Source of the DNA: a virus
Length of the DNA stretch: 61,715 nt
Reading direction: 5' to 3' (one strand)
IMG/VR virus record: IMGVR_UViG_3300021961_007533
Span: 1 to 61,715 of that record
Notes under the pieces: model-generated
Told to the model about the DNA's origin: nothing
Databases searched by the model: none
What the model saw: only the letters and a program-made list of their open reading frames with translations
Part shown: one piece after another, positions 1 through 61,715 of the stretch
How the letters are laid out: the number at the start of each line of letters is the position of its first letter
Numbering within the stretch: position 1 is the stretch's first letter
Made by a program: the position numbers and the translations under genes

Positions 1-2
1 TC

Positions 3-77
3 AAAACTGAAGACAATTCTGAAAAACAGAAAAGTGATTTTATGTTAGTAATAAAACAAATATTAAATATATCATAA
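3..77 (+). CDS. 3' end of an upstream gene (partial), unknown product
   Basis: An open frame enters the window from the left and stops with TAA at 75-77. That stop overlaps the ATG of the next gene (TAATG), a coupling seen throughout this genome. Only about 24 C-terminal residues are visible, ending in LVIKQILNIS, so no family can be assigned. Frame 1 is also open at the left edge up to 48, so the assignment rests mainly on the stop/start overlap. Confidence 0.45.
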   Translation, partial: KTEDNSEKQKSDFMLVIKQILNIS

Positions 78-1435
78 TGAGAGATAGTGAAATCAATAAA
101 ATTGTTAAAAAAATAATCAAAGAAGCACCAGTTGATTATGGCGACTATCCTGAAAGAATGCACCCAAGAAGTCAAGCAAAAATCGAAGATCCAGAGGGTA
201 TTTACGCAAAAAATAGAGGATTTAGAAAAGGTGTTGGGGACGTAGAAAGAATCGCAGGTAAACGATTTAAAGAAATTGTTGATTATGTTAAAAGATATTA
301 TGGGACAGATAGAAATATAACTGACCCCCAAGTAAAAATGTCAATACAAATGGCCCAAATGCAAGCAGTAAGACAAGTAATGCAAATTGAGCCAACTCAT
401 AGAGAATTACTAAGAGACCTGGCTGTTGAAATTGCAGCAAAAGAAGAGGGGTGGTTACCATATGCAAAAAGTATGGAACAGGCAATAGAAGACGGTTTAG
501 TTACTAAAGAAAAAAAACAAGGTGGCATCGAGTACCAATTTGATTTTATTAACATTTTAACTTTTCTTGGTGAAAAAAGAATTGACCCAAATATGTTTCA
601 GATGAAACCAAAAGAAATGAAAAAATTGGAGTTACCAAAAGATTTTTCTTTTGACATTGATGATTTAACACCAGAAGAAGAAAGACAATTAGAATTAGAA
701 AAAAGACACGTAATTAACGCACTTATACAAGGAAAGGGTAAGAGAGGGCAATTCGCATACCAAATGTATAAAGATCGATTAGACGAAATAGACCCAAGAT
801 TATACGATTTATATAACAAAATAATGGGTGCTAATGATTTAATGTATTTTACAGATGAAGATTTAATTGAAGCTCTTGGTGGAAATGCCGCCGGTGCCGC
901 CGGTAAAATGGAAGGTGGTGACGATAATGATGATGAAGAAGGTGGTGAAGAAGAAAACGACACATATTTTGCAAATGGTGTAATTTTCCCAATATTACTA
1001 CATGAACTATTTAAAGTATTTTCAGTACCAACGTCTCAAGCTCAATGGGATGATGTTGACCCAGGAATTGCGCAAGATGTTGTAGATAAAGCAGACTCAA
1101 TGGAGAATGAACCAATGAACTTTAGAGTTGGGGGTGAATTAGTTAGAAAATTAAGAACATTACTTCCAGATGATCTAGTTCTAGTACCTGAAAATAGAGT
1201 TTATATGCCATTCTTTGAGCAGGCACTATATTCAGTACCAGCTGAAGATTTCCTTAAAAATATTATAGCAAATGTTGTATCAGAAGATAAAGAAGATAAT
1301 AATAAAGCAAAAAGACGTTTTGAGGAACTTTACAAAAAGGCTAAAACTGAGTATGAAAAATACAAAGGTAATGGTGGTGACGATGATGAGTACGAAGATG
1401 ATGAAGATGATATTTTATCACAATTAGGGTTATAA
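77..1435 (+). CDS. Probable internal head/virion protein with N-terminal capsid-targeting-like peptide
   Basis: This is a 452-residue protein of unrecognised family. Residues 1-16 (NKIVKKIIKE followed by AP) form a basic amphipathic helix ending in I-K-E, matching the T4 gp21 prohead protease rule [I/L]-x-E before a small residue. The same type of N-terminus occurs on several other proteins in this window. Two acidic low-complexity stretches follow, at about 280-300 (GGDDNDDEEGGEEEND) and at the extreme C-terminus (DDDEYEDDEDD). The rest looks helical and charged. It lies directly upstream of the terminase and is closed by a hairpin terminator. The head-protein role is inferred from position and the N-terminal site; no enzymatic motif was seen. 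Confidence 0.7.
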   Translation: MRDSEINKIVKKIIKEAPVDYGDYPERMHPRSQAKIEDPEGIYAKNRGFRKGVGDVERIAGKRFKEIVDYVKRYYGTDRNITDPQVKMSIQMAQMQAVRQVMQIEPTHRELLRDLAVEIAAKEEGWLPYAKSMEQAIEDGLVTKEKKQGGIEYQFDFINILTFLGEKRIDPNMFQMKPKEMKKLELPKDFSFDIDDLTPEEERQLELEKRHVINALIQGKGKRGQFAYQMYKDRLDEIDPRLYDLYNKIMGANDLMYFTDEDLIEALGGNAAGAAGKMEGGDDNDDEEGGEEENDTYFANGVIFPILLHELFKVFSVPTSQAQWDDVDPGIAQDVVDKADSMENEPMNFRVGGELVRKLRTLLPDDLVLVPENRVYMPFFEQALYSVPAEDFLKNIIANVVSEDKEDNNKAKRRFEELYKKAKTEYEKYKGNGGDDDEYEDDEDDILSQLGL

Positions 1436-1456
1436 ATAAAACCAACTAAACCAAAG

Positions 1457-1488
1457 AACCCCCTTTTATTTACTAATTGGGGGTTTTT
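1457..1488 (+). terminator. Rho-independent terminator after the first complete gene
   Basis: AACCCCC at 1457-1463 pairs with GGGGGTT at 1479-1485 across a 15-nt loop, followed by a run of T. It lies 22 nt after the preceding stop and just before the late-promoter-like box of the terminase gene. Confidence 0.8.
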
Positions 1489-1490
1489 GA

Positions 1491-1498
1491 TATTTATA
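1491..1498 (+). promoter_or_regulatory. Late-promoter-like box TATTTATA, 12 nt before the terminase start
   Basis: TATTTATA lies between the terminator and the terminase ATG at 1511. The same sense-strand octamer recurs 11-13 nt before at least eight other starts in this window. Confidence 0.6.
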
Positions 1499-1510
1499 TA
1501 AAAAGACTTT

Positions 1511-3286
1511 ATGGGTTTATCTAAAGAACAATTAATGTTAGAATATATAAAGTGTATGAAAGACACGTCATACGCTTTAAGAACATATTTACAGACATAT
1601 GACAATACAGTATCAAAATATGTCCCATTAGAGTTATTTCCAGATCAAGAAAATTTATTAAATGACTACGAGGAACATGAAGAAAATATTGCTTTAAAAT
1701 ATAGACAAGCTGGCGTATCAACAGTTACTGCTGCATGGGTATCAAAAAGACTTGTTTTTGCAAAAAAAGAAAGACCTGAAAAAATTCTAATTATTGCAAA
1801 TAAATTAGATACCTCTATGGAAATGGCAAATAAGATTAGAGCTTTTATAGAACAATGGCCTAATTGGGTTGGAGCACAATTTTCACCAGATAAAAATTCA
1901 CAAAGACATTATAAATTAACAAATGGTTGTGAGGTAAAAGCAGTTGCAACATCAAGGGACGCACTTAGAGGTTATACACCAACAATTCTTGTTTTTGATG
2001 AGGCCGCGTTTATTGAAGCTGACAATGATTTCTGGGCGGCTTGTATGGCATCGCTATCTACTGGGGGTAAAGTAATTGTTGTGTCAACACCAAATGGGTA
2101 TGACCCAATATATTATGAGATATATAATCAAGCGTCAAAGGGTATTAATAATTTTAAAATTACAGAGATGTTTTGGTGGAAAGACCCAAGATATACAAAA
2201 GATTTATATTTAGTACCAACAGAAGACATGATTGATTATCTACTTAATAAAACAGAAAGAGACCATAGTAAAAATATATCATATGAAGGTACTAATCCAT
2301 ATGAAAGGGATTATGATGAAATAAAAGAATATTTTAAACAAGGATATAAACCATGCTCATCTTGGTATGAAAAAATGGTTAAAAAACTTAAATACGATAA
2401 AAGAAAAATAAACCAAGAATTAAATTGTGAATTTTTAGGATCTGGTGATAACGTATTTGATAATAAACAATTAGAGTATATTAAAAATAACACACTAGTT
2501 GAGACTCAAACAAAAATGATGGGCAACTCCCTTTGGATATGGAAAGACCCACAAGAGGGTCATAAATATATTATGGGAATTGATGTTTCTAGGGGAGATA
2601 GTGAGGATTTCTCAACAATACAAATTATAGATTTTGACGAAAGAGAACAAGTGCTTGAGTACGTTGGAAAAATTCCACCAGACGCATTAGCTGAAATAGC
2701 ATATAAATGGGGGGTTATGTATAGTGCGTTTATTGTAATTGATATTACTGGTGGTATGGGTGTTGCGACATCAAGAAAACTACAAGAAATGGGGTATAAA
2801 AATCTATATATTGATGGTGTTGACTCAACAAATATATGGAACTACAATCCTAAAGCACAAGATAAGATACCAGGAATAAACTTTAATAATAAACGAGTTC
2901 AAATTATTGCGGCTTTTGAGGAATATGTTAGACACAAATTTAAAATTAAAAGTAGTCGTTTATACGATGAGATGAATAACTTTATTTATGTAAATGGTAG
3001 ACCCGATCACCAAAAAGGACAACATGACGATTTAATTATGGCAATAGCTATGGCTATATATGTAGGGGAAATCGCATTCCAAAAACTAGAAAAGGTAACC
3101 CAACAAACAAAAGTGATGCTTGAGTCATGGACTGTAAGTAATAACGAAAGTGTTAATAGGGATTTAGAGTTTAACCCAGTAATCCCAAATAATTATATGA
3201 TGAATGAAAAAAACAAAATAAACAATGTATCAAAAGATGACTATATAAAATATGGTTGGTTATTTGGTTCTAGTAAAAGATATTAA
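1511..3286 (+). CDS. Terminase large subunit (T4 gp17-like)
   Basis: A 591-residue DNA-packaging motor with an N-terminal ATPase and a C-terminal RNase-H-like nuclease, docking on the portal at the prohead vertex. The visible ATPase motifs are a Walker A variant KYRQAGVST (about 63-71), Walker B ILVFDEAAF (about 161-169) and the coupling motif VVSTPNG (about 195). Nuclease acidic residues appear in GIDVSRGDSED (about 357), VIDITGG (about 411) and QHDDLIMAI (about 507). Length is close to T4 gp17 (610). The start at 1511 is supported by the TATTTATA box 12 nt upstream. No small terminase subunit was recognised nearby. Confidence 0.95.
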   Translation: MGLSKEQLMLEYIKCMKDTSYALRTYLQTYDNTVSKYVPLELFPDQENLLNDYEEHEENIALKYRQAGVSTVTAAWVSKRLVFAKKERPEKILIIANKLDTSMEMANKIRAFIEQWPNWVGAQFSPDKNSQRHYKLTNGCEVKAVATSRDALRGYTPTILVFDEAAFIEADNDFWAACMASLSTGGKVIVVSTPNGYDPIYYEIYNQASKGINNFKITEMFWWKDPRYTKDLYLVPTEDMIDYLLNKTERDHSKNISYEGTNPYERDYDEIKEYFKQGYKPCSSWYEKMVKKLKYDKRKINQELNCEFLGSGDNVFDNKQLEYIKNNTLVETQTKMMGNSLWIWKDPQEGHKYIMGIDVSRGDSEDFSTIQIIDFDEREQVLEYVGKIPPDALAEIAYKWGVMYSAFIVIDITGGMGVATSRKLQEMGYKNLYIDGVDSTNIWNYNPKAQDKIPGINFNNKRVQIIAAFEEYVRHKFKIKSSRLYDEMNNFIYVNGRPDHQKGQHDDLIMAIAMAIYVGEIAFQKLEKVTQQTKVMLESWTVSNNESVNRDLEFNPVIPNNYMMNEKNKINNVSKDDYIKYGWLFGSSKRY

Positions 3287-3287
3287 A

Positions 3288-3452
3288 ATGGGAAAAGAAC
3301 TTAGAAAGACATCGGGTAAAATAATAGGTGGGTCAACATTAATTGTCCCTGACCAACCAGTATATTCAGTTAAGGTATTTCCACCAACATTTAAATATAA
3401 ACAAAGTAATATTAAACAAGAAGTTAATTCAAGTAACTCTAAAAATGTTTAA
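3288..3452 (+). CDS. Small conserved-looking protein between terminase and portal
   Basis: A 54-residue protein starting MGKELRKTSG one base after the terminase stop; a longer in-frame start inside the terminase is less likely given the tight spacing. It contains no known motif and ends in a polar Asn/Ser-rich tail. Its position between gp17-like and gp20-like genes suggests a minor head or packaging component, but this is only context. Confidence 0.6.
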   Translation: MGKELRKTSGKIIGGSTLIVPDQPVYSVKVFPPTFKYKQSNIKQEVNSSNSKNV

Positions 3453-3460
3453 TATTTATA
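3453..3460 (+). promoter_or_regulatory. Late-promoter-like box TATTTATA upstream of the portal gene
   Basis: TATTTATA starts directly after the preceding stop codon and lies 28 nt before the portal ATG at 3489. The spacing is longer than the usual 11-13 nt, so a longer leader is implied if it is a promoter. Confidence 0.5.
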
Positions 3461-3488
3461 TTTAAAGTATATATACTAATTTTTAATT

Positions 3489-5267
3489 ATGGAAAATTTA
3501 AATAAAGATTTAACTGTTTGGCAAAGAATATCAAAGGCCTTTGGACCAAATTCATTATTAGGTCAGGACATCTCACCAAGCTACCGTTTTGACAAAAAAG
3601 AACTTTTAAGAACTAAAGATAGAAATGAGTATGAGAAAGAATTATTACAGTCACAACAGTCTCTTTATTTAGCGAATCAATGGCAAAAAATTGAGAGTAA
3701 TTTATATACTCAAGCAATATATTATGAACCAACTAGATTAGCGGCTTTCTATGATTATGAATCTATGGAGTTTACACCTGAAATATCAACAGCTCTTGAC
3801 ATATACGCGGAAGAATCTACAACACCAAATGAGAATGGTTATATATTACAAATTTATTCAGAATCAAAAAGAATAAAAGGTGTATTAGCCGATTTATTTA
3901 ATAATACATTAGATATTAACACAAACTTACAAATGTGGATTAGAAACACTTGTAAGTATGGTGACAACTTTGTTTATTTAAAACTAGACCCAGAAAAAGG
4001 AATCATTGGTTGCGTACAATTACCAAATATTGAGATTGAAAGGTTAGAAAGGGGAATGAAACCAAAAACCCCAAATAGTGAAGTAAACACAGATGAAAAA
4101 GGTGTAAGATTTTCTTGGAAAGAGAAAAATATGGAGTTTAACACATGGGAGGTTGCACACTTTAGACTCCTAGGTGATGATAGAAAACTACCCTATGGTA
4201 CATCAATGCTTGAAAAAGCAAGAAGGATTTGGAAACAATTAGTATTAGCTGAAGACGCTATGCTTATTTATCGTACATCAAGAGCACCAGAAAGAAGGGT
4301 ATTTAAAGTTTTTGTTGGTAATATGGACGACAAAGATGTTGAGCCATACGTACAAAGAGTTGCTAATAAATTTAAAAGGGATCAGATTGTTGATCAGAAA
4401 ACAGGAAATGTAGATTTACGATTTAATCAAATGGCTGTAGATCAAGATTATTTTATTCCAGTTAGAGATGCCGCGCAAACAATGCCAATTGAGACATTAC
4501 CTGGTGGTACTAACTTATCTGAAATTGCGGATATTGAATATATTCAGAAAAAACTTGTGACGGCATTAAGGATACCAAAAGCATACCTTGGTTTTGAGGA
4601 GCCTGTTGGTGATGGTAAAAACTTATCATTACTTGATATTCGTTTTGCTAGAACAATTAATAGAATACAGAAAAATATGTTATCTGAATTAAATAAGATA
4701 GCAATTATTCACTTATTTCTTTTAGGGTTTGAGGATGAGTTAAATAACTTTACTTTAGGGCTAACAAATCCATCAAAACAAGCAGATCTATTAATGGTCG
4801 ATATTTGGAAAGAGAAAGTTTTACTATATAAAGACCTAGTAACTGAAATTCCAAACTCATTAGCTCCAACATCATCAACTTGGGCTAAAAAACATATATT
4901 TGGTTTTTCAGATGAAGATATTAAATTAGACATACAACAACAAAGAATGGAAAGAGCTGTTTCTGCCGAGTTAGCAAATACAGCAACAATCATTACACAC
5001 ACTGGTTTATTTGATAATGTAGATAGATTGTACAAAACAGTAAGTGGAGCTACAGGGAGCGCACCAGCTGAAGGAGGAGGAGGTGCACCACCATCACCAG
5101 GTGCTGGAGGGCCTCCACCGCCACCAGGAGGAGGAGAAGTTGGTGGTCTTCCAGAAAGTAAAAATAATTTAGAAAATTTAATATTAGAAGACATAGATTA
5201 TAACCCATTTAATAATAATTCTTTGGGTGATATGGAGTCAACATTGGATAAATTGATAAATGGTTGA
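3489..5267 (+). CDS. Portal vertex protein (T4 gp20-like)
   Basis: This 592-residue protein forms the dodecameric head-tail connector through which DNA is packaged. The central region shows typical gp20-family features: EFTPEISTALDIYAEE (about 97-112), WEVAHFRLLGDDRKLPYGTS (about 219-238), RAPERRVF (about 264) and RIPKAYLGFE (about 362). A Gly/Pro-rich segment (about 525-560, including PPPPPGGG) interrupts the C-terminus. It is followed by NLILEDIDYNP, which contains an L-x-E that might be a protease site. Position after the terminase and before the prohead protease matches T4 gene order. T4 gp20 is 524 residues, so the excess is mostly the C-terminal low-complexity tail. Confidence 0.93.
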   Translation: MENLNKDLTVWQRISKAFGPNSLLGQDISPSYRFDKKELLRTKDRNEYEKELLQSQQSLYLANQWQKIESNLYTQAIYYEPTRLAAFYDYESMEFTPEISTALDIYAEESTTPNENGYILQIYSESKRIKGVLADLFNNTLDINTNLQMWIRNTCKYGDNFVYLKLDPEKGIIGCVQLPNIEIERLERGMKPKTPNSEVNTDEKGVRFSWKEKNMEFNTWEVAHFRLLGDDRKLPYGTSMLEKARRIWKQLVLAEDAMLIYRTSRAPERRVFKVFVGNMDDKDVEPYVQRVANKFKRDQIVDQKTGNVDLRFNQMAVDQDYFIPVRDAAQTMPIETLPGGTNLSEIADIEYIQKKLVTALRIPKAYLGFEEPVGDGKNLSLLDIRFARTINRIQKNMLSELNKIAIIHLFLLGFEDELNNFTLGLTNPSKQADLLMVDIWKEKVLLYKDLVTEIPNSLAPTSSTWAKKHIFGFSDEDIKLDIQQQRMERAVSAELANTATIITHTGLFDNVDRLYKTVSGATGSAPAEGGGGAPPSPGAGGPPPPPGGGEVGGLPESKNNLENLILEDIDYNPFNNNSLGDMESTLDKLING

Positions 5268-5275
5268 TATTTATT
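5268..5275 (+). promoter_or_regulatory. Late-promoter-like box TATTTATT, 13 nt before the next start
   Basis: TATTTATT lies immediately after the portal stop codon and 13 nt before the ATG at 5289, at the preferred spacing seen elsewhere. Confidence 0.55.
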
Positions 5276-5288
5276 AAAAAACAAAAAA

Positions 5289-5996
5289 ATGGAATTTGGA
5301 TTAATTAAAAGTAAAATAGAAAAAAGACTATCTAGTTCTTATTTAAACGAGAGTCTTAAAAATGATTTATTCATATTTAACGAACTTGTTTTAAAAAACA
5401 AAGATGTTAGTAAATTATTTTCTTTATATAGTGATTTAGCAGAAAATAGAGGTTATGATAATTCTTTTGCAACTGAATTTATAAAAGAATCAGTTGATAG
5501 AATAAAAAAAATTAAACCAAGTAAAAAAGCTATAGATGAAATTAATATGTGGTTATCACATATTGACGTTAAAAATGAATATACTAATATTGATAATCTA
5601 GTATCTGAAAGATATGTTAGTGTTGAGGATAAATTAAAAAGTAAGGAAAGTATTTTAGAATCATTAAAACAAAAAAAGGTTACTTATGATGAAATTAAAA
5701 AATTACCAATTAGTGATATTGTAAATGTTGCTAATAGCACTATTAATTCACACTTAAACACATTAGGTGAATCAGAAAAAAAACAACTACAATCTATTTT
5801 AAAAGAAAGTGATGAAAAACTAAAATTAAAATATGAAATAATAAAAGAAGATGTTTTATCTAAATTAGAAAATCTAAAAAATGATTCTGATACTGAGGTT
5901 TTAGGTAGAATTAACGAGACCTTTGAGAAAATATCAGCAGAAGATTATAGTAAATTAAATTATTTTAAATTAAAGGAATTAAATAACAACTTATAA
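5289..5996 (+). CDS. Helical protein of unknown function, portal-proximal
   Basis: A 235-residue, highly charged, Lys/Glu/Ser-rich protein predicted to be almost entirely helical and coiled-coil prone (for example residues 110-210). It occupies the place between portal and protease where T4 carries the small prohead core proteins gp67 and gp68, but no sequence similarity is recognisable by eye. It has its own TATTTATT box 13 nt upstream. Its last 6 bases overlap the convergent bS21 gene. A prohead core role is a positional inference only. Confidence 0.7.
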   Translation: MEFGLIKSKIEKRLSSSYLNESLKNDLFIFNELVLKNKDVSKLFSLYSDLAENRGYDNSFATEFIKESVDRIKKIKPSKKAIDEINMWLSHIDVKNEYTNIDNLVSERYVSVEDKLKSKESILESLKQKKVTYDEIKKLPISDIVNVANSTINSHLNTLGESEKKQLQSILKESDEKLKLKYEIIKEDVLSKLENLKNDSDTEVLGRINETFEKISAEDYSKLNYFKLKELNNNL

Positions 5997-6173
5997 ATCT
6001 TTTATTTTTTGAACGTGTATTGCCCGTTGTTTTTGGGCGCGTCTTTTTACGGACTTTTTAATAAACTCAACCTTAGAGTTTATTTGTGAATTTTGCCTAG
6101 TCTTTATTACCTTACTTTTTAATTCTTTTATAGCACGTTCAATATTACTATTCTTTACTTTAACAATTAACAT
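5991..6173 (-). CDS. rpsU: Ribosomal protein bS21, phage-encoded
   Basis: A 60-residue basic protein. It begins MLIVKVKNSNIERAIKELKS and ends in VKRRAQKQRAIHVQKI, matching the bS21 plan of a short beta strand followed by two Arg/Lys-rich helices. The C-terminal RRAQxQxAxxxQ pattern resembles Bacteroidota bS21 rather than the enterobacterial form. bS21 binds the 30S platform next to the 16S rRNA 3' end. In Bacteroidota it helps hide the anti-Shine-Dalgarno sequence, and several phages are known to carry bS21. It is the only - strand gene in the left arm, convergent with the preceding gene, with a host-type promoter candidate upstream and no Shine-Dalgarno sequence. Confidence 0.85.
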   Translation of the reverse strand: MLIVKVKNSNIERAIKELKSKVIKTRQNSQINSKVEFIKKSVKRRAQKQRAIHVQKIKDL

Positions 6174-6211
6174 ATTTTATTTGGGTTATTTTTATATATT
6201 GATATATATCA

Positions 6212-6244
6212 CAAAATTATATAAACTTTTTAAAAATAAACAAA
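6212..6244 (-). promoter_or_regulatory. Candidate Bacteroidota-type promoter for bS21
   Basis: On the - strand, TTTG (6244-6241) is followed after 21 nt by TAATTTTG (6219-6212). This fits the Bacteroidota -33 TTTG / -7 TAnnTTTG pattern. The start codon of bS21 is 38 nt downstream, giving a leader of roughly 30 nt. Confidence 0.45.
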
Positions 6245-6263
6245 TTTACTATGAGAAATTTAT

Positions 6264-6743
6264 ATGAAAAAAGGAAAATCAATAAAACTTACGGGTTTTA
6301 GAAATTGTAAAGTTAATTACGGTACTGTTGACTCAAAAGAATTTAAGTCTTTATATATTAACTTACAAACTTGGGTCGAACCAAAAACACACGAACTAAA
6401 TTGGGAACGAATAGTTTTAAATATGTCTAGAAATATTAAACATTCAATATATGATAGCATAGATAAAACCCAATTTAACGAAAATTTTATTGTTGATTTA
6501 GATTTAAGAACTAGTGGAATACAATTAAAAAAGAAATCATTTATGAATCTAGAAATTAATCTTTTTATAAACGAAGAAATAAAAGAAGAAATTGATTTTA
6601 AATCACAAAAATTAAAAAAATCCATAAAAAAATTAGTGAAAGAATTACATTCAGATATGTTAGTAAAAAATAGATATTTTAAATTTTATTTAACAAAATA
6701 TGGAAATAATAAACCAGAAAAAATAAAAACCCAAGTTATTTAG
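6264..6743 (+). CDS. Hypothetical protein upstream of the prohead protease
   Basis: A 159-residue basic protein (starts MKKGKSIKLTG) of unrecognised family. Beta-type segments in the first two thirds are followed by a Lys-rich helix (KLKKSIKKLVKELHSD, about 115-131). It starts 90 bases after the divergent bS21 start. Its stop falls just before the TATTTATA box of the protease gene. Nothing in the sequence indicates a signal peptide or membrane segment. Confidence 0.65.
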   Translation: MKKGKSIKLTGFRNCKVNYGTVDSKEFKSLYINLQTWVEPKTHELNWERIVLNMSRNIKHSIYDSIDKTQFNENFIVDLDLRTSGIQLKKKSFMNLEINLFINEEIKEEIDFKSQKLKKSIKKLVKELHSDMLVKNRYFKFYLTKYGNNKPEKIKTQVI

Positions 6744-6751
6744 TATTTATA
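6744..6751 (+). promoter_or_regulatory. Late-promoter-like box TATTTATA, 13 nt before the protease start
   Basis: TATTTATA begins one base after the previous stop codon and lies 13 nt before the ATG at 6765. Confidence 0.6.
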
Positions 6752-6764
6752 TTAAAACTTTAGT

Positions 6765-7490
6765 ATGAATAATTACAAAATTTTATCCCCAAATGACATT
6801 GGTAAAGGTATTCTAATTGAGTATGATGCTGGATATATAAACCCAAAAACTGAGGGTAATAAATATATTATGGAATCTAAAGGGTATTTAGATCATAGCA
6901 AACCATTTGAGTTCTATGCAGTATTACAAAAATACGACACACCAAATAGAAATGGTAGAGTATACCCAAAAGAGATATTAATGCGTGAAGCTGAGAATTA
7001 TAAAAAGATGATTGAGAAGGGTACTTCACTCTCGGAATTAAATCACCCAGAATCTTCATTAATTGATCTTGATAGGGTTTCACATATTATAACTGAAATA
7101 TGGTGGGATGGAAAAATGTTAATGGGAAAACTAAAACTATTAACAAGTCCGGGTTTTCACGAAAGAGGAATTGTATCAACAAAAGGAGATATGGCCGCAA
7201 ACTATTTAAGACAAGGTGTTACCCTTGGTATTTCTTCTAGAGGTGTTGGGTCTTTAAAAAAGGTTGGTGAAACAAATGAGGTGCAAAAAGACTTTGAATT
7301 AATTTGTTTTGACTTGGTTTCCTCACCATCTACACCTGGTGCTTACCTATTCTTAAATCCAAACGATAAATCTAAGTTCGAAGAAAACTTAGATGAAGAA
7401 AAAAGAATGTACTCAGAAAGAAATAGTGAGGAAGTTGGTGGTAAATCTCTTGACTTAATGAAAAAATTATCCGATTATTTGGGTAAATAA
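6765..7490 (+). CDS. Prohead core protease (T4 gp21-like, peptidase family S77)
   Basis: A 241-residue serine protease that matures the prohead by cutting scaffold, capsid and internal proteins after [I/L]-x-E. Visible family features are NRNGRVYPKEI (about 63-73), ELNHPES with the probable catalytic His (about 90-96), GISSRGVGS with the probable catalytic Ser (about 155-163), and FDLVSSPSTPGA (about 180-191). It sits between portal and scaffold/capsid genes as in T4. Its inferred specificity is supported within this window by LINE-A in the capsid protein and by a set of N-terminal peptides ending in the same motif. Confidence 0.9.
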   Translation: MNNYKILSPNDIGKGILIEYDAGYINPKTEGNKYIMESKGYLDHSKPFEFYAVLQKYDTPNRNGRVYPKEILMREAENYKKMIEKGTSLSELNHPESSLIDLDRVSHIITEIWWDGKMLMGKLKLLTSPGFHERGIVSTKGDMAANYLRQGVTLGISSRGVGSLKKVGETNEVQKDFELICFDLVSSPSTPGAYLFLNPNDKSKFEENLDEEKRMYSERNSEEVGGKSLDLMKKLSDYLGK

Positions 7491-7496
7491 AAAATT

Positions 7497-7712
7497 ATGG
7501 AACAAGGAGAAAAATATTTTGTAGCAAAAATTTCATTAGATTTGGTTGATAATGAAAGTGGAAAAGTTAGAAAAACCAAAGAAGAAAAATTAGTACTAGG
7601 TTATACGCCAACTGACGTTGAGGCAAAGGTGACAAAAATTTTTGAGAACTATAGTATGGACTGGAGAATTACCGCAATTACTGAAAGTAAGATTGATGAG
7701 GTAATTGAATAA
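7497..7712 (+). CDS. DUF4494-like small protein
   Basis: A 71-residue protein whose plan resembles DUF4494, a family found mainly in Bacteroidota and their phages: a short beta strand YFVAKISLDL, a charged turn GKVRKTKEEK, LVLGYTPTDVEAKV, and a final ITAITESKIDEV. The function of the family is unknown. The gene starts 6 bases after the protease stop and ends before a strong hairpin terminator, so it is probably co-transcribed with the protease. Confidence 0.65.
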   Translation: MEQGEKYFVAKISLDLVDNESGKVRKTKEEKLVLGYTPTDVEAKVTKIFENYSMDWRITAITESKIDEVIE

Positions 7713-7738
7713 AAAAACATTTATTTAATTTTTTAAAG

Positions 7739-7766
7739 GACACACAAATAGTGTGTCTTTTTTTTT
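7739..7766 (+). terminator. Rho-independent terminator after the protease operon
   Basis: GACACAC (7739-7745) pairs with GTGTGTC (7751-7757) around a 5-nt AAATA loop, followed by nine T residues. Confidence 0.85.
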
Positions 7767-7772
7767 ATGATA

Positions 7773-7780
7773 TATTTATA
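7773..7780 (+). promoter_or_regulatory. Late-promoter-like box TATTTATA, 13 nt before the next start
   Basis: TATTTATA lies directly after the terminator T-run and 13 nt before the ATG at 7794. This isolates the small internal-protein-like gene as its own transcription unit. Confidence 0.6.
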
Positions 7781-7793
7781 ATAAAAAATTATT

Positions 7794-8126
7794 ATGAAAA
7801 AAAGAATTAGACTTACAGAATCAGATCTTGAAAAATTAATTGGAAGGGTAATTAAAGAATCTGATGAAGATATGGAACAAGGTGGTGAAAATATTGGTGA
7901 TGTTATAAATTACATTGAAAAGTTATATAAGCAATTAGCTAGTTTAAATCAAATAATGGATAGATTTCTTAATGATGTTGATGGTATTGACCATTTTTCA
8001 GATATTATTGAAGATTCAGATTTGTCCGAAGACGAAAAAGATGAACTACTTGATGATTTAAGTTTTTTATATGAAATTACAGATTCCTTATTTGATTTAG
8101 AGAATAAGTATTTTCGTAAATATTAA
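7794..8126 (+). CDS. Small acidic protein with capsid-targeting-like N-terminus
   Basis: A 110-residue protein of unknown family. Residues 1-22 (KKRIRLTESDL then GRVIKE) form a basic amphipathic helix ending in I-K-E, followed by SDED. This is the same arrangement as the protein encoded at 13661-14056 and fits the T4-type [I/L]-x-E prohead protease site. The remainder (23-110) is strongly acidic and helical, with runs such as DLSEDEKDELLDDL. The gene lies between protease and scaffold and has its own box and terminator. I infer an internal head protein processed on maturation. Confidence 0.72.
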   Translation: MKKRIRLTESDLEKLIGRVIKESDEDMEQGGENIGDVINYIEKLYKQLASLNQIMDRFLNDVDGIDHFSDIIEDSDLSEDEKDELLDDLSFLYEITDSLFDLENKYFRKY

Positions 8127-8145
8127 TAATAACAAAACATAAAAC

Positions 8146-8176
8146 AAAGGGAGGACAATAGTCTTCCCTTTTTTAT
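8146..8176 (+). terminator. Rho-independent terminator before the scaffold gene
   Basis: AAAGGGAGGAC (8146-8156) pairs with GTCTTCCCTTT (8161-8171), with one G-T wobble and a 4-nt loop, followed by a T-rich run. Confidence 0.75.
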
Positions 8177-8211
8177 TTTCTAATAATTTAAAATTTTTTA
8201 TTAGTTGTAAG

Positions 8212-8219
8212 TATTTATT
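8212..8219 (+). promoter_or_regulatory. Late-promoter-like box TATTTATT upstream of the scaffold gene
   Basis: TATTTATT lies 20 nt before the ATG at 8240, after the preceding terminator. Confidence 0.5.
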
Positions 8220-8239
8220 ATTAAACACAAAAATAGTAA

Positions 8240-9799
8240 ATGACAAAAAATAAAAATGTTATTGAGGACACTCTTATCCAAATTACAAAGTTGGAGGAGT
8301 CTCTTAATCAAAATGCACAAGGAATACTTGCTTCGACAATGAGGGAAGAAATCAGCAATCTAGTAAAAGAATCTCTAAAAGAACAAGACGAGGTTGATGA
8401 CGAAGAAGTTGACGTTGAAGAAACTGATACTGATAATTTTGATGAAATGGGTGACGAAGAAGTAGAAGACATCGAAGGAGATGTTGATTTTGAAGAGGAG
8501 CCAATGGCTGAATTACCTATGGATTCTGATGAAGAAGATGATGATGTTATTGATATGACACAAGCTTCAGATACTGAATTGATTAAAGTATTTAAAGCTA
8601 TGGATGCCAATGATGGAATCATCGTACAAAAAGACAACAATATGTTAAGTATTAAAGATAACGATACAGATAGTGAATATATTGTTCAGTTGAGTGAATC
8701 TGACTTTGATTTTGACGAAGATGAGGATGACTTTGATTTTGACGAAGATGAGGATGACTTTGATTTTGAAGACCTTGATATGCACGACATTGATATGGGT
8801 ATAAAAGATAAGGGTATGCTTAATCGTGATTCAAGAAAACATAAATTTGATAGACGTAAAGATGACTTTGAAGATGACTTTGATTTTGAAGAGTTTACAG
8901 AAGGAGTACTATCATCAATTGAGGACAAAGGCGAACAAAATGAAAACATCTATGAGTTAGAACTTGAAGATGAAGATGATTTTAATGAAATGCTTGAAAA
9001 CATCTATGAGTTAGAACTTGAAGATGAAGATGAAGATGAAGGTGGAGATAGTATTGAAGATGAATTAGCTTTTGAATTTGATGAGTCTGATGAAATTATG
9101 GAATCTAAAAAAGCTAAAGGCATGGGAATGGGTAAAGCTTCGAAGTTTAAGTACTCTAAAAAACCAAATCAAGAAGGTGGATTCAAAACAGTCAAAAGAA
9201 ATGCTAACAAAACTATGGGAACTGGAAAACCTAAGTATGACTGGAAAGAAGAAGTTAATATGAAAGGTTTTGGTGAAAAAGTTGAAGGCAAGAAGACTGA
9301 AACTAAAGAAGCTTCTAGAACATTAGGTAGTGGTAAAAGATTTGGTAGAAAAGGTTTAGACAAACCAAAGGCAGCACCAAGAAATCTAAGAAAAGAATCT
9401 ATCGATAGAGAAGTTAACATTTTAAGAGAAAAGAATGAAGAGTATAAGAACGCACTTAATCTATTTAGAAATAAACTAAATGAAGTTGCAATATTTAACT
9501 CTAACCTTGCTTACGCTACTAGATTGTTTACTGAACACTCAACAACGAAACAAGAAAAAATAAACATTCTAAGAAGGTTTGACAATGTTGAAACCTTAAA
9601 AGAGTCAAAGACTCTATACAAAGTTATTAAAAGTGAACTAAGTTCTGAAAAACCAATCGAAAATACAATAACTGAATCAATTCAGAGAACAGTAGAAAAA
9701 ACTCCTTCAACAGGATCTGCGGTAAATCTAATTGAGTCAAAAACGTATGAAAATCCACAGTTTTTAAGAATGAAAGACTTGATGACGAAAATAAAATAA
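8240..9799 (+). CDS. Probable prohead scaffold protein (gp22 position)
   Basis: A 519-residue protein in the position of T4 scaffold gp22, between the prohead protease and the capsid protein. Residues 50-290 are extremely acidic and contain tandem nine-residue units (DFDFDEDED) and a duplicated NIYELELEDED segment. Residues 290-390 are basic and Gly/Lys-rich (GMGMGKASKFKYSKK). The C-terminal part (390-519) is helical, containing EVNILREKNEEYKNALN. The acidic-then-basic composition and helical end suit an assembly core that is degraded, but homology to gp22 is not visible by eye. Assignment rests on position and composition. Confidence 0.7.
   Translation: MTKNKNVIEDTLIQITKLEESLNQNAQGILASTMREEISNLVKESLKEQDEVDDEEVDVEETDTDNFDEMGDEEVEDIEGDVDFEEEPMAELPMDSDEEDDDVIDMTQASDTELIKVFKAMDANDGIIVQKDNNMLSIKDNDTDSEYIVQLSESDFDFDEDEDDFDFDEDEDDFDFEDLDMHDIDMGIKDKGMLNRDSRKHKFDRRKDDFEDDFDFEEFTEGVLSSIEDKGEQNENIYELELEDEDDFNEMLENIYELELEDEDEDEGGDSIEDELAFEFDESDEIMESKKAKGMGMGKASKFKYSKKPNQEGGFKTVKRNANKTMGTGKPKYDWKEEVNMKGFGEKVEGKKTETKEASRTLGSGKRFGRKGLDKPKAAPRNLRKESIDREVNILREKNEEYKNALNLFRNKLNEVAIFNSNLAYATRLFTEHSTTKQEKINILRRFDNVETLKESKTLYKVIKSELSSEKPIENTITESIQRTVEKTPSTGSAVNLIESKTYENPQFLRMKDLMTKIK
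8702..8772 (+). repeat. 27-bp in-frame tandem repeat in the scaffold gene
   Basis: A 27-bp unit encoding DFDFDEDED is repeated at 8702-8728 and 8729-8755, with a partial third copy to about 8772. Copies are identical at DNA level, pointing to recent slippage or expansion. Confidence 0.85.
8942..9033 (+). repeat. 38-bp direct repeat in the scaffold gene
   Basis: A 38-bp sequence encoding ENIYELELEDED occurs at 8942-8979 and again at 8996-9033, identical and in frame, with 54 bp between starts. Confidence 0.8.
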
Positions 9800-9819
9800 A
9801 ACTTTTTAAAAGTAAAGAG

Positions 9820-9827
9820 TATTTATA
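9820..9827 (+). promoter_or_regulatory. Late-promoter-like box TATTTATA upstream of the capsid gene
   Basis: TATTTATA lies 40 nt before the capsid ATG at 9868. The longer A-rich leader (almost no G or C) may favour heavy translation of the capsid protein in a host that does not use Shine-Dalgarno sites. Confidence 0.5.
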
Positions 9828-9867
9828 AAATACAAAAATAAACGAAATAAAGCTAAAAAAAATAAAA

Positions 9868-11670
9868 ATGGGAGCATTATTAGAATCAGGTCTTGTTGGT
9901 AACATTGGGTTGAAGCACCTTAAAGTTATCAAGGAAGACACAATTGAAAAGTGGAACAAATTAGGGTTCCTAGAAGGCCTTAGAGGTCATCTAAAAGAAA
10001 ACGTTGCACAGTTGTATGAGAACCAAGCGTCTCACCTAATCAACGAAGCAACATCAGAAGGGTCAAACGGAGCATTCGAAACCGTTGTATTCCCTATCGT
10101 GAGAAGAGTATTCTCTAAATTGTTGGCTAACGACATCGTATCAGTACAAGCTATGAACCTACCTATTGGTAAATTGTTCTACTTTGTACCTAAAATTCAA
10201 GGTTATAATGCAGGTGCTGCTAATCCTAACACTCACTTTGCACCTGTTGGAGCGCCTAATGGACCAACACTAGCTGACGCACAAGCGGCTTATGATGGAG
10301 TTAAAAACACATATGATAGATTCTACGAAGGAGCTGAACCAGCTCTAGAACCTGCAGGATTGTTCGATTATTCTAAAGGACAATACTCTGCTATTACATC
10401 AGACACAACTGTTGTATTTTGGCAAAATGGTGGTTTAAGACCAGATAGTAATAGCGACCAATACACAGGTACAACTAGAAAAATTATTATCCAACTTTGT
10501 GGATGGCAAAATGTACAAGGTGCTGGTAAATTAATTGGTCCTGATGGAAATGAAATTGATACTGAATCTTTCCTTTCTGATTTGACAATTACAGCAAATG
10601 ACTTTACGGCAGAAACAACACCTTGTAATGTTTCATCTGGACCTCTTTTATTTAGAGTTGTAACTCAAAAATATGGTAAAGGAATTGTTGAGTATGGTCA
10701 ACAAACTACACTTGGATTCCCAGCTAAAGGAAATGGAGGTTCATTCTACGATATTTGTGATGCAGAGGGATGTATCTACCTAGAAGTAGATCTTTCTTGT
10801 CCAGCATGTGCTGATTGCGGTGCAACAACGCTTGATGGTTACACTGGAGCAACAGTTACAGATTATGTATTTGATTCAGCGTTTACTGCTACTTGGAGAA
10901 GATACAAGAATCTTGAATTCGAAGATGAAATTGGTGAAGTATCATTTGATCTTGAGTCAGTTACTGTATCAGTTACAGAAAGAAAATTAAGAGCGCAGTG
11001 GTCTCCAGAACTTGCACAAGACGTTGCTGCATTCCACAACATTGATGCGGAAGCTGAGCTTACAGCGTTGTTGTCTGAGCAAGTTGCTGCTGAAATCGAT
11101 AGAGAAATCCTTCGTGACCTTCGTAAAGGGGCTGCTTGGAATCTACGTTGGGATTACAATGGATGGAGAAGATTGAATCTTACAACATCTTACACTCAAA
11201 AAGACTGGAACCAGACTTTGATTACTGCAATCAACCAGTTGTCTGCTCAAATCCACAAGTCTACACTTCGTGGTGGTGCTAACTGGATCGTAGTTTCTTC
11301 TGAGGTTTCTGCAATTTTTGATGATCTAGAATACTTCCACGTATCTAACGCTTCACCTGAGCAAGATCAGTATAATATGGGTATTGAAAGAGTTGGTACT
11401 CTTGCAGGACGTTACCAAGTTTATCGTGATCCTTACTTCCCACCAAACCAAGTGTTGATTGGACATAAAGGAACATCATTGTTAGACACAGGTTACATCT
11501 ACGCACCGTATGTACCTCTACAATTAACACCTACAATGTACAATCCATTCAACTTCACGCCTATCAAAGGTATTATGACTAGATACGCGAAGAAGATGGT
11601 AAATAACCGTTTCTATGGACGTATTACTGTAGATGGAGTTCGTACATTTGATTTACAAGAATTGAGATAA
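9868..11670 (+). CDS. Major capsid protein (T4 gp23-like)
   Basis: A 600-residue shell protein. gp23 hallmarks are ENQASHLINEATSEG (about 51-65), VFPIVRRVFSKLLANDIVSV (about 74-93), the phrase RKLRAQWSPELAQD near 371, IDREILRDL (about 411) and the C-terminal GYIYAPYVPLQLTPT. The predicted maturation cut is after E60 (LINE followed by A), equivalent to the T4 gp23 site near residue 65. Compared with T4 gp23 (521 residues) there is extra material around 170-335, containing a Cys cluster CPACADC (about 311-317), possibly an insertion domain. Codon use is visibly richer in C and G at third positions than its neighbours, as expected for the most abundant phage protein. Confidence 0.95.
   Translation: MGALLESGLVGNIGLKHLKVIKEDTIEKWNKLGFLEGLRGHLKENVAQLYENQASHLINEATSEGSNGAFETVVFPIVRRVFSKLLANDIVSVQAMNLPIGKLFYFVPKIQGYNAGAANPNTHFAPVGAPNGPTLADAQAAYDGVKNTYDRFYEGAEPALEPAGLFDYSKGQYSAITSDTTVVFWQNGGLRPDSNSDQYTGTTRKIIIQLCGWQNVQGAGKLIGPDGNEIDTESFLSDLTITANDFTAETTPCNVSSGPLLFRVVTQKYGKGIVEYGQQTTLGFPAKGNGGSFYDICDAEGCIYLEVDLSCPACADCGATTLDGYTGATVTDYVFDSAFTATWRRYKNLEFEDEIGEVSFDLESVTVSVTERKLRAQWSPELAQDVAAFHNIDAEAELTALLSEQVAAEIDREILRDLRKGAAWNLRWDYNGWRRLNLTTSYTQKDWNQTLITAINQLSAQIHKSTLRGGANWIVVSSEVSAIFDDLEYFHVSNASPEQDQYNMGIERVGTLAGRYQVYRDPYFPPNQVLIGHKGTSLLDTGYIYAPYVPLQLTPTMYNPFNFTPIKGIMTRYAKKMVNNRFYGRITVDGVRTFDLQELR
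10036..10050 (+). other. Predicted prohead protease site in the capsid protein
   Basis: Codons 57-61 encode L-I-N-E then A. Cleavage after E60 would remove a 60-residue N-terminal propeptide, matching the T4 gp21 rule [I/L]-x-E. The same rule fits the ends of several N-terminal peptides elsewhere in the window. Confidence 0.75.
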
Positions 11671-11692
11671 TCAAATCTTAAAATAGAATAAG

Positions 11693-11722
11693 AAAAGGTC
11701 AGAGAAATCTGACCTTTTTTAT
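11693..11722 (+). terminator. Strong rho-independent terminator after the capsid gene
   Basis: An 11-bp stem, AAAAGGTCAGA (11693-11703) with TCTGACCTTTT (11708-11718), closes a GAAA tetraloop and is followed by T residues. It is the strongest terminator in the window. Confidence 0.9.
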
Positions 11723-11753
11723 TTGGTTAATTTAACAATTGGTTTTTTGTTCA

Positions 11754-11761
11754 TATTTATA
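11754..11761 (+). promoter_or_regulatory. Late-promoter-like box TATTTATA upstream of the membrane protein gene
   Basis: TATTTATA lies 40 nt before a five-codon mini-ORF (ATG at 11802, stop 11817-11819). The stop of the mini-ORF overlaps the ATG of the membrane protein gene at 11816. Confidence 0.4.
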
Positions 11762-11815
11762 ATATATACACAATCATTTTAATCCAATATATATTTTAAT
11801 TATGAAAAATTATAG

Positions 11816-12289
11816 ATGATAAGTCGATTTGACATATTTGAACGTTTATTTACAACTATTTTAGCTGTAGTATTACCATTTATAATTTATTTTACGTATC
11901 CAGAATTAAAAACAATTTCACAAAGCTGGATAACCCCATTACAACCAATGTTTATAATCACAAACGCACTTGTTAGCTTTTTCTTTTTTAAATTACCAAA
12001 GTGGAGAATTCCAGCGTTACTATTGTTGTTATTAACAGCATTTCCGGTTTGTGATTATTTTGTATTACATAATATTTTTGCGATATTATTTTTTATATTT
12101 TCTGGAATATCACTTCTTTCATTAAAAAAATTTAGATTTTATATATTAATATATATAATGTCTTTATTTTTTATAACTAGTGGACTTTTTTGGGTTGAGA
12201 CCTGGGCAATTATTACTTTATGTTTATATCATATGCACATTATGGTATACACATTACTCATTTCTAGAAATAGACCTAATCGCCTTTGA
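11816..12289 (+). CDS. Polytopic membrane protein, unknown function
   Basis: A 157-residue, very hydrophobic protein with about five predicted membrane segments: about 10-27, 42-58, 65-85, 87-106 and 110-150. It has no charged catalytic motif. A five-codon open frame at 11802-11819 ends on the start codon (ATGA overlap), so translation may be coupled. It converges with the gene at 12254-12469 and overlaps it by 36 bases. A lysis or superinfection-exclusion role is possible for a phage membrane protein of this size, but nothing in the sequence proves it. Confidence 0.65.
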   Translation: MISRFDIFERLFTTILAVVLPFIIYFTYPELKTISQSWITPLQPMFIITNALVSFFFFKLPKWRIPALLLLLLTAFPVCDYFVLHNIFAILFFIFSGISLLSLKKFRFYILIYIMSLFFITSGLFWVETWAIITLCLYHMHIMVYTLLISRNRPNRL

Positions 12290-12469
12290 GACTACCTCAA
12301 CTTCACCAATTGTAAATGCACCTCTTTTATGTGCCGCCTTTAGTGCCTCAACAATAAAGTAAGTTGCAGAATCTTTATCCATTGTGGTCAAAATTACATC
12401 CAAGTGATTTTCTGATAGTAAATCTATTGTTCCAAATAGATTGCCATATAGTTCTTTTTTTTCTTCCAT
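12254..12469 (-). CDS. Conserved-looking small helical protein
   Basis: A 71-residue acidic helical protein starting MEEKKELYGNLFGTIDLL, with core TMDKDSATYFIVEALKAAHK and GAFTIGEVEVVSKAI. A longer upstream start would read through the divergent gene and its promoter, so the start at 12469 is preferred. Only 16 bases separate it from the divergent ATG at 12486. The family is not recognised and no catalytic residues are evident. Confidence 0.65.
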   Translation of the reverse strand: MEEKKELYGNLFGTIDLLSENHLDVILTTMDKDSATYFIVEALKAAHKRGAFTIGEVEVVSKAIRSISRNE

Positions 12470-12473
12470 AATA

Positions 12474-12481
12474 TATTTATA
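12474..12481 (+). promoter_or_regulatory. Late-promoter-like box TATTTATA only 4 nt before an ATG
   Basis: TATTTATA lies in the 16-base gap between divergent genes. It is 4 nt before the ATG at 12486. If it acts as a -10 element, the transcript would be almost leaderless. Confidence 0.45.
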
Positions 12482-12485
12482 TAAT

Positions 12486-13151
12486 ATGAATATTAGAAAT
12501 ATTGTAAAGAAAATATTACGTGAGGCCACATCGGACAGTGGTGGTAGAGGATCATATGTTGGCCCATTACAATATGGGATTAGAAGATTTAAAGATTCAC
12601 AAAATGGACCATTTACAATTAAAGTATCCAAATATGATTCACCTGAACTAGCGCATGATAGTTATGATGGTAAAATGGACACACCAAAAAGTAAGATAAA
12701 AAAAATTGAGAGTGAGGCAAAGAAGATAACAAAGTATATTACAGATCATCCAGATTTATTTACTAGTGATGAAGAAGGGAACGTTATAAATCAATTACCT
12801 GGTAAAAATTTAAAGATAGTTCCAATAGATGAGTGGGTTGAGATTACCCAAGATATTATTGCTGAAGATTTAGCAGTTTGGTTTGGTAAAAAGAAAAAAC
12901 CAAAAGGGTCTAAACAGCCAAAGGGTCCTTGGGTTGATATATGTAGAAAAGTAGATGGTAAACATCCTCCTTGTGGAAGAAAAGACGCGGATAAAGGTTC
13001 TTATCCTAAATGTAGAGCGGCTGGTGTTGCGGGTAAAATGACTGATGACGAAAAAAGAAACGCCTGTAGACAAAAAAGAGCTGTGGAAAGAAAAGATACA
13101 CAAACAGGAAAAGGGCAAAAACCTAATTGGGTTTCTTATAAAAAGAAATAA
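12486..13151 (+). CDS. Internal-protein candidate with capsid-targeting-like N-terminus and DUF5872-like basic C-terminus
   Basis: A 221-residue protein starting MNIRNIVKKILRE then ATSD; E13 ends an I-L-R-E motif matching the [I/L]-x-E prohead protease rule. The start at 12486 is chosen because it gives this shared N-terminus. The C-terminal about 95 residues are basic with regularly placed Cys: WVDICRK, HPPCGRKDADKG, YPKCRAAG, RNACRQKRAVERK, then NWVSYKKK. This resembles the DUF5872-type domain seen in many phages and some eukaryotic viruses, function unknown. I infer a protein packed in the head and injected with DNA; the basic tail could bind nucleic acid. Confidence 0.72.
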   Translation: MNIRNIVKKILREATSDSGGRGSYVGPLQYGIRRFKDSQNGPFTIKVSKYDSPELAHDSYDGKMDTPKSKIKKIESEAKKITKYITDHPDLFTSDEEGNVINQLPGKNLKIVPIDEWVEITQDIIAEDLAVWFGKKKKPKGSKQPKGPWVDICRKVDGKHPPCGRKDADKGSYPKCRAAGVAGKMTDDEKRNACRQKRAVERKDTQTGKGQKPNWVSYKKK

Positions 13152-13268
13152 TTAATAGTATTTCTGATTTTTGTGTTTTTCCTTACGGGTATACTTCTTT
13201 CTATTACGATAAACATTTGGTCTCGTAGCCATTCTAATTTCTTCGTATGTAATTTCAATTGTTTTCAT
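13152..13268 (-). CDS. Tiny basic protein
   Basis: A 38-residue open frame, MKTIEITYEEIRMATRPNVY followed by RNRKKYTRKEKHK and an aromatic end KYY. It starts one base after the stop of the upstream - strand gene and ends one base after the convergent + strand gene, so it exactly fills the space between genes. The acidic-then-basic sequence is not random-looking. The function is unknown; RNA or DNA binding is possible from composition only. Confidence 0.55.
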   Translation of the reverse strand: MKTIEITYEEIRMATRPNVYRNRKKYTRKEKHKNQKYY

Positions 13269-13269
13269 A

Positions 13270-13563
13270 TTAGTGTAGTCTAATAATATGTTGAATAATT
13301 CTATCGATATCCTCTTCCGTTTGGTAACCTAGTACATCACCAGTTAACTTTGTGTCATAACATATGTCCCATCCATTTTCATCACTCTTTAGAATCGCAA
13401 CTTCCCACTCATCATCATTTGATGTGTATGAAGAATATCGATTACTGCCAGGTATTTTAAATCTAACAATAGATAATCCATATCCACCAGGAAAAAAGAT
13501 TCTACCAAGTAATCCATCACCTACTGGGTGCGGCTTAAGTTCAATGTCTTTAAATGTTACCAT
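13270..13563 (-). CDS. Hypothetical protein with host-type promoter
   Basis: A 97-residue protein with a predicted beta-rich core (FFPGGYGLSIVRFKIPGS, about 28-45, and WEVAILKSDENGWDICYDT, about 53-71) and a C-terminal helix EEDIDRIIQHIIRLH. No family recognised. It has one of the best Bacteroidota-type promoter matches in the window, with only 4 nt between the -7 element and the ATG. It is probably expressed early by host RNA polymerase and leads a two-gene unit with the 38-residue gene downstream. Confidence 0.65.
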   Translation of the reverse strand: MVTFKDIELKPHPVGDGLLGRIFFPGGYGLSIVRFKIPGSNRYSSYTSNDDEWEVAILKSDENGWDICYDTKLTGDVLGYQTEEDIDRIIQHIIRLH

Positions 13564-13567
13564 AACA

Positions 13568-13598
13568 CAAATATAAAAATATTATTTTAATTTACAAA
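13568..13598 (-). promoter_or_regulatory. Bacteroidota-type promoter TTTG-N19-TATATTTG
   Basis: On the - strand, TTTG (13598-13595) is followed after 19 nt by TATATTTG (13575-13568). This matches the -33 TTTG / -7 TAnnTTTG consensus. Only 4 nt separate it from the ATG at 13563, so the mRNA may be leaderless. Confidence 0.55.
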
Positions 13599-13611
13599 AA
13601 TTTTTTAAATA

Positions 13612-13639
13612 AAAATCCCACCTAAAAAGATGGGATTTT
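13612..13639 (-). terminator. Hairpin terminator for the gene at 13661-14056
   Basis: AAAATCCCA (13612-13620) pairs with TGGGATTTT (13631-13639). Read on the - strand it follows the stop of the upstream gene and continues into T residues. AT-rich flanks could make it work in both directions. Confidence 0.75.
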
Positions 13640-13660
13640 AAAATTAATTATATTAACCAA

Positions 13661-14056
13661 TTAATTTTCTATATCTTCCTCCCAGTCATCACTCTCAATC
13701 TCACTCCATTGTTTATCATACTCAGGATTTTGAACCATCGTATCGGCATCTTTAGCTTCATGCTCCAAATCTTTTATATAATCTAACAATAATTTAATTA
13801 CTTGTCTAATTCTTTCTTGTCTTTGTCTTGGACTAACTTTTTTACCTAGTTGATGTTCTCTTGAAAGATACCCAAATTCTCCTGGTTCACTAAATAGATT
13901 TCCTTCATCATGTCTAAAAAAAATATCATCTAATTTACCTCGTAAGTTTAAATCCTCATCTTCCTTTTTGTTGGATTTAAAGTCGTCACCTTCATTTATA
14001 ATTTTTCTAACAATTCTAGTTAAATCAAATTCAGTTAATCTTATAATTTTTTTCAT
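13661..14056 (-). CDS. Acidic protein with capsid-targeting-like N-terminus
   Basis: A 131-residue protein starting MKKIIRLTEFDLTRIVRKII and then N-E, followed by GDDF; E22 ends an I-N-E motif matching [I/L]-x-E and a Gly in P1'. A longer start at 14080 is rejected, because it breaks the shared N-terminus and the 12-nt spacing from the TATTTATA box. The remainder is charged and helical (SPRQRQERIRQVIKLLLDY, about 80-98) with an acidic C-terminus. Residues 1-22 align with the protein at 7794-8126 (IRLTExDL near the start, two residues apart in composition). Inferred internal head protein. Confidence 0.72.
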   Translation of the reverse strand: MKKIIRLTEFDLTRIVRKIINEGDDFKSNKKEDEDLNLRGKLDDIFFRHDEGNLFSEPGEFGYLSREHQLGKKVSPRQRQERIRQVIKLLLDYIKDLEHEAKDADTMVQNPEYDKQWSEIESDDWEEDIEN

Positions 14057-14068
14057 ATTAGTTTTTAT

Positions 14069-14076
14069 TATAAATA
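14069..14076 (-). promoter_or_regulatory. Late-promoter-like box (TATTTATA on the - strand), 12 nt before the start
   Basis: The + strand reads TATAAATA, so the sense strand of the gene at 13661-14056 reads TATTTATA, 12 nt before its ATG. This shows the octamer is oriented relative to the gene. Confidence 0.6.
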
Positions 14077-14094
14077 TCAATTTTTAAATAAAAA

Positions 14095-14322
14095 CTAAAT
14101 AATATTTTTATACAACTTTATTGTATTAGGATTTACAGGCCAAATAGGACAACCACTAAGTGTTACTTGAAATTTTTTATGCAGTAACTCGTTTACCCCA
14201 GCGAATTGTAGGATACCAACACGCTTATTACCATCTTTATCGATACATTGTACACGTTTACCAATTAGTGGTTTAAATTGATCTTGAGTTCTATTATATA
14301 GGTTATCATTTATACTATTCAT
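14095..14322 (-). CDS. Small hypothetical protein
   Basis: A 75-residue protein with a predicted small beta-barrel core: FKPLIGKRVQCIDKDGNKRV and GILQFAGVNELLHKKFQVTL. Its stop is upstream of the neighbouring late box and its start is 2 bases after the stop of the gene at 14325. An SH3/KOW-like fold is conceivable from the spacing of beta strands, but I do not recognise the family. Confidence 0.6.
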   Translation of the reverse strand: MNSINDNLYNRTQDQFKPLIGKRVQCIDKDGNKRVGILQFAGVNELLHKKFQVTLSGCPIWPVNPNTIKLYKNII

Positions 14323-14324
14323 TA

Positions 14325-14822
14325 CTACTTAATTTGAAAAGCACATAGTACTCTAGTTCTTAATTTTTTAGCATCATCCCAATTACCAATAACAACCCCA
14401 TCTTTAATACTAAATGCGTGTCCACTAACAAGTATAAAAAATGTTCCTTCTGGATTGTTTTTAACAAATCGACCAACAGTCATTTTTCTTTTTTTAATAA
14501 CACCTTTAACTTTCACATCATAGTCTAAAGATCTAGACATAAAATTATTAGATCTAACACCCATAGTATGAATAGTTTTATTATTAATAGTCATTTTTTT
14601 GTCAGCCATCTGAACTAATTTATATGAAACTAGATACGTCCCCTTTCTTGGTTGTCTATTAAAGAATTTAGCAACAAAACTATGAGCCTCATCATATGGA
14701 ATCTCAAATGAAGACGCAAAGGTTCTTACAACACAATCGTTTGTTTCTCCTTTTGCTATTTTAGAATCAACATATCCTTTGATTGCTTTTGATGTTTGCT
14801 CGTATGGTAATCTATTTTTCAT
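14325..14822 (-). CDS. Papain-like cysteine peptidase-type protein
   Basis: A 165-residue protein with the pattern of a papain-like fold family common in phages: NDCVVRTFASSF with candidate Cys (about 28-39), GTFFILVSGHAFSIKDG with candidate His (about 125-141), and VIGNWDD with a candidate Asn/Asp (about 143-149). The family is usually uncharacterised, and the nucleophile/His/Asn order is my reading. It could cleave host or phage proteins or cell wall, or be a catalytically silent fold. A TAAATTTG box lies 4 nt before the start, suggesting early host-directed transcription together with the 75-residue gene downstream. Confidence 0.6.
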   Translation of the reverse strand: MKNRLPYEQTSKAIKGYVDSKIAKGETNDCVVRTFASSFEIPYDEAHSFVAKFFNRQPRKGTYLVSYKLVQMADKKMTINNKTIHTMGVRSNNFMSRSLDYDVKVKGVIKKRKMTVGRFVKNNPEGTFFILVSGHAFSIKDGVVIGNWDDAKKLRTRVLCAFQIK

Positions 14823-14826
14823 ATAA

Positions 14827-14834
14827 CAAATTTA
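14827..14834 (-). promoter_or_regulatory. TAnnTTTG -7 element 4 nt before the peptidase-like gene
   Basis: The - strand reads TAAATTTG at 14834-14827, with 4 nt to the ATG at 14822. The -33 TTTG is not clear here, so this is weaker than the site at 13568. Confidence 0.35.
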
Positions 14835-14858
14835 CAAAAACTTTTTTGATTATAAAAA

Positions 14859-14866
14859 TATTTATT
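14859..14866 (+). promoter_or_regulatory. Late-promoter-like box TATTTATT only 3 nt before an ATG
   Basis: TATTTATT ends 3 nt before the ATG at 14870, similar to the 4-nt spacing at 12474. It lies in a 47-base gap between divergent genes. Confidence 0.4.
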
Positions 14867-14869
14867 AAT

Positions 14870-15238
14870 ATGAATTACACAAAAAAAAGACATATTGAAG
14901 AGTCAAATCGTATTTTAGAAAATAGATTTTTATTAAATGAGGTTATGCAGGCACCCGAAGAAGAATTTTTAAATACGGCAATGGAGATTTTATGCTATCA
15001 ATTTAACGAATTTTGTGATTTAAAAGAAAACCCAGAAATACATAATATATTTCCAAAAAAAGAAATTAGAGATCAAGTAGCCGAAGCTTTAAATAAATTA
15101 GATAGTTATTGTGATAGTGGAAAAATTAATCGCACCAATCATACAAAATTTTCTTGTGTAGATGTCAAAGACTATATTGTAGGAGAAAAATCTTCGTATA
15201 TACAAGGGTTTATGGATATTTTTGGTAAAAGTGTGTAA
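14870..15238 (+). CDS. Hypothetical protein with possible processed N-terminus
   Basis: A 122-residue protein starting MNYTKKRHIEESNRILENR and then FLLNE-VMQ. The basic/amphipathic first 24 residues ending in L-N-E resemble the capsid-targeting-like peptides of other proteins here, though less closely. The remaining part is helical and acidic with three Cys (ILCYQFNEFCDL and KLDSYCDSG). The start at 14870 is preferred to an upstream in-frame start at 14783 because that would overlap the divergent gene. Function unknown. Confidence 0.6.
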   Translation: MNYTKKRHIEESNRILENRFLLNEVMQAPEEEFLNTAMEILCYQFNEFCDLKENPEIHNIFPKKEIRDQVAEALNKLDSYCDSGKINRTNHTKFSCVDVKDYIVGEKSSYIQGFMDIFGKSV

Positions 15239-15676
15239 CTATTTTTTATCTAATTTAGATTTTGTTATTTTATCTAATACTTTATGTAAAGAATTTTCAA
15301 TTTGTGAATTAATTGTGTTTTCATAATTTGTAATTCTTTTATCAGTTTCTTTATCAAAAATAAAAATAAGTCTATCCCAATCTCTATTACTTAATTTTAC
15401 ACTATAATGATAAACGTGATTTGTTAAATCGACTCTATTGTTTGAAATTGTAATGAATAGGTGTAGTGTGTCGTTTTTAATGTACCTTTTATTTGAAACC
15501 GGCGCAATCATAAATTCACTATCCTTACGACCAATTATTTTAGTACAGATTAGGAAAAAAGTTTTTTCATACGACTCAACATCATCACTATAGGTTTTAA
15601 TGAATGTTTTTTTTGTAAGCCAAATATATGTCTTTAACTTTAACCTTTTAAAAAATCTAAAAATTTTTTTCTTCAT
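15239..15676 (-). CDS. Hypothetical basic protein
   Basis: A 145-residue protein with a very basic aromatic N-terminus (MKKKIFRFFKRLKLKTYIWL), a beta-rich middle (DTLHLFITISNNRVDLTNHVYHY in two pieces), and a Lys-rich C-terminal helix. The N-terminal segment could be a short membrane-active or nucleic-acid-binding helix. No family recognised. It converges on the stop of the gene at 14870-15238 with no spacing. Confidence 0.6.
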   Translation of the reverse strand: MKKKIFRFFKRLKLKTYIWLTKKTFIKTYSDDVESYEKTFFLICTKIIGRKDSEFMIAPVSNKRYIKNDTLHLFITISNNRVDLTNHVYHYSVKLSNRDWDRLIFIFDKETDKRITNYENTINSQIENSLHKVLDKITKSKLDKK

Positions 15677-15741
15677 ATTTTATGTTTTATAGCACAAGTA
15701 TACAAAAAAATATAATTATAAAAAAATTTTAAAAAATATTA

Positions 15742-16203
15742 TTAACAATAAGGCGATGAACATCTTTTTTTACCATCTAATCCTGGTTTCTTACCCTGAC
15801 ATACTTGTACTGCGTACCCATTAGCATATGCGGAGGGGTAAACTTCGAATTTAGCTTTTGCTGCAGACTTTCCTCTAGCACATAATTTTGTTCCGGACTT
15901 TTTTCTTCCTTCCATAACCATATCCTCATCGTCTATATTCATAGATGACTCCATTCCATCTTTTTTTGATTCATTCATTATAAAATCAAAAACTTGATCC
16001 ATATTATTTTTGGCTTCAGCAATATGGTCTTGAGCCCAGTCATGACCACTTTCTAAAATCCCCTCAACCATTTCTGGGTCCAAGTCTAACAACAAATCAC
16101 ATTGTCTTCTCATTTGTTGTAGGTTTTGAAAAAACATATATCTACCTGAGCGATATTCGTTTTCTTCTCTTAAAACTTTTTTAATAATTCTATTTAAATT
16201 CAT
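15742..16203 (-). CDS. Internal-protein candidate with capsid-targeting-like N-terminus and CARGK/PSAYAN module
   Basis: A 153-residue protein starting MNLNRIIKKVLRE then ENEY; E13 ends V-L-R-E, matching the [I/L]-x-E protease rule. Residues 18-90 are helical. The C-terminal about 50 residues form a basic Cys-containing module: GTKLCARGKSAAKAKF, VYPSAYANGYAVQVCQG, then KKRCSSPYC. Similar CARGKxAAKxKFxVYPSAYAN modules are recurrent in phage proteins of unknown function. The gene follows the 58-residue gene at 16209 by 5 bases. I infer packaging in the head and delivery to the host; four Cys could bind metal. Confidence 0.7.
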   Translation of the reverse strand: MNLNRIIKKVLREENEYRSGRYMFFQNLQQMRRQCDLLLDLDPEMVEGILESGHDWAQDHIAEAKNNMDQVFDFIMNESKKDGMESSMNIDDEDMVMEGRKKSGTKLCARGKSAAKAKFEVYPSAYANGYAVQVCQGKKPGLDGKKRCSSPYC

Positions 16204-16208
16204 TTTAC

Positions 16209-16385
16209 CTAAGAGTTTAATCCATTACGACCGCCAAGAGCAATCATATTTAATTGTGTAACAGTACCCCCAGTTAAATCGCTATATACTGGATGTGGAG
16301 GGACAATTTGTACAACTGTATTAAGTGGGTCACCACAAATTTCTTGACAAATTATTGTTTCTGTATTTGCACTTGTTTCTGCCAT
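16209..16385 (-). CDS. Small protein, possible minor virion component
   Basis: A 58-residue frame starting MAETSANTETIICQEICGD and ending TQLNMIALGGRNGLNS. It sits between the 485-residue structural gene (11 bases upstream) and the gene at 15742 (5 bases downstream) with no room for another gene. The Thr/Asn/Gly-rich end resembles phage structural peptides. Function unknown. Confidence 0.6.
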   Translation of the reverse strand: MAETSANTETIICQEICGDPLNTVVQIVPPHPVYSDLTGGTVTQLNMIALGGRNGLNS

Positions 16386-16396
16386 ATCTTATTTTT

Positions 16397-17854
16397 TTAT
16401 TTTTTATTAACTATTTGGAACTTTATCGTTCTTTTATAAGTATTTACTTCACCCGATGAAATTACTTTTAAATCAATATAATATTCATTTGGTATCTTAT
16501 CTCTAGTGTCAAACATTAAGTAGTATTCATTTGGACTTCTATTTAGTTTTGTCCAGTCTTGTACTTGAACCTCCGTTTGTCCTTCCCTAACATATACTCT
16601 ATATTCCGCAACAACATTAGGTAACATTTTATTTGTTGTGTAAGCTTGTTTGATGATAACACCAACTTTTCTAACATCAGTATTTAATATTTTTTCGTCT
16701 TGTTTAATACCAAAAAAATCAAATCCATAAATTGCTGGATCATTTGTTGTTGTACCAAATTGTAATGAATGTTTAATAGGATATATTACAAACTCGTTAT
16801 TTATATCTGGTAGTGAGAAATTATTTAGTTTAATATTTGACCAGTTATCTGTGAATATACATGGCGTACTATAACCTAATAGTGGGGGTATTACAACTTC
16901 ATAAACCCCCATTGTTTTTAAACAACTAGGCATATTTATTAAACCATCAATTACGTTACCATTTTGGTCTAGTATTGTTACTAATGGATTTTCATCTAGA
17001 TTTATAAAGTCACCATTTTCATATGTGTATAGATATAACTTATTTGATTTCCCTAACGCAAAGTTATTTCTATTATCTTCAATAATATCATCATATGTTG
17101 TCTCTAATCTTGGTTCATAAAAAGTTTGTGTGTGCCTAGAAAAGAACCCAACGTAGCTTGAGTCTGTATTACCACTTAAATTTTCTAATTGTGGTAGAAA
17201 TGAAATTCCCCAACCAACAGGGTTTTCAAATGATCCATTAATAATCTCATTAATCTCGCTTGTCATATCAAACTCAATATCCTCATTTCCAAATTCAAAG
17301 TGCTGGACATCGACAATTGTTAAATCTAAAAAATTAAAAGTACCACTATTTGTGTTACTATATATTCCAGGTTGCTCCCAATCGTATATTGTTTGTCTTT
17401 GTGTCCAGTTAGAAGGTCTATCAGAGTAGTTTTTATCACCAGGTAAAGAAGCTATATTTGTAAAATCATAACCAACACCCTCATCCCATTCTTGGGGTTT
17501 TGTCGGGTCAAAATCTTCATATGGTATTCTCCATAAAATTAAATCAAAAGATGTTGCCCTTAGCTTATTCTCAGATGTTTTACTATTTAAGAAGTCCCTA
17601 TCAAATAGACCAGTATTTGTTAGTTTTAATATATGTCTAATATTTGTTGTACACTCTGATGATATTGTACCATTATTATATTTTTCAATTAAACCATTCA
17701 AGTCGAGATCAAAAATTAGTCTTGAGAATCCCGTTGGGTAAGCCATATTACCATCACCATAAAAAAGTTCAATTATTGGGTTTCTACCAACGTTAACTAA
17801 TTCACCATTAACTATAGTGTTATTTTTACTAAAATAAGAATTATGAATTGACAT
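16397..17854 (-). CDS. Virion structural protein, probably baseplate/tail
   Basis: A 485-residue protein, beta-rich throughout, with many aromatic and Asn/Asp residues typical of phage tail or baseplate proteins. Segments include NPIIELFYGDGNMAYPTGFS (about 26-45), FDLILWRIPYEDFDPTKPQEWDEG (in two pieces, about 104-127) and a C-terminal immunoglobulin-like strand pattern (about 395-485). It is followed downstream by small structural-type genes and lies 22 bases downstream of the gp5-like gene. A TATTTATT box lies 13 nt upstream of its start. No specific T4 counterpart could be named from sequence alone. Confidence 0.7.
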   Translation of the reverse strand: MSIHNSYFSKNNTIVNGELVNVGRNPIIELFYGDGNMAYPTGFSRLIFDLDLNGLIEKYNNGTISSECTTNIRHILKLTNTGLFDRDFLNSKTSENKLRATSFDLILWRIPYEDFDPTKPQEWDEGVGYDFTNIASLPGDKNYSDRPSNWTQRQTIYDWEQPGIYSNTNSGTFNFLDLTIVDVQHFEFGNEDIEFDMTSEINEIINGSFENPVGWGISFLPQLENLSGNTDSSYVGFFSRHTQTFYEPRLETTYDDIIEDNRNNFALGKSNKLYLYTYENGDFINLDENPLVTILDQNGNVIDGLINMPSCLKTMGVYEVVIPPLLGYSTPCIFTDNWSNIKLNNFSLPDINNEFVIYPIKHSLQFGTTTNDPAIYGFDFFGIKQDEKILNTDVRKVGVIIKQAYTTNKMLPNVVAEYRVYVREGQTEVQVQDWTKLNRSPNEYYLMFDTRDKIPNEYYIDLKVISSGEVNTYKRTIKFQIVNKK

Positions 17855-17867
17855 TTGTCTTTTTTAT

Positions 17868-17875
17868 AATAAATA
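17868..17875 (-). promoter_or_regulatory. Late-promoter-like box (TATTTATT on the - strand), 13 nt before the start
   Basis: The + strand reads AATAAATA; the sense strand is TATTTATT, 13 nt before the ATG at 17854, at the usual spacing. Confidence 0.6.
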
Positions 17876-19414
17876 TCAATTAATTCGAATATTTTGATTT
17901 AGGATTGTATTTTGTGCATTTTCTATTAGAGAACGAATCTCCGACATTTTAACACTATTATTTGGTTCTTGTATTGGGTGGATACCCGGGAATGGATGAA
18001 CATGATCGGATAAGAACTGAACAATTTTATTTAATAAGTCTAATAATTCTTCACCTCTAACAATAGAACTTGTTTTTGGTTTTACCTCCTCAATAAACTG
18101 AGTTTGCGTTATACCATAAAGTGTATCCTTTAGATTAATTTTATCAAAGTTTGGTTTTTGTGATTTGTGTGATAACAAATATAAATAATCCCCACCAACA
18201 ACACCATATGTCGTTTGTACCTGTTCGTATCTTGATTTTTTAATTTCTTGGTTTTTATCAGTAGTTTGAGCCCCAACAACACCTTTACTCCATATCACAC
18301 CAAAACCAAAGAAGTTATCGACCTCATTGAATTTTACATTGTTATATACTTCAGTAAAGACTGAAAACACATTAGGATCCGTACTATTGTTTAATTTATA
18401 TGTTGCAGGATTTGGCCCGAAAAAAAATGGAAATTGTTCTGCAATTCTACCAGGTATTGATGGATATGAAAAATCTTCATTAACCAAATTAACAACTCCA
18501 TTGTTAACACCTTGAATATATTGGTTTATTAGTTTTATAACATCGTTTGTGTTGTACCCACTAAAATTAAACTGACTATTAGGTACCACTGTTGTGTTTA
18601 AAGTACTACCAGATGGGTTTGAGATTTCAAATTTTGAAACTAATGTGGTATCGTTTTCTTTAACAGTATTTAATCTAACATATCCATTTATACTAGCGCC
18701 AGACTGAGTTGTTGTAATTGAATCAAGAGCCCACTCAACATACATTTTAACAAAGATATCAACATATTCTACAGACACAATATTCTCTGTACCATCATCT
18801 AATAGTGTGAAATCATAATTAGACAACTGAATAAATGATCTATTATCGTTTTTAGTTGGTATCTCATCATTACTTATAGTATTAAACTTACCAGCTCTAA
18901 TTAATAAATCATCATCTTTTAATACAATATCAGTACTACCCCTACCAATAATGGCATTATCTCCTGGTTCTGGATAAAGTCCTCTATATGGTTCTTCTAC
19001 TTCTCCAGTTTCTGAATTCCTAATAGATTTTGCCTTTTGTAGGTTGTCACCATTAGCCATAACACTTTGAGCGTTCCTATAACCTTCAAATGAGTTATTC
19101 CATGGCCTAGATAATGGTCCTTGAATATAAAATTTTGTACCGTCTTTTCTTTCTTGTTTTGTTGCGTATACAATATGAACGTACTCATCAATTTTTGGAA
19201 CTTGACTTATATAATATGGTATTAATGGTAAAAAAACAAATGGGTCTTTAATTGTCCATTCATCTTTTTTTGACCAATTTTCAGGATATGCTTGAATTTC
19301 GTTTTCAGTTGATGGTAATACCCTAATCCTACCAATCATAAGTGGGTCTTGGTTGTCCAATACAACACCAGGTATAATAATCCTCTGATCCTGAAGATCC
19401 ATATTATTTGCCAT
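17876..19414 (-). CDS. Baseplate hub/spike protein with gp5-type OB domain
   Basis: A 512-residue protein. Residues 10-110 show the OB-fold pattern of gp5/gpV spike proteins: IIIPGVVLDNQDPLMIGRIR, VFLPLIPYYISQVPKIDEYV and the exchange-type YIQGPL. A mid region contains GDNAIIGRGSTDIVLKDDDLLIRAG (split here for length), the usual start of the beta-helix-like stem. Near the C-terminus FLSDHVHPFPGIHP is His/Pro-rich, like metal-binding spike regions. No lysozyme domain is visible, unlike T4 gp5. It would sit at the centre of the baseplate and puncture the outer membrane. It overlaps the 76-residue gene upstream by 11 bases. Confidence 0.75.
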   Translation of the reverse strand: MANNMDLQDQRIIIPGVVLDNQDPLMIGRIRVLPSTENEIQAYPENWSKKDEWTIKDPFVFLPLIPYYISQVPKIDEYVHIVYATKQERKDGTKFYIQGPLSRPWNNSFEGYRNAQSVMANGDNLQKAKSIRNSETGEVEEPYRGLYPEPGDNAIIGRGSTDIVLKDDDLLIRAGKFNTISNDEIPTKNDNRSFIQLSNYDFTLLDDGTENIVSVEYVDIFVKMYVEWALDSITTTQSGASINGYVRLNTVKENDTTLVSKFEISNPSGSTLNTTVVPNSQFNFSGYNTNDVIKLINQYIQGVNNGVVNLVNEDFSYPSIPGRIAEQFPFFFGPNPATYKLNNSTDPNVFSVFTEVYNNVKFNEVDNFFGFGVIWSKGVVGAQTTDKNQEIKKSRYEQVQTTYGVVGGDYLYLLSHKSQKPNFDKINLKDTLYGITQTQFIEEVKPKTSSIVRGEELLDLLNKIVQFLSDHVHPFPGIHPIQEPNNSVKMSEIRSLIENAQNTILNQNIRIN

Positions 19415-19634
19415 TCCTAGAATTATGTTCTTTTAATAGTTTATTGTAGGTTAACTCTAGTCTATCTAGATGTTTTGTCATTTTAATCAAATGTTCTTTT
19501 GTGTTGTAAAAATCTAGTTTAACAAAACCAAGAGCCTTTTCCAAATCTTTATTAGACGAGTTCTTATAATCGGCAATAATTTTTAAAACATCATTAGCCA
19601 TAACCTTTTCATTTTCATTATAGTTTTTTTCCAT
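19404..19634 (-). CDS. Small helical protein in baseplate operon
   Basis: A 76-residue, predicted all-helical protein (NDVLKIIADYKNSSNKDLEK; LIKMTKHLDRLELTYNKLL). It overlaps the downstream gp5-like gene by 11 bases and the upstream 651-residue gene by 17 bases, so expression is coupled. A chaperone or small baseplate part is plausible from context, with no direct evidence. Confidence 0.6.
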   Translation of the reverse strand: MEKNYNENEKVMANDVLKIIADYKNSSNKDLEKALGFVKLDFYNTKEHLIKMTKHLDRLELTYNKLLKEHNSRNGK

Positions 19635-21573
19635 ATACTACTTTAGGTATTGTTTGTCCAATTGGTGTTGTGGATAAAAAGTCAACAGCAACTTGCACTT
19701 GACCATTTTCACTTTCTTCTTTATCCATACCATCAATCAAAGCTTTTATTGATGCAAGCATTAGGTTAGGACTCCCATCTGGCATTGGGCCTGTTGGTAG
19801 TCCAAGTTTCTCAAACTCCCCAATAACATTAATATATGCTCTACTTGCTGAAAATCCAGTTAAAAATCTAGAAGCTAGTAATAATGGTAATGGGATTTGA
19901 TCGTTAAATCCTTTTGATGCTATCTTTAGTAATTTTTGTAATTCATCTATCACACTTCTACAACTTCTAATATCTGAAATTAAACTAGCAATAGTTACTA
20001 AAACCTCGGCTAAGGTTAAAATTATTGCCATCTTTTTATTCTTTTTTTCCTTAGCAATATCCTGTGTAACATCCTGGATTAATTTTTTAATGTCCTTTAC
20101 CACCGAATCAAAAATAAGCTTAGCATATATACCACCAATTTTAGATGAAACGTTAATGAAAAAACTTCTAAAGTTTTTTATAAAGTCCATATAGTTGGTT
20201 ATATAATTCATACTATTATTACCTGTTGATTTCAAGGCAATCGATAGTGGCAATAATGTTTTAGGTGATAGAGCAGCCATAGTTACTGCCTTTGGGAATT
20301 CTTTTATAAATTCAGTATCGATATTAATTTTAAGGGGTAACCAATCTGGGTTTTGTGTTAACGTATTGGCAAGATTTGCCGCGTTTTCAATCTGATTAGA
20401 ATTATTTGTTCCAGGAACAAAAGACAAATTGTTTATTGCGTTTACAATTGCCAATGAATTTATTGGTAGTTTAACATTATCACACTCTAAAAACTCAGCA
20501 ACACCATTTAAAATATTAGATACTTGTCCATCAATAAAAGTAAGGTCAAGTTCGTCAAATTCAAAAAAAGCATCATCAACATTATCTAACTCTGATGTTT
20601 TAGCAGTACCAGACACATCAATTTCTTTTGTACTATCAAAACACAATCCAAGAATTCTTTGTAAAATTAAAAATACTTTTTGTAGACCTTCAAGATCACC
20701 CTTTCCGTCTCCCTTTTCTATTGATATCGCACCAGTTAGGATATTCATTAGATTTGCAAAAATGTTTTTAAAGTCAATAATATCTATTGTTTTATAATAA
20801 TCTTTTACAAAATCTTTTATTTTATTTCCAGTAATTCTATTGGCTGGTGTTACTTTAAAAAAGAAACCAGGGTTCCCAAGATCATCCTGCTCAACATAAG
20901 TAATGTCAAATAAGTCTTGTTGAGATGCACCAATATACTGTGAAGAATATTGTGTAGAAAATGGTTGTGATATATTTTGTATACGATTATATAATTCCCG
21001 ATTCATAGAGAATGGTTTTGCAGGAAATGGTGTTTGACTTTCTTCATAACTAATAGCACCAACCTTACTTGATGGGTCTATTTTTAATTGTCCTAATAAG
21101 TCAATTGATTGTACTTTAATATAAAAGTCTTGACCTGCGATAAACTCTTGCTCTTCGGAACATCCCGCAGCAGTTAAAATCTCGGTTCCTAATAATTCTA
21201 CTAGTTTTGGTTTTAAATCAATTAAAGCATTTATGAATTTGTTAACTATATATACTTTAACACTACTACCTTTATTATATTTACGTAAATTTTCTGGTTT
21301 AAAACTATCTAGAGCCTTTTCGAACTGATCCTCAGCAGAGATAAATTTAGTATCTAGTAGTTTATCTAATTGTGTTTCACTACTTTTTAAAGCTCTATTT
21401 GTTTTTTTCTTATAACTATTATATGTTCTAGTAACCTTACTCTTTTTATCTTCAAAGGTTTTACCAGCTTTTTTCTTTAATCTTTTGTAATCGGCGGTTA
21501 ACTTTTTATACTTTTTAGTCTTACTAATAGAATCATCAATATCAGTATACCCCTGTTCTATATCGAGAGCCAT
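19618..21573 (-). CDS. Large tail/baseplate structural protein
   Basis: A 651-residue protein of unknown family. Residues 10-70 are Lys-rich coiled coil (KKYKKLTADYKRLKKKAGK). A middle segment around 170-260 is beta-rich, and the C-terminal half contains hydrophobic helices (about 420-470 and 510-540: IILTLAEVLVTIASLISD). Mixed coiled-coil and hydrophobic-helix content is typical of tail tube/tape or baseplate proteins. It lies inside the operon leading to the spike protein. The hydrophobic helices might enter the host membrane during injection, but this is speculative. Confidence 0.65.
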   Translation of the reverse strand: MALDIEQGYTDIDDSISKTKKYKKLTADYKRLKKKAGKTFEDKKSKVTRTYNSYKKKTNRALKSSETQLDKLLDTKFISAEDQFEKALDSFKPENLRKYNKGSSVKVYIVNKFINALIDLKPKLVELLGTEILTAAGCSEEQEFIAGQDFYIKVQSIDLLGQLKIDPSSKVGAISYEESQTPFPAKPFSMNRELYNRIQNISQPFSTQYSSQYIGASQQDLFDITYVEQDDLGNPGFFFKVTPANRITGNKIKDFVKDYYKTIDIIDFKNIFANLMNILTGAISIEKGDGKGDLEGLQKVFLILQRILGLCFDSTKEIDVSGTAKTSELDNVDDAFFEFDELDLTFIDGQVSNILNGVAEFLECDNVKLPINSLAIVNAINNLSFVPGTNNSNQIENAANLANTLTQNPDWLPLKINIDTEFIKEFPKAVTMAALSPKTLLPLSIALKSTGNNSMNYITNYMDFIKNFRSFFINVSSKIGGIYAKLIFDSVVKDIKKLIQDVTQDIAKEKKNKKMAIILTLAEVLVTIASLISDIRSCRSVIDELQKLLKIASKGFNDQIPLPLLLASRFLTGFSASRAYINVIGEFEKLGLPTGPMPDGSPNLMLASIKALIDGMDKEESENGQVQVAVDFLSTTPIGQTIPKVVYGKKL

Positions 21574-21944
21574 TACTTATCAAGTTTATAATTTTTATCA
21601 GTAGAAATGTCTTTATCAATTAGATTTTTAAATAAATCACCATCTAAATCTAAATCAGAAAGAGTTAAATCATCTTGTTTTTCCTGTGATTTTTGCCAAA
21701 TTTGTGCCTGCAGTTTAGACAATGAAAGTTTCTTTTCGACACAATCATTTACAATTTTTTGTTGCTTTTCTATGATTGGACCAATTAAAGTCATGTCTTC
21801 AGGTTCCTTCATCATAGTTAACATTTTATTTTGAATCCTTATTGCAGTATTTCTCTGTTCCACTAACTCATTATAAATTTCTTGCATTAGAGATAGTAGT
21901 GAATCTTTAGTTAAATTAATCTTTTTTTTTGTTGGTCTTGGCAT
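21573..21944 (-). CDS. Helical protein at the start of the baseplate operon
   Basis: A 123-residue helical protein with a basic start (MPRPTKKKINLTKDSLLSLM), a central coiled coil (IIEKQQKIVNDCVEKKLSLS) and an acidic end. Its stop shares a base with the start of the 651-residue gene. A TATTTATA box lies 6 nt upstream of its ATG. Function unknown; T4-like operons often place chaperones or small baseplate proteins here. Confidence 0.6.
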   Translation of the reverse strand: MPRPTKKKINLTKDSLLSLMQEIYNELVEQRNTAIRIQNKMLTMMKEPEDMTLIGPIIEKQQKIVNDCVEKKLSLSKLQAQIWQKSQEKQDDLTLSDLDLDGDLFKNLIDKDISTDKNYKLDK

Positions 21945-21950
21945 ATTAAT

Positions 21951-21958
21951 TATAAATA
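21951..21958 (-). promoter_or_regulatory. Late-promoter-like box (TATTTATA on the - strand), 6 nt before the start
   Basis: The sense strand reads TATTTATA 6 nt before the ATG at 21944, between the sigma factor gene and the baseplate operon. This is a natural place for a late promoter. Confidence 0.5.
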
Positions 21959-22705
21959 TTACTTATTTAAAATATCTTGAACTATTTCGACATAAATTTT
22001 TTTAAACTTTTTCATTGAATTTCTTATCTCTTTAGTTGATAGATTCGTCATCTCCCGCAATTCAAATAAGATTACATTCTTGTTAAACTTATTGTTTGTT
22101 GAGTCTGGAAATCTAGTTGAATAGTTTTCGAGTAAGTCTTGGATTGCTTGCCCCAATCTATTTTCCTCAATAGAAATCCGGTCATTATCAATAATACTAC
22201 CTAATTTTATTAAAAATTTTTCAATGATTTCCTCAGTTGTAACATCCTCATTGTCCAAATAGTATATCATATCTGGGGTGTGTTCTAAGTTTGTAGAAAT
22301 GTCCTCATATGATATTTTTCTATTTGTTTCTTTTTGATCTTTCATTATCTGTCCCATCAAATAATTTTTACAAATAGTACCAAAATAAGAATAGGCCTTT
22401 TTACCTTTTGCTGGCCTAAACTTATCTATTTTTGTCATTAAAAATGAGTGCGTGTCGACATGAATTTCTTCAAAATTCATATCCTTCCTATATAATTTAT
22501 ATCTTCTAATTATAGATGATATCATCTTATCTAAAGGGTCTCGTAAGTGCGCATTATAGATTTTATTTTTTTCATCAAATGTCGTAGCGGTTAAATAATC
22601 AACTACGGCTTGCTCCTCTGTTTCTGCAAAATAATTCTTACTTTTTCTCCCCTTCTTCTTCTTTACCTCACTTGTGTTATCTATTTTTTCATTTTCCTTG
22701 AGCAT
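21959..22705 (-). CDS. Late-transcription sigma factor (T4 gp55-like)
   Basis: A 248-residue protein with a sigma-70 region-2-like core: EEIHVDTHSFLMTKIDKFRP (about 80-99) followed by KKAYSYFGTICKNYLMGQI (about 103-121), equivalent to the DNA-melting and -10 binding helices. The N-terminus is Lys-rich (KKKKGRKSKNYF). No region 4 with a -35 reading helix is obvious, as in T4 gp55, which recognises only a -10-like octamer and works with a sliding clamp. This fits the recurrent TATTTAT(A/T) box in the window. It starts one base from the end of the GT2 gene upstream (overlap). Confidence 0.85.
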   Translation of the reverse strand: MLKENEKIDNTSEVKKKKGRKSKNYFAETEEQAVVDYLTATTFDEKNKIYNAHLRDPLDKMISSIIRRYKLYRKDMNFEEIHVDTHSFLMTKIDKFRPAKGKKAYSYFGTICKNYLMGQIMKDQKETNRKISYEDISTNLEHTPDMIYYLDNEDVTTEEIIEKFLIKLGSIIDNDRISIEENRLGQAIQDLLENYSTRFPDSTNNKFNKNVILFELREMTNLSTKEIRNSMKKFKKIYVEIVQDILNK

Positions 22706-23511
22706 TAAACTACTTGTGGTTCATAATTTATTTCTCGATCTATAATATATAAGTGCTCATTTTTTGCTGACTCAATCCAAAATCTAACCTCATCATCAAC
22801 TAGTTTTTCATCACCATTTTTATAGTTCCAGAATATTGAACCCTCCCTTAAATTCATATGTTTGTAACCAATTTTTGGTATTGTCATAAATCTTACGTTA
22901 TTTTTTGTCATTCTTAGTAAGAACTCATACCCAAAAGTTAGTTTAAATGATGGTTTTAACATCCCATTTTTAACAAAAGAATCTTTTTTAATAACAAGAC
23001 CTGAAATTTGGAAATTTTGATATGACATTAAAATTTCATTATCTAAAATTCCCATCTCACTTGTAAAGTTTGCGGCAAAAGTTGCCTCATTTGTAAACCC
23101 AACAAAAACACCCTTATTATCAACATCAACAACTATTGGCATAAATGCGTCTGTTTCTGGGTAATAATTAATATAGGATTTAACATTTTTAAACCAAATA
23201 TTTGAGTATTCGTCATCAAATTCTAGAATTGAAACCCAATTAGATGATGAGTTCTCAACACCATAGTTAACTTGACTCGCAAAGTTTGGTTTTCCAGTGT
23301 ATTCTTTAATCACTACATTTAAACCATTAAAGTCATACTCATCTAAAAAGTTTTTTAGTGTATCCTCACTTGTAGGTACAATAACTAGTTCGTTAATTAA
23401 TTCTTTTTGAGACTCAAGTGACTTTACCGCCTTATCAAAAAAATCTGCAAAGTCAGTAGGTCTTGCTGACTTTATTGGTAAAATAACCGATATTGTATTT
23501 TTATTTTCCAT
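22705..23511 (-). CDS. Glycosyltransferase family 2-like protein
   Basis: A 268-residue GT-A fold protein. The start NTISVILPIKSARPTDF and the following KAVKSLESQKELINELVIV match the beta1-alpha1 pattern of family 2 enzymes, and NWVSILEFDDEYSN (about 111) takes the place of the D-x-D metal site. VKNGMLKPSFKLTFGYEFLLRM (about 187-208, two pieces) gives the acceptor-side acidic/aromatic residues. It belongs to the - strand glycan cluster, overlapping the sigma factor gene by one base. The sugar and acceptor cannot be told from sequence. Confidence 0.75.
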   Translation of the reverse strand: MENKNTISVILPIKSARPTDFADFFDKAVKSLESQKELINELVIVPTSEDTLKNFLDEYDFNGLNVVIKEYTGKPNFASQVNYGVENSSSNWVSILEFDDEYSNIWFKNVKSYINYYPETDAFMPIVVDVDNKGVFVGFTNEATFAANFTSEMGILDNEILMSYQNFQISGLVIKKDSFVKNGMLKPSFKLTFGYEFLLRMTKNNVRFMTIPKIGYKHMNLREGSIFWNYKNGDEKLVDDEVRFWIESAKNEHLYIIDREINYEPQVV

Positions 23512-23512
23512 A

Positions 23513-24574
23513 TTATTCTATTGTTTCAAATTTATTTAGTTGTTCTTCAAATGACTCTATTCTTTTACTAATCATATCTGAAAATGTTGTTATTACATCC
23601 ATCTTAAATTTCTCCATACTAGAATATGTATTCGCTGTGGATTCCATATCAGTATATAAATCTGGGCTAATATTATCTTCTAACCAATTTTGGATGAAAT
23701 CAGCAACAACATCAGCCATTGTATTTTTATTTGCAATCCAAATACCATTATTTTCACTTAACCATTCTGGTTGTAGATGCGGTAATACACCAATAACCGG
23801 AACTCCCATCTTCATTGACTCTAATGGGAAAGTACCAAATCCACTAGTTGGGTCAATCCAAACTGATAGGAAACTATCTTTCATCGCATTAGCGAATTCT
23901 TGTTCGCTTAATCCTCTCATATCTCTAAATGTAATCCATCTATATTGTGGAAACTTAACATAGAATTTTTTAATTAAATTTGTTGTATCTCGTTGATCTC
24001 TAGTATGAATTGAAATAACTGTCTTTGGTGGTAATTCTGGTTTAGTAAAACATTCACTAATTACTGGATTTATGACACTAAATGATGTTCTCCTCATAAT
24101 TTTACTAATGTAGTCCTCTTGTGATTTAGATGTTGTTAAACATTTAAGAAAACTTAGTTGATCCCAAGATTGCCCAGGTTGTAAAGTCTCAAACATATGG
24201 TCATAAGCCTGTGCTAGAACAATCTTACCACAAGGTAAATTTTTAACTTGTTCCATAATGTAACCAAATATTTCTGGGATAATTAACAAGTCGTCTGGGG
24301 AAATTTCAAGGTTACCATCATCAATTGCTTTATGCGGTAATTCTGTCATATACTCTTCACCTAACCAATCCTTAACTCCAAAATAATCTTTTGTTTCGTG
24401 TAAAATAATTGGATTATAACCATCTTCTTTTAAGATCATTGCCATTTGGTAAATAAACCTTAGAGACGCTCTAGCGTTTCCTTTAGTATCTTGTACCATA
24501 AAATACAACCTAGATTTTTTATCGCGCATATTCTGAATCGAGCGTTCTAATTTTTTTAATTGTTCTGCGTCCAT
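23513..24574 (-). CDS. GT-B glycosyltransferase (family 4-like)
   Basis: A 353-residue GT-B protein. The N-terminal half has RASLRFIYQMAMILKEDG and NPIILHETKDYF strands. The C-terminal half has PKTVISIHTRDQRDT and the donor-site motif DPTSGFGTFPLESMKMGVPV (about 267-286), where E282 lies in the E-x(7)-E-like position of family 4 enzymes. The start is preceded by a Lys/Arg-rich helix. It is the second of two transferases directly above the sigma factor gene. Substrate unknown. Confidence 0.75.
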   Translation of the reverse strand: MDAEQLKKLERSIQNMRDKKSRLYFMVQDTKGNARASLRFIYQMAMILKEDGYNPIILHETKDYFGVKDWLGEEYMTELPHKAIDDGNLEISPDDLLIIPEIFGYIMEQVKNLPCGKIVLAQAYDHMFETLQPGQSWDQLSFLKCLTTSKSQEDYISKIMRRTSFSVINPVISECFTKPELPPKTVISIHTRDQRDTTNLIKKFYVKFPQYRWITFRDMRGLSEQEFANAMKDSFLSVWIDPTSGFGTFPLESMKMGVPVIGVLPHLQPEWLSENNGIWIANKNTMADVVADFIQNWLEDNISPDLYTDMESTANTYSSMEKFKMDVITTFSDMISKRIESFEEQLNKFETIE

Positions 24575-24580
24575 AATTTT

Positions 24581-24835
24581 CTATATTTTTTTTATTATTT
24601 TTTTTAATAATAGTGAATTAAATGCAAATTTAAATGGTAAAGTTAGTTCACTACCTTTTAAACCTAAATTTTCATCCACTTCATTTGCTTCTGTTAAGAT
24701 AGTATCTAACATATTTTTTACTAATTCGTATTTAACGACATTAATCTGTGTTTCACCTGATGTACCAGTCATATTTACATAAACTTCGATTTCATCAAAA
24801 TCGATATAATACATTTCATTAAATAATTTAAACAT
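24581..24835 (-). CDS. Small hypothetical protein in the glycan/PhoH operon
   Basis: An 84-residue protein starting MFKLFNEMYYIDFDEIEVYV, with a beta-rich N-terminal half and a helical C-terminal half ending in KKIIKKI. It overlaps the HAD-like gene upstream by 8 bases and lies 6 bases before the GT-B gene. No family recognised. Confidence 0.6.
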   Translation of the reverse strand: MFKLFNEMYYIDFDEIEVYVNMTGTSGETQINVVKYELVKNMLDTILTEANEVDENLGLKGSELTLPFKFAFNSLLLKKIIKKI

Positions 24836-25499
24836 TTACATTCATATTTTTTATTACATCATCTAGTTCATTTAATGTATCAATATTAAAATTAGATGAT
24901 ATGGTTTTATTGTATTTTGTGTTATACTTTATAACAACTTTATTATCTGGTATATCTAATAATAGATCTGGATTTGCCGTAAGTAAAACATCAAGGGATT
25001 CCCACATATTATTTTTAGTTATTTCACTATAAAAGAATACTGATTCTATTAGACAACCAAATTTAGATAGGAAGAACAATGATGCTGGTTTTGATTTTCC
25101 CATCTCATTTGAAATAATCTTAATATCCATATTATCTCTATTATTGTAGTAAAAATCATTAAGGACATTAAACGAATTAAGTTCCGTTGATGGGGCATGT
25201 CCAAAAAGCTCCATAGTATATTCTTCATACATAAATGAAAATAAATCTTCTTGACTTGGAAATGCAAAGTGATTCATTAGATTGTTTGTGTCAACATCAC
25301 TTAAAATTTTATACTCAAAACTCTGTTCTGTTATGGTTTTTGTAAGTCCACTAATTTCATTTGTTTCACCAGAAAATGATAAATCATACGTTTGTATTTC
25401 ATCATCACCCTTATCAATTAAATGTTTTTCGTATATCTGTTCGAACTTAAGATATGTATCCCTTAAGACACCATTAAGATCAATCCCTATTCTCATCAT
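24828..25499 (-). CDS. HAD-like protein with altered catalytic motif
   Basis: A 223-residue protein starting MMRIGIDLNGVLRDTYLKFE. The first motif resembles the DxDGVxxD of HAD phosphatases and 5'-deoxynucleotidases, but the second Asp is replaced by Asn (D7-L-N9). Downstream, IKIISNEMGKSKPASLFFLS (about 145-164) provides the Ser/Lys-like motifs II/III, and DVLLTANPDLLLD (about 188) the acidic motif. Loss of the general acid/base Asp would lower or abolish phosphatase activity, so it may bind rather than hydrolyse nucleotides or sugar phosphates. It overlaps PhoH by 20 bases. Confidence 0.65.
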   Translation of the reverse strand: MMRIGIDLNGVLRDTYLKFEQIYEKHLIDKGDDEIQTYDLSFSGETNEISGLTKTITEQSFEYKILSDVDTNNLMNHFAFPSQEDLFSFMYEEYTMELFGHAPSTELNSFNVLNDFYYNNRDNMDIKIISNEMGKSKPASLFFLSKFGCLIESVFFYSEITKNNMWESLDVLLTANPDLLLDIPDNKVVIKYNTKYNKTISSNFNIDTLNELDDVIKNMNVNV

Positions 25500-26196
25500 A
25501 CTTCTCTAATATTTTACTAATTAATGGGTTACGAACAACATCTTTACCATTAAATTCAAAAACACCAACTCTAGCAACGTCTTTAAATTTTTGTAGTGCG
25601 TCATAAAGACCTGAATGTTTTTTATCCTTATACCGGTCAGTCTGTTCGATATCACCAGATATAAAGAATTTACTATTAAACCCAATTCTTGTCAATAGTA
25701 ATTTCATCTGATTTGGACTTGCGTTTTGAGCCTCCTCAAAAATTAGAATTGAATTATCAATATTCATTCCTCTCATATAAGCAAGAGCAAAGACCTCAAT
25801 AACCTCAATTTCTTTTAGTTTTTCTCTAGCCTCTTTACCAATAATCTTATTTAGTAGATAATATGACGGGAAAATGTATGGATCTAATTTTTCTTCTAAT
25901 CCACCTGGTAGAGAACCTAATTTTTCTTCCGCCTCAACCGCAGGTCTAACGATTATAATTTTCTCATATGAATTATTTTGGTCCACTAACAAATCAATTG
26001 CTGCTTTCATTGCGATATACGATTTACCAACACCAGCTGGGCCCGAACATATTGTTATCTCATTGGTTTTTAATGTATCGTAATATTCTTCTTGATTTGA
26101 TGTTAAAAACTTGTTCCTTTGTTTCTTTTTAATTATTAAATTAATTAGGTCTTTTTTTGATGATGTACCATCATTTTGATTTTTCTTTGTTGTCAT
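25480..26196 (-). CDS. phoH: PhoH-like P-loop ATPase
   Basis: A 238-residue PhoH-family protein, common in T4-like and marine phages. Visible motifs: Walker A GPAGVGKSYIA (about 56-66), IIVRPAVEAEEKLGSLPGG (about 95-113), Walker B SILIFEEAQNASPNQMK (about 151-167) and FISGDIEQTD (about 180). The N-terminus is a basic extension typical of cytosolic PhoH. The role in phages is uncertain; RNA helicase/ribonuclease-linked and phosphate-stress functions have been proposed for the family. It leads a group of overlapping genes, 6 bases downstream of the GMD gene. Confidence 0.92.
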   Translation of the reverse strand: MTTKKNQNDGTSSKKDLINLIIKKKQRNKFLTSNQEEYYDTLKTNEITICSGPAGVGKSYIAMKAAIDLLVDQNNSYEKIIIVRPAVEAEEKLGSLPGGLEEKLDPYIFPSYYLLNKIIGKEAREKLKEIEVIEVFALAYMRGMNIDNSILIFEEAQNASPNQMKLLLTRIGFNSKFFISGDIEQTDRYKDKKHSGLYDALQKFKDVARVGVFEFNGKDVVRNPLISKILEKYDENRD

Positions 26197-26202
26197 ATAT
26201 TT

Positions 26203-27174
26203 TTATTTATTATAATAATTTAACCAGTAGGAAATCATCTCATCTAACATAGACTCAAATGTGTACTCAGGTTCCCATAATAATTCTTTCCTTAATTTTG
26301 TAGAGTCCCCTTTAAGGTTTTCTAATTCCTCTGGTCTCATATGTTTTTCATCTATCTTAATATAATCTAAATAGTTTAAATCTAATTCGTCAAAAACGTA
26401 CTTACATAAATCCATAACAGAATGTGAAATACCTGTGGCGCATACATAATCATCTGGTTTATCTGTTTGTAACATCATCCACATTGCCCTCACATAGTCT
26501 TTGGCATGTCCCCAGTCTCTTGTTGCAGATAAATTACCTATTGATAGTTTTTCTTGTAAACCTAATTTAATTCTTACCGCTGCTTTAACCACCTTATTAG
26601 TTACAAAGTTTGTTCCTCTTCTTGGTGATTCATGGTTAAAAAGAATCCCATTCCATATTTTCATACCATAAGAATTTCTATAATTTCTTGTTATATTGTA
26701 TGAAAATACTTTAGCGCACCCATATGGTGAAACAGGGTTCATAGGAGTTGTTTCTCTTTGATAACCATCACTATCAATGTTATTACCAAACATTTCTGAT
26801 GAAGAAGCCTGGTATACCTTAGATTTAGGTGATACCATTCTAATCGCTTCTAACAAATTAAGTACACCTAATCCAGTTGCGTTTGCGGTATATATTGGCT
26901 GATCAAAACTAACCTTAACGTGTGATTGTGCCGCCAAGTTATATATTTCATTAGGTTGTATTTTTTGTAATACACTAACTAGTGAAGCCATATCAGTTAA
27001 ATCGGCATATTCTAAATTAATTTTATCAAAAATATGATCTATTCTAACTGATTGTGTTTCTGATACAGAATTTCTTTTTACAATACCCCACACTTCATAA
27101 CCTTTATCTAAAAGAAATTCAGCTAAGTATGAACCGTCTTGTCCATTTATACCTGTTATTAAAGCTTTTTTCAT
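26203..27174 (-). CDS. gmd: GDP-mannose 4,6-dehydratase
   Basis: A 323-residue extended SDR enzyme converting GDP-D-mannose to GDP-4-keto-6-deoxy-D-mannose. The NAD(P)-binding motif is TGINGQDGSYLAEFLLDKG (about 7-25), typical of GMD. Further motifs are NLAAQSHVKVSFDQP (about 79-93), SSSEMFG (about 124-130), the catalytic YGCAK (about 151-155), and NHESPRRGTNFVT (about 180-192). Length is slightly below the usual 340-370. It overlaps the ColD-like gene by 4 bases, so both act on the same intermediate. Confidence 0.93.
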   Translation of the reverse strand: MKKALITGINGQDGSYLAEFLLDKGYEVWGIVKRNSVSETQSVRIDHIFDKINLEYADLTDMASLVSVLQKIQPNEIYNLAAQSHVKVSFDQPIYTANATGLGVLNLLEAIRMVSPKSKVYQASSSEMFGNNIDSDGYQRETTPMNPVSPYGCAKVFSYNITRNYRNSYGMKIWNGILFNHESPRRGTNFVTNKVVKAAVRIKLGLQEKLSIGNLSATRDWGHAKDYVRAMWMMLQTDKPDDYVCATGISHSVMDLCKYVFDELDLNYLDYIKIDEKHMRPEELENLKGDSTKLRKELLWEPEYTFESMLDEMISYWLNYYNK

Positions 27175-28346
27175 GTTTGGTACGCAAAGTTTAAAATTCT
27201 TGTTATTGTGTTAATGTCGGTTTCAGATAAGTCTTGGTGGTTTGGTACGTAGAAACCGTATTTATCTATTAGTTCACAGTTGGGTAAATCTTTTTGATCT
27301 TTATCCCACATAGGTTTATTTGCCATATTACCAGCGATTAAAGGTCTAACTTCAATATTAGATTCCTGTAGGGCTTTAACTAAGTAATTTCTTTCATTAT
27401 GGATTACTGGTATGGCAAAACTAGAAACGTAGTCACCCTCACGTTCAACCAACCGTAACTTACTGGTTAACATTAAATCTTTATATTTAAAGAAATTATT
27501 TCTTCTCTTTTCACTATACTCATCCAACCTATCAATAGCCTTAAGACCAATAAAAGCTTGTAGGTCTGTAGAACGTAGATTCATACCAGGTACATAGAAA
27601 TTATATAAGGCTTCAAAATCCGAACACCCATACTCTTCTCTAAGTTCCTTTTGTTTCCACTCAGGTAAATCCCTATCCCAACCATGACTTCTCATCATCA
27701 ACAACAAGTGATAGAAATCCTCATCATCTGTGTTAATGAAACCACCCTCAATAGTGGATAAGTGGTGCCCGAAATACATTGAAAAGAATGAAGCAAACCC
27801 AAAACTACCTAGATACTTACCTTGGTATTTAGACCCCATACTCTCACACACATCTTCTAATAACAATACACCATATTCTTCACATAAACGAAGAACTTCA
27901 TCCATTTGTGGTACTAAGCCTAGTGGAGAAACCAAAATCATAACTGACGGATTATGTTCCACAAATAATGATTCTAGATGGTTTAAATCACAAGAAAGAT
28001 CAGTTAAATTACAATCACACATAACTGTGTCGTAACCTAACAACATAGGTGAGCTAACATCCGTAGCCCAACTTAAAGCTGGTACCACGATTTTGTTGTT
28101 TTTTAATTTTCCTAATTGTTTTAATGCTGCTAATGTTAATAAGATTGACGATGAACCAGAATTCACAAACACCGAATACTTGGTACCAATCTTTTTAGCC
28201 CATTTTTTTTCCAATTCCCAAGTTAATTCACCCTTAGTGAGTCTTGGGATTTCATCTTGGGATAACCATTCAACTAAACTATTGATGTCATCTCTATTGA
28301 TTGTATCACTTACTAATTTTATCATATACTTTTTTAATTCCTTCAC
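27171..28346 (-). CDS. colD: GDP-4-keto-6-deoxy-D-mannose 3-dehydratase, ColD-type
   Basis: A 391-residue DegT/DnrJ/EryC1-fold PLP protein. The usual PLP-binding lysine is replaced by His: MYFGHHLSTIEGG places His194 where aminotransferases have Lys. This is the diagnostic change of ColD, whose catalytic base is His188 in E. coli. Other ColD-like features are LLLEDVCESMGS with the PLP-pyridine Asp165, MMRSHGWDRDLP (about 219-230), EVRPLIAGNM (about 331-340), and FYVPNHQDL (about 366). ColD removes the 3-hydroxyl en route to GDP-colitose. The adjacent GMD provides its substrate. The first 41 bases overlap the next gene; an internal Met8 start is possible. Confidence 0.82.
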   Translation of the reverse strand: MKELKKYMIKLVSDTINRDDINSLVEWLSQDEIPRLTKGELTWELEKKWAKKIGTKYSVFVNSGSSSILLTLAALKQLGKLKNNKIVVPALSWATDVSSPMLLGYDTVMCDCNLTDLSCDLNHLESLFVEHNPSVMILVSPLGLVPQMDEVLRLCEEYGVLLLEDVCESMGSKYQGKYLGSFGFASFFSMYFGHHLSTIEGGFINTDDEDFYHLLLMMRSHGWDRDLPEWKQKELREEYGCSDFEALYNFYVPGMNLRSTDLQAFIGLKAIDRLDEYSEKRRNNFFKYKDLMLTSKLRLVEREGDYVSSFAIPVIHNERNYLVKALQESNIEVRPLIAGNMANKPMWDKDQKDLPNCELIDKYGFYVPNHQDLSETDINTITRILNFAYQT

Positions 28347-29208
28347 TTAAAGATATTGTCTTAAAGTCAGGAAGTAAATTCTTAAGTTTATCAATTGATA
28401 CATCTTTTCTATATTGACCATCAGGTTTTGTTGAGTCGAAAATAATTTTGGTTTTGGGTAATCCACAAGAATTTAAAGCAATTTCAGCAATCCCCTTTAT
28501 TGATAAGTTATCTTCTGTTGCTACATTAAAATTTTCGTATATACCTCTTTCTAAACACTCATTAATAACCCAGGCTAAGTCATCTGAATGTATAAACTGC
28601 CTTAAAGGATTACCAGTACCAAATAATTCTAACTGATTACTACCTTCTTCCTCCATTTTAACTATTTTCTTAACTAAGGCAGCAATAAAATGACTATTCT
28701 TCCCAAATTTATCGTTCTCACCATATAAGTTACAAGGTATTAGGTATTGATATTTGGTTCCATATTGTTCGTTACAAGCGTCAATGTGTACAGCCAAACA
28801 TCTTTTAGCGTAACCATATGAGAAGTTTGTTGGGGTGGGTGGTCCTTGATGTAACATCTCTTCAGTCATTGGATATTCCTCTACTTTATTGGGGTAAATA
28901 CAAGTACTTAATATACCAATAAACCTTTTAACACCTGTAATTCTAGACCACTTAACTATATTAGTGTTCATTTGTATGTTATCTACAAAATACGTATCAG
29001 GGTTTTCTATGTTATCAATAATACCACCAACCTTAGCTGCTAAATGTATAACAACATCAAAATTGTTTCTACTCATTAATAAGGCTACTTCATTTTCATT
29101 GGTTAAATCACAATCTTTAGAGGATAGGTATGTGGCGTTAGGTAAAAACTTTTTTAAAGACTTACCAACCATTCCAGATCCACCAGTAACTAAAATCTTT
29201 TTACTCAT
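28306..29208 (-). CDS. GDP-L-fucose synthase / GDP-L-colitose synthase (ColC)-like epimerase-reductase
   Basis: A 300-residue extended SDR. Motifs: TGGSGMVGKSLKKFLP (about 8-23), HLAAKVGGI (about 56-64), LSTCIYPNK with the epimerisation Cys (about 101-109), FSYGYAKR with catalytic Tyr/Lys (about 129-136) and PCNLYGENDKFG with His further on (about 158-169 and about 174). It carries out 3,5- or 5-epimerisation and 4-reduction of a GDP-4-keto-6-deoxy sugar. Next to a ColD-type enzyme it may act as ColC, otherwise as fucose synthase; sequence alone cannot decide. It overlaps both neighbours. Confidence 0.85.
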   Translation of the reverse strand: MSKKILVTGGSGMVGKSLKKFLPNATYLSSKDCDLTNENEVALLMSRNNFDVVIHLAAKVGGIIDNIENPDTYFVDNIQMNTNIVKWSRITGVKRFIGILSTCIYPNKVEEYPMTEEMLHQGPPTPTNFSYGYAKRCLAVHIDACNEQYGTKYQYLIPCNLYGENDKFGKNSHFIAALVKKIVKMEEEGSNQLELFGTGNPLRQFIHSDDLAWVINECLERGIYENFNVATEDNLSIKGIAEIALNSCGLPKTKIIFDSTKPDGQYRKDVSIDKLKNLLPDFKTISLSEGIKKVYDKISK

Positions 29209-29962
29209 TTGTACTATTTTTAATAAATTCTAGATAATCGACATAAGGAAAAATTCCATTAACTCTTGACCCATCGGTACATGAGTTAATATTAACTTTA
29301 ATTCTCTTTCCTAGCTTAGCTATATTTTGATATGGCGACAAGTCATTACCAGCAACACCGGTTAAATTACTTTTAGAGGTCATATGACCCTTTCCATGGT
29401 AATTACTAATATAATGGTTTGGATCATTATCTGATGTGAATATCACCTTTGGTTTACCTTTATGCTCTCCTTCGGTATAAACACCATCAACCCTAACGTC
29501 TATTCTTGGGGCATATCTGGCGTCAACACCAACTAACCCTATGTTGTCATAACCCAACATAATTGCTATTTGTATTACATATGCTGTAACACTGTATTGT
29601 ATTGGTAGATTGTTAATTTTATTTGGTATTTTATTTTCCCACTCATTAAACTTAACGTAACTACCAAATCCAGTAACCACACTAACTCGTTCATCATCAA
29701 TTTGAGCAAACTTAAAATCGTCTTTAAGATCACATAGGAAAAATTTCTTAATGTATTTATTAGTCTTAACCAACTCCTTAATATCATCAACTAAAAACCT
29801 AGTAGAATTACCATCGATAATACAGTAATATGTTGGACTAAAGCCCCATTCATCATAAGACATAAACGCACCATTAACTGAGAATGTATCGATACCTTTT
29901 AATTTATCAATATCTATTTTATTCAACGATGGACCATTACCCATTATTATACAACTCTTCAT
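29201..29962 (-). CDS. GT42/DUF115-type putative glycosyltransferase
   Basis: A 253-residue protein. The start CIIMGNGPSLNKIDIDKL closely resembles the opening of Campylobacter Cst-type (GT42) sialyltransferases and of DUF115 (Maf-like) proteins. VTAYVIQIAIMLGYDNIGLV (about 125-144) followed by GVDARY fits their second nucleotide-binding strand. NHYISNYHGKGH (about 183-194) places His near the GT42 catalytic His. GT42 enzymes use CMP-activated acids such as sialic acid. It overlaps the neighbouring GT10 gene by 4 bases. A DUF115-only function is the main alternative. Confidence 0.65.
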   Translation of the reverse strand: MKSCIIMGNGPSLNKIDIDKLKGIDTFSVNGAFMSYDEWGFSPTYYCIIDGNSTRFLVDDIKELVKTNKYIKKFFLCDLKDDFKFAQIDDERVSVVTGFGSYVKFNEWENKIPNKINNLPIQYSVTAYVIQIAIMLGYDNIGLVGVDARYAPRIDVRVDGVYTEGEHKGKPKVIFTSDNDPNHYISNYHGKGHMTSKSNLTGVAGNDLSPYQNIAKLGKRIKVNINSCTDGSRVNGIFPYVDYLEFIKNSTNE

Positions 29963-30777
29963 TCCTTAATTTTTTTATAAACCCATTCATCCGGTAATAA
30001 GAATTCCTTAGCCTTAGCAAGGTTAGCCTTGATATATGGTAGCATTTCATTATATCTTTCTTCTGTTAAACTATTAACTAAACCTAGTACATTTGAGATG
30101 TCTTCAATATTATCAACAATAATAAAGCCTCTAGTGTCGAAGAAATCACCTATTGATGGACAACCCCAATATATTGGGACAGTTCCAGTTACTAAACAAT
30201 CGATAAGTTTTTCAGTAAACCAATAATCACGTTTACAGTTTTCAATAACAATATGGAACATATAATCTTTAAGACCATCTAATTTATAAACTAATGGATT
30301 GTACTTTCTACCATATACATCAAAATTAGTTAGGTGTCTATGTGTACTAATTACTTGATGTCTTAACTTATGACCGCTAGTTTCGGTCTTGTTAGATGCT
30401 ATGATACTAATAAATTTTGACTTTGGCCACATTCTTTGGTCTTCTAGTTTAATCCAACAACAACCAAATGGAACAAAAGTATATGGACTACCTAAGTCTA
30501 GTAATGTTTTTTCGTGTGTAAAAACCTTATAAAAAAAATGTTCATTTTGTTTAATTATACTATAATTTTTAGGTGAAATATCAACAGGCTCTATTAACCA
30601 CGCATAGTTTTTACCAATATCGTTTTTTTTAACAAGATTAAGAGTCATATCGGTATAAACTATATCACCACTAATGTTATTTCTATCCCACACAAACTGT
30701 TTTGATGTTTGAAAGTCGCTACAGTACCCTAATTTCGAATGACTAAAAGATTTATCAACAATACTTATTTTATCCAT
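29959..30777 (-). CDS. Glycosyltransferase family 10 (alpha-1,3-fucosyltransferase-like)
   Basis: A 272-residue GT10 protein. The family signature is clear: DYMFHIVIENCKRDYWFTEK then LIDCLVTGTVPIYWG (about 172-207), the GDP-fucose-binding motif of bacterial alpha-1,3/4-fucosyltransferases. WLIEPVDISP in the N-terminal acceptor domain also fits. It uses GDP-L-fucose or a related GDP-deoxy sugar such as colitose, which the neighbouring GMD/ColD/ColC-like genes can supply. Shorter than eukaryotic enzymes and without a signal anchor, so it is cytosolic. Confidence 0.88.
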   Translation of the reverse strand: MDKISIVDKSFSHSKLGYCSDFQTSKQFVWDRNNISGDIVYTDMTLNLVKKNDIGKNYAWLIEPVDISPKNYSIIKQNEHFFYKVFTHEKTLLDLGSPYTFVPFGCCWIKLEDQRMWPKSKFISIIASNKTETSGHKLRHQVISTHRHLTNFDVYGRKYNPLVYKLDGLKDYMFHIVIENCKRDYWFTEKLIDCLVTGTVPIYWGCPSIGDFFDTRGFIIVDNIEDISNVLGLVNSLTEERYNEMLPYIKANLAKAKEFLLPDEWVYKKIKE

Positions 30778-31783
30778 TTAAATAATCTTTTAATATTTCT
30801 TTAATTATATTTGGGTTTTCTTGTGTTAGAAACATATTACCAAGACCTTTGGTTAAAACTAACCCAAAAGTTAGGTCTATGTTTTTCTTGTCTTTACTTA
30901 AAGCATTCATCATATCATCTAATTCGATATGTGGTAATTCCTTTATTTTATGTACGTACTTTAAAACATCGTACATTTCATCGTACTCTTCTTTATTTAT
31001 ATACCCTAGACTCATTGAAACGTAGTTAGACATATCCATACCATATGAAACAGCAATTCCATGTGGAATATCATAACTTGTTATCGACTCAATTGCATGA
31101 CCAAAAGAATGTCCATAATTAAAAACACGTCTAGGGCCAATATCAAATTCATCAATCTCAACCATACGTTTTTTAATTTTTAAACTATGTTGTATTAGTG
31201 ATTTTACGTCAAGTTGATCTATATTGAATAAATAATCTCTAAAAAAGTCAAATGACTCTTTACCATCTATAAAAAAATAATGCGCCATTTCACCTATACC
31301 TGAATACGTTTGTAGTGTTGTTAGAGTTTTTAGAAAATTAGTATCTATTATGATTTTATGTGGTGGATAAAATCCGCCTATTTGATTTTTATACTCACCA
31401 AAATTTATAGATGTCTTACCTCCAATACAACTATCACCTTGAGCTAATAATGTTGTTGGGAAGAAAACCCATTTAACACCTCTATAAAGAATTGAGGATA
31501 TAAAACCTGATATATCTTGTACCACGCCACCACCTATTGCTATAATTTTATTGTTCTTTCTAAACCCACATTCAATAATATTATTAATTATTGATGTTAT
31601 GTAACTATATTCTTTACTACGTTCAGTGGCGTCTACAACAAATTTTGGGTTGTCTTGTATAACTTTCCAAAAATCACCTAATAGATTACCATCAACAATT
31701 ATATAATCACCTTTATCCACTTCTATATCATTTATAGAACCAAACTCAACCATATAATTATGTACACTAGATTTTATTTCCAT
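30770..31783 (-). CDS. Sugar phosphate cyclase of the 3-dehydroquinate synthase superfamily
   Basis: A 337-residue protein with clear DHQS-type motifs: GGGVVQDISGF (84-94, NAD-binding), FPTTLLAQGDSCIGGKTSIN (108-127), SGIGEMAHYF (161-170), and RRVFNYGHSFGHAIE (218-232), then PHGIAVSYGM. The metal ligands appear kept as E165, H225/H229 and H241. In DHQS the GxAExxKY motif has Lys; here it is His168. The neighbours are a GmhA-like SIS isomerase, an SDR and a CMP-sugar synthetase rather than shikimate genes. I infer cyclisation of a heptulose phosphate (as in valiolone-type synthases) or a related sugar, not shikimate synthesis. Confidence 0.82.
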   Translation of the reverse strand: MEIKSSVHNYMVEFGSINDIEVDKGDYIIVDGNLLGDFWKVIQDNPKFVVDATERSKEYSYITSIINNIIECGFRKNNKIIAIGGGVVQDISGFISSILYRGVKWVFFPTTLLAQGDSCIGGKTSINFGEYKNQIGGFYPPHKIIIDTNFLKTLTTLQTYSGIGEMAHYFFIDGKESFDFFRDYLFNIDQLDVKSLIQHSLKIKKRMVEIDEFDIGPRRVFNYGHSFGHAIESITSYDIPHGIAVSYGMDMSNYVSMSLGYINKEEYDEMYDVLKYVHKIKELPHIELDDMMNALSKDKKNIDLTFGLVLTKGLGNMFLTQENPNIIKEILKDYLNG

Positions 31784-32463
31784 TACATATTAATTGTATA
31801 TCCACCATCAACCACTATGTTTTGTCCTGTAACATACGTGTTTAAGTCACTAACAAAAAAACTAACTAAATTTGCTATATCCTCCACTTCGCCAAACCGG
31901 TTCATAGGGATTCTTTCAACTAGGTAGTCTTTATCTGATTGAGTTAACATTGAATCGGTTAATTCTGTATTGGTAAATCCTGGTGATATAGAATTAACTA
32001 AAATACCATATGGTGCCAAATCACAAGCCATAGTTCTAGTCATACCATTTAAACCACTTTTAGATGTGGTATAGGACAATCTTCCTTGGGAAGAACCAGT
32101 TCCTTTTATTGATGATATGTTTACTATTCTACCATACCCTCTTTTTTTCATACCCTCACAAACAACTTGAGTCACTCTAAAAGGTCCATATAGGTTAACT
32201 TTCTGTACTTTGTCGAAATCTTCGTAAGAAACATCACCGATAAAATTATTAATACATATACCAGCGTTGTTTACTAATATATCAATATCAGTGTCTTTGA
32301 TTTTATCTAAGAAGTTTTTAGTGGATTCTTCATTTGAAAAATCCACTTCACTAGTACTAGTTCGTATAACTTTAGCACCATAAGATTCTAGTTTATCACT
32401 AATGGCTTTACCTATGCCTCTAGAACCACCAGTTACTAACGCCTTTTTTCCATTTAAATTCAT
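31783..32463 (-). CDS. Short-chain dehydrogenase/reductase (FabG-like)
   Basis: A 226-residue classical SDR. Motifs: VTGGSRGIGKAISDKL (about 9-24, NAD(P)-binding), NNAGICI (about 65), SSIKGTG (about 118) and the catalytic YTTSK (about 131-135), then NSISPGFTNTEL. It lies between the SIS isomerase and the cyclase, sharing a base with each, so it probably acts on their intermediate, for example reducing a keto cyclitol. It is not a fatty-acid gene by context; the substrate is unknown. Confidence 0.87.
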   Translation of the reverse strand: MNLNGKKALVTGGSRGIGKAISDKLESYGAKVIRTSTSEVDFSNEESTKNFLDKIKDTDIDILVNNAGICINNFIGDVSYEDFDKVQKVNLYGPFRVTQVVCEGMKKRGYGRIVNISSIKGTGSSQGRLSYTTSKSGLNGMTRTMACDLAPYGILVNSISPGFTNTELTDSMLTQSDKDYLVERIPMNRFGEVEDIANLVSFFVSDLNTYVTGQNIVVDGGYTINM

Positions 32464-33077
32464 TACTTAGTTGGGTTTCTATCAATACTTTCCGCGGCAC
32501 CTTTTCTCACTACCTCATCTTTTATTGATGGGCATTGTGCGCCACAAGCATGAATTAAATCATAAAATAATATTAAAGTAAGTACCTCAACAGTATGAAA
32601 ATACTTACATTCTAAATTTATTTCATTAACTTTTTCTGGGAGTACTTGACTTTTAGCGCCAGATATTAAAGCCGATTTAAAACCATTTTTTTTTGCCCAA
32701 TGTAAACAAGATATTACATTCTTAGAGTTGCCTGAACAAGATAATGCAATAATCATAACTTTTTTACCATCCATTTTCCCTGTCTGTTTTGCTAAATCTA
32801 ACCAATTAAGGAATAGGTTATTATAACCATAATCGTTAGCAATACTAGTAATCAAACATTGACTTTCCATTGTGGAAATATGTTTCTTAATACCAGCTTT
32901 TGCAAAAAGTCTTGTACAGTCATCCGCCGCATGATTACCAACCGCCCATAATCCACCATTAGCGACTATATAAATGTCATCGCATTCATTAAAATCCTTT
33001 ACAAATTTTTCCCACTCTTTTGTTGTTAATGTTTTTTCGAATTTTTCTTCAATATTTTCAAAATCAATATTTGACAT
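32463..33077 (-). CDS. Phosphoheptose isomerase-like SIS protein (GmhA-type)
   Basis: A 204-residue SIS-domain protein. Family features: ANGGLWAVGNHAADDCTRLF (about 39-58), SIANDYGYNNLFLN (about 78-91), SGNSKNVISCL (about 115) and FHTVEVLTLILFYDL (about 160). GmhA interconverts sedoheptulose 7-phosphate and glycero-manno-heptose 7-phosphate. As the first gene of a SIS-SDR-cyclase group, it may supply or consume a C7 sugar phosphate. An AT-rich promoter-like repeat lies upstream. No HldE/HddA kinase was found, so the route differs from the usual ADP/GDP-heptose pathway. Confidence 0.82.
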   Translation of the reverse strand: MSNIDFENIEEKFEKTLTTKEWEKFVKDFNECDDIYIVANGGLWAVGNHAADDCTRLFAKAGIKKHISTMESQCLITSIANDYGYNNLFLNWLDLAKQTGKMDGKKVMIIALSCSGNSKNVISCLHWAKKNGFKSALISGAKSQVLPEKVNEINLECKYFHTVEVLTLILFYDLIHACGAQCPSIKDEVVRKGAAESIDRNPTK

Positions 33078-33090
33078 AATAATTATTTTT

Positions 33091-33112
33091 TATAATTATA
33101 ATTATAATTATA
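33091..33112 (-). repeat. TATAAT-type hexanucleotide repeat in an intergenic gap
   Basis: A short (TATAAT)-like repeat of about 3.5 units sits in the 62-base gap between the SIS gene start and the upstream CMP-sugar synthetase gene. On the - strand it offers several TATAAT hexamers before the SIS-SDR-cyclase unit; it could be a promoter or simply AT-rich sequence. Confidence 0.5.
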
Positions 33113-33139
33113 TTTTTTTTAATTTAAAGTTTTTATTTA

Positions 33140-34321
33140 TTATTTTACATATACATGTGCCATTTCTTTTCCACCACAAGCTAATCTAACACCAGGTTCA
33201 TCACTAATACAAGAAATAATGTGTACAGTTCCTTTAGGTAAAAATACTAAATTACCTGATTTTGCGACTATTATTTTATCGGGACTTCCTTTTGGGTTTT
33301 CTCTATTGTACCATAATTTATATTCAAACTCACCCCTATAGATAACCCACCATTCATCTTTAGTGGGATGATAATGTTTTCTACAACCTTTACCTTTAGA
33401 TTGTCTTATAAAAGCGATTTGATCATTATCGGTATAAACTACAGGGTAACACCAATCATCATCACCTAGTTTTTTTTCTATCTCATCTAAATCCATTAAG
33501 GTTTCATTATGACCTAATACATCTTCTGATGGTATTGGTGATCCGTCTAACGCTATTAAATCAACTAAAGCAGATTCAATAGAAGTTATATTATTATGGT
33601 AATAAAATTTACCAACACTATCTTTTCTTTTTCTATGATTTAAACAAGCTTCTGCAATGTACAATTCATCCATTGTGTCTACATCTATAGCCTCTATTTT
33701 ACTTATAGGGAAGTACCCAAATTCCCCACAAAAAGTAGGCCCTGTTTCATATTCTTTTATAAAAGTTTCTTTTTTCCACCCTGTCATTGCCCAGCAAATA
33801 GAATCTACTGGTGATAATGACTGTGTTTCTTGTTTTTTCTTAGGGTTAAAATTTATGGGTTTACCATCCATAAAACTCTCAGAGTATGTTTGTTCTGTCG
33901 TTACTAGAGAATCGTAATATTCTAGTTTTTTAGAAAAATTATATATTGTTTTAGGTTCTAACAATGGCGATGTTGTGTGTACTTGTATTATGTAATCACA
34001 TTCTATATTCTTAATAAAATCATAAAGAAAATGATCATGTATTGTACATCTATTACCACCACAATCCTTAGAATTATTTATCATAGTACATTTAGAACCA
34101 CCATTTTTTTCATCTCTATAATAAAACTTAACACCTAATTCTTTGGCTATTTGTTTAAAAATTAAGCTATCTGAATTAATATATATTTCATCAAAAGCTT
34201 CTGATTTTTTACAAGACTTTACAACATAGTATATTAATGGGAAACCGTCAACTAACATTAGGTTTTTGTTAGGTACTCTAGTACTATTTAATAACGCTGG
34301 TATTACTGCGACTTTTTTCAT
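33140..34321 (-). CDS. CMP-sugar synthetase fused to a C-terminal cupin
   Basis: A 393-residue two-domain protein. Residues 1-230 form a CMP-NeuAc/KDO-synthetase-like domain: VIPALLNSTRVPNKNL (6-21, nucleotide-binding loop), INSDSLIF (about 48) and QVHTTSPLLEP (about 113). An insertion at 78-97 holds C78, C87, C92 and His95/His97, which might bind metal. Residues 290-393 are a cupin: CRKHYHPTKDEWWVIYRG with the first His pair and Glu, and NLVFLPKGTVHIIS with the last His. The cupin may isomerise or oxidise the sugar before or after CMP attachment. No sialic acid or KDO synthase occurs here, so the activated sugar is probably the product of the nearby cyclase branch. Confidence 0.8.
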   Translation of the reverse strand: MKKVAVIPALLNSTRVPNKNLMLVDGFPLIYYVVKSCKKSEAFDEIYINSDSLIFKQIAKELGVKFYYRDEKNGGSKCTMINNSKDCGGNRCTIHDHFLYDFIKNIECDYIIQVHTTSPLLEPKTIYNFSKKLEYYDSLVTTEQTYSESFMDGKPINFNPKKKQETQSLSPVDSICWAMTGWKKETFIKEYETGPTFCGEFGYFPISKIEAIDVDTMDELYIAEACLNHRKRKDSVGKFYYHNNITSIESALVDLIALDGSPIPSEDVLGHNETLMDLDEIEKKLGDDDWCYPVVYTDNDQIAFIRQSKGKGCRKHYHPTKDEWWVIYRGEFEYKLWYNRENPKGSPDKIIVAKSGNLVFLPKGTVHIISCISDEPGVRLACGGKEMAHVYVK

Positions 34322-34349
34322 TTTTAAGTGTATTGTATATGTTGATTTT

Positions 34350-35132
34350 TTATAAAAATAAATTTTTGGTTAGATACTTATCTAGCTTTATTATTTCCTT
34401 ATTTTCGTTATATAATTTTTTAAAATATTCTATTTGGGGTTTTTGTTTATGTATTTTATGTGCATGACTATCTTTATCTATATTTTGACCAGAACTTTCT
34501 ACCGAATCTTTATAGTCATCATAGTAAATATCACCAAACTTACCCATATTATAAAACGTTAAACCGGCAACGTAGAGTTCCTTTATATTATAGTTCATTA
34601 AAAAAATAATACCCATTAACCCACTATTTGGCACAGTCCCAACGTCTTTAAACACCTTATAGATATATCTATCATTTAGTCTTGTAGAATTTACACCATC
34701 CCTAATTAATTTCTCAAAGAAATTAATTTTAGGTTGATAGTTAGAACTAGGCATAACCCCTATAATGTGTTGAAAAGACTTTATATATTCATAATTTTTA
34801 TCGCACTCTTTAATGTTTTCACTATTAAAACTACCTATTAGTATGTCATTTCTAGATCCGTAATCTTTTTCATTTTTGGTTGAAAGTTTAAATTTTTGAT
34901 TTACTCTTACCACAACATCATATGAGTCTATTAGATTACCATCACCCAAACCAATTAAGGATGGTGCTGGACCCACTAACGCAACTCTTTTATTTGTTAC
35001 AATATTTTCTATATTAGGGATTTTAGTGTGTTCCATAAACCCATTTACATCTTTAATTAAAGAATGATTGGGTGTACCTGGTTCTATAGTTATTGAATCC
35101 CACTTATTCATTTTTTCATATAGTTTACCCAA
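34350..35132 (-). CDS. GT29 sialyltransferase-like protein
   Basis: A 260-residue protein with the sialylmotifs of family GT29. The L motif lies at about 49-79 (RVALVGPAPSLIGLGDG, then IDSYDVVVRVN), the S motif at about 165-195 (VPNSGLMGIIFLM), and a His-rich DSHAHKIHKQ (about 222) precedes the C-terminal acidic helix. GT29 enzymes transfer a CMP-activated sugar. It sits 28 bases upstream of the CMP-sugar synthetase, so the two probably act in sequence. There is no membrane anchor, unlike eukaryotic members. It overlaps the FkbM gene by 25 bases. Confidence 0.82.
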   Translation of the reverse strand: MGKLYEKMNKWDSITIEPGTPNHSLIKDVNGFMEHTKIPNIENIVTNKRVALVGPAPSLIGLGDGNLIDSYDVVVRVNQKFKLSTKNEKDYGSRNDILIGSFNSENIKECDKNYEYIKSFQHIIGVMPSSNYQPKINFFEKLIRDGVNSTRLNDRYIYKVFKDVGTVPNSGLMGIIFLMNYNIKELYVAGLTFYNMGKFGDIYYDDYKDSVESSGQNIDKDSHAHKIHKQKPQIEYFKKLYNENKEIIKLDKYLTKNLFL

Positions 35133-35728
35133 ACATAATTATATTCATATGTTGGTATGAATGACTCCCTTATCACAGTTTCAATTAGAACCTTTCTATT
35201 ATCATAGTCTTTACCATACCTATGAAATTGTATTTGTAGATTGTTAAAAATGGATAAATTATTACCTTCAATAAGACCCTCTAAAATGTTATACTCCTCA
35301 CCCTCAACATTTAATTTCATTAAATCGACTTTACTTAGGTTTAATTTTTTTAATGTCTGATTAATATCAACAAGTTTAATAGTTTCTTTTGTACCATTAT
35401 TAGTATAAATAGATGACGCATCATTCTCTATCGAAATATCAACACTCCTATCCATATTGGATAGACCATAGTTGTGAACATACACCTTATCGTTACCATT
35501 AAATTTTTCCTTTATTATGTCATAAAACTTTTTAACAGGCTCAAAAATATGAATTGTACATTTATACTTTTCAAATATGTCGCTTGCCCATTCACCTTTA
35601 TAACCACCGCCATCGATAACTATTGAGTTTTCATTTAGATTATAATTTAACCTAAGTGTTTTATCTCCATTATTTAATTTCCATTGTTCTACTAACTTGT
35701 GATGATTCATAATTAAAGTTTTATCCAC
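35108..35728 (-). CDS. FkbM-family methyltransferase
   Basis: A 206-residue SAM-dependent methyltransferase. Visible motifs are SIVIDGGGYKGEWASDI (about 31-47, SAM-binding loop), IHIFEPVKKFYD (about 55), GLSNMDRSV (about 83) and LMKLNVEGEEYNILEGL (about 136), the family hallmark. FkbM-like enzymes O-methylate sugars in bacterial glycans. It overlaps both neighbours, within a run of glycosyltransferases, so the likely target is a sugar of the phage-directed glycan. Confidence 0.85.
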   Translation of the reverse strand: MDKTLIMNHHKLVEQWKLNNGDKTLRLNYNLNENSIVIDGGGYKGEWASDIFEKYKCTIHIFEPVKKFYDIIKEKFNGNDKVYVHNYGLSNMDRSVDISIENDASSIYTNNGTKETIKLVDINQTLKKLNLSKVDLMKLNVEGEEYNILEGLIEGNNLSIFNNLQIQFHRYGKDYDNRKVLIETVIRESFIPTYEYNYVWVNYMKK

Positions 35729-36483
35729 CCATCTGGATATAAGTCTTTTGTTGGTAAATTATTTTTTGCATTACCAAACCATATACGTGGGATTATTATT
35801 TTTTTATTTTTGTTTTTATTTAACCAGGCGCCCCACCATGAAAATGTTGAGTTCGCTATAATATTGTTGTCACATAAACTCATTAAATATATATCAATAT
35901 AATCTTTTTCGTTTTCTATAAAAACAAAGTTATTACCTTTAAAATTTTTTTTACACCAACCAATATCATCTGAAAAAACTAAAAAAGTATGATCATTACC
36001 AATAATATTAATCGCACTTTTATAATAATCAATGGCACATATTGGGTGATGATTTTGTAGATTTAAATAGTCTCCACGTCTAACATGTATCGAACAAGTT
36101 TTTTTATTAAGGATGTCTTTATATTTGTTATTAATATAAGACAAATCGTTATCTGTTGCCGAAAATAAATCTATAATTAAGTTTCTATTATGTAAAAAGT
36201 ACTTTTCAGACTGGAAGTAACCATTTAGTTTTGTATTATCTCTTATTGAGATTTTTTTATAGCTAAATTCTGGTTCAGTATATAAAAATTCTTGGGTAAA
36301 ACTAAGGTCAAATTTTAATTTCCTAAAGACATTATTTTTATAGTAGTTAATGCTATTATGTTTTTTTAAATAATTTTTTGTACTAAATGTTATGTCAAAT
36401 CCATAATCCTTAGATAGTGAATAAGTTGTCGCAATCTGAAACATATAATTACCTAACCCACCCTGTAAATAACAACTAATCAT
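35713..36483 (-). CDS. Glycosyltransferase family 11 (alpha-1,2-fucosyl/colitosyltransferase-like)
   Basis: A 256-residue GT11 protein. Motifs: LQGGLGNYMFQIATTYSLSK (about 7-26), CSIHVRRGDYLN with the H-x-R-R-x-D donor site (about 132-143) and IANSTFSWWGAWLN (about 208-221). GT11 enzymes use GDP-fucose; some, such as WbgN of E. coli O55, transfer colitose. The ColD-type gene in this cluster makes colitose a plausible donor sugar here. Cytosolic, no signal peptide. Confidence 0.9.
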   Translation of the reverse strand: MISCYLQGGLGNYMFQIATTYSLSKDYGFDITFSTKNYLKKHNSINYYKNNVFRKLKFDLSFTQEFLYTEPEFSYKKISIRDNTKLNGYFQSEKYFLHNRNLIIDLFSATDNDLSYINNKYKDILNKKTCSIHVRRGDYLNLQNHHPICAIDYYKSAINIIGNDHTFLVFSDDIGWCKKNFKGNNFVFIENEKDYIDIYLMSLCDNNIIANSTFSWWGAWLNKNKNKKIIIPRIWFGNAKNNLPTKDLYPDGWIKL

Positions 36484-36485
36484 AA

Positions 36486-37106
36486 CTATTTAAATAACCA
36501 TCTATTATCCATAAATTTATTTTCAATGTCACTATAACTAGGTCGTTGGGTCGCAATATTAGGGTAGAACCCATAACAATTAAATGATTTTTGTAAATCA
36601 CAATAATAAACATCTATAGGTTTTTTCTTTTTAGATATTAATTTTGGGATAACATCAAACATAGATTTATTTATTATTACTGCGTGTGTCGCATACGTAG
36701 AGTGTAGTTTAATTATCTTATCGTTAATCTTATTAACTAATTTACCCATATGTAAATTATGGTTACCACCTAGCCAAACCATATCGTAATCTTTAGGGAG
36801 TTGATTATAATAGTCCGCAAAAAGATCTATATTTTTAGTAAATTCAACATCATCTTCTAATATTAAAATATTATCATAGTTCTTCTCTTTAGCGTCATTA
36901 ATAATTTTAATATTAGTTTCTATCAAACCAACATTACCTAAACTAATTGGGTATTCACCTATTATATCACTCCCATCAATAGCGCTATACCTCTCAACTT
37001 GATTTAATAATCCCCATTTATTTAATTCATTAACTGTCTCGTCCCAGCGATCTTTTCTCCGGTCTAAATTTATACAGTATATCTTATCAAAATATTTATT
37101 CAACAT
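36486..37106 (-). CDS. Glycosyltransferase family 25 (LPS-type)
   Basis: A 206-residue protein with GT25 motifs: DKIYCINLDRRKDRWDETVN (about 7-26), DNILILEDDVEFTKN (about 79-93, D-x-D-type metal site) and LHSTYATHAVIINKSMFD (about 132-149). GT25 enzymes act in lipooligosaccharide core synthesis, often as galactosyltransferases. Only 1 to 2 bases separate it from its neighbours. Confidence 0.85.
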   Translation of the reverse strand: MLNKYFDKIYCINLDRRKDRWDETVNELNKWGLLNQVERYSAIDGSDIIGEYPISLGNVGLIETNIKIINDAKEKNYDNILILEDDVEFTKNIDLFADYYNQLPKDYDMVWLGGNHNLHMGKLVNKINDKIIKLHSTYATHAVIINKSMFDVIPKLISKKKKPIDVYYCDLQKSFNCYGFYPNIATQRPSYSDIENKFMDNRWLFK

Positions 37107-37107
37107 A

Positions 37108-37680
37108 TTAAAAACCTACTTTATAATAAATTTCATCTGTTACAATAAAATTATTTGTTTTATTTAAAATTTCCATTACAACATCAAAGTCCTCACCATC
37201 TCTATTGTTTCTAAATCTTAATCCCTCATCTAAAAATTTCCTTTTAAATGAGACTGAAATACCAACATTACCAAAATACAATCTATTATCGTTAAGTCTA
37301 GGAATTATTAAATCTCTTTTATAATACTTCATCCTCCAAATAACTAAATCTAAATCCTTATACTTAGATAGTAATGTCTCAACGTATTTTGGTTCTATGG
37401 TATCATCATCATCCAAAAACCCAACCCAATTAGTATCACATATATCTAGACCATAATTTCTAACTAACCCAGATTGACCATGGTTACGACCAAATTCACC
37501 AGTCTTATTTATCTTAACAACTTTAATTTTTTCAGAAGAGTAATCATAATCTGGATTAACACCATCAAAAATAATAATAGCAAACCACCTATCACTTGTT
37601 TGGTTATTTAAAGAGTCTATTGTTCTTTTTAATGTTTCCCTATTAATAGATGGTATTATGAATGTAATTGAATCTTCCAT
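37108..37680 (-). CDS. Glycosyltransferase family 2
   Basis: A 190-residue GT-A protein: SITFIIPSINRETLKRTIDS (about 4-23), FAIIIFDGVNPDYD (about 34) and NWVGFLDDDDTIEPKYVETL (about 84-103) with the D-D-D metal site, followed by RNNRDGEDFDVVMEIL with the likely catalytic acid. It is short for the family, close to the catalytic core only. Donor and acceptor unknown. Confidence 0.85.
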   Translation of the reverse strand: MEDSITFIIPSINRETLKRTIDSLNNQTSDRWFAIIIFDGVNPDYDYSSEKIKVVKINKTGEFGRNHGQSGLVRNYGLDICDTNWVGFLDDDDTIEPKYVETLLSKYKDLDLVIWRMKYYKRDLIIPRLNDNRLYFGNVGISVSFKRKFLDEGLRFRNNRDGEDFDVVMEILNKTNNFIVTDEIYYKVGF

Positions 37681-37694
37681 GTTACAAATAAATT

Positions 37695-39212
37695 CTATTG
37701 TGATATTGTTTTTATATATTTATCTAATTTATTTCTATTTTTAATATAAAATGGTTTTAAATTATTTGTATAATCTATTATAAATTTTTTTTCTTTTTCG
37801 TTATCCAAATTCCTAGTTTGTGACTCATAGTGATACGCAACAGAATTACCATCACAGATATTCTCAAACCCTAGTAAATTACACATTAAGTTTAATTCAA
37901 CGTCCTCTAGACAAGAGATATAGTTTTCATTAAAATAACCAAGGTTCTCAAATAAATTTTTTCTAATCATCATTAATCCACCTGTATTACCAATAACCAG
38001 ACTACTATTTAATTTAAAATTAAAATAGCTACCAAACCCAAGATGTCCTAACATCAATTCATTATTTTTAATATTATTATAGACAAAAATCCCATCGTGT
38101 TGTATTGTGTTGTCTTTAAAATGTAACCTAGCACCAATAGTACCAGTTCTTTTATTTTTTTTCATAATAGATAGCATACTATGAATAACATTGTTCATAA
38201 TTTTTATGTCGTTATTTGAAAATAAAATAAACTCGTAGCCCTTAGTTACGTAGTTCTTTACAACATCATTATTAATTTTTGCAAAATTATAATAATCATA
38301 TTCTATTAAGTTTACATTACCTAGTTTAAGTATGTTATTTTTAATCCAGGTCTTTTCCTCATCTGTTGACCCAGTGTCTGCAATAAAGACATCAAACAAA
38401 TCGGAATTACAATTTTGGTAAAATGAATTAATACAATCAAATAACATTTCAACATTACCCTTAGTTGGTATTATAATGGCCACTTTACCAATATTTTTAA
38501 TTGGTTTTTCTTTTATTTCTGGAACATATATATTCTCCGGTTTTAAATCAAGTGGCAACTTATCTCCCCATTTTTTTATAAACTTATTTTTACTTTCAAA
38601 AAACTCCTCGTTTGGTTGACCAACAGATTCGTGTGTAATATCAAATGATGATGTCACACCAATTTTAACATTATCCAAATAGTTAGGGACGCAAAATAAA
38701 TGATCATAAAAGTGGAACTTACCAATTGTCTCATCAAATTTATGTTTTATTTTTGTTTTATTAAAAGCCATAAATAAACCATCAATTGTTACAACTGGAA
38801 TTAAAAAAGGTAGTTTAGGTGAATATTTACTTAACCATTTTTTTTGATCTTCTAGGTGATGATAAACCTGACCTACCATTGTTTGTTGCATTTTTTCCCA
38901 GTAAACTCCAGATTCTGGAAAATAACAAGACCCTGCTTTACCAATTATACCAAAGTCTTGATTATTTTTAAAATCACCTAGTAATTTTTTACCCCAACCA
39001 TTTCCAAGTTTTATATCATTATGACAACAGACAACAATATCATAAATAGATTCTGTTATACCACTATTATAAACTTCAGCTAAACTATATTGATTATGAT
39101 TTACATATTCTAAAATCTGAACATTTTTTAAACCAACACTTTTTAATATGTGTGATTTAAAGTTTTTGTTATAGTCTTCGTCTTTATGTGTTGAATATAT
39201 TATCGTAATCAT
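37695..39212 (-). CDS. Tandem two-domain glycosyltransferase (GT2-type)
   Basis: A 505-residue protein with two GT-A-like halves. Residues 1-235: TIIYSTHKDEDYNKNFKSHI and DIVVCCHNDIKLGNGWGKK, a variant GT-A domain. Residues 240-505: VAIIIPTKGNVEMLFDCINS, FVADT-like strand DVFIADTGSTDEEKT, and GYEFILFSNNDIKIMNNVI with an N-N-D metal site, then CLEDVELNLMCNLLG as the catalytic acid region. Two linked domains may build a repeating disaccharide, as in known two-domain polymerising transferases. Its start overlaps the small gene upstream by 4 bases. Confidence 0.82.
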   Translation of the reverse strand: MITIIYSTHKDEDYNKNFKSHILKSVGLKNVQILEYVNHNQYSLAEVYNSGITESIYDIVVCCHNDIKLGNGWGKKLLGDFKNNQDFGIIGKAGSCYFPESGVYWEKMQQTMVGQVYHHLEDQKKWLSKYSPKLPFLIPVVTIDGLFMAFNKTKIKHKFDETIGKFHFYDHLFCVPNYLDNVKIGVTSSFDITHESVGQPNEEFFESKNKFIKKWGDKLPLDLKPENIYVPEIKEKPIKNIGKVAIIIPTKGNVEMLFDCINSFYQNCNSDLFDVFIADTGSTDEEKTWIKNNILKLGNVNLIEYDYYNFAKINNDVVKNYVTKGYEFILFSNNDIKIMNNVIHSMLSIMKKNKRTGTIGARLHFKDNTIQHDGIFVYNNIKNNELMLGHLGFGSYFNFKLNSSLVIGNTGGLMMIRKNLFENLGYFNENYISCLEDVELNLMCNLLGFENICDGNSVAYHYESQTRNLDNEKEKKFIIDYTNNLKPFYIKNRNKLDKYIKTISQ

Positions 39213-39436
39213 TTTTTAAATTTTTTAAATTCTTCTTCTGTTAGTTCATAATCGATTTCGAATTCTGTTGTAGTATACTCGCCAGTGGTATTTACTTTTA
39301 TGTTATAATATTTACCACCTACTACTACATAACAACCACGTTTAGAAGTAATACACCAATCAAACCACACATCTTCTAATCTTTCTGAAGGTATTTCTCT
39401 AAGCCTAATCATCCTTTTAAATTCCAGTTGAACCAA
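39209..39436 (-). CDS. Small hypothetical protein
   Basis: A 75-residue protein with a beta-rich middle (GCYVVVGGKYYNIKVNTT) and an acidic helical end (YELTEEEFKKFKK). It overlaps the dUTPase gene by 20 bases and the two-domain transferase gene by 4. No family recognised. Confidence 0.6.
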   Translation of the reverse strand: MVQLEFKRMIRLREIPSERLEDVWFDWCITSKRGCYVVVGGKYYNIKVNTTGEYTTTEFEIDYELTEEEFKKFKK

Positions 39437-39983
39437 ACCCTTTATCAGACCTATCTTTATCTTCTATATTATTAACTTTAACTAAGTTAACCCATTTACC
39501 GGCGACAACAGGACAAAGAACTGCCTGGGCTACTTTTTGTCCTTTATTAATTATTGCAACATCATTTGTTGTGTTAAAAATAATTGCCATAACCTCACCT
39601 GTATAACCCTGATCCACAGTTCCTGGTGAGTTTAAAACCATTAACCCTTGTTTTAAAGCAAGTCCACTTTTTGATCTCACTTGGATTTCGTATCCATCTG
39701 GAATATCAAAGTGAAGTCCAGTTGGAACTAGAGCTCTACCAAATGGAGGAATCTCAACTCCAATGCTAGAATGTAAATCAAACCCAGAGTCTGTGTCATA
39801 CGCATAACTAGGTTCATTACTATTACTTAAAGTATTTGTGTATGGTAAATTAATTTTTGGGTTTGTTTCATTTAAACTATTTTCAAGCTCCCTAACGTCT
39901 AACCCCAAGATTTCAGATAATCTATCGTAGTCAAAATCTTCTACTGAATCATCAAAAAGATTCTCTATATTATTTTCTTCCAC
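39417..39983 (-). CDS. dut: dUTPase (deoxyuridine 5'-triphosphate nucleotidohydrolase)
   Basis: A 188-residue trimeric-type dUTPase. The five motifs are visible: DSGFDLHSS (about 66), RSKSGLALKQG (about 103), GTVDQGYTGEVMAI (about 120), INKGQKVAQAVLCPV (about 144) and DRSDKGFGSTG (about 177). The first about 50 residues are an acidic extension (FDDSVEDFDYDRLSEILG) not needed for catalysis. It lowers dUTP and supplies dUMP for thymidylate synthesis during phage replication. It shares a base with the exonuclease gene. Confidence 0.95.
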   Translation of the reverse strand: MEENNIENLFDDSVEDFDYDRLSEILGLDVRELENSLNETNPKINLPYTNTLSNSNEPSYAYDTDSGFDLHSSIGVEIPPFGRALVPTGLHFDIPDGYEIQVRSKSGLALKQGLMVLNSPGTVDQGYTGEVMAIIFNTTNDVAIINKGQKVAQAVLCPVVAGKWVNLVKVNNIEDKDRSDKGFGSTGI

Positions 39984-40711
39984 TATTTTAATTCTTTTAA
40001 TGTTTTTATTACTTCAACTAAAACGTTGACATCTTTTTCACAGTATTCTGCGATTTTATCTAAGTTTCTTTTTTCCCAGTAGTTTTCATGAACATTCTCA
40101 CCACTTACTTCACCATCCTTTGGTGTTGGGATATCTAAACAAGAACATAATAAGTCCAATGACCCAATTGATGTATAGGCGCCATATTGCCAAATTTCTT
40201 TTGTGTCAATTGCTTTAACTTCCCAAGGCTTGGTATCATATGATGGTAAGATTTTAGAAGGTCTAATACCATTTACAATCATTCTTTTTGCAAGCATTGG
40301 AATATCAAAATTCTTTAAGTTATGTCCACATAAATGAAAGTCTAGTTTTTCACAACGATCAAGTAGATTTCTAACCTCAATTAATAATTGTGTCTCGTCT
40401 TCATTTGAGAATGTTTGTTTTTTAATCTCACCATTATCCATAACAAAAGCCATTGACACACAGATAACTTTTGCAAACTCTGGAACTAATGCGGCACGTT
40501 TTTTAAAAACATAGTTCATATGTTCTTCTGTTGTCATATTAATCTGTTCATTGGTCGCATCTTCTGGAAACCTTTTTAAAAACCAATTAAAGTATTTATC
40601 AAATTGGTCTGCTAGATTTGGATTAAACTTTTGGCATGACTCAAAATCAGGACAACCGCCAACAGTCTCGATGTCAAGGAATAAAATTTTTGTAATAGGA
40701 ATATTAATCAT
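39983..40711 (-). CDS. DnaQ-like 3'-5' exonuclease (PolB-type family)
   Basis: A 242-residue DEDD-type exonuclease. Exo I: KILFLDIETVGGCPD (about 8-22, D and E). Exo II: DFHLCGHNLKNFDIPMLAKR (about 129-148, central D). Exo III: IAEYCEKDVNVLVEV (about 220-234, Y-x(3)-D). It is a separate polypeptide here rather than a polymerase domain, and could proofread or process DNA ends. Located between dUTPase and a nucleotidyltransferase. Confidence 0.88.
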   Translation of the reverse strand: MINIPITKILFLDIETVGGCPDFESCQKFNPNLADQFDKYFNWFLKRFPEDATNEQINMTTEEHMNYVFKKRAALVPEFAKVICVSMAFVMDNGEIKKQTFSNEDETQLLIEVRNLLDRCEKLDFHLCGHNLKNFDIPMLAKRMIVNGIRPSKILPSYDTKPWEVKAIDTKEIWQYGAYTSIGSLDLLCSCLDIPTPKDGEVSGENVHENYWEKRNLDKIAEYCEKDVNVLVEVIKTLKELK

Positions 40712-41159
40712 TTTTTACTTCGTTATAAATTTTAGGATTTTGTTTTAGTGTCTGTATTGTAATTAAATCTTTTATTCTAGTTGTTGACCAACCATGTGAT
40801 CTAGTTGTATAAATAACCTCAATTGGAAGATGGTCACCTGTAAATCTATTACCAATGTAGTCATCACCTAATATTCTAACATCTGGTTTATAAAATTGTA
40901 TTAAACGAAGTAAATCATCTTCATCATCATAACATACTACCTCATCAATATATTTTATTGCCATTAGAGTTTTATATCTTTCATATAAAGGAATTACAGG
41001 TTTATATTTTGTAAACCTTGTTTCAGATGGGTCTCTTTGTAAAAAAACCATAAAATAATCACAATTTTCCTTTGCAGTTTCAAATGTGTATATGTATCCA
41101 GGGTGTAGTAAGTCAAAATTACCAGCAGTAAACCCTATTCTTCCTTTTTTACTATCCAT
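40704..41159 (-). CDS. Cytidylyltransferase-like nucleotidyltransferase
   Basis: A 151-residue protein of the HxGH nucleotidyltransferase superfamily: FTAGNFDLLHPGYIYTFETA (about 9-28), YKPDVRILGDDYIGN (about 92-106), and a final GWSTTRIKDLI matching the I-S-S-T-x-R motif. The second His of HxGH is Tyr here (H-P-G-Y). Relatives activate glycerol-3-phosphate or heptose-1-phosphate with CTP/ATP. It overlaps genes on both sides and heads the glycan group, so nucleotide-sugar or -alcohol activation is likely. The Tyr change could alter catalysis. Confidence 0.75.
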   Translation of the reverse strand: MDSKKGRIGFTAGNFDLLHPGYIYTFETAKENCDYFMVFLQRDPSETRFTKYKPVIPLYERYKTLMAIKYIDEVVCYDDEDDLLRLIQFYKPDVRILGDDYIGNRFTGDHLPIEVIYTTRSHGWSTTRIKDLITIQTLKQNPKIYNEVKND

Positions 41160-42373
41160 TATACTATTGATTTATAAAATTCAGCTCTATCTCTTGTAAC
41201 ATTATTTAAGTCATATCTATCTTTAACAGTTTCATATAATCTTTCTCCAAGATCGGTAATCATATTTGGATTGTCAACAAGTTTTTTAATGTTTTTGGCC
41301 CAGTCACTATGATTATTATTTTCACCAACTAATAAAGCATTACCGTCAGTAAAATTACCACCATTTAGTGCGTGTTTTAAATCTATTATATAAGGACCAA
41401 TATTAGATGCAATTAATGCCTTTTTATAAAAACCAGCCTCAATTACTTTTAATTGTGATTTCATTCTATTAAAGATATGGTTTTTAATTGGTGCCAATGA
41501 AATATCAAACTTAGCATAATTTTTAGCATAAGTTGTGACTGGTCTAGTCCAAACCCTAACATAGTTTTCATTCATAATACCTGCATAATCATTTTCAGTA
41601 AATGTCTTTAGATAGTCCATATACTTTGGTGTGATAATTTTATAATTATTTGTAAAAATTTCTTCGTATTTAACCCAAACAGTTTCTTCTGGTTTTATAG
41701 GTCTTTGTGTTTTTTGCCCTGTTTGTTGGTTTATCTCTGTTACGCTACCACGAATATCAAAACCACAAATATAATATTGTAGCTTATTTTGAATTGGAGA
41801 TAATTTAGATACCATACCATCTAACAATTTTAAGTCATGTAAATGTGATGACCCACCAAGCCAACCAACTCTAATTTTTTCAGATGGTTCAGTTTTTTCA
41901 TTAAATTGAGGGTCGTTAGGGTCAATTGCGTTTGGAAAAATAACCACGTTTTTGTTAAACTTTTTAATTTCATTTGCAAATAACTCAGTTGTTGTTGTAA
42001 CGTAATCTACAATTTTTAAGTTATTAACTATCTTCTTGTGAATTTCCTCTTTAACTATTATTTGGTGTATTGGGTGTTCTTTGGTTGGTAACCAATAATC
42101 ATCGATATCACAAATAACAACAATACCCATACTCTTTAACTTATGGATTAATTCTACGCATTTTTCATAGTCTTGACCAATATTTCTATGAAAATGAACT
42201 ATTTGGTAATTCTTCCAAAAGTTAATATCATCAACATTTACTGTGGGGTTAATATCAACGTGAAATTCGTTAGGATATAAATTTTGTAGTTTAACGTGTG
42301 GATCGACTGACCGGTATTTACCAACTCCAGAACCATCTGATGGGATTACTAATACTTTAATTTTTTGACTCAT
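41159..42373 (-). CDS. GT-B glycosyltransferase (family 4-like)
   Basis: A 404-residue GT-B protein. KIKVLVIPSDGSGVGKYRSV (about 4-23) opens the N-domain; VICDIDDYWLP (about 90) and FPNAIDPNDPQFNEK (about 150-164) follow. The C-domain starts IRVGWLGGSSHLHDLKLL (about 172) and continues with FDISLAPIKNHIFNRMKSQL (about 296-315) and KVIEAGFYKKALIASNIGP, the donor-binding region. It is the first gene of the long - strand glycan operon, after the terminator at 42441. Confidence 0.82.
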   Translation of the reverse strand: MSQKIKVLVIPSDGSGVGKYRSVDPHVKLQNLYPNEFHVDINPTVNVDDINFWKNYQIVHFHRNIGQDYEKCVELIHKLKSMGIVVICDIDDYWLPTKEHPIHQIIVKEEIHKKIVNNLKIVDYVTTTTELFANEIKKFNKNVVIFPNAIDPNDPQFNEKTEPSEKIRVGWLGGSSHLHDLKLLDGMVSKLSPIQNKLQYYICGFDIRGSVTEINQQTGQKTQRPIKPEETVWVKYEEIFTNNYKIITPKYMDYLKTFTENDYAGIMNENYVRVWTRPVTTYAKNYAKFDISLAPIKNHIFNRMKSQLKVIEAGFYKKALIASNIGPYIIDLKHALNGGNFTDGNALLVGENNNHSDWAKNIKKLVDNPNMITDLGERLYETVKDRYDLNNVTRDRAEFYKSIV

Positions 42374-42440
42374 ACTTAATTTTACTTAAATTATCAATAA
42401 AGTATAGTTGTTATTTTACATTATGTCAATTTTATTAAAT

Positions 42441-42466
42441 AAAAAACCCTCCATTTGGAGGGCTCT
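42441..42466 (-). terminator. Terminator at the boundary of the structural and glycan genes
   Basis: CCCTCC (42447-42452) pairs with GGAGGG (42457-42462) around ATTT. Read on the - strand it is followed by T-rich sequence (A-run at 42441-42446). It ends transcription from the 42469-45102 group before the glycan operon. Confidence 0.8.
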
Positions 42467-42468
42467 TA

Positions 42469-43095
42469 TTAGGATTTAATTTTTTTTACTTTTGTGACTT
42501 TTCCTAAGAAAATGTGGTTACCAACTTTAAATTGTATCATATCGTTTGAGTTAGTTGTTGATTCGACTAACATTCCAGCCTCCATTAGTTCCTCTCTAAT
42601 AACATCTCTAACTGTATCTCTAACAATATCTCTAATCATAGTCTTAAGATCTTGATTTGATGTTACTTGTTGGCTCATTCTATTTTCATTAACAATTTGA
42701 TTTTGAGTATTAACATTAGACTCTTTATTTGTTCCCATTAATCTAGATGCCTTTTCGACTAACTCATTACTAATACCAACATTAGTGTTAACACCCATTG
42801 TTGGTTTCTCTATTGGATGTTCAATCATTAGTCTTTTTATTTCTTCAGGTAATCTTGAGTTTATAATTCTATCTTGTGTTGGAACTTCTGTGTTATATGT
42901 TTTTGTGGTTTCTTGTTCCATAAGTCCTTCTGGAATATTATACGTTGCTGGTAATGGGTTAAAGTTACTAACCTGTGGTGAGTCACCAATATTTAAGTTT
43001 GGGCTACCATTTTGACCTCTACCAATGGAGTCATGTTTATCCATTATTTTTTTAGACATCATTAATTTTGCCATTAAATTTTGTTCTGAATTCAT
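42469..43095 (-). CDS. Hypothetical phage protein with helical C-terminal segment
   Basis: A 208-residue protein. Residues 1-130 are low in structure and rich in Asn, Gln, Pro and Ser (GRGQNGSPNLNIGDSPQVSN). Residues 150-175 form a charged helix (LKTMIRDIVRDTVRDVIREE), and 180-208 a short beta hairpin (IQFKVGNHIFLGKVTKVKKI). The layout suggests an adaptor with a disordered arm, possibly a virion component. Followed directly by a terminator. Confidence 0.65.
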   Translation of the reverse strand: MNSEQNLMAKLMMSKKIMDKHDSIGRGQNGSPNLNIGDSPQVSNFNPLPATYNIPEGLMEQETTKTYNTEVPTQDRIINSRLPEEIKRLMIEHPIEKPTMGVNTNVGISNELVEKASRLMGTNKESNVNTQNQIVNENRMSQQVTSNQDLKTMIRDIVRDTVRDVIREELMEAGMLVESTTNSNDMIQFKVGNHIFLGKVTKVKKIKS

Positions 43096-43096
43096 A

Positions 43097-43483
43097 TTAA
43101 TTATTAAATTCTGCGTTTATTATAACCCTAGTCATACTCTTATCTCCATTAGGATTGTAATTTGGTCTAGCCTCATTAAAATTCTCCAAAGTTTCTTTAT
43201 ATGTAATAATTTTATCAACTCTAAATAATCTCCAACTAGGTAGAGGCTTTTCACCTAGATACGCCCTATGTGACGCACCTTCTAAATCCCAAGCCCTTAA
43301 AACTGGGTTACCCGCCTTACTATATCCATAACAAACTGGCTCAACAATTCTAAGTCCTTTTCCTCCAGGTTCATCACCATCATAATAAATAATAACACGT
43401 TTTTTCTTTTTTATCGAATCAACTATATCATTTATTGATGCTATCTCAAGTATAAGATTTCTATGTATATTGTAAAGATTCAT
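43097..43483 (-). CDS. WYL-like domain protein
   Basis: A 128-residue protein whose residues 19-95 resemble a WYL domain without a helix-turn-helix: KKKRVIIYYDGDEPGGKGLR, PVCYGYSKAGNPVLRAWDLE and PSWRLFRVDKIITYKET. WYL domains sense ligands such as nucleotides and regulate partners. The N-terminus MNLYNIHRNLILE ends in I-L-E and might be another head-targeting peptide, which would be odd for a regulator. It shares one base with the next gene. Confidence 0.65.
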   Translation of the reverse strand: MNLYNIHRNLILEIASINDIVDSIKKKKRVIIYYDGDEPGGKGLRIVEPVCYGYSKAGNPVLRAWDLEGASHRAYLGEKPLPSWRLFRVDKIITYKETLENFNEARPNYNPNGDKSMTRVIINAEFNN

Positions 43484-43770
43484 TAAACAGTTGGAGTGGT
43501 GTATGGCTTATCTACTTGGTATTCATTTATTTTTATCTCATTTACCCTCTCAATAATATCAACCGATGACCCACCATTTGCGGTATCTAGAAAAACACCA
43601 GTACCCTTACCAAACTCATCACCATCTGATATTGCATCGGGATTTGTTTGGGAATACTCATTTGTTGGTTTGTAGTCATTTTTTGGAATCAATCTATTCC
43701 TTTGTTCTACGCCAATAGTTCCTAATTCATTTAGAGGTTGGCTAAAATCTAATCTTTCTGTCGCTGGCAT
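43483..43770 (-). CDS. Hypothetical protein
   Basis: A 95-residue, polar, Asn/Asp/Gly/Thr-rich protein with little predicted structure until a C-terminal beta segment (DIIERVNEIKINEYQVDKPY). It shares one base with each neighbour. No family recognised; composition fits a small virion protein. Confidence 0.6.
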   Translation of the reverse strand: MPATERLDFSQPLNELGTIGVEQRNRLIPKNDYKPTNEYSQTNPDAISDGDEFGKGTGVFLDTANGGSSVDIIERVNEIKINEYQVDKPYTTPTV

Positions 43771-44240
43771 TATAATTGTTTTTTCATTATTTGGTTTATC
43801 CTTTTAAGGTTTTCAGTTATTTTAATATCATCAGTGAAAGTACTATGCTCTTTTGATGGTCTATTTAAATCCGCTAACCAACCCATCTTTTCAGATAAAT
43901 CAGTATCAATAGGATCTATATTATATTCTTTTTTAATTTCTTTATATGTATTGTCATCCCTTCTTAATCCATCTAAAGTTCTATCAACCCAACTCCTCAT
44001 ATAGTCAGCACCATTTAGTATAAATGGAGCGTCTTTACCGTCTCCACTATATTCATCAAACCAATTTTTAATTCTACCTAATTGCTGGTATGTAGCATAA
44101 CCAGTATTCCTTAGTTCTTGGTTTCTATTATGCCCCTCCATATTAGCGTTAGAGTTTGGGATATGATTAAAGCAAACCTCTAGATACTCTAAAATTTCTT
44201 TAGGTAAATAAATAATTTTATTATATAAATCTTTATTCAC
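43770..44240 (-). CDS. Hypothetical helical protein
   Basis: A 156-residue predicted helical protein (PKEILEYLEVCFNHIPNS; ELRNTGYATYQQLGRIKNWF; GADYMRSWVDRTLDGLRRDD). Well-ordered and rich in aromatic residues, so probably a folded structural or assembly protein. It overlaps the upstream 289-residue gene by 8 bases. Function unknown. Confidence 0.65.
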   Translation of the reverse strand: MNKDLYNKIIYLPKEILEYLEVCFNHIPNSNANMEGHNRNQELRNTGYATYQQLGRIKNWFDEYSGDGKDAPFILNGADYMRSWVDRTLDGLRRDDNTYKEIKKEYNIDPIDTDLSEKMGWLADLNRPSKEHSTFTDDIKITENLKRINQIMKKQL

Positions 44241-45102
44241 CTATCTTAAGATATTTTATCAATTTGTTTATATCAATATCCTCTTTTTCTGCAATTTTTT
44301 TTATAGAGTCTAAATTCCTATATAATATTTTTGTTATTACACTATCTTCATCATCGACTTTAACTTTCTGAACATCATTATCTTTATTTTTCTTTTTTAA
44401 CAATAATTCATCTATTAAATCAACCATTTTTCTTTTACCTAATTCGACTATTCTTTGTTGACCCTCCTTATCTAATTTAGGATCAAATCCAAAACTCATA
44501 CAACGTTCATATTTTTCAAAAGGATCTTCGATTTCTAATTCATCAAAAATTTTATAACAATCTTTAAATGTTTTAATGTTGTCATCAAAAATCTCATCAT
44601 AACCATAAGCGTCAGAAAAATCTTCTTCGTCTAATACTTTTTTATCTTCATCTGATTCACCATAGTAAATTCTAGCTTTAAATGGAAAAGTATCACCAGC
44701 CTGTCTAACTAATGCCGCACGCATATCTTGAGTCCAATGAGTATGTTGTCCCATATCTAAAATTGGGATATCTGAGTTTAAAAAACTACCATCATCACCA
44801 ATAAGCTCAGTTATTTCACCATCTTCTTTTTGATCCTTATTTTTTTTATATTTATTTTTTAACTTATTAATAATAGTTGTTAGCTTACTCTTAGATTTTG
44901 TTCTATCCTTAAGTAAATTTCTAATCATATTTTTTACATCATTTTCAGCATTTTTTGGTAAATCAAGTTTCGTATCACTTTTTCTAGCCTCATTTATTGT
45001 CCCAATAGAAGATGAGTAATATAGTGATATGTCACCATTATTTCTTTTTTTTAAGAAAAAATAGTAAGGACTACTAAAATATTCAGTTTCAAAATTAATC
45101 AT
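44233..45102 (-). CDS. Hypothetical protein, first gene of a - strand late operon
   Basis: A 289-residue protein with a beta-rich start (TEYFSSPYYFFLKK; DISLYYSSSIG), a Lys-rich coiled segment (about 70-95), DMGQHTHWTQDMRAALVRQA (about 115-134) and two charged C-terminal helices. It has a TATTTATA box 13 nt upstream, paired with the divergent box of the + strand fibre operon. Its partners (four small genes and the WYL-like gene) follow with overlaps. Role unknown, late expression likely. Confidence 0.65.
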   Translation of the reverse strand: MINFETEYFSSPYYFFLKKRNNGDISLYYSSSIGTINEARKSDTKLDLPKNAENDVKNMIRNLLKDRTKSKSKLTTIINKLKNKYKKNKDQKEDGEITELIGDDGSFLNSDIPILDMGQHTHWTQDMRAALVRQAGDTFPFKARIYYGESDEDKKVLDEEDFSDAYGYDEIFDDNIKTFKDCYKIFDELEIEDPFEKYERCMSFGFDPKLDKEGQQRIVELGKRKMVDLIDELLLKKKNKDNDVQKVKVDDEDSVITKILYRNLDSIKKIAEKEDIDINKLIKYLKIGE

Positions 45103-45115
45103 ACAAACTTTTTAA

Positions 45116-45123
45116 TATAAATA
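45116..45123 (-). promoter_or_regulatory. Late-promoter-like box of a divergent pair (- strand)
   Basis: The + strand reads TATAAATA, so the sense strand of the gene at 44233-45102 reads TATTTATA, 13 nt before its ATG at 45102. Confidence 0.65.
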
Positions 45124-45136
45124 CTTTGATTTGTGG

Positions 45137-45144
45137 TATTTATT
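45137..45144 (+). promoter_or_regulatory. Late-promoter-like box of a divergent pair (+ strand)
   Basis: TATTTATT lies 11 nt before the ATG at 45156. With the - strand box at 45116-45123 it forms a compact 53-base bidirectional promoter region. Confidence 0.65.
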
Positions 45145-45155
45145 AATAAATAATT

Positions 45156-47354
45156 ATGGCTTACCAAAATATTAATCAATATAACTATAAAAAGTATGGT
45201 CTTAATATTATCTATGATGGAATGGATATGTCCTTAGCATCAGATGAACGAGATTATAATGAAGAGGTTGTTTTTTCACCATATATTATAGCGCAAACAT
45301 ACGGTAACAAATTACCTTTTTATTTTGACTTAAACGATACTGATATATGTCAGAATATTAACCTATATTATAAAGATTTTAATCCTAACAATATTTTAGT
45401 CTCACAAAACTACTACGACCCAAATAACGATAATTTTAATTGTTTTTCTGCGACATCATCATGTGACATTGGTTTTACTGGAATTGACAATGGTTTAGTT
45501 GATAACATTAGTAATCAGACAATTTATTTCACAAATGGTATTTTTGAACCATCAGTTAAATTTAGTAGAAAATATTTTGATAGAAGACTAAAGTTATTTC
45601 AAGTAACTGGTTATACCGGATCGTATGAAAGATTCGAAGCTTTTAATAAAAATACTTTATATGAAGTTGTCAGTAAAGAAGATGTAAACTTTGGTAGATA
45701 CCATGATTTGTATGGGGGGTTTTACCAAGGGTTTTATAAATTATTTGGTTATGATTATGATATATTCCCAGAAAGAGTTAATAAAGGTTGGAGTGTTGAG
45801 ATGGTTTTAAGACCTAGACTATATGATGAATACACGCCAGGACCAAATGAAACTACTTTAAATCAAATATACCCAAATAATAAAAATACGTTTTTTTATT
45901 TAGGAGCTAGAGCTGAAAATAAGTTTTACCATTATGCGGATGGGACACCAGAATGTTTTAGCGCCTACACTAGAGTAACAACTCCATTAGCTGAGTGTTT
46001 AGAAACTTGCGCTTGTTGTAATGATAATATAACAAATAGTAGATGTATATATCTTTATCCACCAAGATCTATAAATGGTTTACATGATCCACACGTGAAT
46101 TATGGTTGTAATAGTTGTGGAGGAAATGTTGTTAGCGCGACTACTTGTGGTTGTGGATGCTATGACTCAAAATGTACTAGCTGTGGATGGGAATGTAAAA
46201 CGCATAATTGCGATGAAATTATTTTAGTAACCCCAACCCCAACACCAATACCTAGTCAGACACCAACTTGTAATACACAACAAACACCAATTTGTACACC
46301 AACATGTTCTACTTGTAATACATGTTCTACTTGTGATGATTGTGTAACACTAGGATATAAATCAATAGAGGATACGTGTGAAAAAGACCCATTATTTGAT
46401 TCGATGTCAAACAATATCTCTTTTAAACTATGTGGTGACCCAAAAAATCCTAGTATTGGGATTAAGGTTTTAAGATTTACAGGTGGGTGTGAGACAACTG
46501 GAACTTGTGTTACAGGGCAAACTTATGTTACTGGATATACAATACAAGAGTGGTGTACAGACCCAATATATCCTTATTGTGAAAAAGAAAATCCAGCTTT
46601 TTTAGATTATGAACATTGGTTTTTACTAGATGTTGTTTGGGAAAGAAATACTAACTTGGACAACTGTGACTTATGGTGGTATGGAGGCCTAGGAGATATA
46701 ACAAAAACTGAATATTTAGAATCTTTAGCAAACAATACAACATCTTTAATCGCACCACCATACACAAACAACAGTTCAGTTGCTAAAACTGTTGATATAG
46801 TAAATTTAAATGAAAAATGGTTAGATGATTCTAAATATAGAAAAGGTAAATTAAAAATTTATGTTAATGGTGTTTTAATTTACACTATTAATGATTTTGA
46901 GGAAATAATACCTAGAGGATTAAATACAGATAAAGAAAAACAAGTTGGTGTACCATTTAACGTTTCTTGGGGCGGAGGAACACAAGGGTTACATGAAAAT
47001 TTAATACCTTCTTCTTGCGATAATTTAACCGGAGACTATATTCAGGACCCAGAGTCATTTCCAACATCAGCATTAAATAATTCATATTTATCTGGACTAA
47101 AGACAGACATTTTATTAGAACAAGAGTTTGGGGGCACTTTTGATGGTGGTATTTCACAATTTAGATTATATGTTGAGCCATTAGATGCTACAGAGGTAAG
47201 ACATAATTTTAATGTATTAAAAGATAAATTTGGTTTCTTTAATCCATTTTGTCCTAATTGTAAAACAGTATTTTGTGCACCAAATGATTTTACATATCAA
47301 ATAACTGATACGTCTACAACAATTGTTACCACAACAACAACTATGTTTATATGA
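45156..47354 (+). CDS. Tail surface protein with LamG-like fold and Cys-rich insertion
   Basis: A 732-residue protein. Segments such as WSVEMVLRPRLYDEY (about 210), WFLLDVVWERN (about 488) and GKLKIYVNGVLIYTINDFEE (about 565-584) follow a concanavalin/LamG-like beta-sandwich pattern. Between its strands, residues 278-400 hold a dense Cys-rich region (ETCACCND, CGCGCYDSKCTSCGWECKTH, TCSTCNTCSTCDDC) with a Thr-Pro run (TPTPTPIPSQTP). The Cys may form disulfides or bind metal outside the cell. It ends with Thr repeats (TTTTTMFI). It heads the tail-fibre operon. Carbohydrate binding is possible but unproven. Confidence 0.72.
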   Translation: MAYQNINQYNYKKYGLNIIYDGMDMSLASDERDYNEEVVFSPYIIAQTYGNKLPFYFDLNDTDICQNINLYYKDFNPNNILVSQNYYDPNNDNFNCFSATSSCDIGFTGIDNGLVDNISNQTIYFTNGIFEPSVKFSRKYFDRRLKLFQVTGYTGSYERFEAFNKNTLYEVVSKEDVNFGRYHDLYGGFYQGFYKLFGYDYDIFPERVNKGWSVEMVLRPRLYDEYTPGPNETTLNQIYPNNKNTFFYLGARAENKFYHYADGTPECFSAYTRVTTPLAECLETCACCNDNITNSRCIYLYPPRSINGLHDPHVNYGCNSCGGNVVSATTCGCGCYDSKCTSCGWECKTHNCDEIILVTPTPTPIPSQTPTCNTQQTPICTPTCSTCNTCSTCDDCVTLGYKSIEDTCEKDPLFDSMSNNISFKLCGDPKNPSIGIKVLRFTGGCETTGTCVTGQTYVTGYTIQEWCTDPIYPYCEKENPAFLDYEHWFLLDVVWERNTNLDNCDLWWYGGLGDITKTEYLESLANNTTSLIAPPYTNNSSVAKTVDIVNLNEKWLDDSKYRKGKLKIYVNGVLIYTINDFEEIIPRGLNTDKEKQVGVPFNVSWGGGTQGLHENLIPSSCDNLTGDYIQDPESFPTSALNNSYLSGLKTDILLEQEFGGTFDGGISQFRLYVEPLDATEVRHNFNVLKDKFGFFNPFCPNCKTVFCAPNDFTYQITDTSTTIVTTTTTMFI

Positions 47355-47614
47355 AAATTTTAATCGAAGATACTATAAAAATTTTAGGCATTGGTACCCC
47401 TGTTACAACTACAATTTTTAATAGTACAAATCAAAATGATGAGAATTACTATGACATCTCAAGATGTTGTGATAAAACCTATACTATCCTATTTAAATAT
47501 GATGATAATACAATAATTTTACAAGATAAAATTCGTTTAATAATACCAAATAATTTAAGTGAAATTGAAGTTAAAGATTTTATTATAGTAGAAATAAATA
47601 ATTATTTAATGTAA
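47351..47614 (+). CDS. Small hypothetical protein in tail-fibre operon
   Basis: An 87-residue protein starting MKILIEDTIKILGIGTPVTT; its ATG overlaps the stop of the 732-residue gene (ATGA). Beta-rich with a Cys pair (ISRCCDKTYTILFKYDD). Likely an accessory of the preceding tail protein; function unknown. Confidence 0.6.
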   Translation: MKILIEDTIKILGIGTPVTTTIFNSTNQNDENYYDISRCCDKTYTILFKYDDNTIILQDKIRLIIPNNLSEIEVKDFIIVEINNYLM

Positions 47615-47634
47615 AAATTAAATGTGTTTTATGG

Positions 47635-47642
47635 TATTTATT
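47635..47642 (+). promoter_or_regulatory. Late-promoter-like box TATTTATT, 13 nt before a GTG start
   Basis: TATTTATT lies 13 nt before the GTG at 47656. The exact usual spacing supports both the box and the non-ATG start. Confidence 0.6.
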
Positions 47643-47655
47643 GATAAACTACTAA

Positions 47656-48444
47656 GTGAGTCAAATAATAACAATAAATAGTATTAATTTTGATGGTGAG
47701 CAGGCTAATGTGCTTTTTAAACCAGATATCTCATTAGACGTAATAAATCTTGGGGTTGTAACACTACCATTCACATTTCAACCAGGACTACTAGTTCCAC
47801 CACAAGAAGTTTATGGAACATACACAATTTTAGTTGTTGGTGACGACTGTCCAAATATATTAAACGTACCTAGACCTACACCTACACCTACACCTACAGT
47901 TACACCAACAAGGACACCAACACCAACACCAACTGTAACACCTACAGTTACACCAACAAGTGACCCTTGTCCAACAAAAACACCTACGCCTACACCTACG
48001 TCAACACCAGCACCTACTGCGTCTCCAACGAGAACACCTACACCAACACCAACATCTTCACCATGTAAGACGCCAACACCTACGCCAACACCAACGACTA
48101 GTTTATTACCAGCGCCATCTGGAATTTATTATGGTAAATTTATTGGGTCAACAATAACTAGTGGTGATGTGTCAACATTTACATTTATAACAACAAATAA
48201 CCCAACAAATTCATATGTGTCATTTAGTACTGGTGAAGCTTATGGATATATTTTAATTCCAATAACATTACCTCAACCATCTGAATTTAGAGATAGTAAT
48301 ACTGGTTGTTCTGGTACAAATATACCAATTAATAATATTGGTACTGTAGTTATTTTAGATACAAATGGGTTTGCAATAACATATAACATATATAGAACAT
48401 TCTATAGTTTCTTTGGTAATACTGACTGTTGGATGTGTATTTAA
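47656..48444 (+). CDS. Stalk-like tail protein with Thr-Pro repeat
   Basis: A 262-residue protein with a GTG start, supported by the TATTTATT box 13 nt upstream. Residues 1-70 are a beta-rich N-domain. Residues 71-152 are an extended Thr-Pro repeat ([20 protein letters not shown] and similar) with three Cys ([14 protein letters not shown]). Residues 153-262 form a beta-rich C-domain with an N-terminal [11 protein letters not shown] and final DCWMCI. Such repeats make rigid stalks between globular domains and are often glycosylated in other systems. It lies between tail surface proteins, so a spacer fibre is likely. Confidence 0.7.
47868..48110 (+). repeat. Coding ACACCT/ACACCA repeat (Thr-Pro stalk)
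   Basis: An imperfect six-base repeat, mostly ACACCT or ACACCA, encodes alternating Thr-Pro. Mixed synonymous codons show it is maintained as protein rather than recent slippage. Confidence 0.85.
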
Positions 48445-48458
48445 ATAAATAAATTATT

Positions 48459-51143
48459 ATGAGTTTTAAGTTTTCAGGAGGAGTCGAAGTCTTAGGGTTT
48501 ATATCCCCAACAGAACCAACGGATCAATATCCAGTTATAGATCCTTTATATGGTATTGATGGGTTTAGAAATGTTGACACACTATTAGACTTAAATGCAA
48601 TACCAAATTTAAGAAGACGAGCAGGAATGGTTGTTGGAATAAATGGGGGAGCTCAATATTATAAACTAAACCCTAGTCCTTGGAATGGGACAATAACCGA
48701 TTGGTCAATTTTTAATACAGGAGGTGGTGGTAATCCATATGTTACAGGATTTACTTATGATAATTCAAATACATTCACAATATTAACAAGTAGTCCATCA
48801 ATTTTTAACGCAACAATAAATGAAGTAACTGGACTAACAATTAATGGTAATCTATTGGTGACTGGTAATACAAATTTATTTGGGTTATCCACTTATCAGG
48901 GACCAGTTACTGGGCTAAACACAAAGGAACTTATAAATTACGAATACTTAACATCATATGTTAGTGCTAACGACATTTATAGTACTGGTGGTACGGTATC
49001 ACAATACCCATCACCAAGTAGTAACGTAGTTTCAGTACAAATTGATGGTAATTCTGGTTTTACACCATTTAATATTACTGGTCTTACAGATACATTTATA
49101 AATGACTTTAGCTATAGTGCAAACACATTCACCATCTCACAAAATGATGGTAGTAATTTTGATGCAATAATAGATACAATAAATTTAGAGTCTGTATTAA
49201 GTGCGGCTACTTTTGATATTGGTACTACTGGTACCATTTCTGCAAATATATTTAGTGGTGGCACTTATTATGGTGACGGCTCAAATTTAAGTGGTATTAC
49301 AACGGCAAATGTGTTTGTTTATAGTGGAAACGCAAATGTCTCAACATCTGAGTTAACATTTTTAAATACCACTGGCGGGACATTCACTGTAACAAACTCG
49401 GCTGCACTATTTGCGGATAATGATATCAATGTTACTGGTGGGACATATAACCCAACAACAGGTTGTGTTACATTTACAACCAATAGCGGAACTACCTTTG
49501 ATGTATGTGGTTTCTTAACTGGATTTACAGATACATACGTTACTGGTGCAACATTTAGTGCTAACCAGGTAATATTATCTAGAAATGATGGATTTGACGT
49601 ACTAAAGATAAGTGGTGGGACAAATGTAACACTAACTAACCCATCCACAAATGAAATAGTTATTGGTGTTACCATACCTCCTGATACGAACACTTTTGTA
49701 ACAGGGTTCACATACAATGATAACAACACATTTACTTTAACAAGAAATGATGGTGTAGATATTAGTACTTCTATTAATATTGTCACAGGTTTAACAGTTA
49801 ATGGAGATATCGAAATGGGTAATAGTTCTACAAGGCAAATTTACTCTACAGGTGTAAGTGAGATATCATCTATTGAGTTCACTACTAGTGGAACATCAGT
49901 TCAGATGAGATGGGATGGTAGTGGTAATAGTACTGTGTTTACTGTAAACAACACAGATTTTGCGACATTATCATCAAATAAAACCGCGTTTGGTGGTTTA
50001 ACATATGGTTCAGACTACTCACCTTACTACACTGATAGATCTTTAATTGATTTAGGATACTTTAATTCGAATAATAGATATGTTACTGGTGGTACATATA
50101 ATAGCGGCACAACATCAATAGACTATGTGGGTGTTAATGGATTTACACCATTTAGTGTTAATTTATCTAGTTTAGCTGGCGGTTTAAACACATATGTTAC
50201 TGGGTTTACGTATGATGACTCAAACACATTAACTATATCACAAAACGATGGATCAAATTATACCGCTAATATATCCATAATGACAGGATTAACCATTAGT
50301 GGTAATTTATATACTCAGTATATTTTTGATAAAAATAATGTATATGGGACCCCAGGGCAAATATTAGTTAGTACTAGTACTGGTGTTGAATGGGCAACAG
50401 TTAACTCAACTTGCCAATCAACTTCGGCAACAACAAATAATTTAGAATATAAATTTATTGATAATATAACAGGGTTTACTAATGGATCATATATTGTTAA
50501 ATCTTATATTACATCTTATAGTGGTACATCTAAATATGGTTTTTGGGAAAGAACTTTAGGTGTTGTAACAACAGGCGACACACCAGTTATTTCTATTATA
50601 ACTCAAGATTTTGATGATTATAGTCTAGGATTTTTACCAACCCAAATAGATTATATACCAAAAACAGGTAACACTATTGATATTTATATTAGTGGGTTAA
50701 CCTCTGAAGATTTATATTGGGAATCTCACTACGATATAATTGGTCAAAATTGTACCTCAAATGTCGATGTTTTATCATCTTGTAATTTAGGTTCGTTTGG
50801 GATTAATCTAAGTAATGGTTCTAGTGATATAACAACAGGTCAAAAAGGTTATGTGAAAATACCATACCCTGGTACTATATCTGATTGGACAATTATGACA
50901 GATACTTCAGGGTCAATAGTTATAGATATTTGGAAGGATTCTTTAGCCAATTTTCCCCCAACAAGTTTAGACAGTATAACAAATGGAAATTATGCTTATT
51001 TGTCAAATCAAATAGTTAACTCTGATAATGTTTTATCTGGATGGACAACTACCTTTTTGGCTAATGATGTATTTACTTTTGATGTAATTGGAGTTACTGG
51101 GGTAACAAATATAAATTTAACATTAAATGTTATAAAAAATTAA
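48459..51143 (+). CDS. Tail fibre protein with repeated TGFTY modules
   Basis: An 894-residue beta-rich protein. At least four copies of a module of about 45-70 residues occur (about 92-140, 355-455, 575-620), with core NTFVTGFTYxxxNTFTLxRNDG and then TGLTxxG. GTP-like loops such as GGTNVTLTNPSTNEIVI link them. The C-terminal 200 residues (from about 650) are different and beta-rich with three Cys. The same module occurs in the proteins at 57063 and 60210. It most likely forms part of the long tail fibre; the unique C-terminus could be the receptor-binding tip. Confidence 0.8.
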   Translation: MSFKFSGGVEVLGFISPTEPTDQYPVIDPLYGIDGFRNVDTLLDLNAIPNLRRRAGMVVGINGGAQYYKLNPSPWNGTITDWSIFNTGGGGNPYVTGFTYDNSNTFTILTSSPSIFNATINEVTGLTINGNLLVTGNTNLFGLSTYQGPVTGLNTKELINYEYLTSYVSANDIYSTGGTVSQYPSPSSNVVSVQIDGNSGFTPFNITGLTDTFINDFSYSANTFTISQNDGSNFDAIIDTINLESVLSAATFDIGTTGTISANIFSGGTYYGDGSNLSGITTANVFVYSGNANVSTSELTFLNTTGGTFTVTNSAALFADNDINVTGGTYNPTTGCVTFTTNSGTTFDVCGFLTGFTDTYVTGATFSANQVILSRNDGFDVLKISGGTNVTLTNPSTNEIVIGVTIPPDTNTFVTGFTYNDNNTFTLTRNDGVDISTSINIVTGLTVNGDIEMGNSSTRQIYSTGVSEISSIEFTTSGTSVQMRWDGSGNSTVFTVNNTDFATLSSNKTAFGGLTYGSDYSPYYTDRSLIDLGYFNSNNRYVTGGTYNSGTTSIDYVGVNGFTPFSVNLSSLAGGLNTYVTGFTYDDSNTLTISQNDGSNYTANISIMTGLTISGNLYTQYIFDKNNVYGTPGQILVSTSTGVEWATVNSTCQSTSATTNNLEYKFIDNITGFTNGSYIVKSYITSYSGTSKYGFWERTLGVVTTGDTPVISIITQDFDDYSLGFLPTQIDYIPKTGNTIDIYISGLTSEDLYWESHYDIIGQNCTSNVDVLSSCNLGSFGINLSNGSSDITTGQKGYVKIPYPGTISDWTIMTDTSGSIVIDIWKDSLANFPPTSLDSITNGNYAYLSNQIVNSDNVLSGWTTTFLANDVFTFDVIGVTGVTNINLTLNVIKN
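49530..49830 (+). repeat. TGATF-TGFTY double module, shared with the gene at 57063
   Basis: Codes for TGATFSANQVILSRNDGFDV, a linker with TNPSTNEIVI, and TNTFVTGFTYNDNN through TGLTVNGD. Residue order and linker match the segment at 57240-57535 almost throughout. Confidence 0.8.
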
Positions 51144-51149
51144 TATATT

Positions 51150-54100
51150 ATGGCAAAAAATTTTATAGAATTTAATTCATCAACAGCAGATATAGTTTCA
51201 TATAGTAATTATGACTCAACAAAAACTATTTTGGGTCCTTCTATTTATCAATTTAGTGGTGCATCTACTTACGATTATTATATAGGACCCAATCAAACTG
51301 CTTTTAGAGATATTACTCAAGATACTGGTTTATCAAATTGGGGTGATATTGACGCAATTACATATTCTGGCGACACACAATGGGTATTTGTTCTTAAAGG
51401 ATTTAGCACCACAGTATCAACTAATGATATTGCAATGTATGAGTTTAATAAATCAAATTTTAATTACAATTATGTTGGGTCCATTTCTTGTATAGGAGTT
51501 GATGCTACAAGTAGACAGCATCAAGGAATTAAAGCTAATTTAAGTTATTATACTGGTGGTACGGTTATGGTTAACGGAACCTCTGTTACAGGAACTAGTA
51601 CTGATTGGATTGGAAATAGAATCCCTATTGGTGCTAAAATTGGTTTTGGCTCTTCTGACCCAGGATCCATTTCAACATGGTATAGAATAAGTGATTACCC
51701 ATTAATGAATTCTATACCAACATTAGTTAATGCGGCAGTATACTGTGTTGAGGTTGATTCTTCTGGAGGAATTTATATTGGTGGTGCATTTACTTCATAT
51801 AATAGTGTAACATCAAATAGAATAATTAAATTAAATTCTGATGGTACAGTTGATGGTACCTTTAATGCGGGATCAGGATTTAATGGTAATGTTAGAACGA
51901 TAAGAATTGATTCTTCTGGAGGAATTTATGTTGGTGGTGATTTTACAACCTATGATGGAGTTACTGCAAACAGGATAATTAAATTAAATTCAGATGGAAC
52001 AAAAGATGTATCATTTGATAACACAACAGCATTTAATACAGGTGGTTTATTTGATATTCAATTTGATTCGACTGGGGCTCTATGGTGTTGTGGATCATTT
52101 ACAACATATAAAGGTGCTTCCTCTCCATATTTAGCCAAGATATTAACCAATGGTACTCGTGATACCACATATGTAACAACAAATAGCCCTAATACAAGCG
52201 TTTATACAATTGCGGTAGATAATAACGATGATGTATACATTGGGGGTAACTTCACTCAAGTAGGAGCAACCACTAATAACTCAAGATATATAGCTAAGAT
52301 ACTTAAAACTGGTGGTTTAGATTCTACATTTGTAGTTGGGGCTGCAGGCACTTCCAATGCCTTCAATACCACAGTATATTCTATAGTATACAACTCAATA
52401 TCTAATGATATTATTGTTGGTGGCAATTTTGGTAACTGGAAGGGTAGTGGTAACATTAACACTTATTTAACAAGGATATCTTCTACCGGAGATGCTATTG
52501 TTTCAAGTGCTTCAGCTAGTGCTATCTTTAATATTAAAAAAGATTCTTTAGAAAATATAATATATTGTAATGGTGGTGGCCAATTAACAACTAAAAGAGA
52601 TATTAGCACTTTGATTTGTGACCAAAATTTTACACCAAATATTGTTTATACAGTCAACTCCTCTTCATATTCTACAAATGGATTTGCTTTAAGTCCATCT
52701 GGAGATACCTTATATGCATTAAGTTCAAATTTAACAGTTGATAGTGGTATTGTTGCAGTTGAGACAACAGGCGGAACAAGAAATGTTAATTTTTTAACAA
52801 CCCCCGATTATGTTAGTCAAGTTATTTCTTTGGATTCTTCAGCCGGGACTTTTTCCGCAGGAACACCTTATGTAATAAGAATGTTAACAATATCATCCCA
52901 AAGAGCCTCAACTGGAACTGTTTTAATTCAAGGTATAGATAAGGATGATTTTACACAAATACCAACGTCAATACCTTTAGTTTCTTTTAATTTTATGGCG
53001 TTATCTAAAGGTTTGTACGATTTACAAGATGGTGCATATATTAATGGTAATTTTTCATCTGGTAATGTGAATAATAACACTGCTAAAGACACTAGGATAA
53101 GGGAAAAATTAAATGATGGAACACAAAATTTATTTGTAATTAGTAACGCTGGAAGAATATCTAGATTCAATATTAGAGATTCTTATGTAACACAGCTTGG
53201 CCTAAACACAAATGGTAGGATAAGATATTCAACACCGAGTCAGTTATTAGTTACAAGCACTGGAATTATATCACCTAGTGGGGCAGCTATTGCAGGGTTT
53301 GCCTCAGGTAAATTTACCATAGGCACTATGCAAAGCGGTTCTGCATCTGGTGTTACTTCTATATTCTTGGATAATTCAGGTATTGTTCAAACACCATTAA
53401 GTGATTTAGAAAATGAAGCAGCACCTATATATACTTATATGTCAGAAGTACCACCTGGTTCTACAACCACATATAATTCTGCGGGTAATGTTGGTCGTGT
53501 TTACTATATGCCAACAATTGATAAATTGATTGTTTTAAACTCATCAACAACAGCAAAAAGTTATATTACAAAATATGAAATAGATTTACAACAACCCACT
53601 TTAGCTAGTACTTTTTATGGACGAGATACCTATGATGAATTGGCATATAATAATTCTTATGATTTAACATTTTTAATGAATGGTAATCAGTTACAAGGAA
53701 ACACGGCAAATGTAAATGCACCTAGGTATCCCGACACTTTGGGTACAGGCTTTTTTGGGTCTGTTGAGAATGGGGTTTTACATTTATCTAGACCACTAGC
53801 TACAATTCAAAATAATTTATACGCAATTCCGTTAGGATGTGATGCTCAATATGTTGATTATAGTAATGATGCGTTTATTACACAAAAGTATGTTTTACCA
53901 AACACAATTGGTATTACAGGGTTATTTGTAAATCAATTAAAAGAATATGGATCAGGTGCCTTTTCAGTACCTCCAGAACCTTTAATTATTCATTATAGAA
54001 CATCAGGTATTGATGATAATTCAGGCGAATGGAATGAATTTACTAATGTTCAAAACTTAAATAACGATATTATATGTGAGGGGGCGTTAAATTCTATCAC

Positions 54101-54506
54101 AATACAATTCAGGTTCTCATATAAGATAGCTGGTAACACTTGCTTGCCTAATAGAGTATATGGATTTACTTTAGTTTATGAAGATGACAGGACAGATTCA
54201 CATTACTCACCTTCAGTTTCAAATTCTAATTTAAATAATAGAATTTTTGCATGGAGACAAGAATCTTTATGGAATGGAAACATACCTAATTTGAAGATTA
54301 GATTATACAATGCGACAAATAACAATATTGTTTTTTATGACACTATTACAAATTCTAGTTCAGGAACTTGGGAGTATTCAACTAATAATGGTGCAACATG
54401 GTTGACATGGAATTCATCTGCAGATGCTGTTGGAAATTATATTAGGTATGTTGCAGATTTCATTCCGTCAGGAATAAAATTAAGAGTGGGATTAAATTCA
54501 TTGTAA
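51150..54506 (+). CDS. Large tail protein with a DUF5122-type beta-propeller
   Basis: An 1118-residue protein. Residues about 192-450 hold five beta-propeller blades with the pattern SGGIYIGGAFTSYNSVTSNR then IIKLNSDGTVDGTF, typical of DUF5122/delta-60 repeats. The N-terminal 150 residues and the C-terminal 95 residues (IFAWRQESLWNGNIPNLKIR, GTWEYSTNNGATWLTW) match the neighbouring 717-residue protein, so the two are paralogues. The propeller may bind host surface glycan or protein. It starts 6 bases after the fibre gene. Confidence 0.8.
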   Translation: MAKNFIEFNSSTADIVSYSNYDSTKTILGPSIYQFSGASTYDYYIGPNQTAFRDITQDTGLSNWGDIDAITYSGDTQWVFVLKGFSTTVSTNDIAMYEFNKSNFNYNYVGSISCIGVDATSRQHQGIKANLSYYTGGTVMVNGTSVTGTSTDWIGNRIPIGAKIGFGSSDPGSISTWYRISDYPLMNSIPTLVNAAVYCVEVDSSGGIYIGGAFTSYNSVTSNRIIKLNSDGTVDGTFNAGSGFNGNVRTIRIDSSGGIYVGGDFTTYDGVTANRIIKLNSDGTKDVSFDNTTAFNTGGLFDIQFDSTGALWCCGSFTTYKGASSPYLAKILTNGTRDTTYVTTNSPNTSVYTIAVDNNDDVYIGGNFTQVGATTNNSRYIAKILKTGGLDSTFVVGAAGTSNAFNTTVYSIVYNSISNDIIVGGNFGNWKGSGNINTYLTRISSTGDAIVSSASASAIFNIKKDSLENIIYCNGGGQLTTKRDISTLICDQNFTPNIVYTVNSSSYSTNGFALSPSGDTLYALSSNLTVDSGIVAVETTGGTRNVNFLTTPDYVSQVISLDSSAGTFSAGTPYVIRMLTISSQRASTGTVLIQGIDKDDFTQIPTSIPLVSFNFMALSKGLYDLQDGAYINGNFSSGNVNNNTAKDTRIREKLNDGTQNLFVISNAGRISRFNIRDSYVTQLGLNTNGRIRYSTPSQLLVTSTGIISPSGAAIAGFASGKFTIGTMQSGSASGVTSIFLDNSGIVQTPLSDLENEAAPIYTYMSEVPPGSTTTYNSAGNVGRVYYMPTIDKLIVLNSSTTAKSYITKYEIDLQQPTLASTFYGRDTYDELAYNNSYDLTFLMNGNQLQGNTANVNAPRYPDTLGTGFFGSVENGVLHLSRPLATIQNNLYAIPLGCDAQYVDYSNDAFITQKYVLPNTIGITGLFVNQLKEYGSGAFSVPPEPLIIHYRTSGIDDNSGEWNEFTNVQNLNNDIICEGALNSITIQFRFSYKIAGNTCLPNRVYGFTLVYEDDRTDSHYSPSVSNSNLNNRIFAWRQESLWNGNIPNLKIRLYNATNNNIVFYDTITNSSSGTWEYSTNNGATWLTWNSSADAVGNYIRYVADFIPSGIKLRVGLNSL
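51754..52010 (+). repeat. Near-identical propeller-blade repeat
   Basis: A segment around GATTCTTCTGGAGGAATTTA at 51757 recurs about 155 bp downstream at 51912, followed by near-identical blade sequence, giving recent blade duplication. Confidence 0.7.
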
Positions 54507-56660
54507 ATGGCAAATAATTATCTCTTATATAATTTTAATACAACAACAACGGAGTACCCATCAGGATATGATCCAACAAAACTTAATTTAGGTCATTTGA
54601 TGTCTAAAAACACAGACGAAAATGGAGAGGTATACGTTTCACCATTAGAGCCAAAATTTATCAGAGGGTACGAGGTGGTTAAAAATGCTCCCTATAGTTA
54701 TAGTTATGTTTTAAACTCTTTAGGTAGTTTGAAATACAACGATGATACTACTTGGCTTTTTTATGCTGGGGGTGGGACTCAGGGAGCAATACCTAAAAGA
54801 GTTTTTTTAGCTTCCCATAAAAAATCAACTAATGAATTTTCTGAAATAGGTAGCATTTCAATTAATTATACACCTAATAGTACTCATAACGCCTACAGTA
54901 TAACACCATCTATGGAAAAACACACAGGAGGCACTGTAACTGTTATTGGTAATATAGTAACTGGATCAGGAACAACTTGGTTAGACGATGGTGTATGTGT
55001 TGGAAATAGAATTGGGTTTGAATCAACTAATTCTGATAATATAACTATATGGTATCAAGTTTCTTCTGTAGATAGTAATACGGGTATCACTATAAGTCAG
55101 GAATTTGCAACAGATGGCAATCCATCCAATTTAAATATTACTGGTTCTACGCAATATGTGATAGAGGATTTTAGACTTATTTATGCTAATTATGGTGGAG
55201 GGACCATTAGTGTTAGAGGAATTGCGCTAGCTAAAGGTTTAAGATATGAATTGTTTAAGATTTCACCAACTACTATTCCAGCTGGAACTACAATAGACAA
55301 CTTAAGGGCTTGTTATAGAATTCTAGATAGTGCAACCACGTCAGCCACTTTCTCCCCATTTGGTCTAATTTTAATGGATAAAACATCACTTACAGACCAA
55401 GATTTATATACATTAAGTTTACCAAGCTCAAATTCATCAATACAAAAATTTAATATTAGAGCTCCATTAACATTAACCGCAGGAAGAAGTAATTCACCTT
55501 TTTTATTCACAACAGGAACACAAGCTAATGGAGGAACAAATACAGGTGGGTACATACCTATGACAACAGATTTTAATGGAAATTTTTATATTACAAATTA
55601 TACAAGAATAAGTAGAGTTCCTATTTCAGGAATTACTAATGGATCAACTACTTTTATTGTTGATGCAATGGTAGAAAACCCACCTGGAACATCAACAACT
55701 TATCCATTAAGCTCGCAGTTAATTCAATCTCAATATTTGAGAAATGTTAATAAATTTTATGTTTCTCATATACAAGGAACAATTAGAAACTATTTAACTT
55801 CCTATTCAGTTGGAGGACAATTTGAAAGGCCTGTACATATTAACGACCAAATTGAGCAAAGTACTTATTTGGTAAGTAAATTTGATAATTTAACTACAAA
55901 TTTCTCGACATCATTACTTTACTCTCATTATAATGAAAATGGTTTGTTATTTTTAGTAAGAGACGTTACATCAGATGACAACGTTATTTACTCACTCCCA
56001 ATTGAGGCTGATAAAGATTTTCACACAATAACAAATTCTTGCATTATTACACCTGAATTATTTACATTATCTGCTACTTCATACAATAGGATTTACTTAA
56101 ACACAGAGAGTTATTTTAATAAAGATAAAAGATTTGCAATATCAAGAGAAAATTGTGATGTATATTACAGAACTAGTGGTATTACTACGGATATTGGTAC
56201 ATGGATTTTATTACCTGACAATGGTGAAATTTCAGGCAGCTCAACTTCAATACAATTTAAATTAACGTTTAGAACCGCAGGATTATATTCAATACCATGT
56301 AAAGTTAAAGGAATTGTGTTGTCTTATCAAGGTAACGATATACCATCACCTACAACTTTTTATGACCCATCTATTGGAAATACTAATTTATCATCAAACA
56401 TTTTTTCTTGGAGACAAAATTCATTATTTAATAACGAAATACCAAACTTAAATATAGATATATATGATAGCTCAAATAATTTATTATTAACCGACTCAGT
56501 TAGCGGGTCTACTAATGGTGTTTGGGAATATTCATCAAATAATGGATTAAGTTGGAACTCATGGTCATATTCCGCAAACACAATAAACAACTATATAAGA
56601 TATAGTGCAACTACCCTATCAGCATCTGGGTTAATCGTAAAGCCAATTTTATACATATGA
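54507..56660 (+). CDS. Tail protein, paralogue of the propeller protein without the propeller
   Basis: A 717-residue protein beginning directly after the stop of the propeller gene. N-terminal segment (SGYDPTKLNLGHLMSKN), a middle HTGGTVTVIGNIVTGSGTTW, and the end IFSWRQNSLFNNEIPNLNID, GVWEYSSNNGLSWNSW parallel the 1118-residue neighbour. About 400 residues, mainly the propeller, are absent. An alternative receptor-binding protein or a heteromeric partner is likely. Its stop overlaps the next small gene. Confidence 0.8.
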   Translation: MANNYLLYNFNTTTTEYPSGYDPTKLNLGHLMSKNTDENGEVYVSPLEPKFIRGYEVVKNAPYSYSYVLNSLGSLKYNDDTTWLFYAGGGTQGAIPKRVFLASHKKSTNEFSEIGSISINYTPNSTHNAYSITPSMEKHTGGTVTVIGNIVTGSGTTWLDDGVCVGNRIGFESTNSDNITIWYQVSSVDSNTGITISQEFATDGNPSNLNITGSTQYVIEDFRLIYANYGGGTISVRGIALAKGLRYELFKISPTTIPAGTTIDNLRACYRILDSATTSATFSPFGLILMDKTSLTDQDLYTLSLPSSNSSIQKFNIRAPLTLTAGRSNSPFLFTTGTQANGGTNTGGYIPMTTDFNGNFYITNYTRISRVPISGITNGSTTFIVDAMVENPPGTSTTYPLSSQLIQSQYLRNVNKFYVSHIQGTIRNYLTSYSVGGQFERPVHINDQIEQSTYLVSKFDNLTTNFSTSLLYSHYNENGLLFLVRDVTSDDNVIYSLPIEADKDFHTITNSCIITPELFTLSATSYNRIYLNTESYFNKDKRFAISRENCDVYYRTSGITTDIGTWILLPDNGEISGSSTSIQFKLTFRTAGLYSIPCKVKGIVLSYQGNDIPSPTTFYDPSIGNTNLSSNIFSWRQNSLFNNEIPNLNIDIYDSSNNLLLTDSVSGSTNGVWEYSSNNGLSWNSWSYSANTINNYIRYSATTLSASGLIVKPILYI

Positions 56661-56818
56661 TACAAGATGTAATATACGATTCTTTAATTTTTGTTTATGA
56701 AACACCTAATGAACCACTAGGAGGCCAAATTCTTGGATATAGTTATGATGGTGATAATTTTGCTTTTAGCTCTACTAGTGGAGGTACTAGTGAGTATGTT
56801 GCAATATTTATAAATTAA
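56657..56818 (+). CDS. Small protein in tail-fibre operon
   Basis: A 53-residue frame, MIQDVIYDSLIFVYETPN, GGQILGYSYDGDNFAFSSTS and a final EYVAIFIN. Its ATG overlaps the preceding stop (ATGA) and its stop is 2 bases before the next ATG, so it is tightly embedded. Beta-rich, unknown function. Confidence 0.6.
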   Translation: MIQDVIYDSLIFVYETPNEPLGGQILGYSYDGDNFAFSSTSGGTSEYVAIFIN

Positions 56819-56820
56819 AA

Positions 56821-57006
56821 ATGGAAAAAATATTTTTAGAAAAGGGGCAGACTTTATATAATGAACCAAATAGAGTTGTGTGTTTAACTGGTGATTATGA
56901 TCCTGATGAGTTGGTTTTAGTTGGCGAGTTAAATAACCCAAAATATCCACCAGACTTTCCATTATACCAATATCCTGCCTATTATATAAAATATGGTGAT
57001 TATTAA
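56821..57006 (+). CDS. Small hypothetical protein
   Basis: A 61-residue protein starting MEKIFLEKGQTLYNEPNRVV, with the core CLTGDYDPDELVLVGELNNP and an aromatic-rich end (LYQYPAYYIKYGDY). Two bases after the preceding stop. No family recognised; it ends the operon before a late box. Confidence 0.6.
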   Translation: MEKIFLEKGQTLYNEPNRVVCLTGDYDPDELVLVGELNNPKYPPDFPLYQYPAYYIKYGDY

Positions 57007-57037
57007 ATCACTGTCTTGGAAAATTTCATCTAAGAAC

Positions 57038-57045
57038 TATTTATA
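57038..57045 (+). promoter_or_regulatory. Late-promoter-like box TATTTATA upstream of a tail-fibre gene
   Basis: TATTTATA lies 17 nt before the ATG at 57063, in the only sizeable gap of this part of the operon. Confidence 0.5.
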
Positions 57046-57062
57046 TATAGTAAATTAAAAAA

Positions 57063-58523
57063 ATGTCAAATAATCTATCTAAACATACATTGGGGCTAAC
57101 CCAATTACAAAGTGGACAAGGAACACCAACACATCAAGCAAAACTTGGGTCCTTATATATTGACGTTTCAAATGCGGATTATTATAAAAACATAGATGGC
57201 CTATCAACTTGGGATTTAATCACAGGTACAAGTGGTGGTACAAATACATATGTTACTGGTACAACATTTAGTTCTAATCAAGCGATTTTATCGAGAAATG
57301 ATGGTTTTGACGTATTAAAATTAAGTGGTGGTACTAATGTAACATTAAATAATCCATCTACTAATGAAATTGTTATAGACGTAACTATACCTTCTGGTAT
57401 AAATACTTTTGTTACAGGATTTACTTATGATAACTCAAATAACCTAACAATTAGTAGAAATGATGGTGTTGACTTTGGTGTTAATATAGATACAATGTCA
57501 GGACTAACAATAAATGGAGATTTATTAGTTACAGGGACAACAAACATAAGTGGTTTAACATCTATTAATAGTTCATTAGATGTTTACAATGGAACAATAG
57601 GTTTAAGGGACAATGATTATTTTCTACAAGGAACAAGTACCGGAGGAACAAATGTACAATTAATAGGTGTATACTCAAACGATGAAATTCTTATAGGTAA
57701 TCAAGGTTACACCAATAGGGTTATGGATGACACCATAGTAGATGGTGTTGTAACAGTATCTAGCGGATTAACTCTTTCATTTATACCAACATTAAATAAT
57801 AGTGGTACAGATATTTTAATTAGAAATAACATTACAGGTGAGGTAGAATATCGACCAGTAAGTGGCATTACACCAGACACAAATACTTTTGTCACAGGAA
57901 CTACATTTGCTTCTAATGAAGCAACATTAACAAGAAATGATGGTTTTGATGTACTTAGTTTAAGTGGGACTAATGATGTTACATTAACAAATCCATCTAC
58001 CAATCAAATTGTAATCGATGTTAATGGATTAAAATATTTTATATCTGAAACATCACCAACAGGATTTACATTAAGTAATGGTTATAGATGGTTTAATACT
58101 AGTATTGGTTCTGAGTTTGTATACATTGATGATGGTGATAGTTCACAATGGGTACAACCATTAATACAACCTGGTCCAGAAGGACCAATTGGCCCACAAG
58201 GACCTGTTGGGCCACAAGGGCCAAGTGGGTTTACAGGTACTTTTATAACAACAGGAATCACAACATCTGCAGCCACTTTAACAACTAATTACACTTACTA
58301 TGGTGTTAATTATATTGGTGATGTAGATTTAACCTTACCCGATCCAACGGGAATTGATGGGGTTAACATTATGATAAAAGATGAGGGTGGTAACGCGTCA
58401 TTTAATAGAATAAGACTAATTACTTCAGTTGGATTAATTGATGGTAATAGTAGTATTGATATGGTAAATAATTACCAATCAACTTATATAGTGGCAAGAA
58501 ATAATAACTGGTGGATAATATAA
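57063..58523 (+). CDS. Tail fibre protein with TGFTY modules and collagen-like segment
   Basis: A 486-residue protein. Residues 61-160 repeat the fibre module of the 894-residue protein (TGTTFSSNQAILSRNDGFDV and NTFVTGFTYDNSN); a second copy lies at about 275-320. Around 374-395 is a collagen-like Gly-x-y stretch (GPEGPIGPQGPVGPQGPSG), which trimerises in phage fibres. The last about 85 residues (SAATLTTNYTYYGVNYIGDV, MIKDEGGNASFNRIRLI) are a beta-rich tip resembling ends of other phage fibres. The late box 17 nt upstream supports the start. Confidence 0.8.
   Translation: MSNNLSKHTLGLTQLQSGQGTPTHQAKLGSLYIDVSNADYYKNIDGLSTWDLITGTSGGTNTYVTGTTFSSNQAILSRNDGFDVLKLSGGTNVTLNNPSTNEIVIDVTIPSGINTFVTGFTYDNSNNLTISRNDGVDFGVNIDTMSGLTINGDLLVTGTTNISGLTSINSSLDVYNGTIGLRDNDYFLQGTSTGGTNVQLIGVYSNDEILIGNQGYTNRVMDDTIVDGVVTVSSGLTLSFIPTLNNSGTDILIRNNITGEVEYRPVSGITPDTNTFVTGTTFASNEATLTRNDGFDVLSLSGTNDVTLTNPSTNQIVIDVNGLKYFISETSPTGFTLSNGYRWFNTSIGSEFVYIDDGDSSQWVQPLIQPGPEGPIGPQGPVGPQGPSGFTGTFITTGITTSAATLTTNYTYYGVNYIGDVDLTLPDPTGIDGVNIMIKDEGGNASFNRIRLITSVGLIDGNSSIDMVNNYQSTYIVARNNNWWII
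57240..57535 (+). repeat. TGTTF-TGFTY double module in a second fibre protein
   Basis: The same two-part module as at 49530-49830; DNA differs at many third positions, so the duplication is old but the protein is conserved. A third, shorter copy lies at about 57880-58025. Confidence 0.8.
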
Positions 58524-58536
58524 AAAATAATAAGAT

Positions 58537-60186
58537 ATGAGTTACATACCAAATATACAATCATTGACATCACAAATTGGTGTTAACTCCTATACTGCAA
58601 CAACAGGAAGTTTATGGACTGGAAATGTTTTTGTGGGCGCGGGAGAACAAAACGATTTTAACTATGTAGGAGTTAATCTACAAACAGATGAATCAGGAAC
58701 ATTAACCTTTGAGTTTTCACAAAATGGTACTAATTGGTCTTCTTACCCAACACAAGAGTTTACAATAGCTGCTGGTATAAATGAAGTACATGGTGCATGG
58801 AAAGGCACTAGATATGTTAGACCTAAATTTACAGGTGTAGATGGTAGTAGAACTTATTTTAGAATAAGAACTATGTATTCTTACGCGCCAATAGCTTTAA
58901 GTGCACCACTCAACCAACCAATAGGAGAAGATTCAGACGCAACAATAGTAAAGTCTATTATTGCTGGTCAAAAATTTAACAATAGATTTTCTAACTCACC
59001 TGTAGATAATGAAGGTCATATCTTTGTACATATACACGACCCTAAAACCGCATTTGGTGAAATAAGAATGTCAGAGATGACACCACAAATACAAACATCA
59101 TTTGTATATGGTATCAATCAGTCTTTAATAAATACGGGAAGCACGGGTAGTGGATCCGTATCCTCATCAAATTCTATGATAGTTGTTGAAACAGGTGCTG
59201 CGTCTAGTTCTAGTGCAGAAATATCCACAATTAGACCGCTTAAATATAATCCAGGACAAGGTTCATTGGCTAGATTTACAGGAGTATTCACTAGTGGCGT
59301 TACAGGAAATACTCAATGGATTGGTCCATTAGATGATGAGGATGGTTTTGCTTTTGGTTATAGTGGAAATACTTTTGGGGTTTTAAGAAGACAGAATAGT
59401 GTTGACTTTTTTACACCACAATCTAGTTGGTCTGACGATGTAATGGATGGTAGTTTATCTAATAGTAATCCTTCTGCACAATTATTAGACCCAACAAAAG
59501 GAAATGTCTTTGAAATAAAATTCCAATACTTAGGATTTGGTAATATAGTTTATTCAATAGAAAGAAGTGAAAGTGGTGAATTTGTACCAGTACATTTAGA
59601 TAAATACGCAAATAACTATGTAGTACCTAGTGTTTTTAACCCAACGTTACCAATAAAAGTTATAACAGAAAATACCACCAATACTAGTAATGTAGTATTA
59701 CAATGCGCAAGTATCTCTGGATTTGTTGAGGGTAAAAGAGAATTAACTGGACCAATTAGGGCATTTAGTAATGCTAAAAATCCAGCGACTAGTGAACACA
59801 CATTTAGTATAAGAAACAAATCAACATTTAAAGGTAAGAATAATAAAGTTAGAATTTATATTCAGTTAATTAATGCTTCCTCTAGAGCTGTTGGTGGATC
59901 TGGTGACCCAGTTTCTTTATCAATAATAAAAAATCCAACATTTGGTTCTGTCTTAACTTGGGTAGATGTTAATACTGATTCAGTTGTTGAGACTAGTATT
60001 ACAGATTCTACTGTAACAAATGGTGAAACAATACTTAATTTGTCTTTAGCGTCATCAGACTCAACTAATTTTAGTCCACCCGATAAATTTATATATGAAA
60101 TAGCACCAAATGATATTGTCACTTTTAAGGCAACGGGTACTAATCCAGGGTTTAGTGCTGGAATAACATGGGTGGAAGATTTTTAA
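58537..60186 (+). CDS. Tail-associated adhesin-like protein
   Basis: A 549-residue, beta-rich protein. The N-terminal 120 residues look like a beta-sandwich (GVNLQTDESGTLTFEFSQNG, WKGTRYVRPKFTGVDGSRTY). The middle contains SLARFTGVFTSGVTGNTQWI and GPLDDEDGFAFGYSGNTFGV, a pattern recurrent in large-phage surface proteins. The C-terminal part has TFSIRNKSTFKGKNNKVRIY. It lies between two TGFTY fibre proteins. A role in adsorption is likely from context; no enzymatic residues were seen. Confidence 0.7.
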   Translation: MSYIPNIQSLTSQIGVNSYTATTGSLWTGNVFVGAGEQNDFNYVGVNLQTDESGTLTFEFSQNGTNWSSYPTQEFTIAAGINEVHGAWKGTRYVRPKFTGVDGSRTYFRIRTMYSYAPIALSAPLNQPIGEDSDATIVKSIIAGQKFNNRFSNSPVDNEGHIFVHIHDPKTAFGEIRMSEMTPQIQTSFVYGINQSLINTGSTGSGSVSSSNSMIVVETGAASSSSAEISTIRPLKYNPGQGSLARFTGVFTSGVTGNTQWIGPLDDEDGFAFGYSGNTFGVLRRQNSVDFFTPQSSWSDDVMDGSLSNSNPSAQLLDPTKGNVFEIKFQYLGFGNIVYSIERSESGEFVPVHLDKYANNYVVPSVFNPTLPIKVITENTTNTSNVVLQCASISGFVEGKRELTGPIRAFSNAKNPATSEHTFSIRNKSTFKGKNNKVRIYIQLINASSRAVGGSGDPVSLSIIKNPTFGSVLTWVDVNTDSVVETSITDSTVTNGETILNLSLASSDSTNFSPPDKFIYEIAPNDIVTFKATGTNPGFSAGITWVEDF

Positions 60187-60209
60187 AAAAAAGATAATTA
60201 TATATTAGT

Positions 60210-61715
60210 ATGGCAATTAATTTTCCAAATAGTCCAATAGTAGGTCAAACTTACACTTATAATGAAAAGACTTGGCAGTGGTCGGGATCTTATTGGGGTG
60301 TGTTTTCAGCACAAACAGGTTACGTACAAGGAGCAATCAATGTGGGTGGCGGAGAAGAGGTATTTAGTGGTAAATCAGGAAATGATTTATATTTTAGAAC
60401 ATTAACAGGTGGGACTAACACTACAATTAGTACTATTGGTGATTTAATTAAAGTAGATGTTACAATACCTCCTGACACAAATACTTTTGTTACAGGATTT
60501 ACATATAACGATGCAAACACCTTTACCATAGGACAAAATGATGGTTCTAATTTTTCTGCAACAATAAATACTATGACAGGGTTAACCATTAATGGTGGTA
60601 TTGAGACCACTACGTTAACCGGTGTTTCCGCTTATTTTTCTAGTGATATAAATGTTAGAGGTGAAGTAAATTATGCTAAAAACGCAACTGACCCATTAGT
60701 AGATATTGGTGAAATGGCGGCATATCTACACCCTATGGGTAGAACACAAGGTGGTAATATAAGTAAAACATATCCTTTTGGAACAGGGACAAGTGGTAGA
60801 ACTATAACAATTTCAGACACTGTTGGTTTTACAATGTTGTCGGTGTCACCCACAACTCATGCAATTACTGAACTAAATATAACAGGAGGGGATTATGTTA
60901 TAGCAGCTAATAGTGATTTATATGTTTATTATGATAGATATGGGGTATTTCAAACCTCCGCAGTACTTCCTTCAAATAGAACTAACATAATACTTGGTAG
61001 AGTAATAACAGATTCAGATTCCATATTATATATTGAAAATTCTAGACTGAACGCTCACCATATGAGTAACTACCAAGATACTATGTTTAGAGAGGCTATT
61101 GGTGCTGTTGTTTCATCAGGTGGTTTTATAACAGAAAATACATCAAACCCACTTCAATTGGACATCACCAATTGTACTTATTTTTATTCTACAAGTGAAT
61201 TAGAATTAGCCGCAACAACTGGAATAACATTCGATAGATATTATAGAGATGTTGCAGAACCTTTCTTTTATATGAGATTAACCGCATCAACACCTAGTGT
61301 TATTGATGGTTTATATGATACAGGATTGAATTCATTAACTGGTGTTACTGATGGGTATTATAAGAAAGATTTATTAATGGGTATTGAAACTATAGATGGG
61401 GATAATTTATACCTATTAATATATGCAGATAGTATTCATACTAATCAAACAGATGCTGAATTATCCCCTTTGCCCCCACCACCTAGTTTTGCAGTAAATA
61501 CATTTATTAGATTAGCATCAATTGTATCAACAACATCTGGTGGTACAACAACGATATCAAGTATATTAGATGAAAGACCCCGTATTGGTTTTGCAACAAG
61601 TGCGGTATCACAATTAAATATAAATGACCATAGTCAACTTAATAATTTAGGTGCTGACGATCATTTACAATATCTAAGAACTGATGGTGGTAGAGTAATG
61701 ACAGGTCCATTAGAT
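60210..61715 (+). CDS. Tail fibre protein (3' end cut by the window)
   Basis: An open frame of 502 codons from ATG at 60210 continues past the window. It begins MAINFPNSPIVGQTYTYNEK and WQWSGSYWGVF, a common start for phage fibre proteins. Residues about 89-130 are another TGFTY module (NTFVTGFTYNDANTFTIGQN, TMTGLTINGG). Near the edge NDHSQLNNLGADDHLQYLRT then DGGRVMTGPLD is a typical fibre repeat junction preceding shaft repeats. So the distal receptor-binding part lies beyond the window. Confidence 0.82.
   Translation, partial: MAINFPNSPIVGQTYTYNEKTWQWSGSYWGVFSAQTGYVQGAINVGGGEEVFSGKSGNDLYFRTLTGGTNTTISTIGDLIKVDVTIPPDTNTFVTGFTYNDANTFTIGQNDGSNFSATINTMTGLTINGGIETTTLTGVSAYFSSDINVRGEVNYAKNATDPLVDIGEMAAYLHPMGRTQGGNISKTYPFGTGTSGRTITISDTVGFTMLSVSPTTHAITELNITGGDYVIAANSDLYVYYDRYGVFQTSAVLPSNRTNIILGRVITDSDSILYIENSRLNAHHMSNYQDTMFREAIGAVVSSGGFITENTSNPLQLDITNCTYFYSTSELELAATTGITFDRYYRDVAEPFFYMRLTASTPSVIDGLYDTGLNSLTGVTDGYYKKDLLMGIETIDGDNLYLLIYADSIHTNQTDAELSPLPPPPSFAVNTFIRLASIVSTTSGGTTTISSILDERPRIGFATSAVSQLNINDHSQLNNLGADDHLQYLRTDGGRVMTGPLD
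60474..60600 (+). repeat. TGFTY module in the third fibre protein
   Basis: Codes for TNTFVTGFTYNDANTFTIGQ and a following NDGSN-TGLTING segment, matching the copies in the genes at 48459 and 57063. Confidence 0.75.

Follow-up and report, generated by a model that had tools for sequence, protein, structure and literature searches.

Genes of the locus and their surroundings

Five adjacent genes, all on the minus strand, occupy positions 30770 to 35132 of the 61,715-nucleotide stretch of marine phage DNA analyzed here (the window), and each was confirmed as an open reading frame, as a sequence-only reading of the same DNA had listed them. In the order of transcription, they encode a GT29-like glycosyltransferase with a sialyltransferase fold (34350..35132, 260 aa), a CMP-sugar synthetase of the NeuA/KdsB family fused to a cupin (33140..34321, 393 aa), a SIS-domain sugar-phosphate isomerase-like protein (32463..33077, 204 aa), an SDR oxidoreductase that is the constant partner of the cyclase (31783..32463, 226 aa), and an AroB-like sugar-phosphate phospholyase/cyclase of the TIGR04425 type (30770..31783, 337 aa). 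The SIS and SDR genes overlap by one base, as do the SDR and cyclase genes, and the two gaps upstream of the SIS gene measure 62 and 28 bases.

The genes lie within a larger glycan island on the same strand. A GT10 fucosyltransferase-like gene (29959..30777; PF00852) overlaps the cyclase gene by 8 bases, and an FkbM methyltransferase gene (35108..35728; PF05050, TIGR01444) flanks the other side. An accessory MptE-like protein (29201..29962; PF01973, 44.7 bits), which is recurrent in the module, may be a second CMP-sugar transferase. Genes for GDP-mannose dehydratase-like, DegT aminotransferase-like, and GDP-fucose synthase-like proteins (26203..29208) make up a deoxysugar arm; the Fcl-like gene among them matched NF047922 with 202 bits, and GMD/DegT/Fcl relatives flank most of the loci related to the window. 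The class-III aminotransferase of related modules was not found in the window, and PADLOC gave no result. KdsA and DAHP-synthase queries found no match among the open reading frames of the window, in agreement with the earlier remark that a KDO synthase is absent from it; since no ulosonate synthase was found there, the host must supply the substrate.

The SDR protein matched adh_short_C2 with an E value of 2e-52. The SIS protein, which had been proposed as a GmhA-like isomerase for C7 sugar phosphates, retains the phosphate-binding SCSGNS stretch, but judged by its score against gmhA (47.6 bits, cut-off 209), it is only distantly GmhA-like, so that the SIS assignment stands while the closer one is weak. 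Identification of the CMP-sugar synthetase was borne out by CTP_transf_3 (PF02348; 64.8 bits, cut-off 22.6, E value 1e-17) and by a profile of 13 relatives that matched CMP-NeuAc synthetases in the PDB (6e-27 to 1qwj), the C-terminal DxD stretch included. The protein scored far below every cut-off of the substrate-specific NCBIfam models (KDO, NeuAc, Pse, Leg). For the C-terminal part of the protein, the same profile matched oxalate-decarboxylase-type cupins, and synthetase and cupin are separate genes in three loci (L004, L027, and L035). For the GT29-like protein, the single sequence scored 22.7 bits against PF00777, just below the cut-off of 23; a profile of 12 sequences matched ST3Gal1 (3e-6), and L and S stretches resembling sialylmotifs are present. 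When its predicted structure was compared with the PDB by Foldseek, the best 29 matches were all GT29 sialyltransferases, headed by ST8SiaIII, ST6Gal1, and ST6GalNAc2 with TM scores of about 0.5, and the description of this enzyme as sialyltransferase-like thus proved sound.

Family and pocket of the cyclase

The cyclase harbors the Pfam domains DHQ_synthase and DHQS_C, and its AlphaFold model (pLDDT 94) has a DHQS fold, in line with its designation as a DHQS-like sugar phosphate cyclase. It scored 380 bits against TIGR04425 and 264 bits against aroB, which is below both curated cut-offs (400 and 305 bits, respectively) and 20 bits short of the former; TIGR04425 being the nearest family, we refer to the protein as TIGR04425 type. 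The family, P_lya_rel_AroB, is uncharacterized and is described as AroB-related putative sugar phosphate phospholyases. Viral relatives scored 298 to 432 bits against TIGR04425, with 10 of 29 passing the cut-off, and seven bacterial relatives scored 405 to 429 bits, all above it. In the phylogenetic tree, one row of which (L072_AroB) is a wrong-frame extraction to be disregarded, the clade of the window cyclase is separate from AroB. Each of the seven bacterial genomes checked carries a separate AroB-like gene in addition to TIGR04425, and we therefore consider that the cyclase, as judged from these comparisons, belongs with TIGR04425 and not with the AroB of the shikimate pathway.

Among the eleven DAHP-pocket residues listed for Staphylococcus aureus DHQS (PMC6262012), ten are retained in the window cyclase. 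The sole change is that of Lys197 (Aspergillus nidulans numbering; Lys181 in S. aureus) to His168, a replacement which is found in 29 of the 30 viral copies and which, within the TIGR04425 relatives, marks the clade of viral and CMP-cluster proteins. Lys250, Arg264, Asn268, and His275 of the substrate site (A. nidulans numbering) are invariant, and a retained Lys/Arg pair presumably lies near, and serves, the substrate carboxylate. In L068, a divergent cyclase of the Ebo type, the sequence ARPLDFGH stands in place of these DHQS-type residues. Of the comparison with DHQS and valiolone synthase that had been proposed, the residue-by-residue part covered DHQS and the Ebo-type enzyme and showed DHQS-type residues in the pocket; the fold matches DHQS, DOIS, and ValA (EEVS) alike and does not separate them.

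Distribution of the gene set and exchange with HAD-family genes

The SIS, SDR, cyclase, and CMP-synthetase/cupin genes recur together in 29 divergent viral contigs (the window and at least 28 others), among which cyclase identity is about 40 to 57%, and this recurrence indicates that the grouping is not due to chance. A GT29-like transferase and a class-III aminotransferase are the usual companions, and gene order varies. The neighborhood search thus recovered the combination that the sequence-only reading had singled out, usually with GT29. The SDR gene adjoins the cyclase gene in 20 of 20 bacterial loci and in nearly all viral loci; the gene set, its conservation, and this constant pair can be read directly from the sequences. 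Some bacteria harbor the pair together with CDP-sugar-type and TPP-enzyme genes, with no CMP-synthetase nearby. Ordinary AroB loci (L014 and L015) contained no module genes, and loci from Chlorobiaceae were set aside as AroB-type loci devoid of the module (L014 tested). Among 50,697 named phage records, no relative of the CMP-synthetase/cupin protein was found, and the 15 cyclase matches were all below 60% identity, so this chemistry has thus far been encountered only in viruses that are uncultivated and in a minor fraction of bacterial genomes. The bacterial carriers include the cultured Pedobacter yonginense (L009). The one named-record match that was opened (H1) proved to be an ordinary bacterial aroB adjoining aroK on an Acinetobacter contig. 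We found no description of TIGR04425, its substrate, or this gene set in the literature; most subscription papers were outside the search, and an earlier description is possible.

A further 19 viral contigs retain the CMP-synthetase, mostly along with the SIS and aminotransferase genes, and are without the SDR and cyclase genes. The cyclase is absent from the whole of these records, and nearly all carry a HAD-family hydrolase instead. Where enough flank was available, HAD genes were found near the CMP-synthetase in 13 of 13 cyclase-lacking loci versus 2 of 25 cyclase-bearing loci, counts that come from single-sequence searches with seeds taken mostly from loci that lack the cyclase; when motifs were counted without seeds, the figures were 9 of 13 versus 3 of 25. 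The single-sequence searches replaced an iterated HAD profile, which was dropped after it had drifted to SIS proteins. The tree provides four well-supported independent cyclase/HAD pairs, all compatible with exchange and too few for significance. In one pair of near-identical viruses, the SDR and cyclase genes are exactly exchanged for a gene (positions 15055 to 15591 of L146) encoding a HAD protein similar to KdsC and KDN-9-phosphatase, and two looser swaps occur elsewhere. Within the near-identical pair, the CMP-synthetases share 84% and the aminotransferases 81% identity versus 98 to 100% for the distal flanks, as expected if both enzymes must match a changed sugar. On these genomic comparisons, the SDR-cyclase pair is a swappable cassette. 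The five-gene arrangement initially proposed is accordingly a conserved set, but not a fixed one, and the aminotransferase usually belongs to it.

Proposed pathway and relation to known systems

In relatives, KdsA (KDO-8-P), DAHP, or NeuB-type synthases or HpcH aldolases are encoded beside the module or TIGR04425. Of the 48 related viral records, 4 contained PF00793 and 4 contained PF03102, two of the latter being weak matches to the same DAHP synthases. A KDO-8-P synthase is encoded by one relative, and in another locus (L116) the gene for a DAHP synthase lies next to those for the aminotransferase and CMP-synthetase. Together with the retained DAHP pocket and the exchange with ulosonate-phosphatase-like HAD proteins, these ulosonate-forming neighbors lead us to favor a phosphorylated 2-keto-3-deoxy sugar acid as the cyclase substrate over sedoheptulose 7-phosphate, the substrate that had been suggested at the outset.

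We consider it probable, with appreciable room for doubt, that the five genes constitute one pathway in which the TIGR04425-type enzyme acts on such a phosphate and a CMP-activated acidic sugar is made and transferred to a glycan. The viral recurrence of the set and the GT29 fold support the original notion of a single conserved pathway; we infer the identities of substrate and product. The SIS enzyme would supply a sugar phosphate, and DAHP or a related 2-keto-3-deoxy sugar-acid phosphate would be provided by the host or, in certain relatives, by a synthase that the phage itself encodes. The TIGR04425-type enzyme, doing the job of the HAD phosphatase in sister viruses, would carry out transient NAD+ oxidation, phosphate elimination, and, most likely, a DHQS-like closure of a carbocycle. 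The resulting ketone would be reduced by the SDR enzyme, an amino group probably being added by the class-III aminotransferase in most relatives, and the carboxylated product would be activated by the CMP-synthetase/cupin protein and transferred onto a phage or host glycan by the GT29-like enzyme, perhaps also by the MptE-like protein. More tentatively, the product made by phages and by some Bacteroidota and Pseudomonadota could be a carbocyclic counterpart of an ulosonic acid, activated with CMP, in which a DHQS-type reaction has replaced the ring oxygen with carbon and which a sialyltransferase-fold enzyme puts on a glycan. The ring oxygen normally stabilizes the transition state of glycosyl transfer, and the CMP ester of a carbocycle, if that is the product, would lack it. 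The other genes of the module can also do without the SDR-cyclase pair, which could therefore feed a side branch.

A less likely but serious alternative is that no ring is closed: oxidation and phosphate elimination would yield a methyl ketone, followed by SDR reduction or amination, and the product would be an ulosonic acid that is terminally deoxygenated and in many cases aminated, related to legionaminic or pseudaminic acid, with a linear chain and the usual CMP activation. The normal substrates of GT29 enzymes and of NeuA/KdsB-family CMP-synthetases are 2-ulosonic acids that have a true anomeric center, as this product would, and the C8 phosphate made by the KDO-8-P synthase of one relative fits elimination better than closure of a six-membered ring. 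One bacterial cluster encodes a YhcH-type protein, whose family counts a sialic-acid anomerase among its members, and the change of Lys197 to His alters the pocket. However, nearly all DHQS pocket residues are retained, and since the final steps of the DHQS reaction after elimination are thought to be largely spontaneous (PMC7144000), a DAHP-like substrate would cyclize.

It is rather improbable that the locus combines two pathways, the SIS and CMP-synthetase/cupin genes (with the aminotransferase) serving GT29 and the SDR-cyclase pair making an unrelated metabolite, for example, a quinate-like one. The 19 contigs without the pair and the bacterial pairs in the CDP-sugar-type setting would suit this, but in the viral contigs examined the pair accompanies the module and sits where, or close to where, sister viruses have a HAD gene, and the CMP-synthetase and aminotransferase diverge along with the swap. 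A route in which sedoheptulose 7-phosphate, or a different C7 sugar phosphate, is cyclized to a C7 cyclitol resembling valiolone and then reduced and CMP-activated seems more doubtful still. Sedoheptulose 7-phosphate cyclases are DHQS homologues whose cyclitol products are nucleotide-activated, as in the GDP-valienol of acarbose and validamycin (PMC9200736), and both the distant GmhA likeness of the SIS protein and the predicted fold would allow it; against it stand the four invariant substrate-site residues, where the Ebo-type enzyme differs, and the ulosonate-pathway enzymes encoded near the relatives. That the gene is an ordinary host-derived aroB, an auxiliary gene boosting the shikimate pathway, has a negligible likelihood in spite of clear AroB homology and the retention of most catalytic residues, given the closer match to TIGR04425, the separate clade, the AroB-like paralogue in bacterial carriers, the pocket histidine, and the location nearly always beside an SDR gene within glycan clusters.

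These results place TIGR04425 in a consistent setting, with an SDR partner, ulosonate-forming neighbors, CMP activation, and HAD-family genes that take its place in nature, and give a loosely annotated family a reaction that can be tested. Were the product carbocyclic, the phages would be decorating glycans with a mimic of a sugar that is resistant to the usual mode of cleavage by ordinary glycosidases. Such a compound would represent a new kind of nucleotide-activated sugar mimic, naturally swapped with an ordinary phosphatase route.

Among known systems, the acarbose and validamycin C7-cyclitol pathways (AcbC/ValA, GDP-valienol, pseudoglycosyltransferase) likewise use a DHQS-like cyclase to make a carbocycle that is reduced, activated with a nucleotide, and transferred (PMC9200736). 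They differ in using GDP rather than CMP, in activating a cyclitol phosphate without a carboxylate, in their transferase, and in the cyclase pocket, which is DHQS type in the phage. The aminoshikimate (AHBA) pathway employs an aminotransferase together with enzymes resembling DAHP synthase and DHQS, a combination reminiscent of L116, but yields an aromatic starter unit without CMP activation or glycosyl transfer. TIGR04425 is the best-scoring family for the window protein, and the viral and CMP-cluster clade differs from it by the Lys197-to-His change. The KDO and nonulosonic acid pathways (KdsD-KdsA-KdsC-KdsB and NeuB-NeuA) share a SIS-fold isomerase, a NeuA/KdsB-family CMP-synthetase, and a sialyltransferase-type transferase, with a KdsC/KDN-phosphatase-like HAD protein in sister viruses and KdsA plus a KdsD-like gene in one pair. 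In the module described here, in contrast, an AroB-like phospholyase and an SDR enzyme replace the phosphatase, a cupin is fused to the CMP-synthetase, no synthase was found in the window, and most relatives add a class-III aminotransferase.

Gene cluster and phage setting

The five adjacent genes that the sequence-only reading had recognized at positions 30770-35132 were confirmed, all on the minus strand, and the domain calls hold: DHQ_synthase and DHQS_C (cyclase), SDR, a GmhA-like SIS isomerase (weak), CTP_transf_3 with a cupin domain, and GT29 (sub-threshold). The SIS and SDR genes and the SDR and cyclase genes each share a one-base overlap, with the genes for CMP-synthetase and GT29 a short distance upstream, so the five are probably co-transcribed. 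A profile of relatives of the CMP-synthetase matched CMP-NeuAc synthetases (6e-27), and the GT29 assignment was strengthened by matches to GT29 sialyltransferases from both a profile of relatives and the predicted structure.

The module belongs to a glycan island spanning some 16 kb, together with genes of the GDP-deoxysugar type, GT10, GT11, other glycosyltransferase-like genes and an FkbM methyltransferase. What the module makes could serve to decorate either virions or the surface of the host. An MptE-like (PF01973) protein at 29201-29962, from a family recurrent in the module, may be a second CMP-sugar transferase; its start, IIMGNGPSLNKID, presumably resembles GT42 sialyltransferases. A small protein at the island edge (40704-41159) looks like a glycerol-3-phosphate cytidylyltransferase, and a protein of similar appearance adjoins KdsA in the related locus L131. 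The major capsid gene is T4-like and, among named phages, nearest to that of Flavobacterium phage immuto, which hints at a Bacteroidota host. Among the large open reading frames, those at 17876-19414, 19618-21573 and 51150-54506 had no PHROG match, that at 45156-47354 had only a marginal one, and that at 48459-51143 weakly matched a virion structural group.

The cyclase and its family

The cyclase (30770-31783) scored 380 bits with TIGR04425, a family of AroB-related putative sugar phosphate phospholyases, versus 264 bits with aroB, under both curated cut-offs (400 and 305 bits, respectively). All seven bacterial genomes reached via close relatives of the cyclase harbor one TIGR04425 gene (405-429 bits) and a separate AroB-like gene (216-249 bits). 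In the tree, a TIGR04425-type clade with intermixed bacterial and viral members is split from AroB with 99% SH-aLRT, one mis-extracted row excepted. The scores, the separate AroB-like gene in bacterial carriers and the tree thus reject a shikimate AroB. The family is rare, exceeding its cut-off in 10 of 396 Bacteroidota-side and 5 of 399 Pseudomonadota genomes; the genomes that served as centres are counted in these samples.

Of the eleven DAHP-pocket residues listed for Staphylococcus aureus DHQS, among them Lys181 (PMC6262012), the window cyclase keeps ten. The eleventh position, that of Lys181, carries His in 29/30 viral and 11/14 bacterial members of the CMP type; Lys stands there in the other TIGR04425 group of bacteria. 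We take Lys181 to be Lys197 in Aspergillus nidulans numbering, in which Arg264 and Lys250 presumably lie near the substrate carboxylate. The structure prediction proposed in the sequence-only reading was confident (pLDDT 94), bore out a DHQS-like fold and did not discriminate among DHQS, DOIS and ValA, the latter two fitting about equally well.

Bacterial TIGR04425 genes occur in two settings. In the first (for example, loci L007-L010, L012, L013, L056, L057 and L060), SIS, SDR, cyclase and CMP-synthetase are joined by a D-2-hydroxyacid dehydrogenase and an inositol-dehydrogenase-like Gfo/Idh protein; some clusters also have formamidase-like and YhcH proteins. One TIGR04425/SIS/SDR/CMP-cupin cluster of this type (L066:2905-12000) is close to a flagellin gene, which suggests that flagellin is glycosylated with the sugar of the cluster. 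In the second (L055, L058, L059 and L061-L063), SDR and cyclase lie amid TPP-enzyme genes, often also with CDP-sugar-type genes, and are directly followed by a NeuB-type synthase in L062 and by an HpcH/HpaI-type protein in L055 and L061, the loci tested for this gene. A similar TPP-NeuB-cyclase arrangement is found in the viral locus L119 (707-5513); this setting possibly makes another undescribed branched or carbocyclic sugar.

Conservation and exchange of the module in viruses

Viral scans turned up TIGR04425-type genes in 29 distinct related contigs; wherever the flank suffices, SIS, SDR and CMP-synthetase/cupin genes accompany them in shuffled order. Of these cyclase-bearing loci, 24 extend 5 kb or more to each side of the CMP-synthetase; within 7.5 kb of it, SIS was present in all 24, SDR in 23, a GT29 gene in 21 and an aminotransferase gene in 20. 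The SDR missed, in L131, lies just beyond that limit. SDR adjoins TIGR04425 in 20/20 inspected bacterial loci and nearly all viral ones, the main exception being L119, and module genes were not found at the ordinary AroB loci L014 and L015.

Nineteen viral contigs retain CMP-synthetase/cupin, mostly with the aminotransferase, SIS and GT29-like genes, and lack TIGR04425 over the entire record. With enough flank, a HAD-family gene was near the CMP-synthetase in 13/13 cyclase-lacking versus 2/25 cyclase-bearing loci, by a query choice biased toward the former group; counting a motif without seeds gave 9/13 versus 3/25 (p 6e-4). On the CMP-synthetase domain tree the cyclase state switches at least nine times, and in the four well-supported independent pairs, too few for significance, HAD and cyclase never shift in the same direction. 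Three sister pairs have one replaced by the other at a matching position, most clearly the near-identical viruses L131 (IMG/VR contig 3300042446_002147 or 3300042863_002243) and L146 (IMG/VR contig 3300032331_002637). Here the distal flanks share 98-100% protein identity, SIS 98%, CMP-synthetase 84% and the aminotransferase 81%, and one 178-aa HAD protein, resembling KDN-9-phosphate phosphatase and KdsC, stands exactly in place of SDR and cyclase; the difference is a natural allele swap in a glycan island. In L118 and L152, SIS and a HAD domain of the replacing type seem to share one 325-aa reading frame, and this apparent fusion hints that SIS and HAD act in one pathway.

Proposed chemistry and known CMP-sugar pathways

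L131 and L146 each also have genes for a KDO-8-P synthase and a KdsD-like isomerase within a few kilobases, DAHP synthase adjoins the aminotransferase in L116 (without cyclase), and L118 and its kin carry an HpcH-type aldolase. The setting that recurs throughout is the metabolism of 2-keto-3-deoxy sugar acids, with CMP activation as the next step. Both the cyclase pocket and the neighboring genes weigh against sedoheptulose 7-phosphate, the substrate favored in the sequence-only reading.

The TIGR04425 and SDR pair stands where sister viruses have a phosphatase-like gene. In the DHQS reaction, a transient oxidation leads to loss of phosphate by beta-elimination, after which the ring is thought to close mostly spontaneously (PMC7144000). 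The most economical scheme is therefore that the TIGR04425-type enzyme would remove phosphate from a DAHP-like acid and probably carbocyclise it, the SDR would reduce the product, the CMP-synthetase would activate it with CMP, and GT29 would transfer it. The main rival is a linear, terminally deoxygenated product, which we consider less likely. Nucleotide-activated carbocycles can be used, as with GDP-valienol and pseudoglycosyltransferases (PMC9200736). No description of the gene set or of TIGR04425 was found in the literature searched. A CMP-carba-ulosonate would be categorically newer than the known kind, a reading that we offer tentatively and with some doubt; compared with the known CMP-ulosonate pathways, we read the gene set of the window as a variant of that kind.
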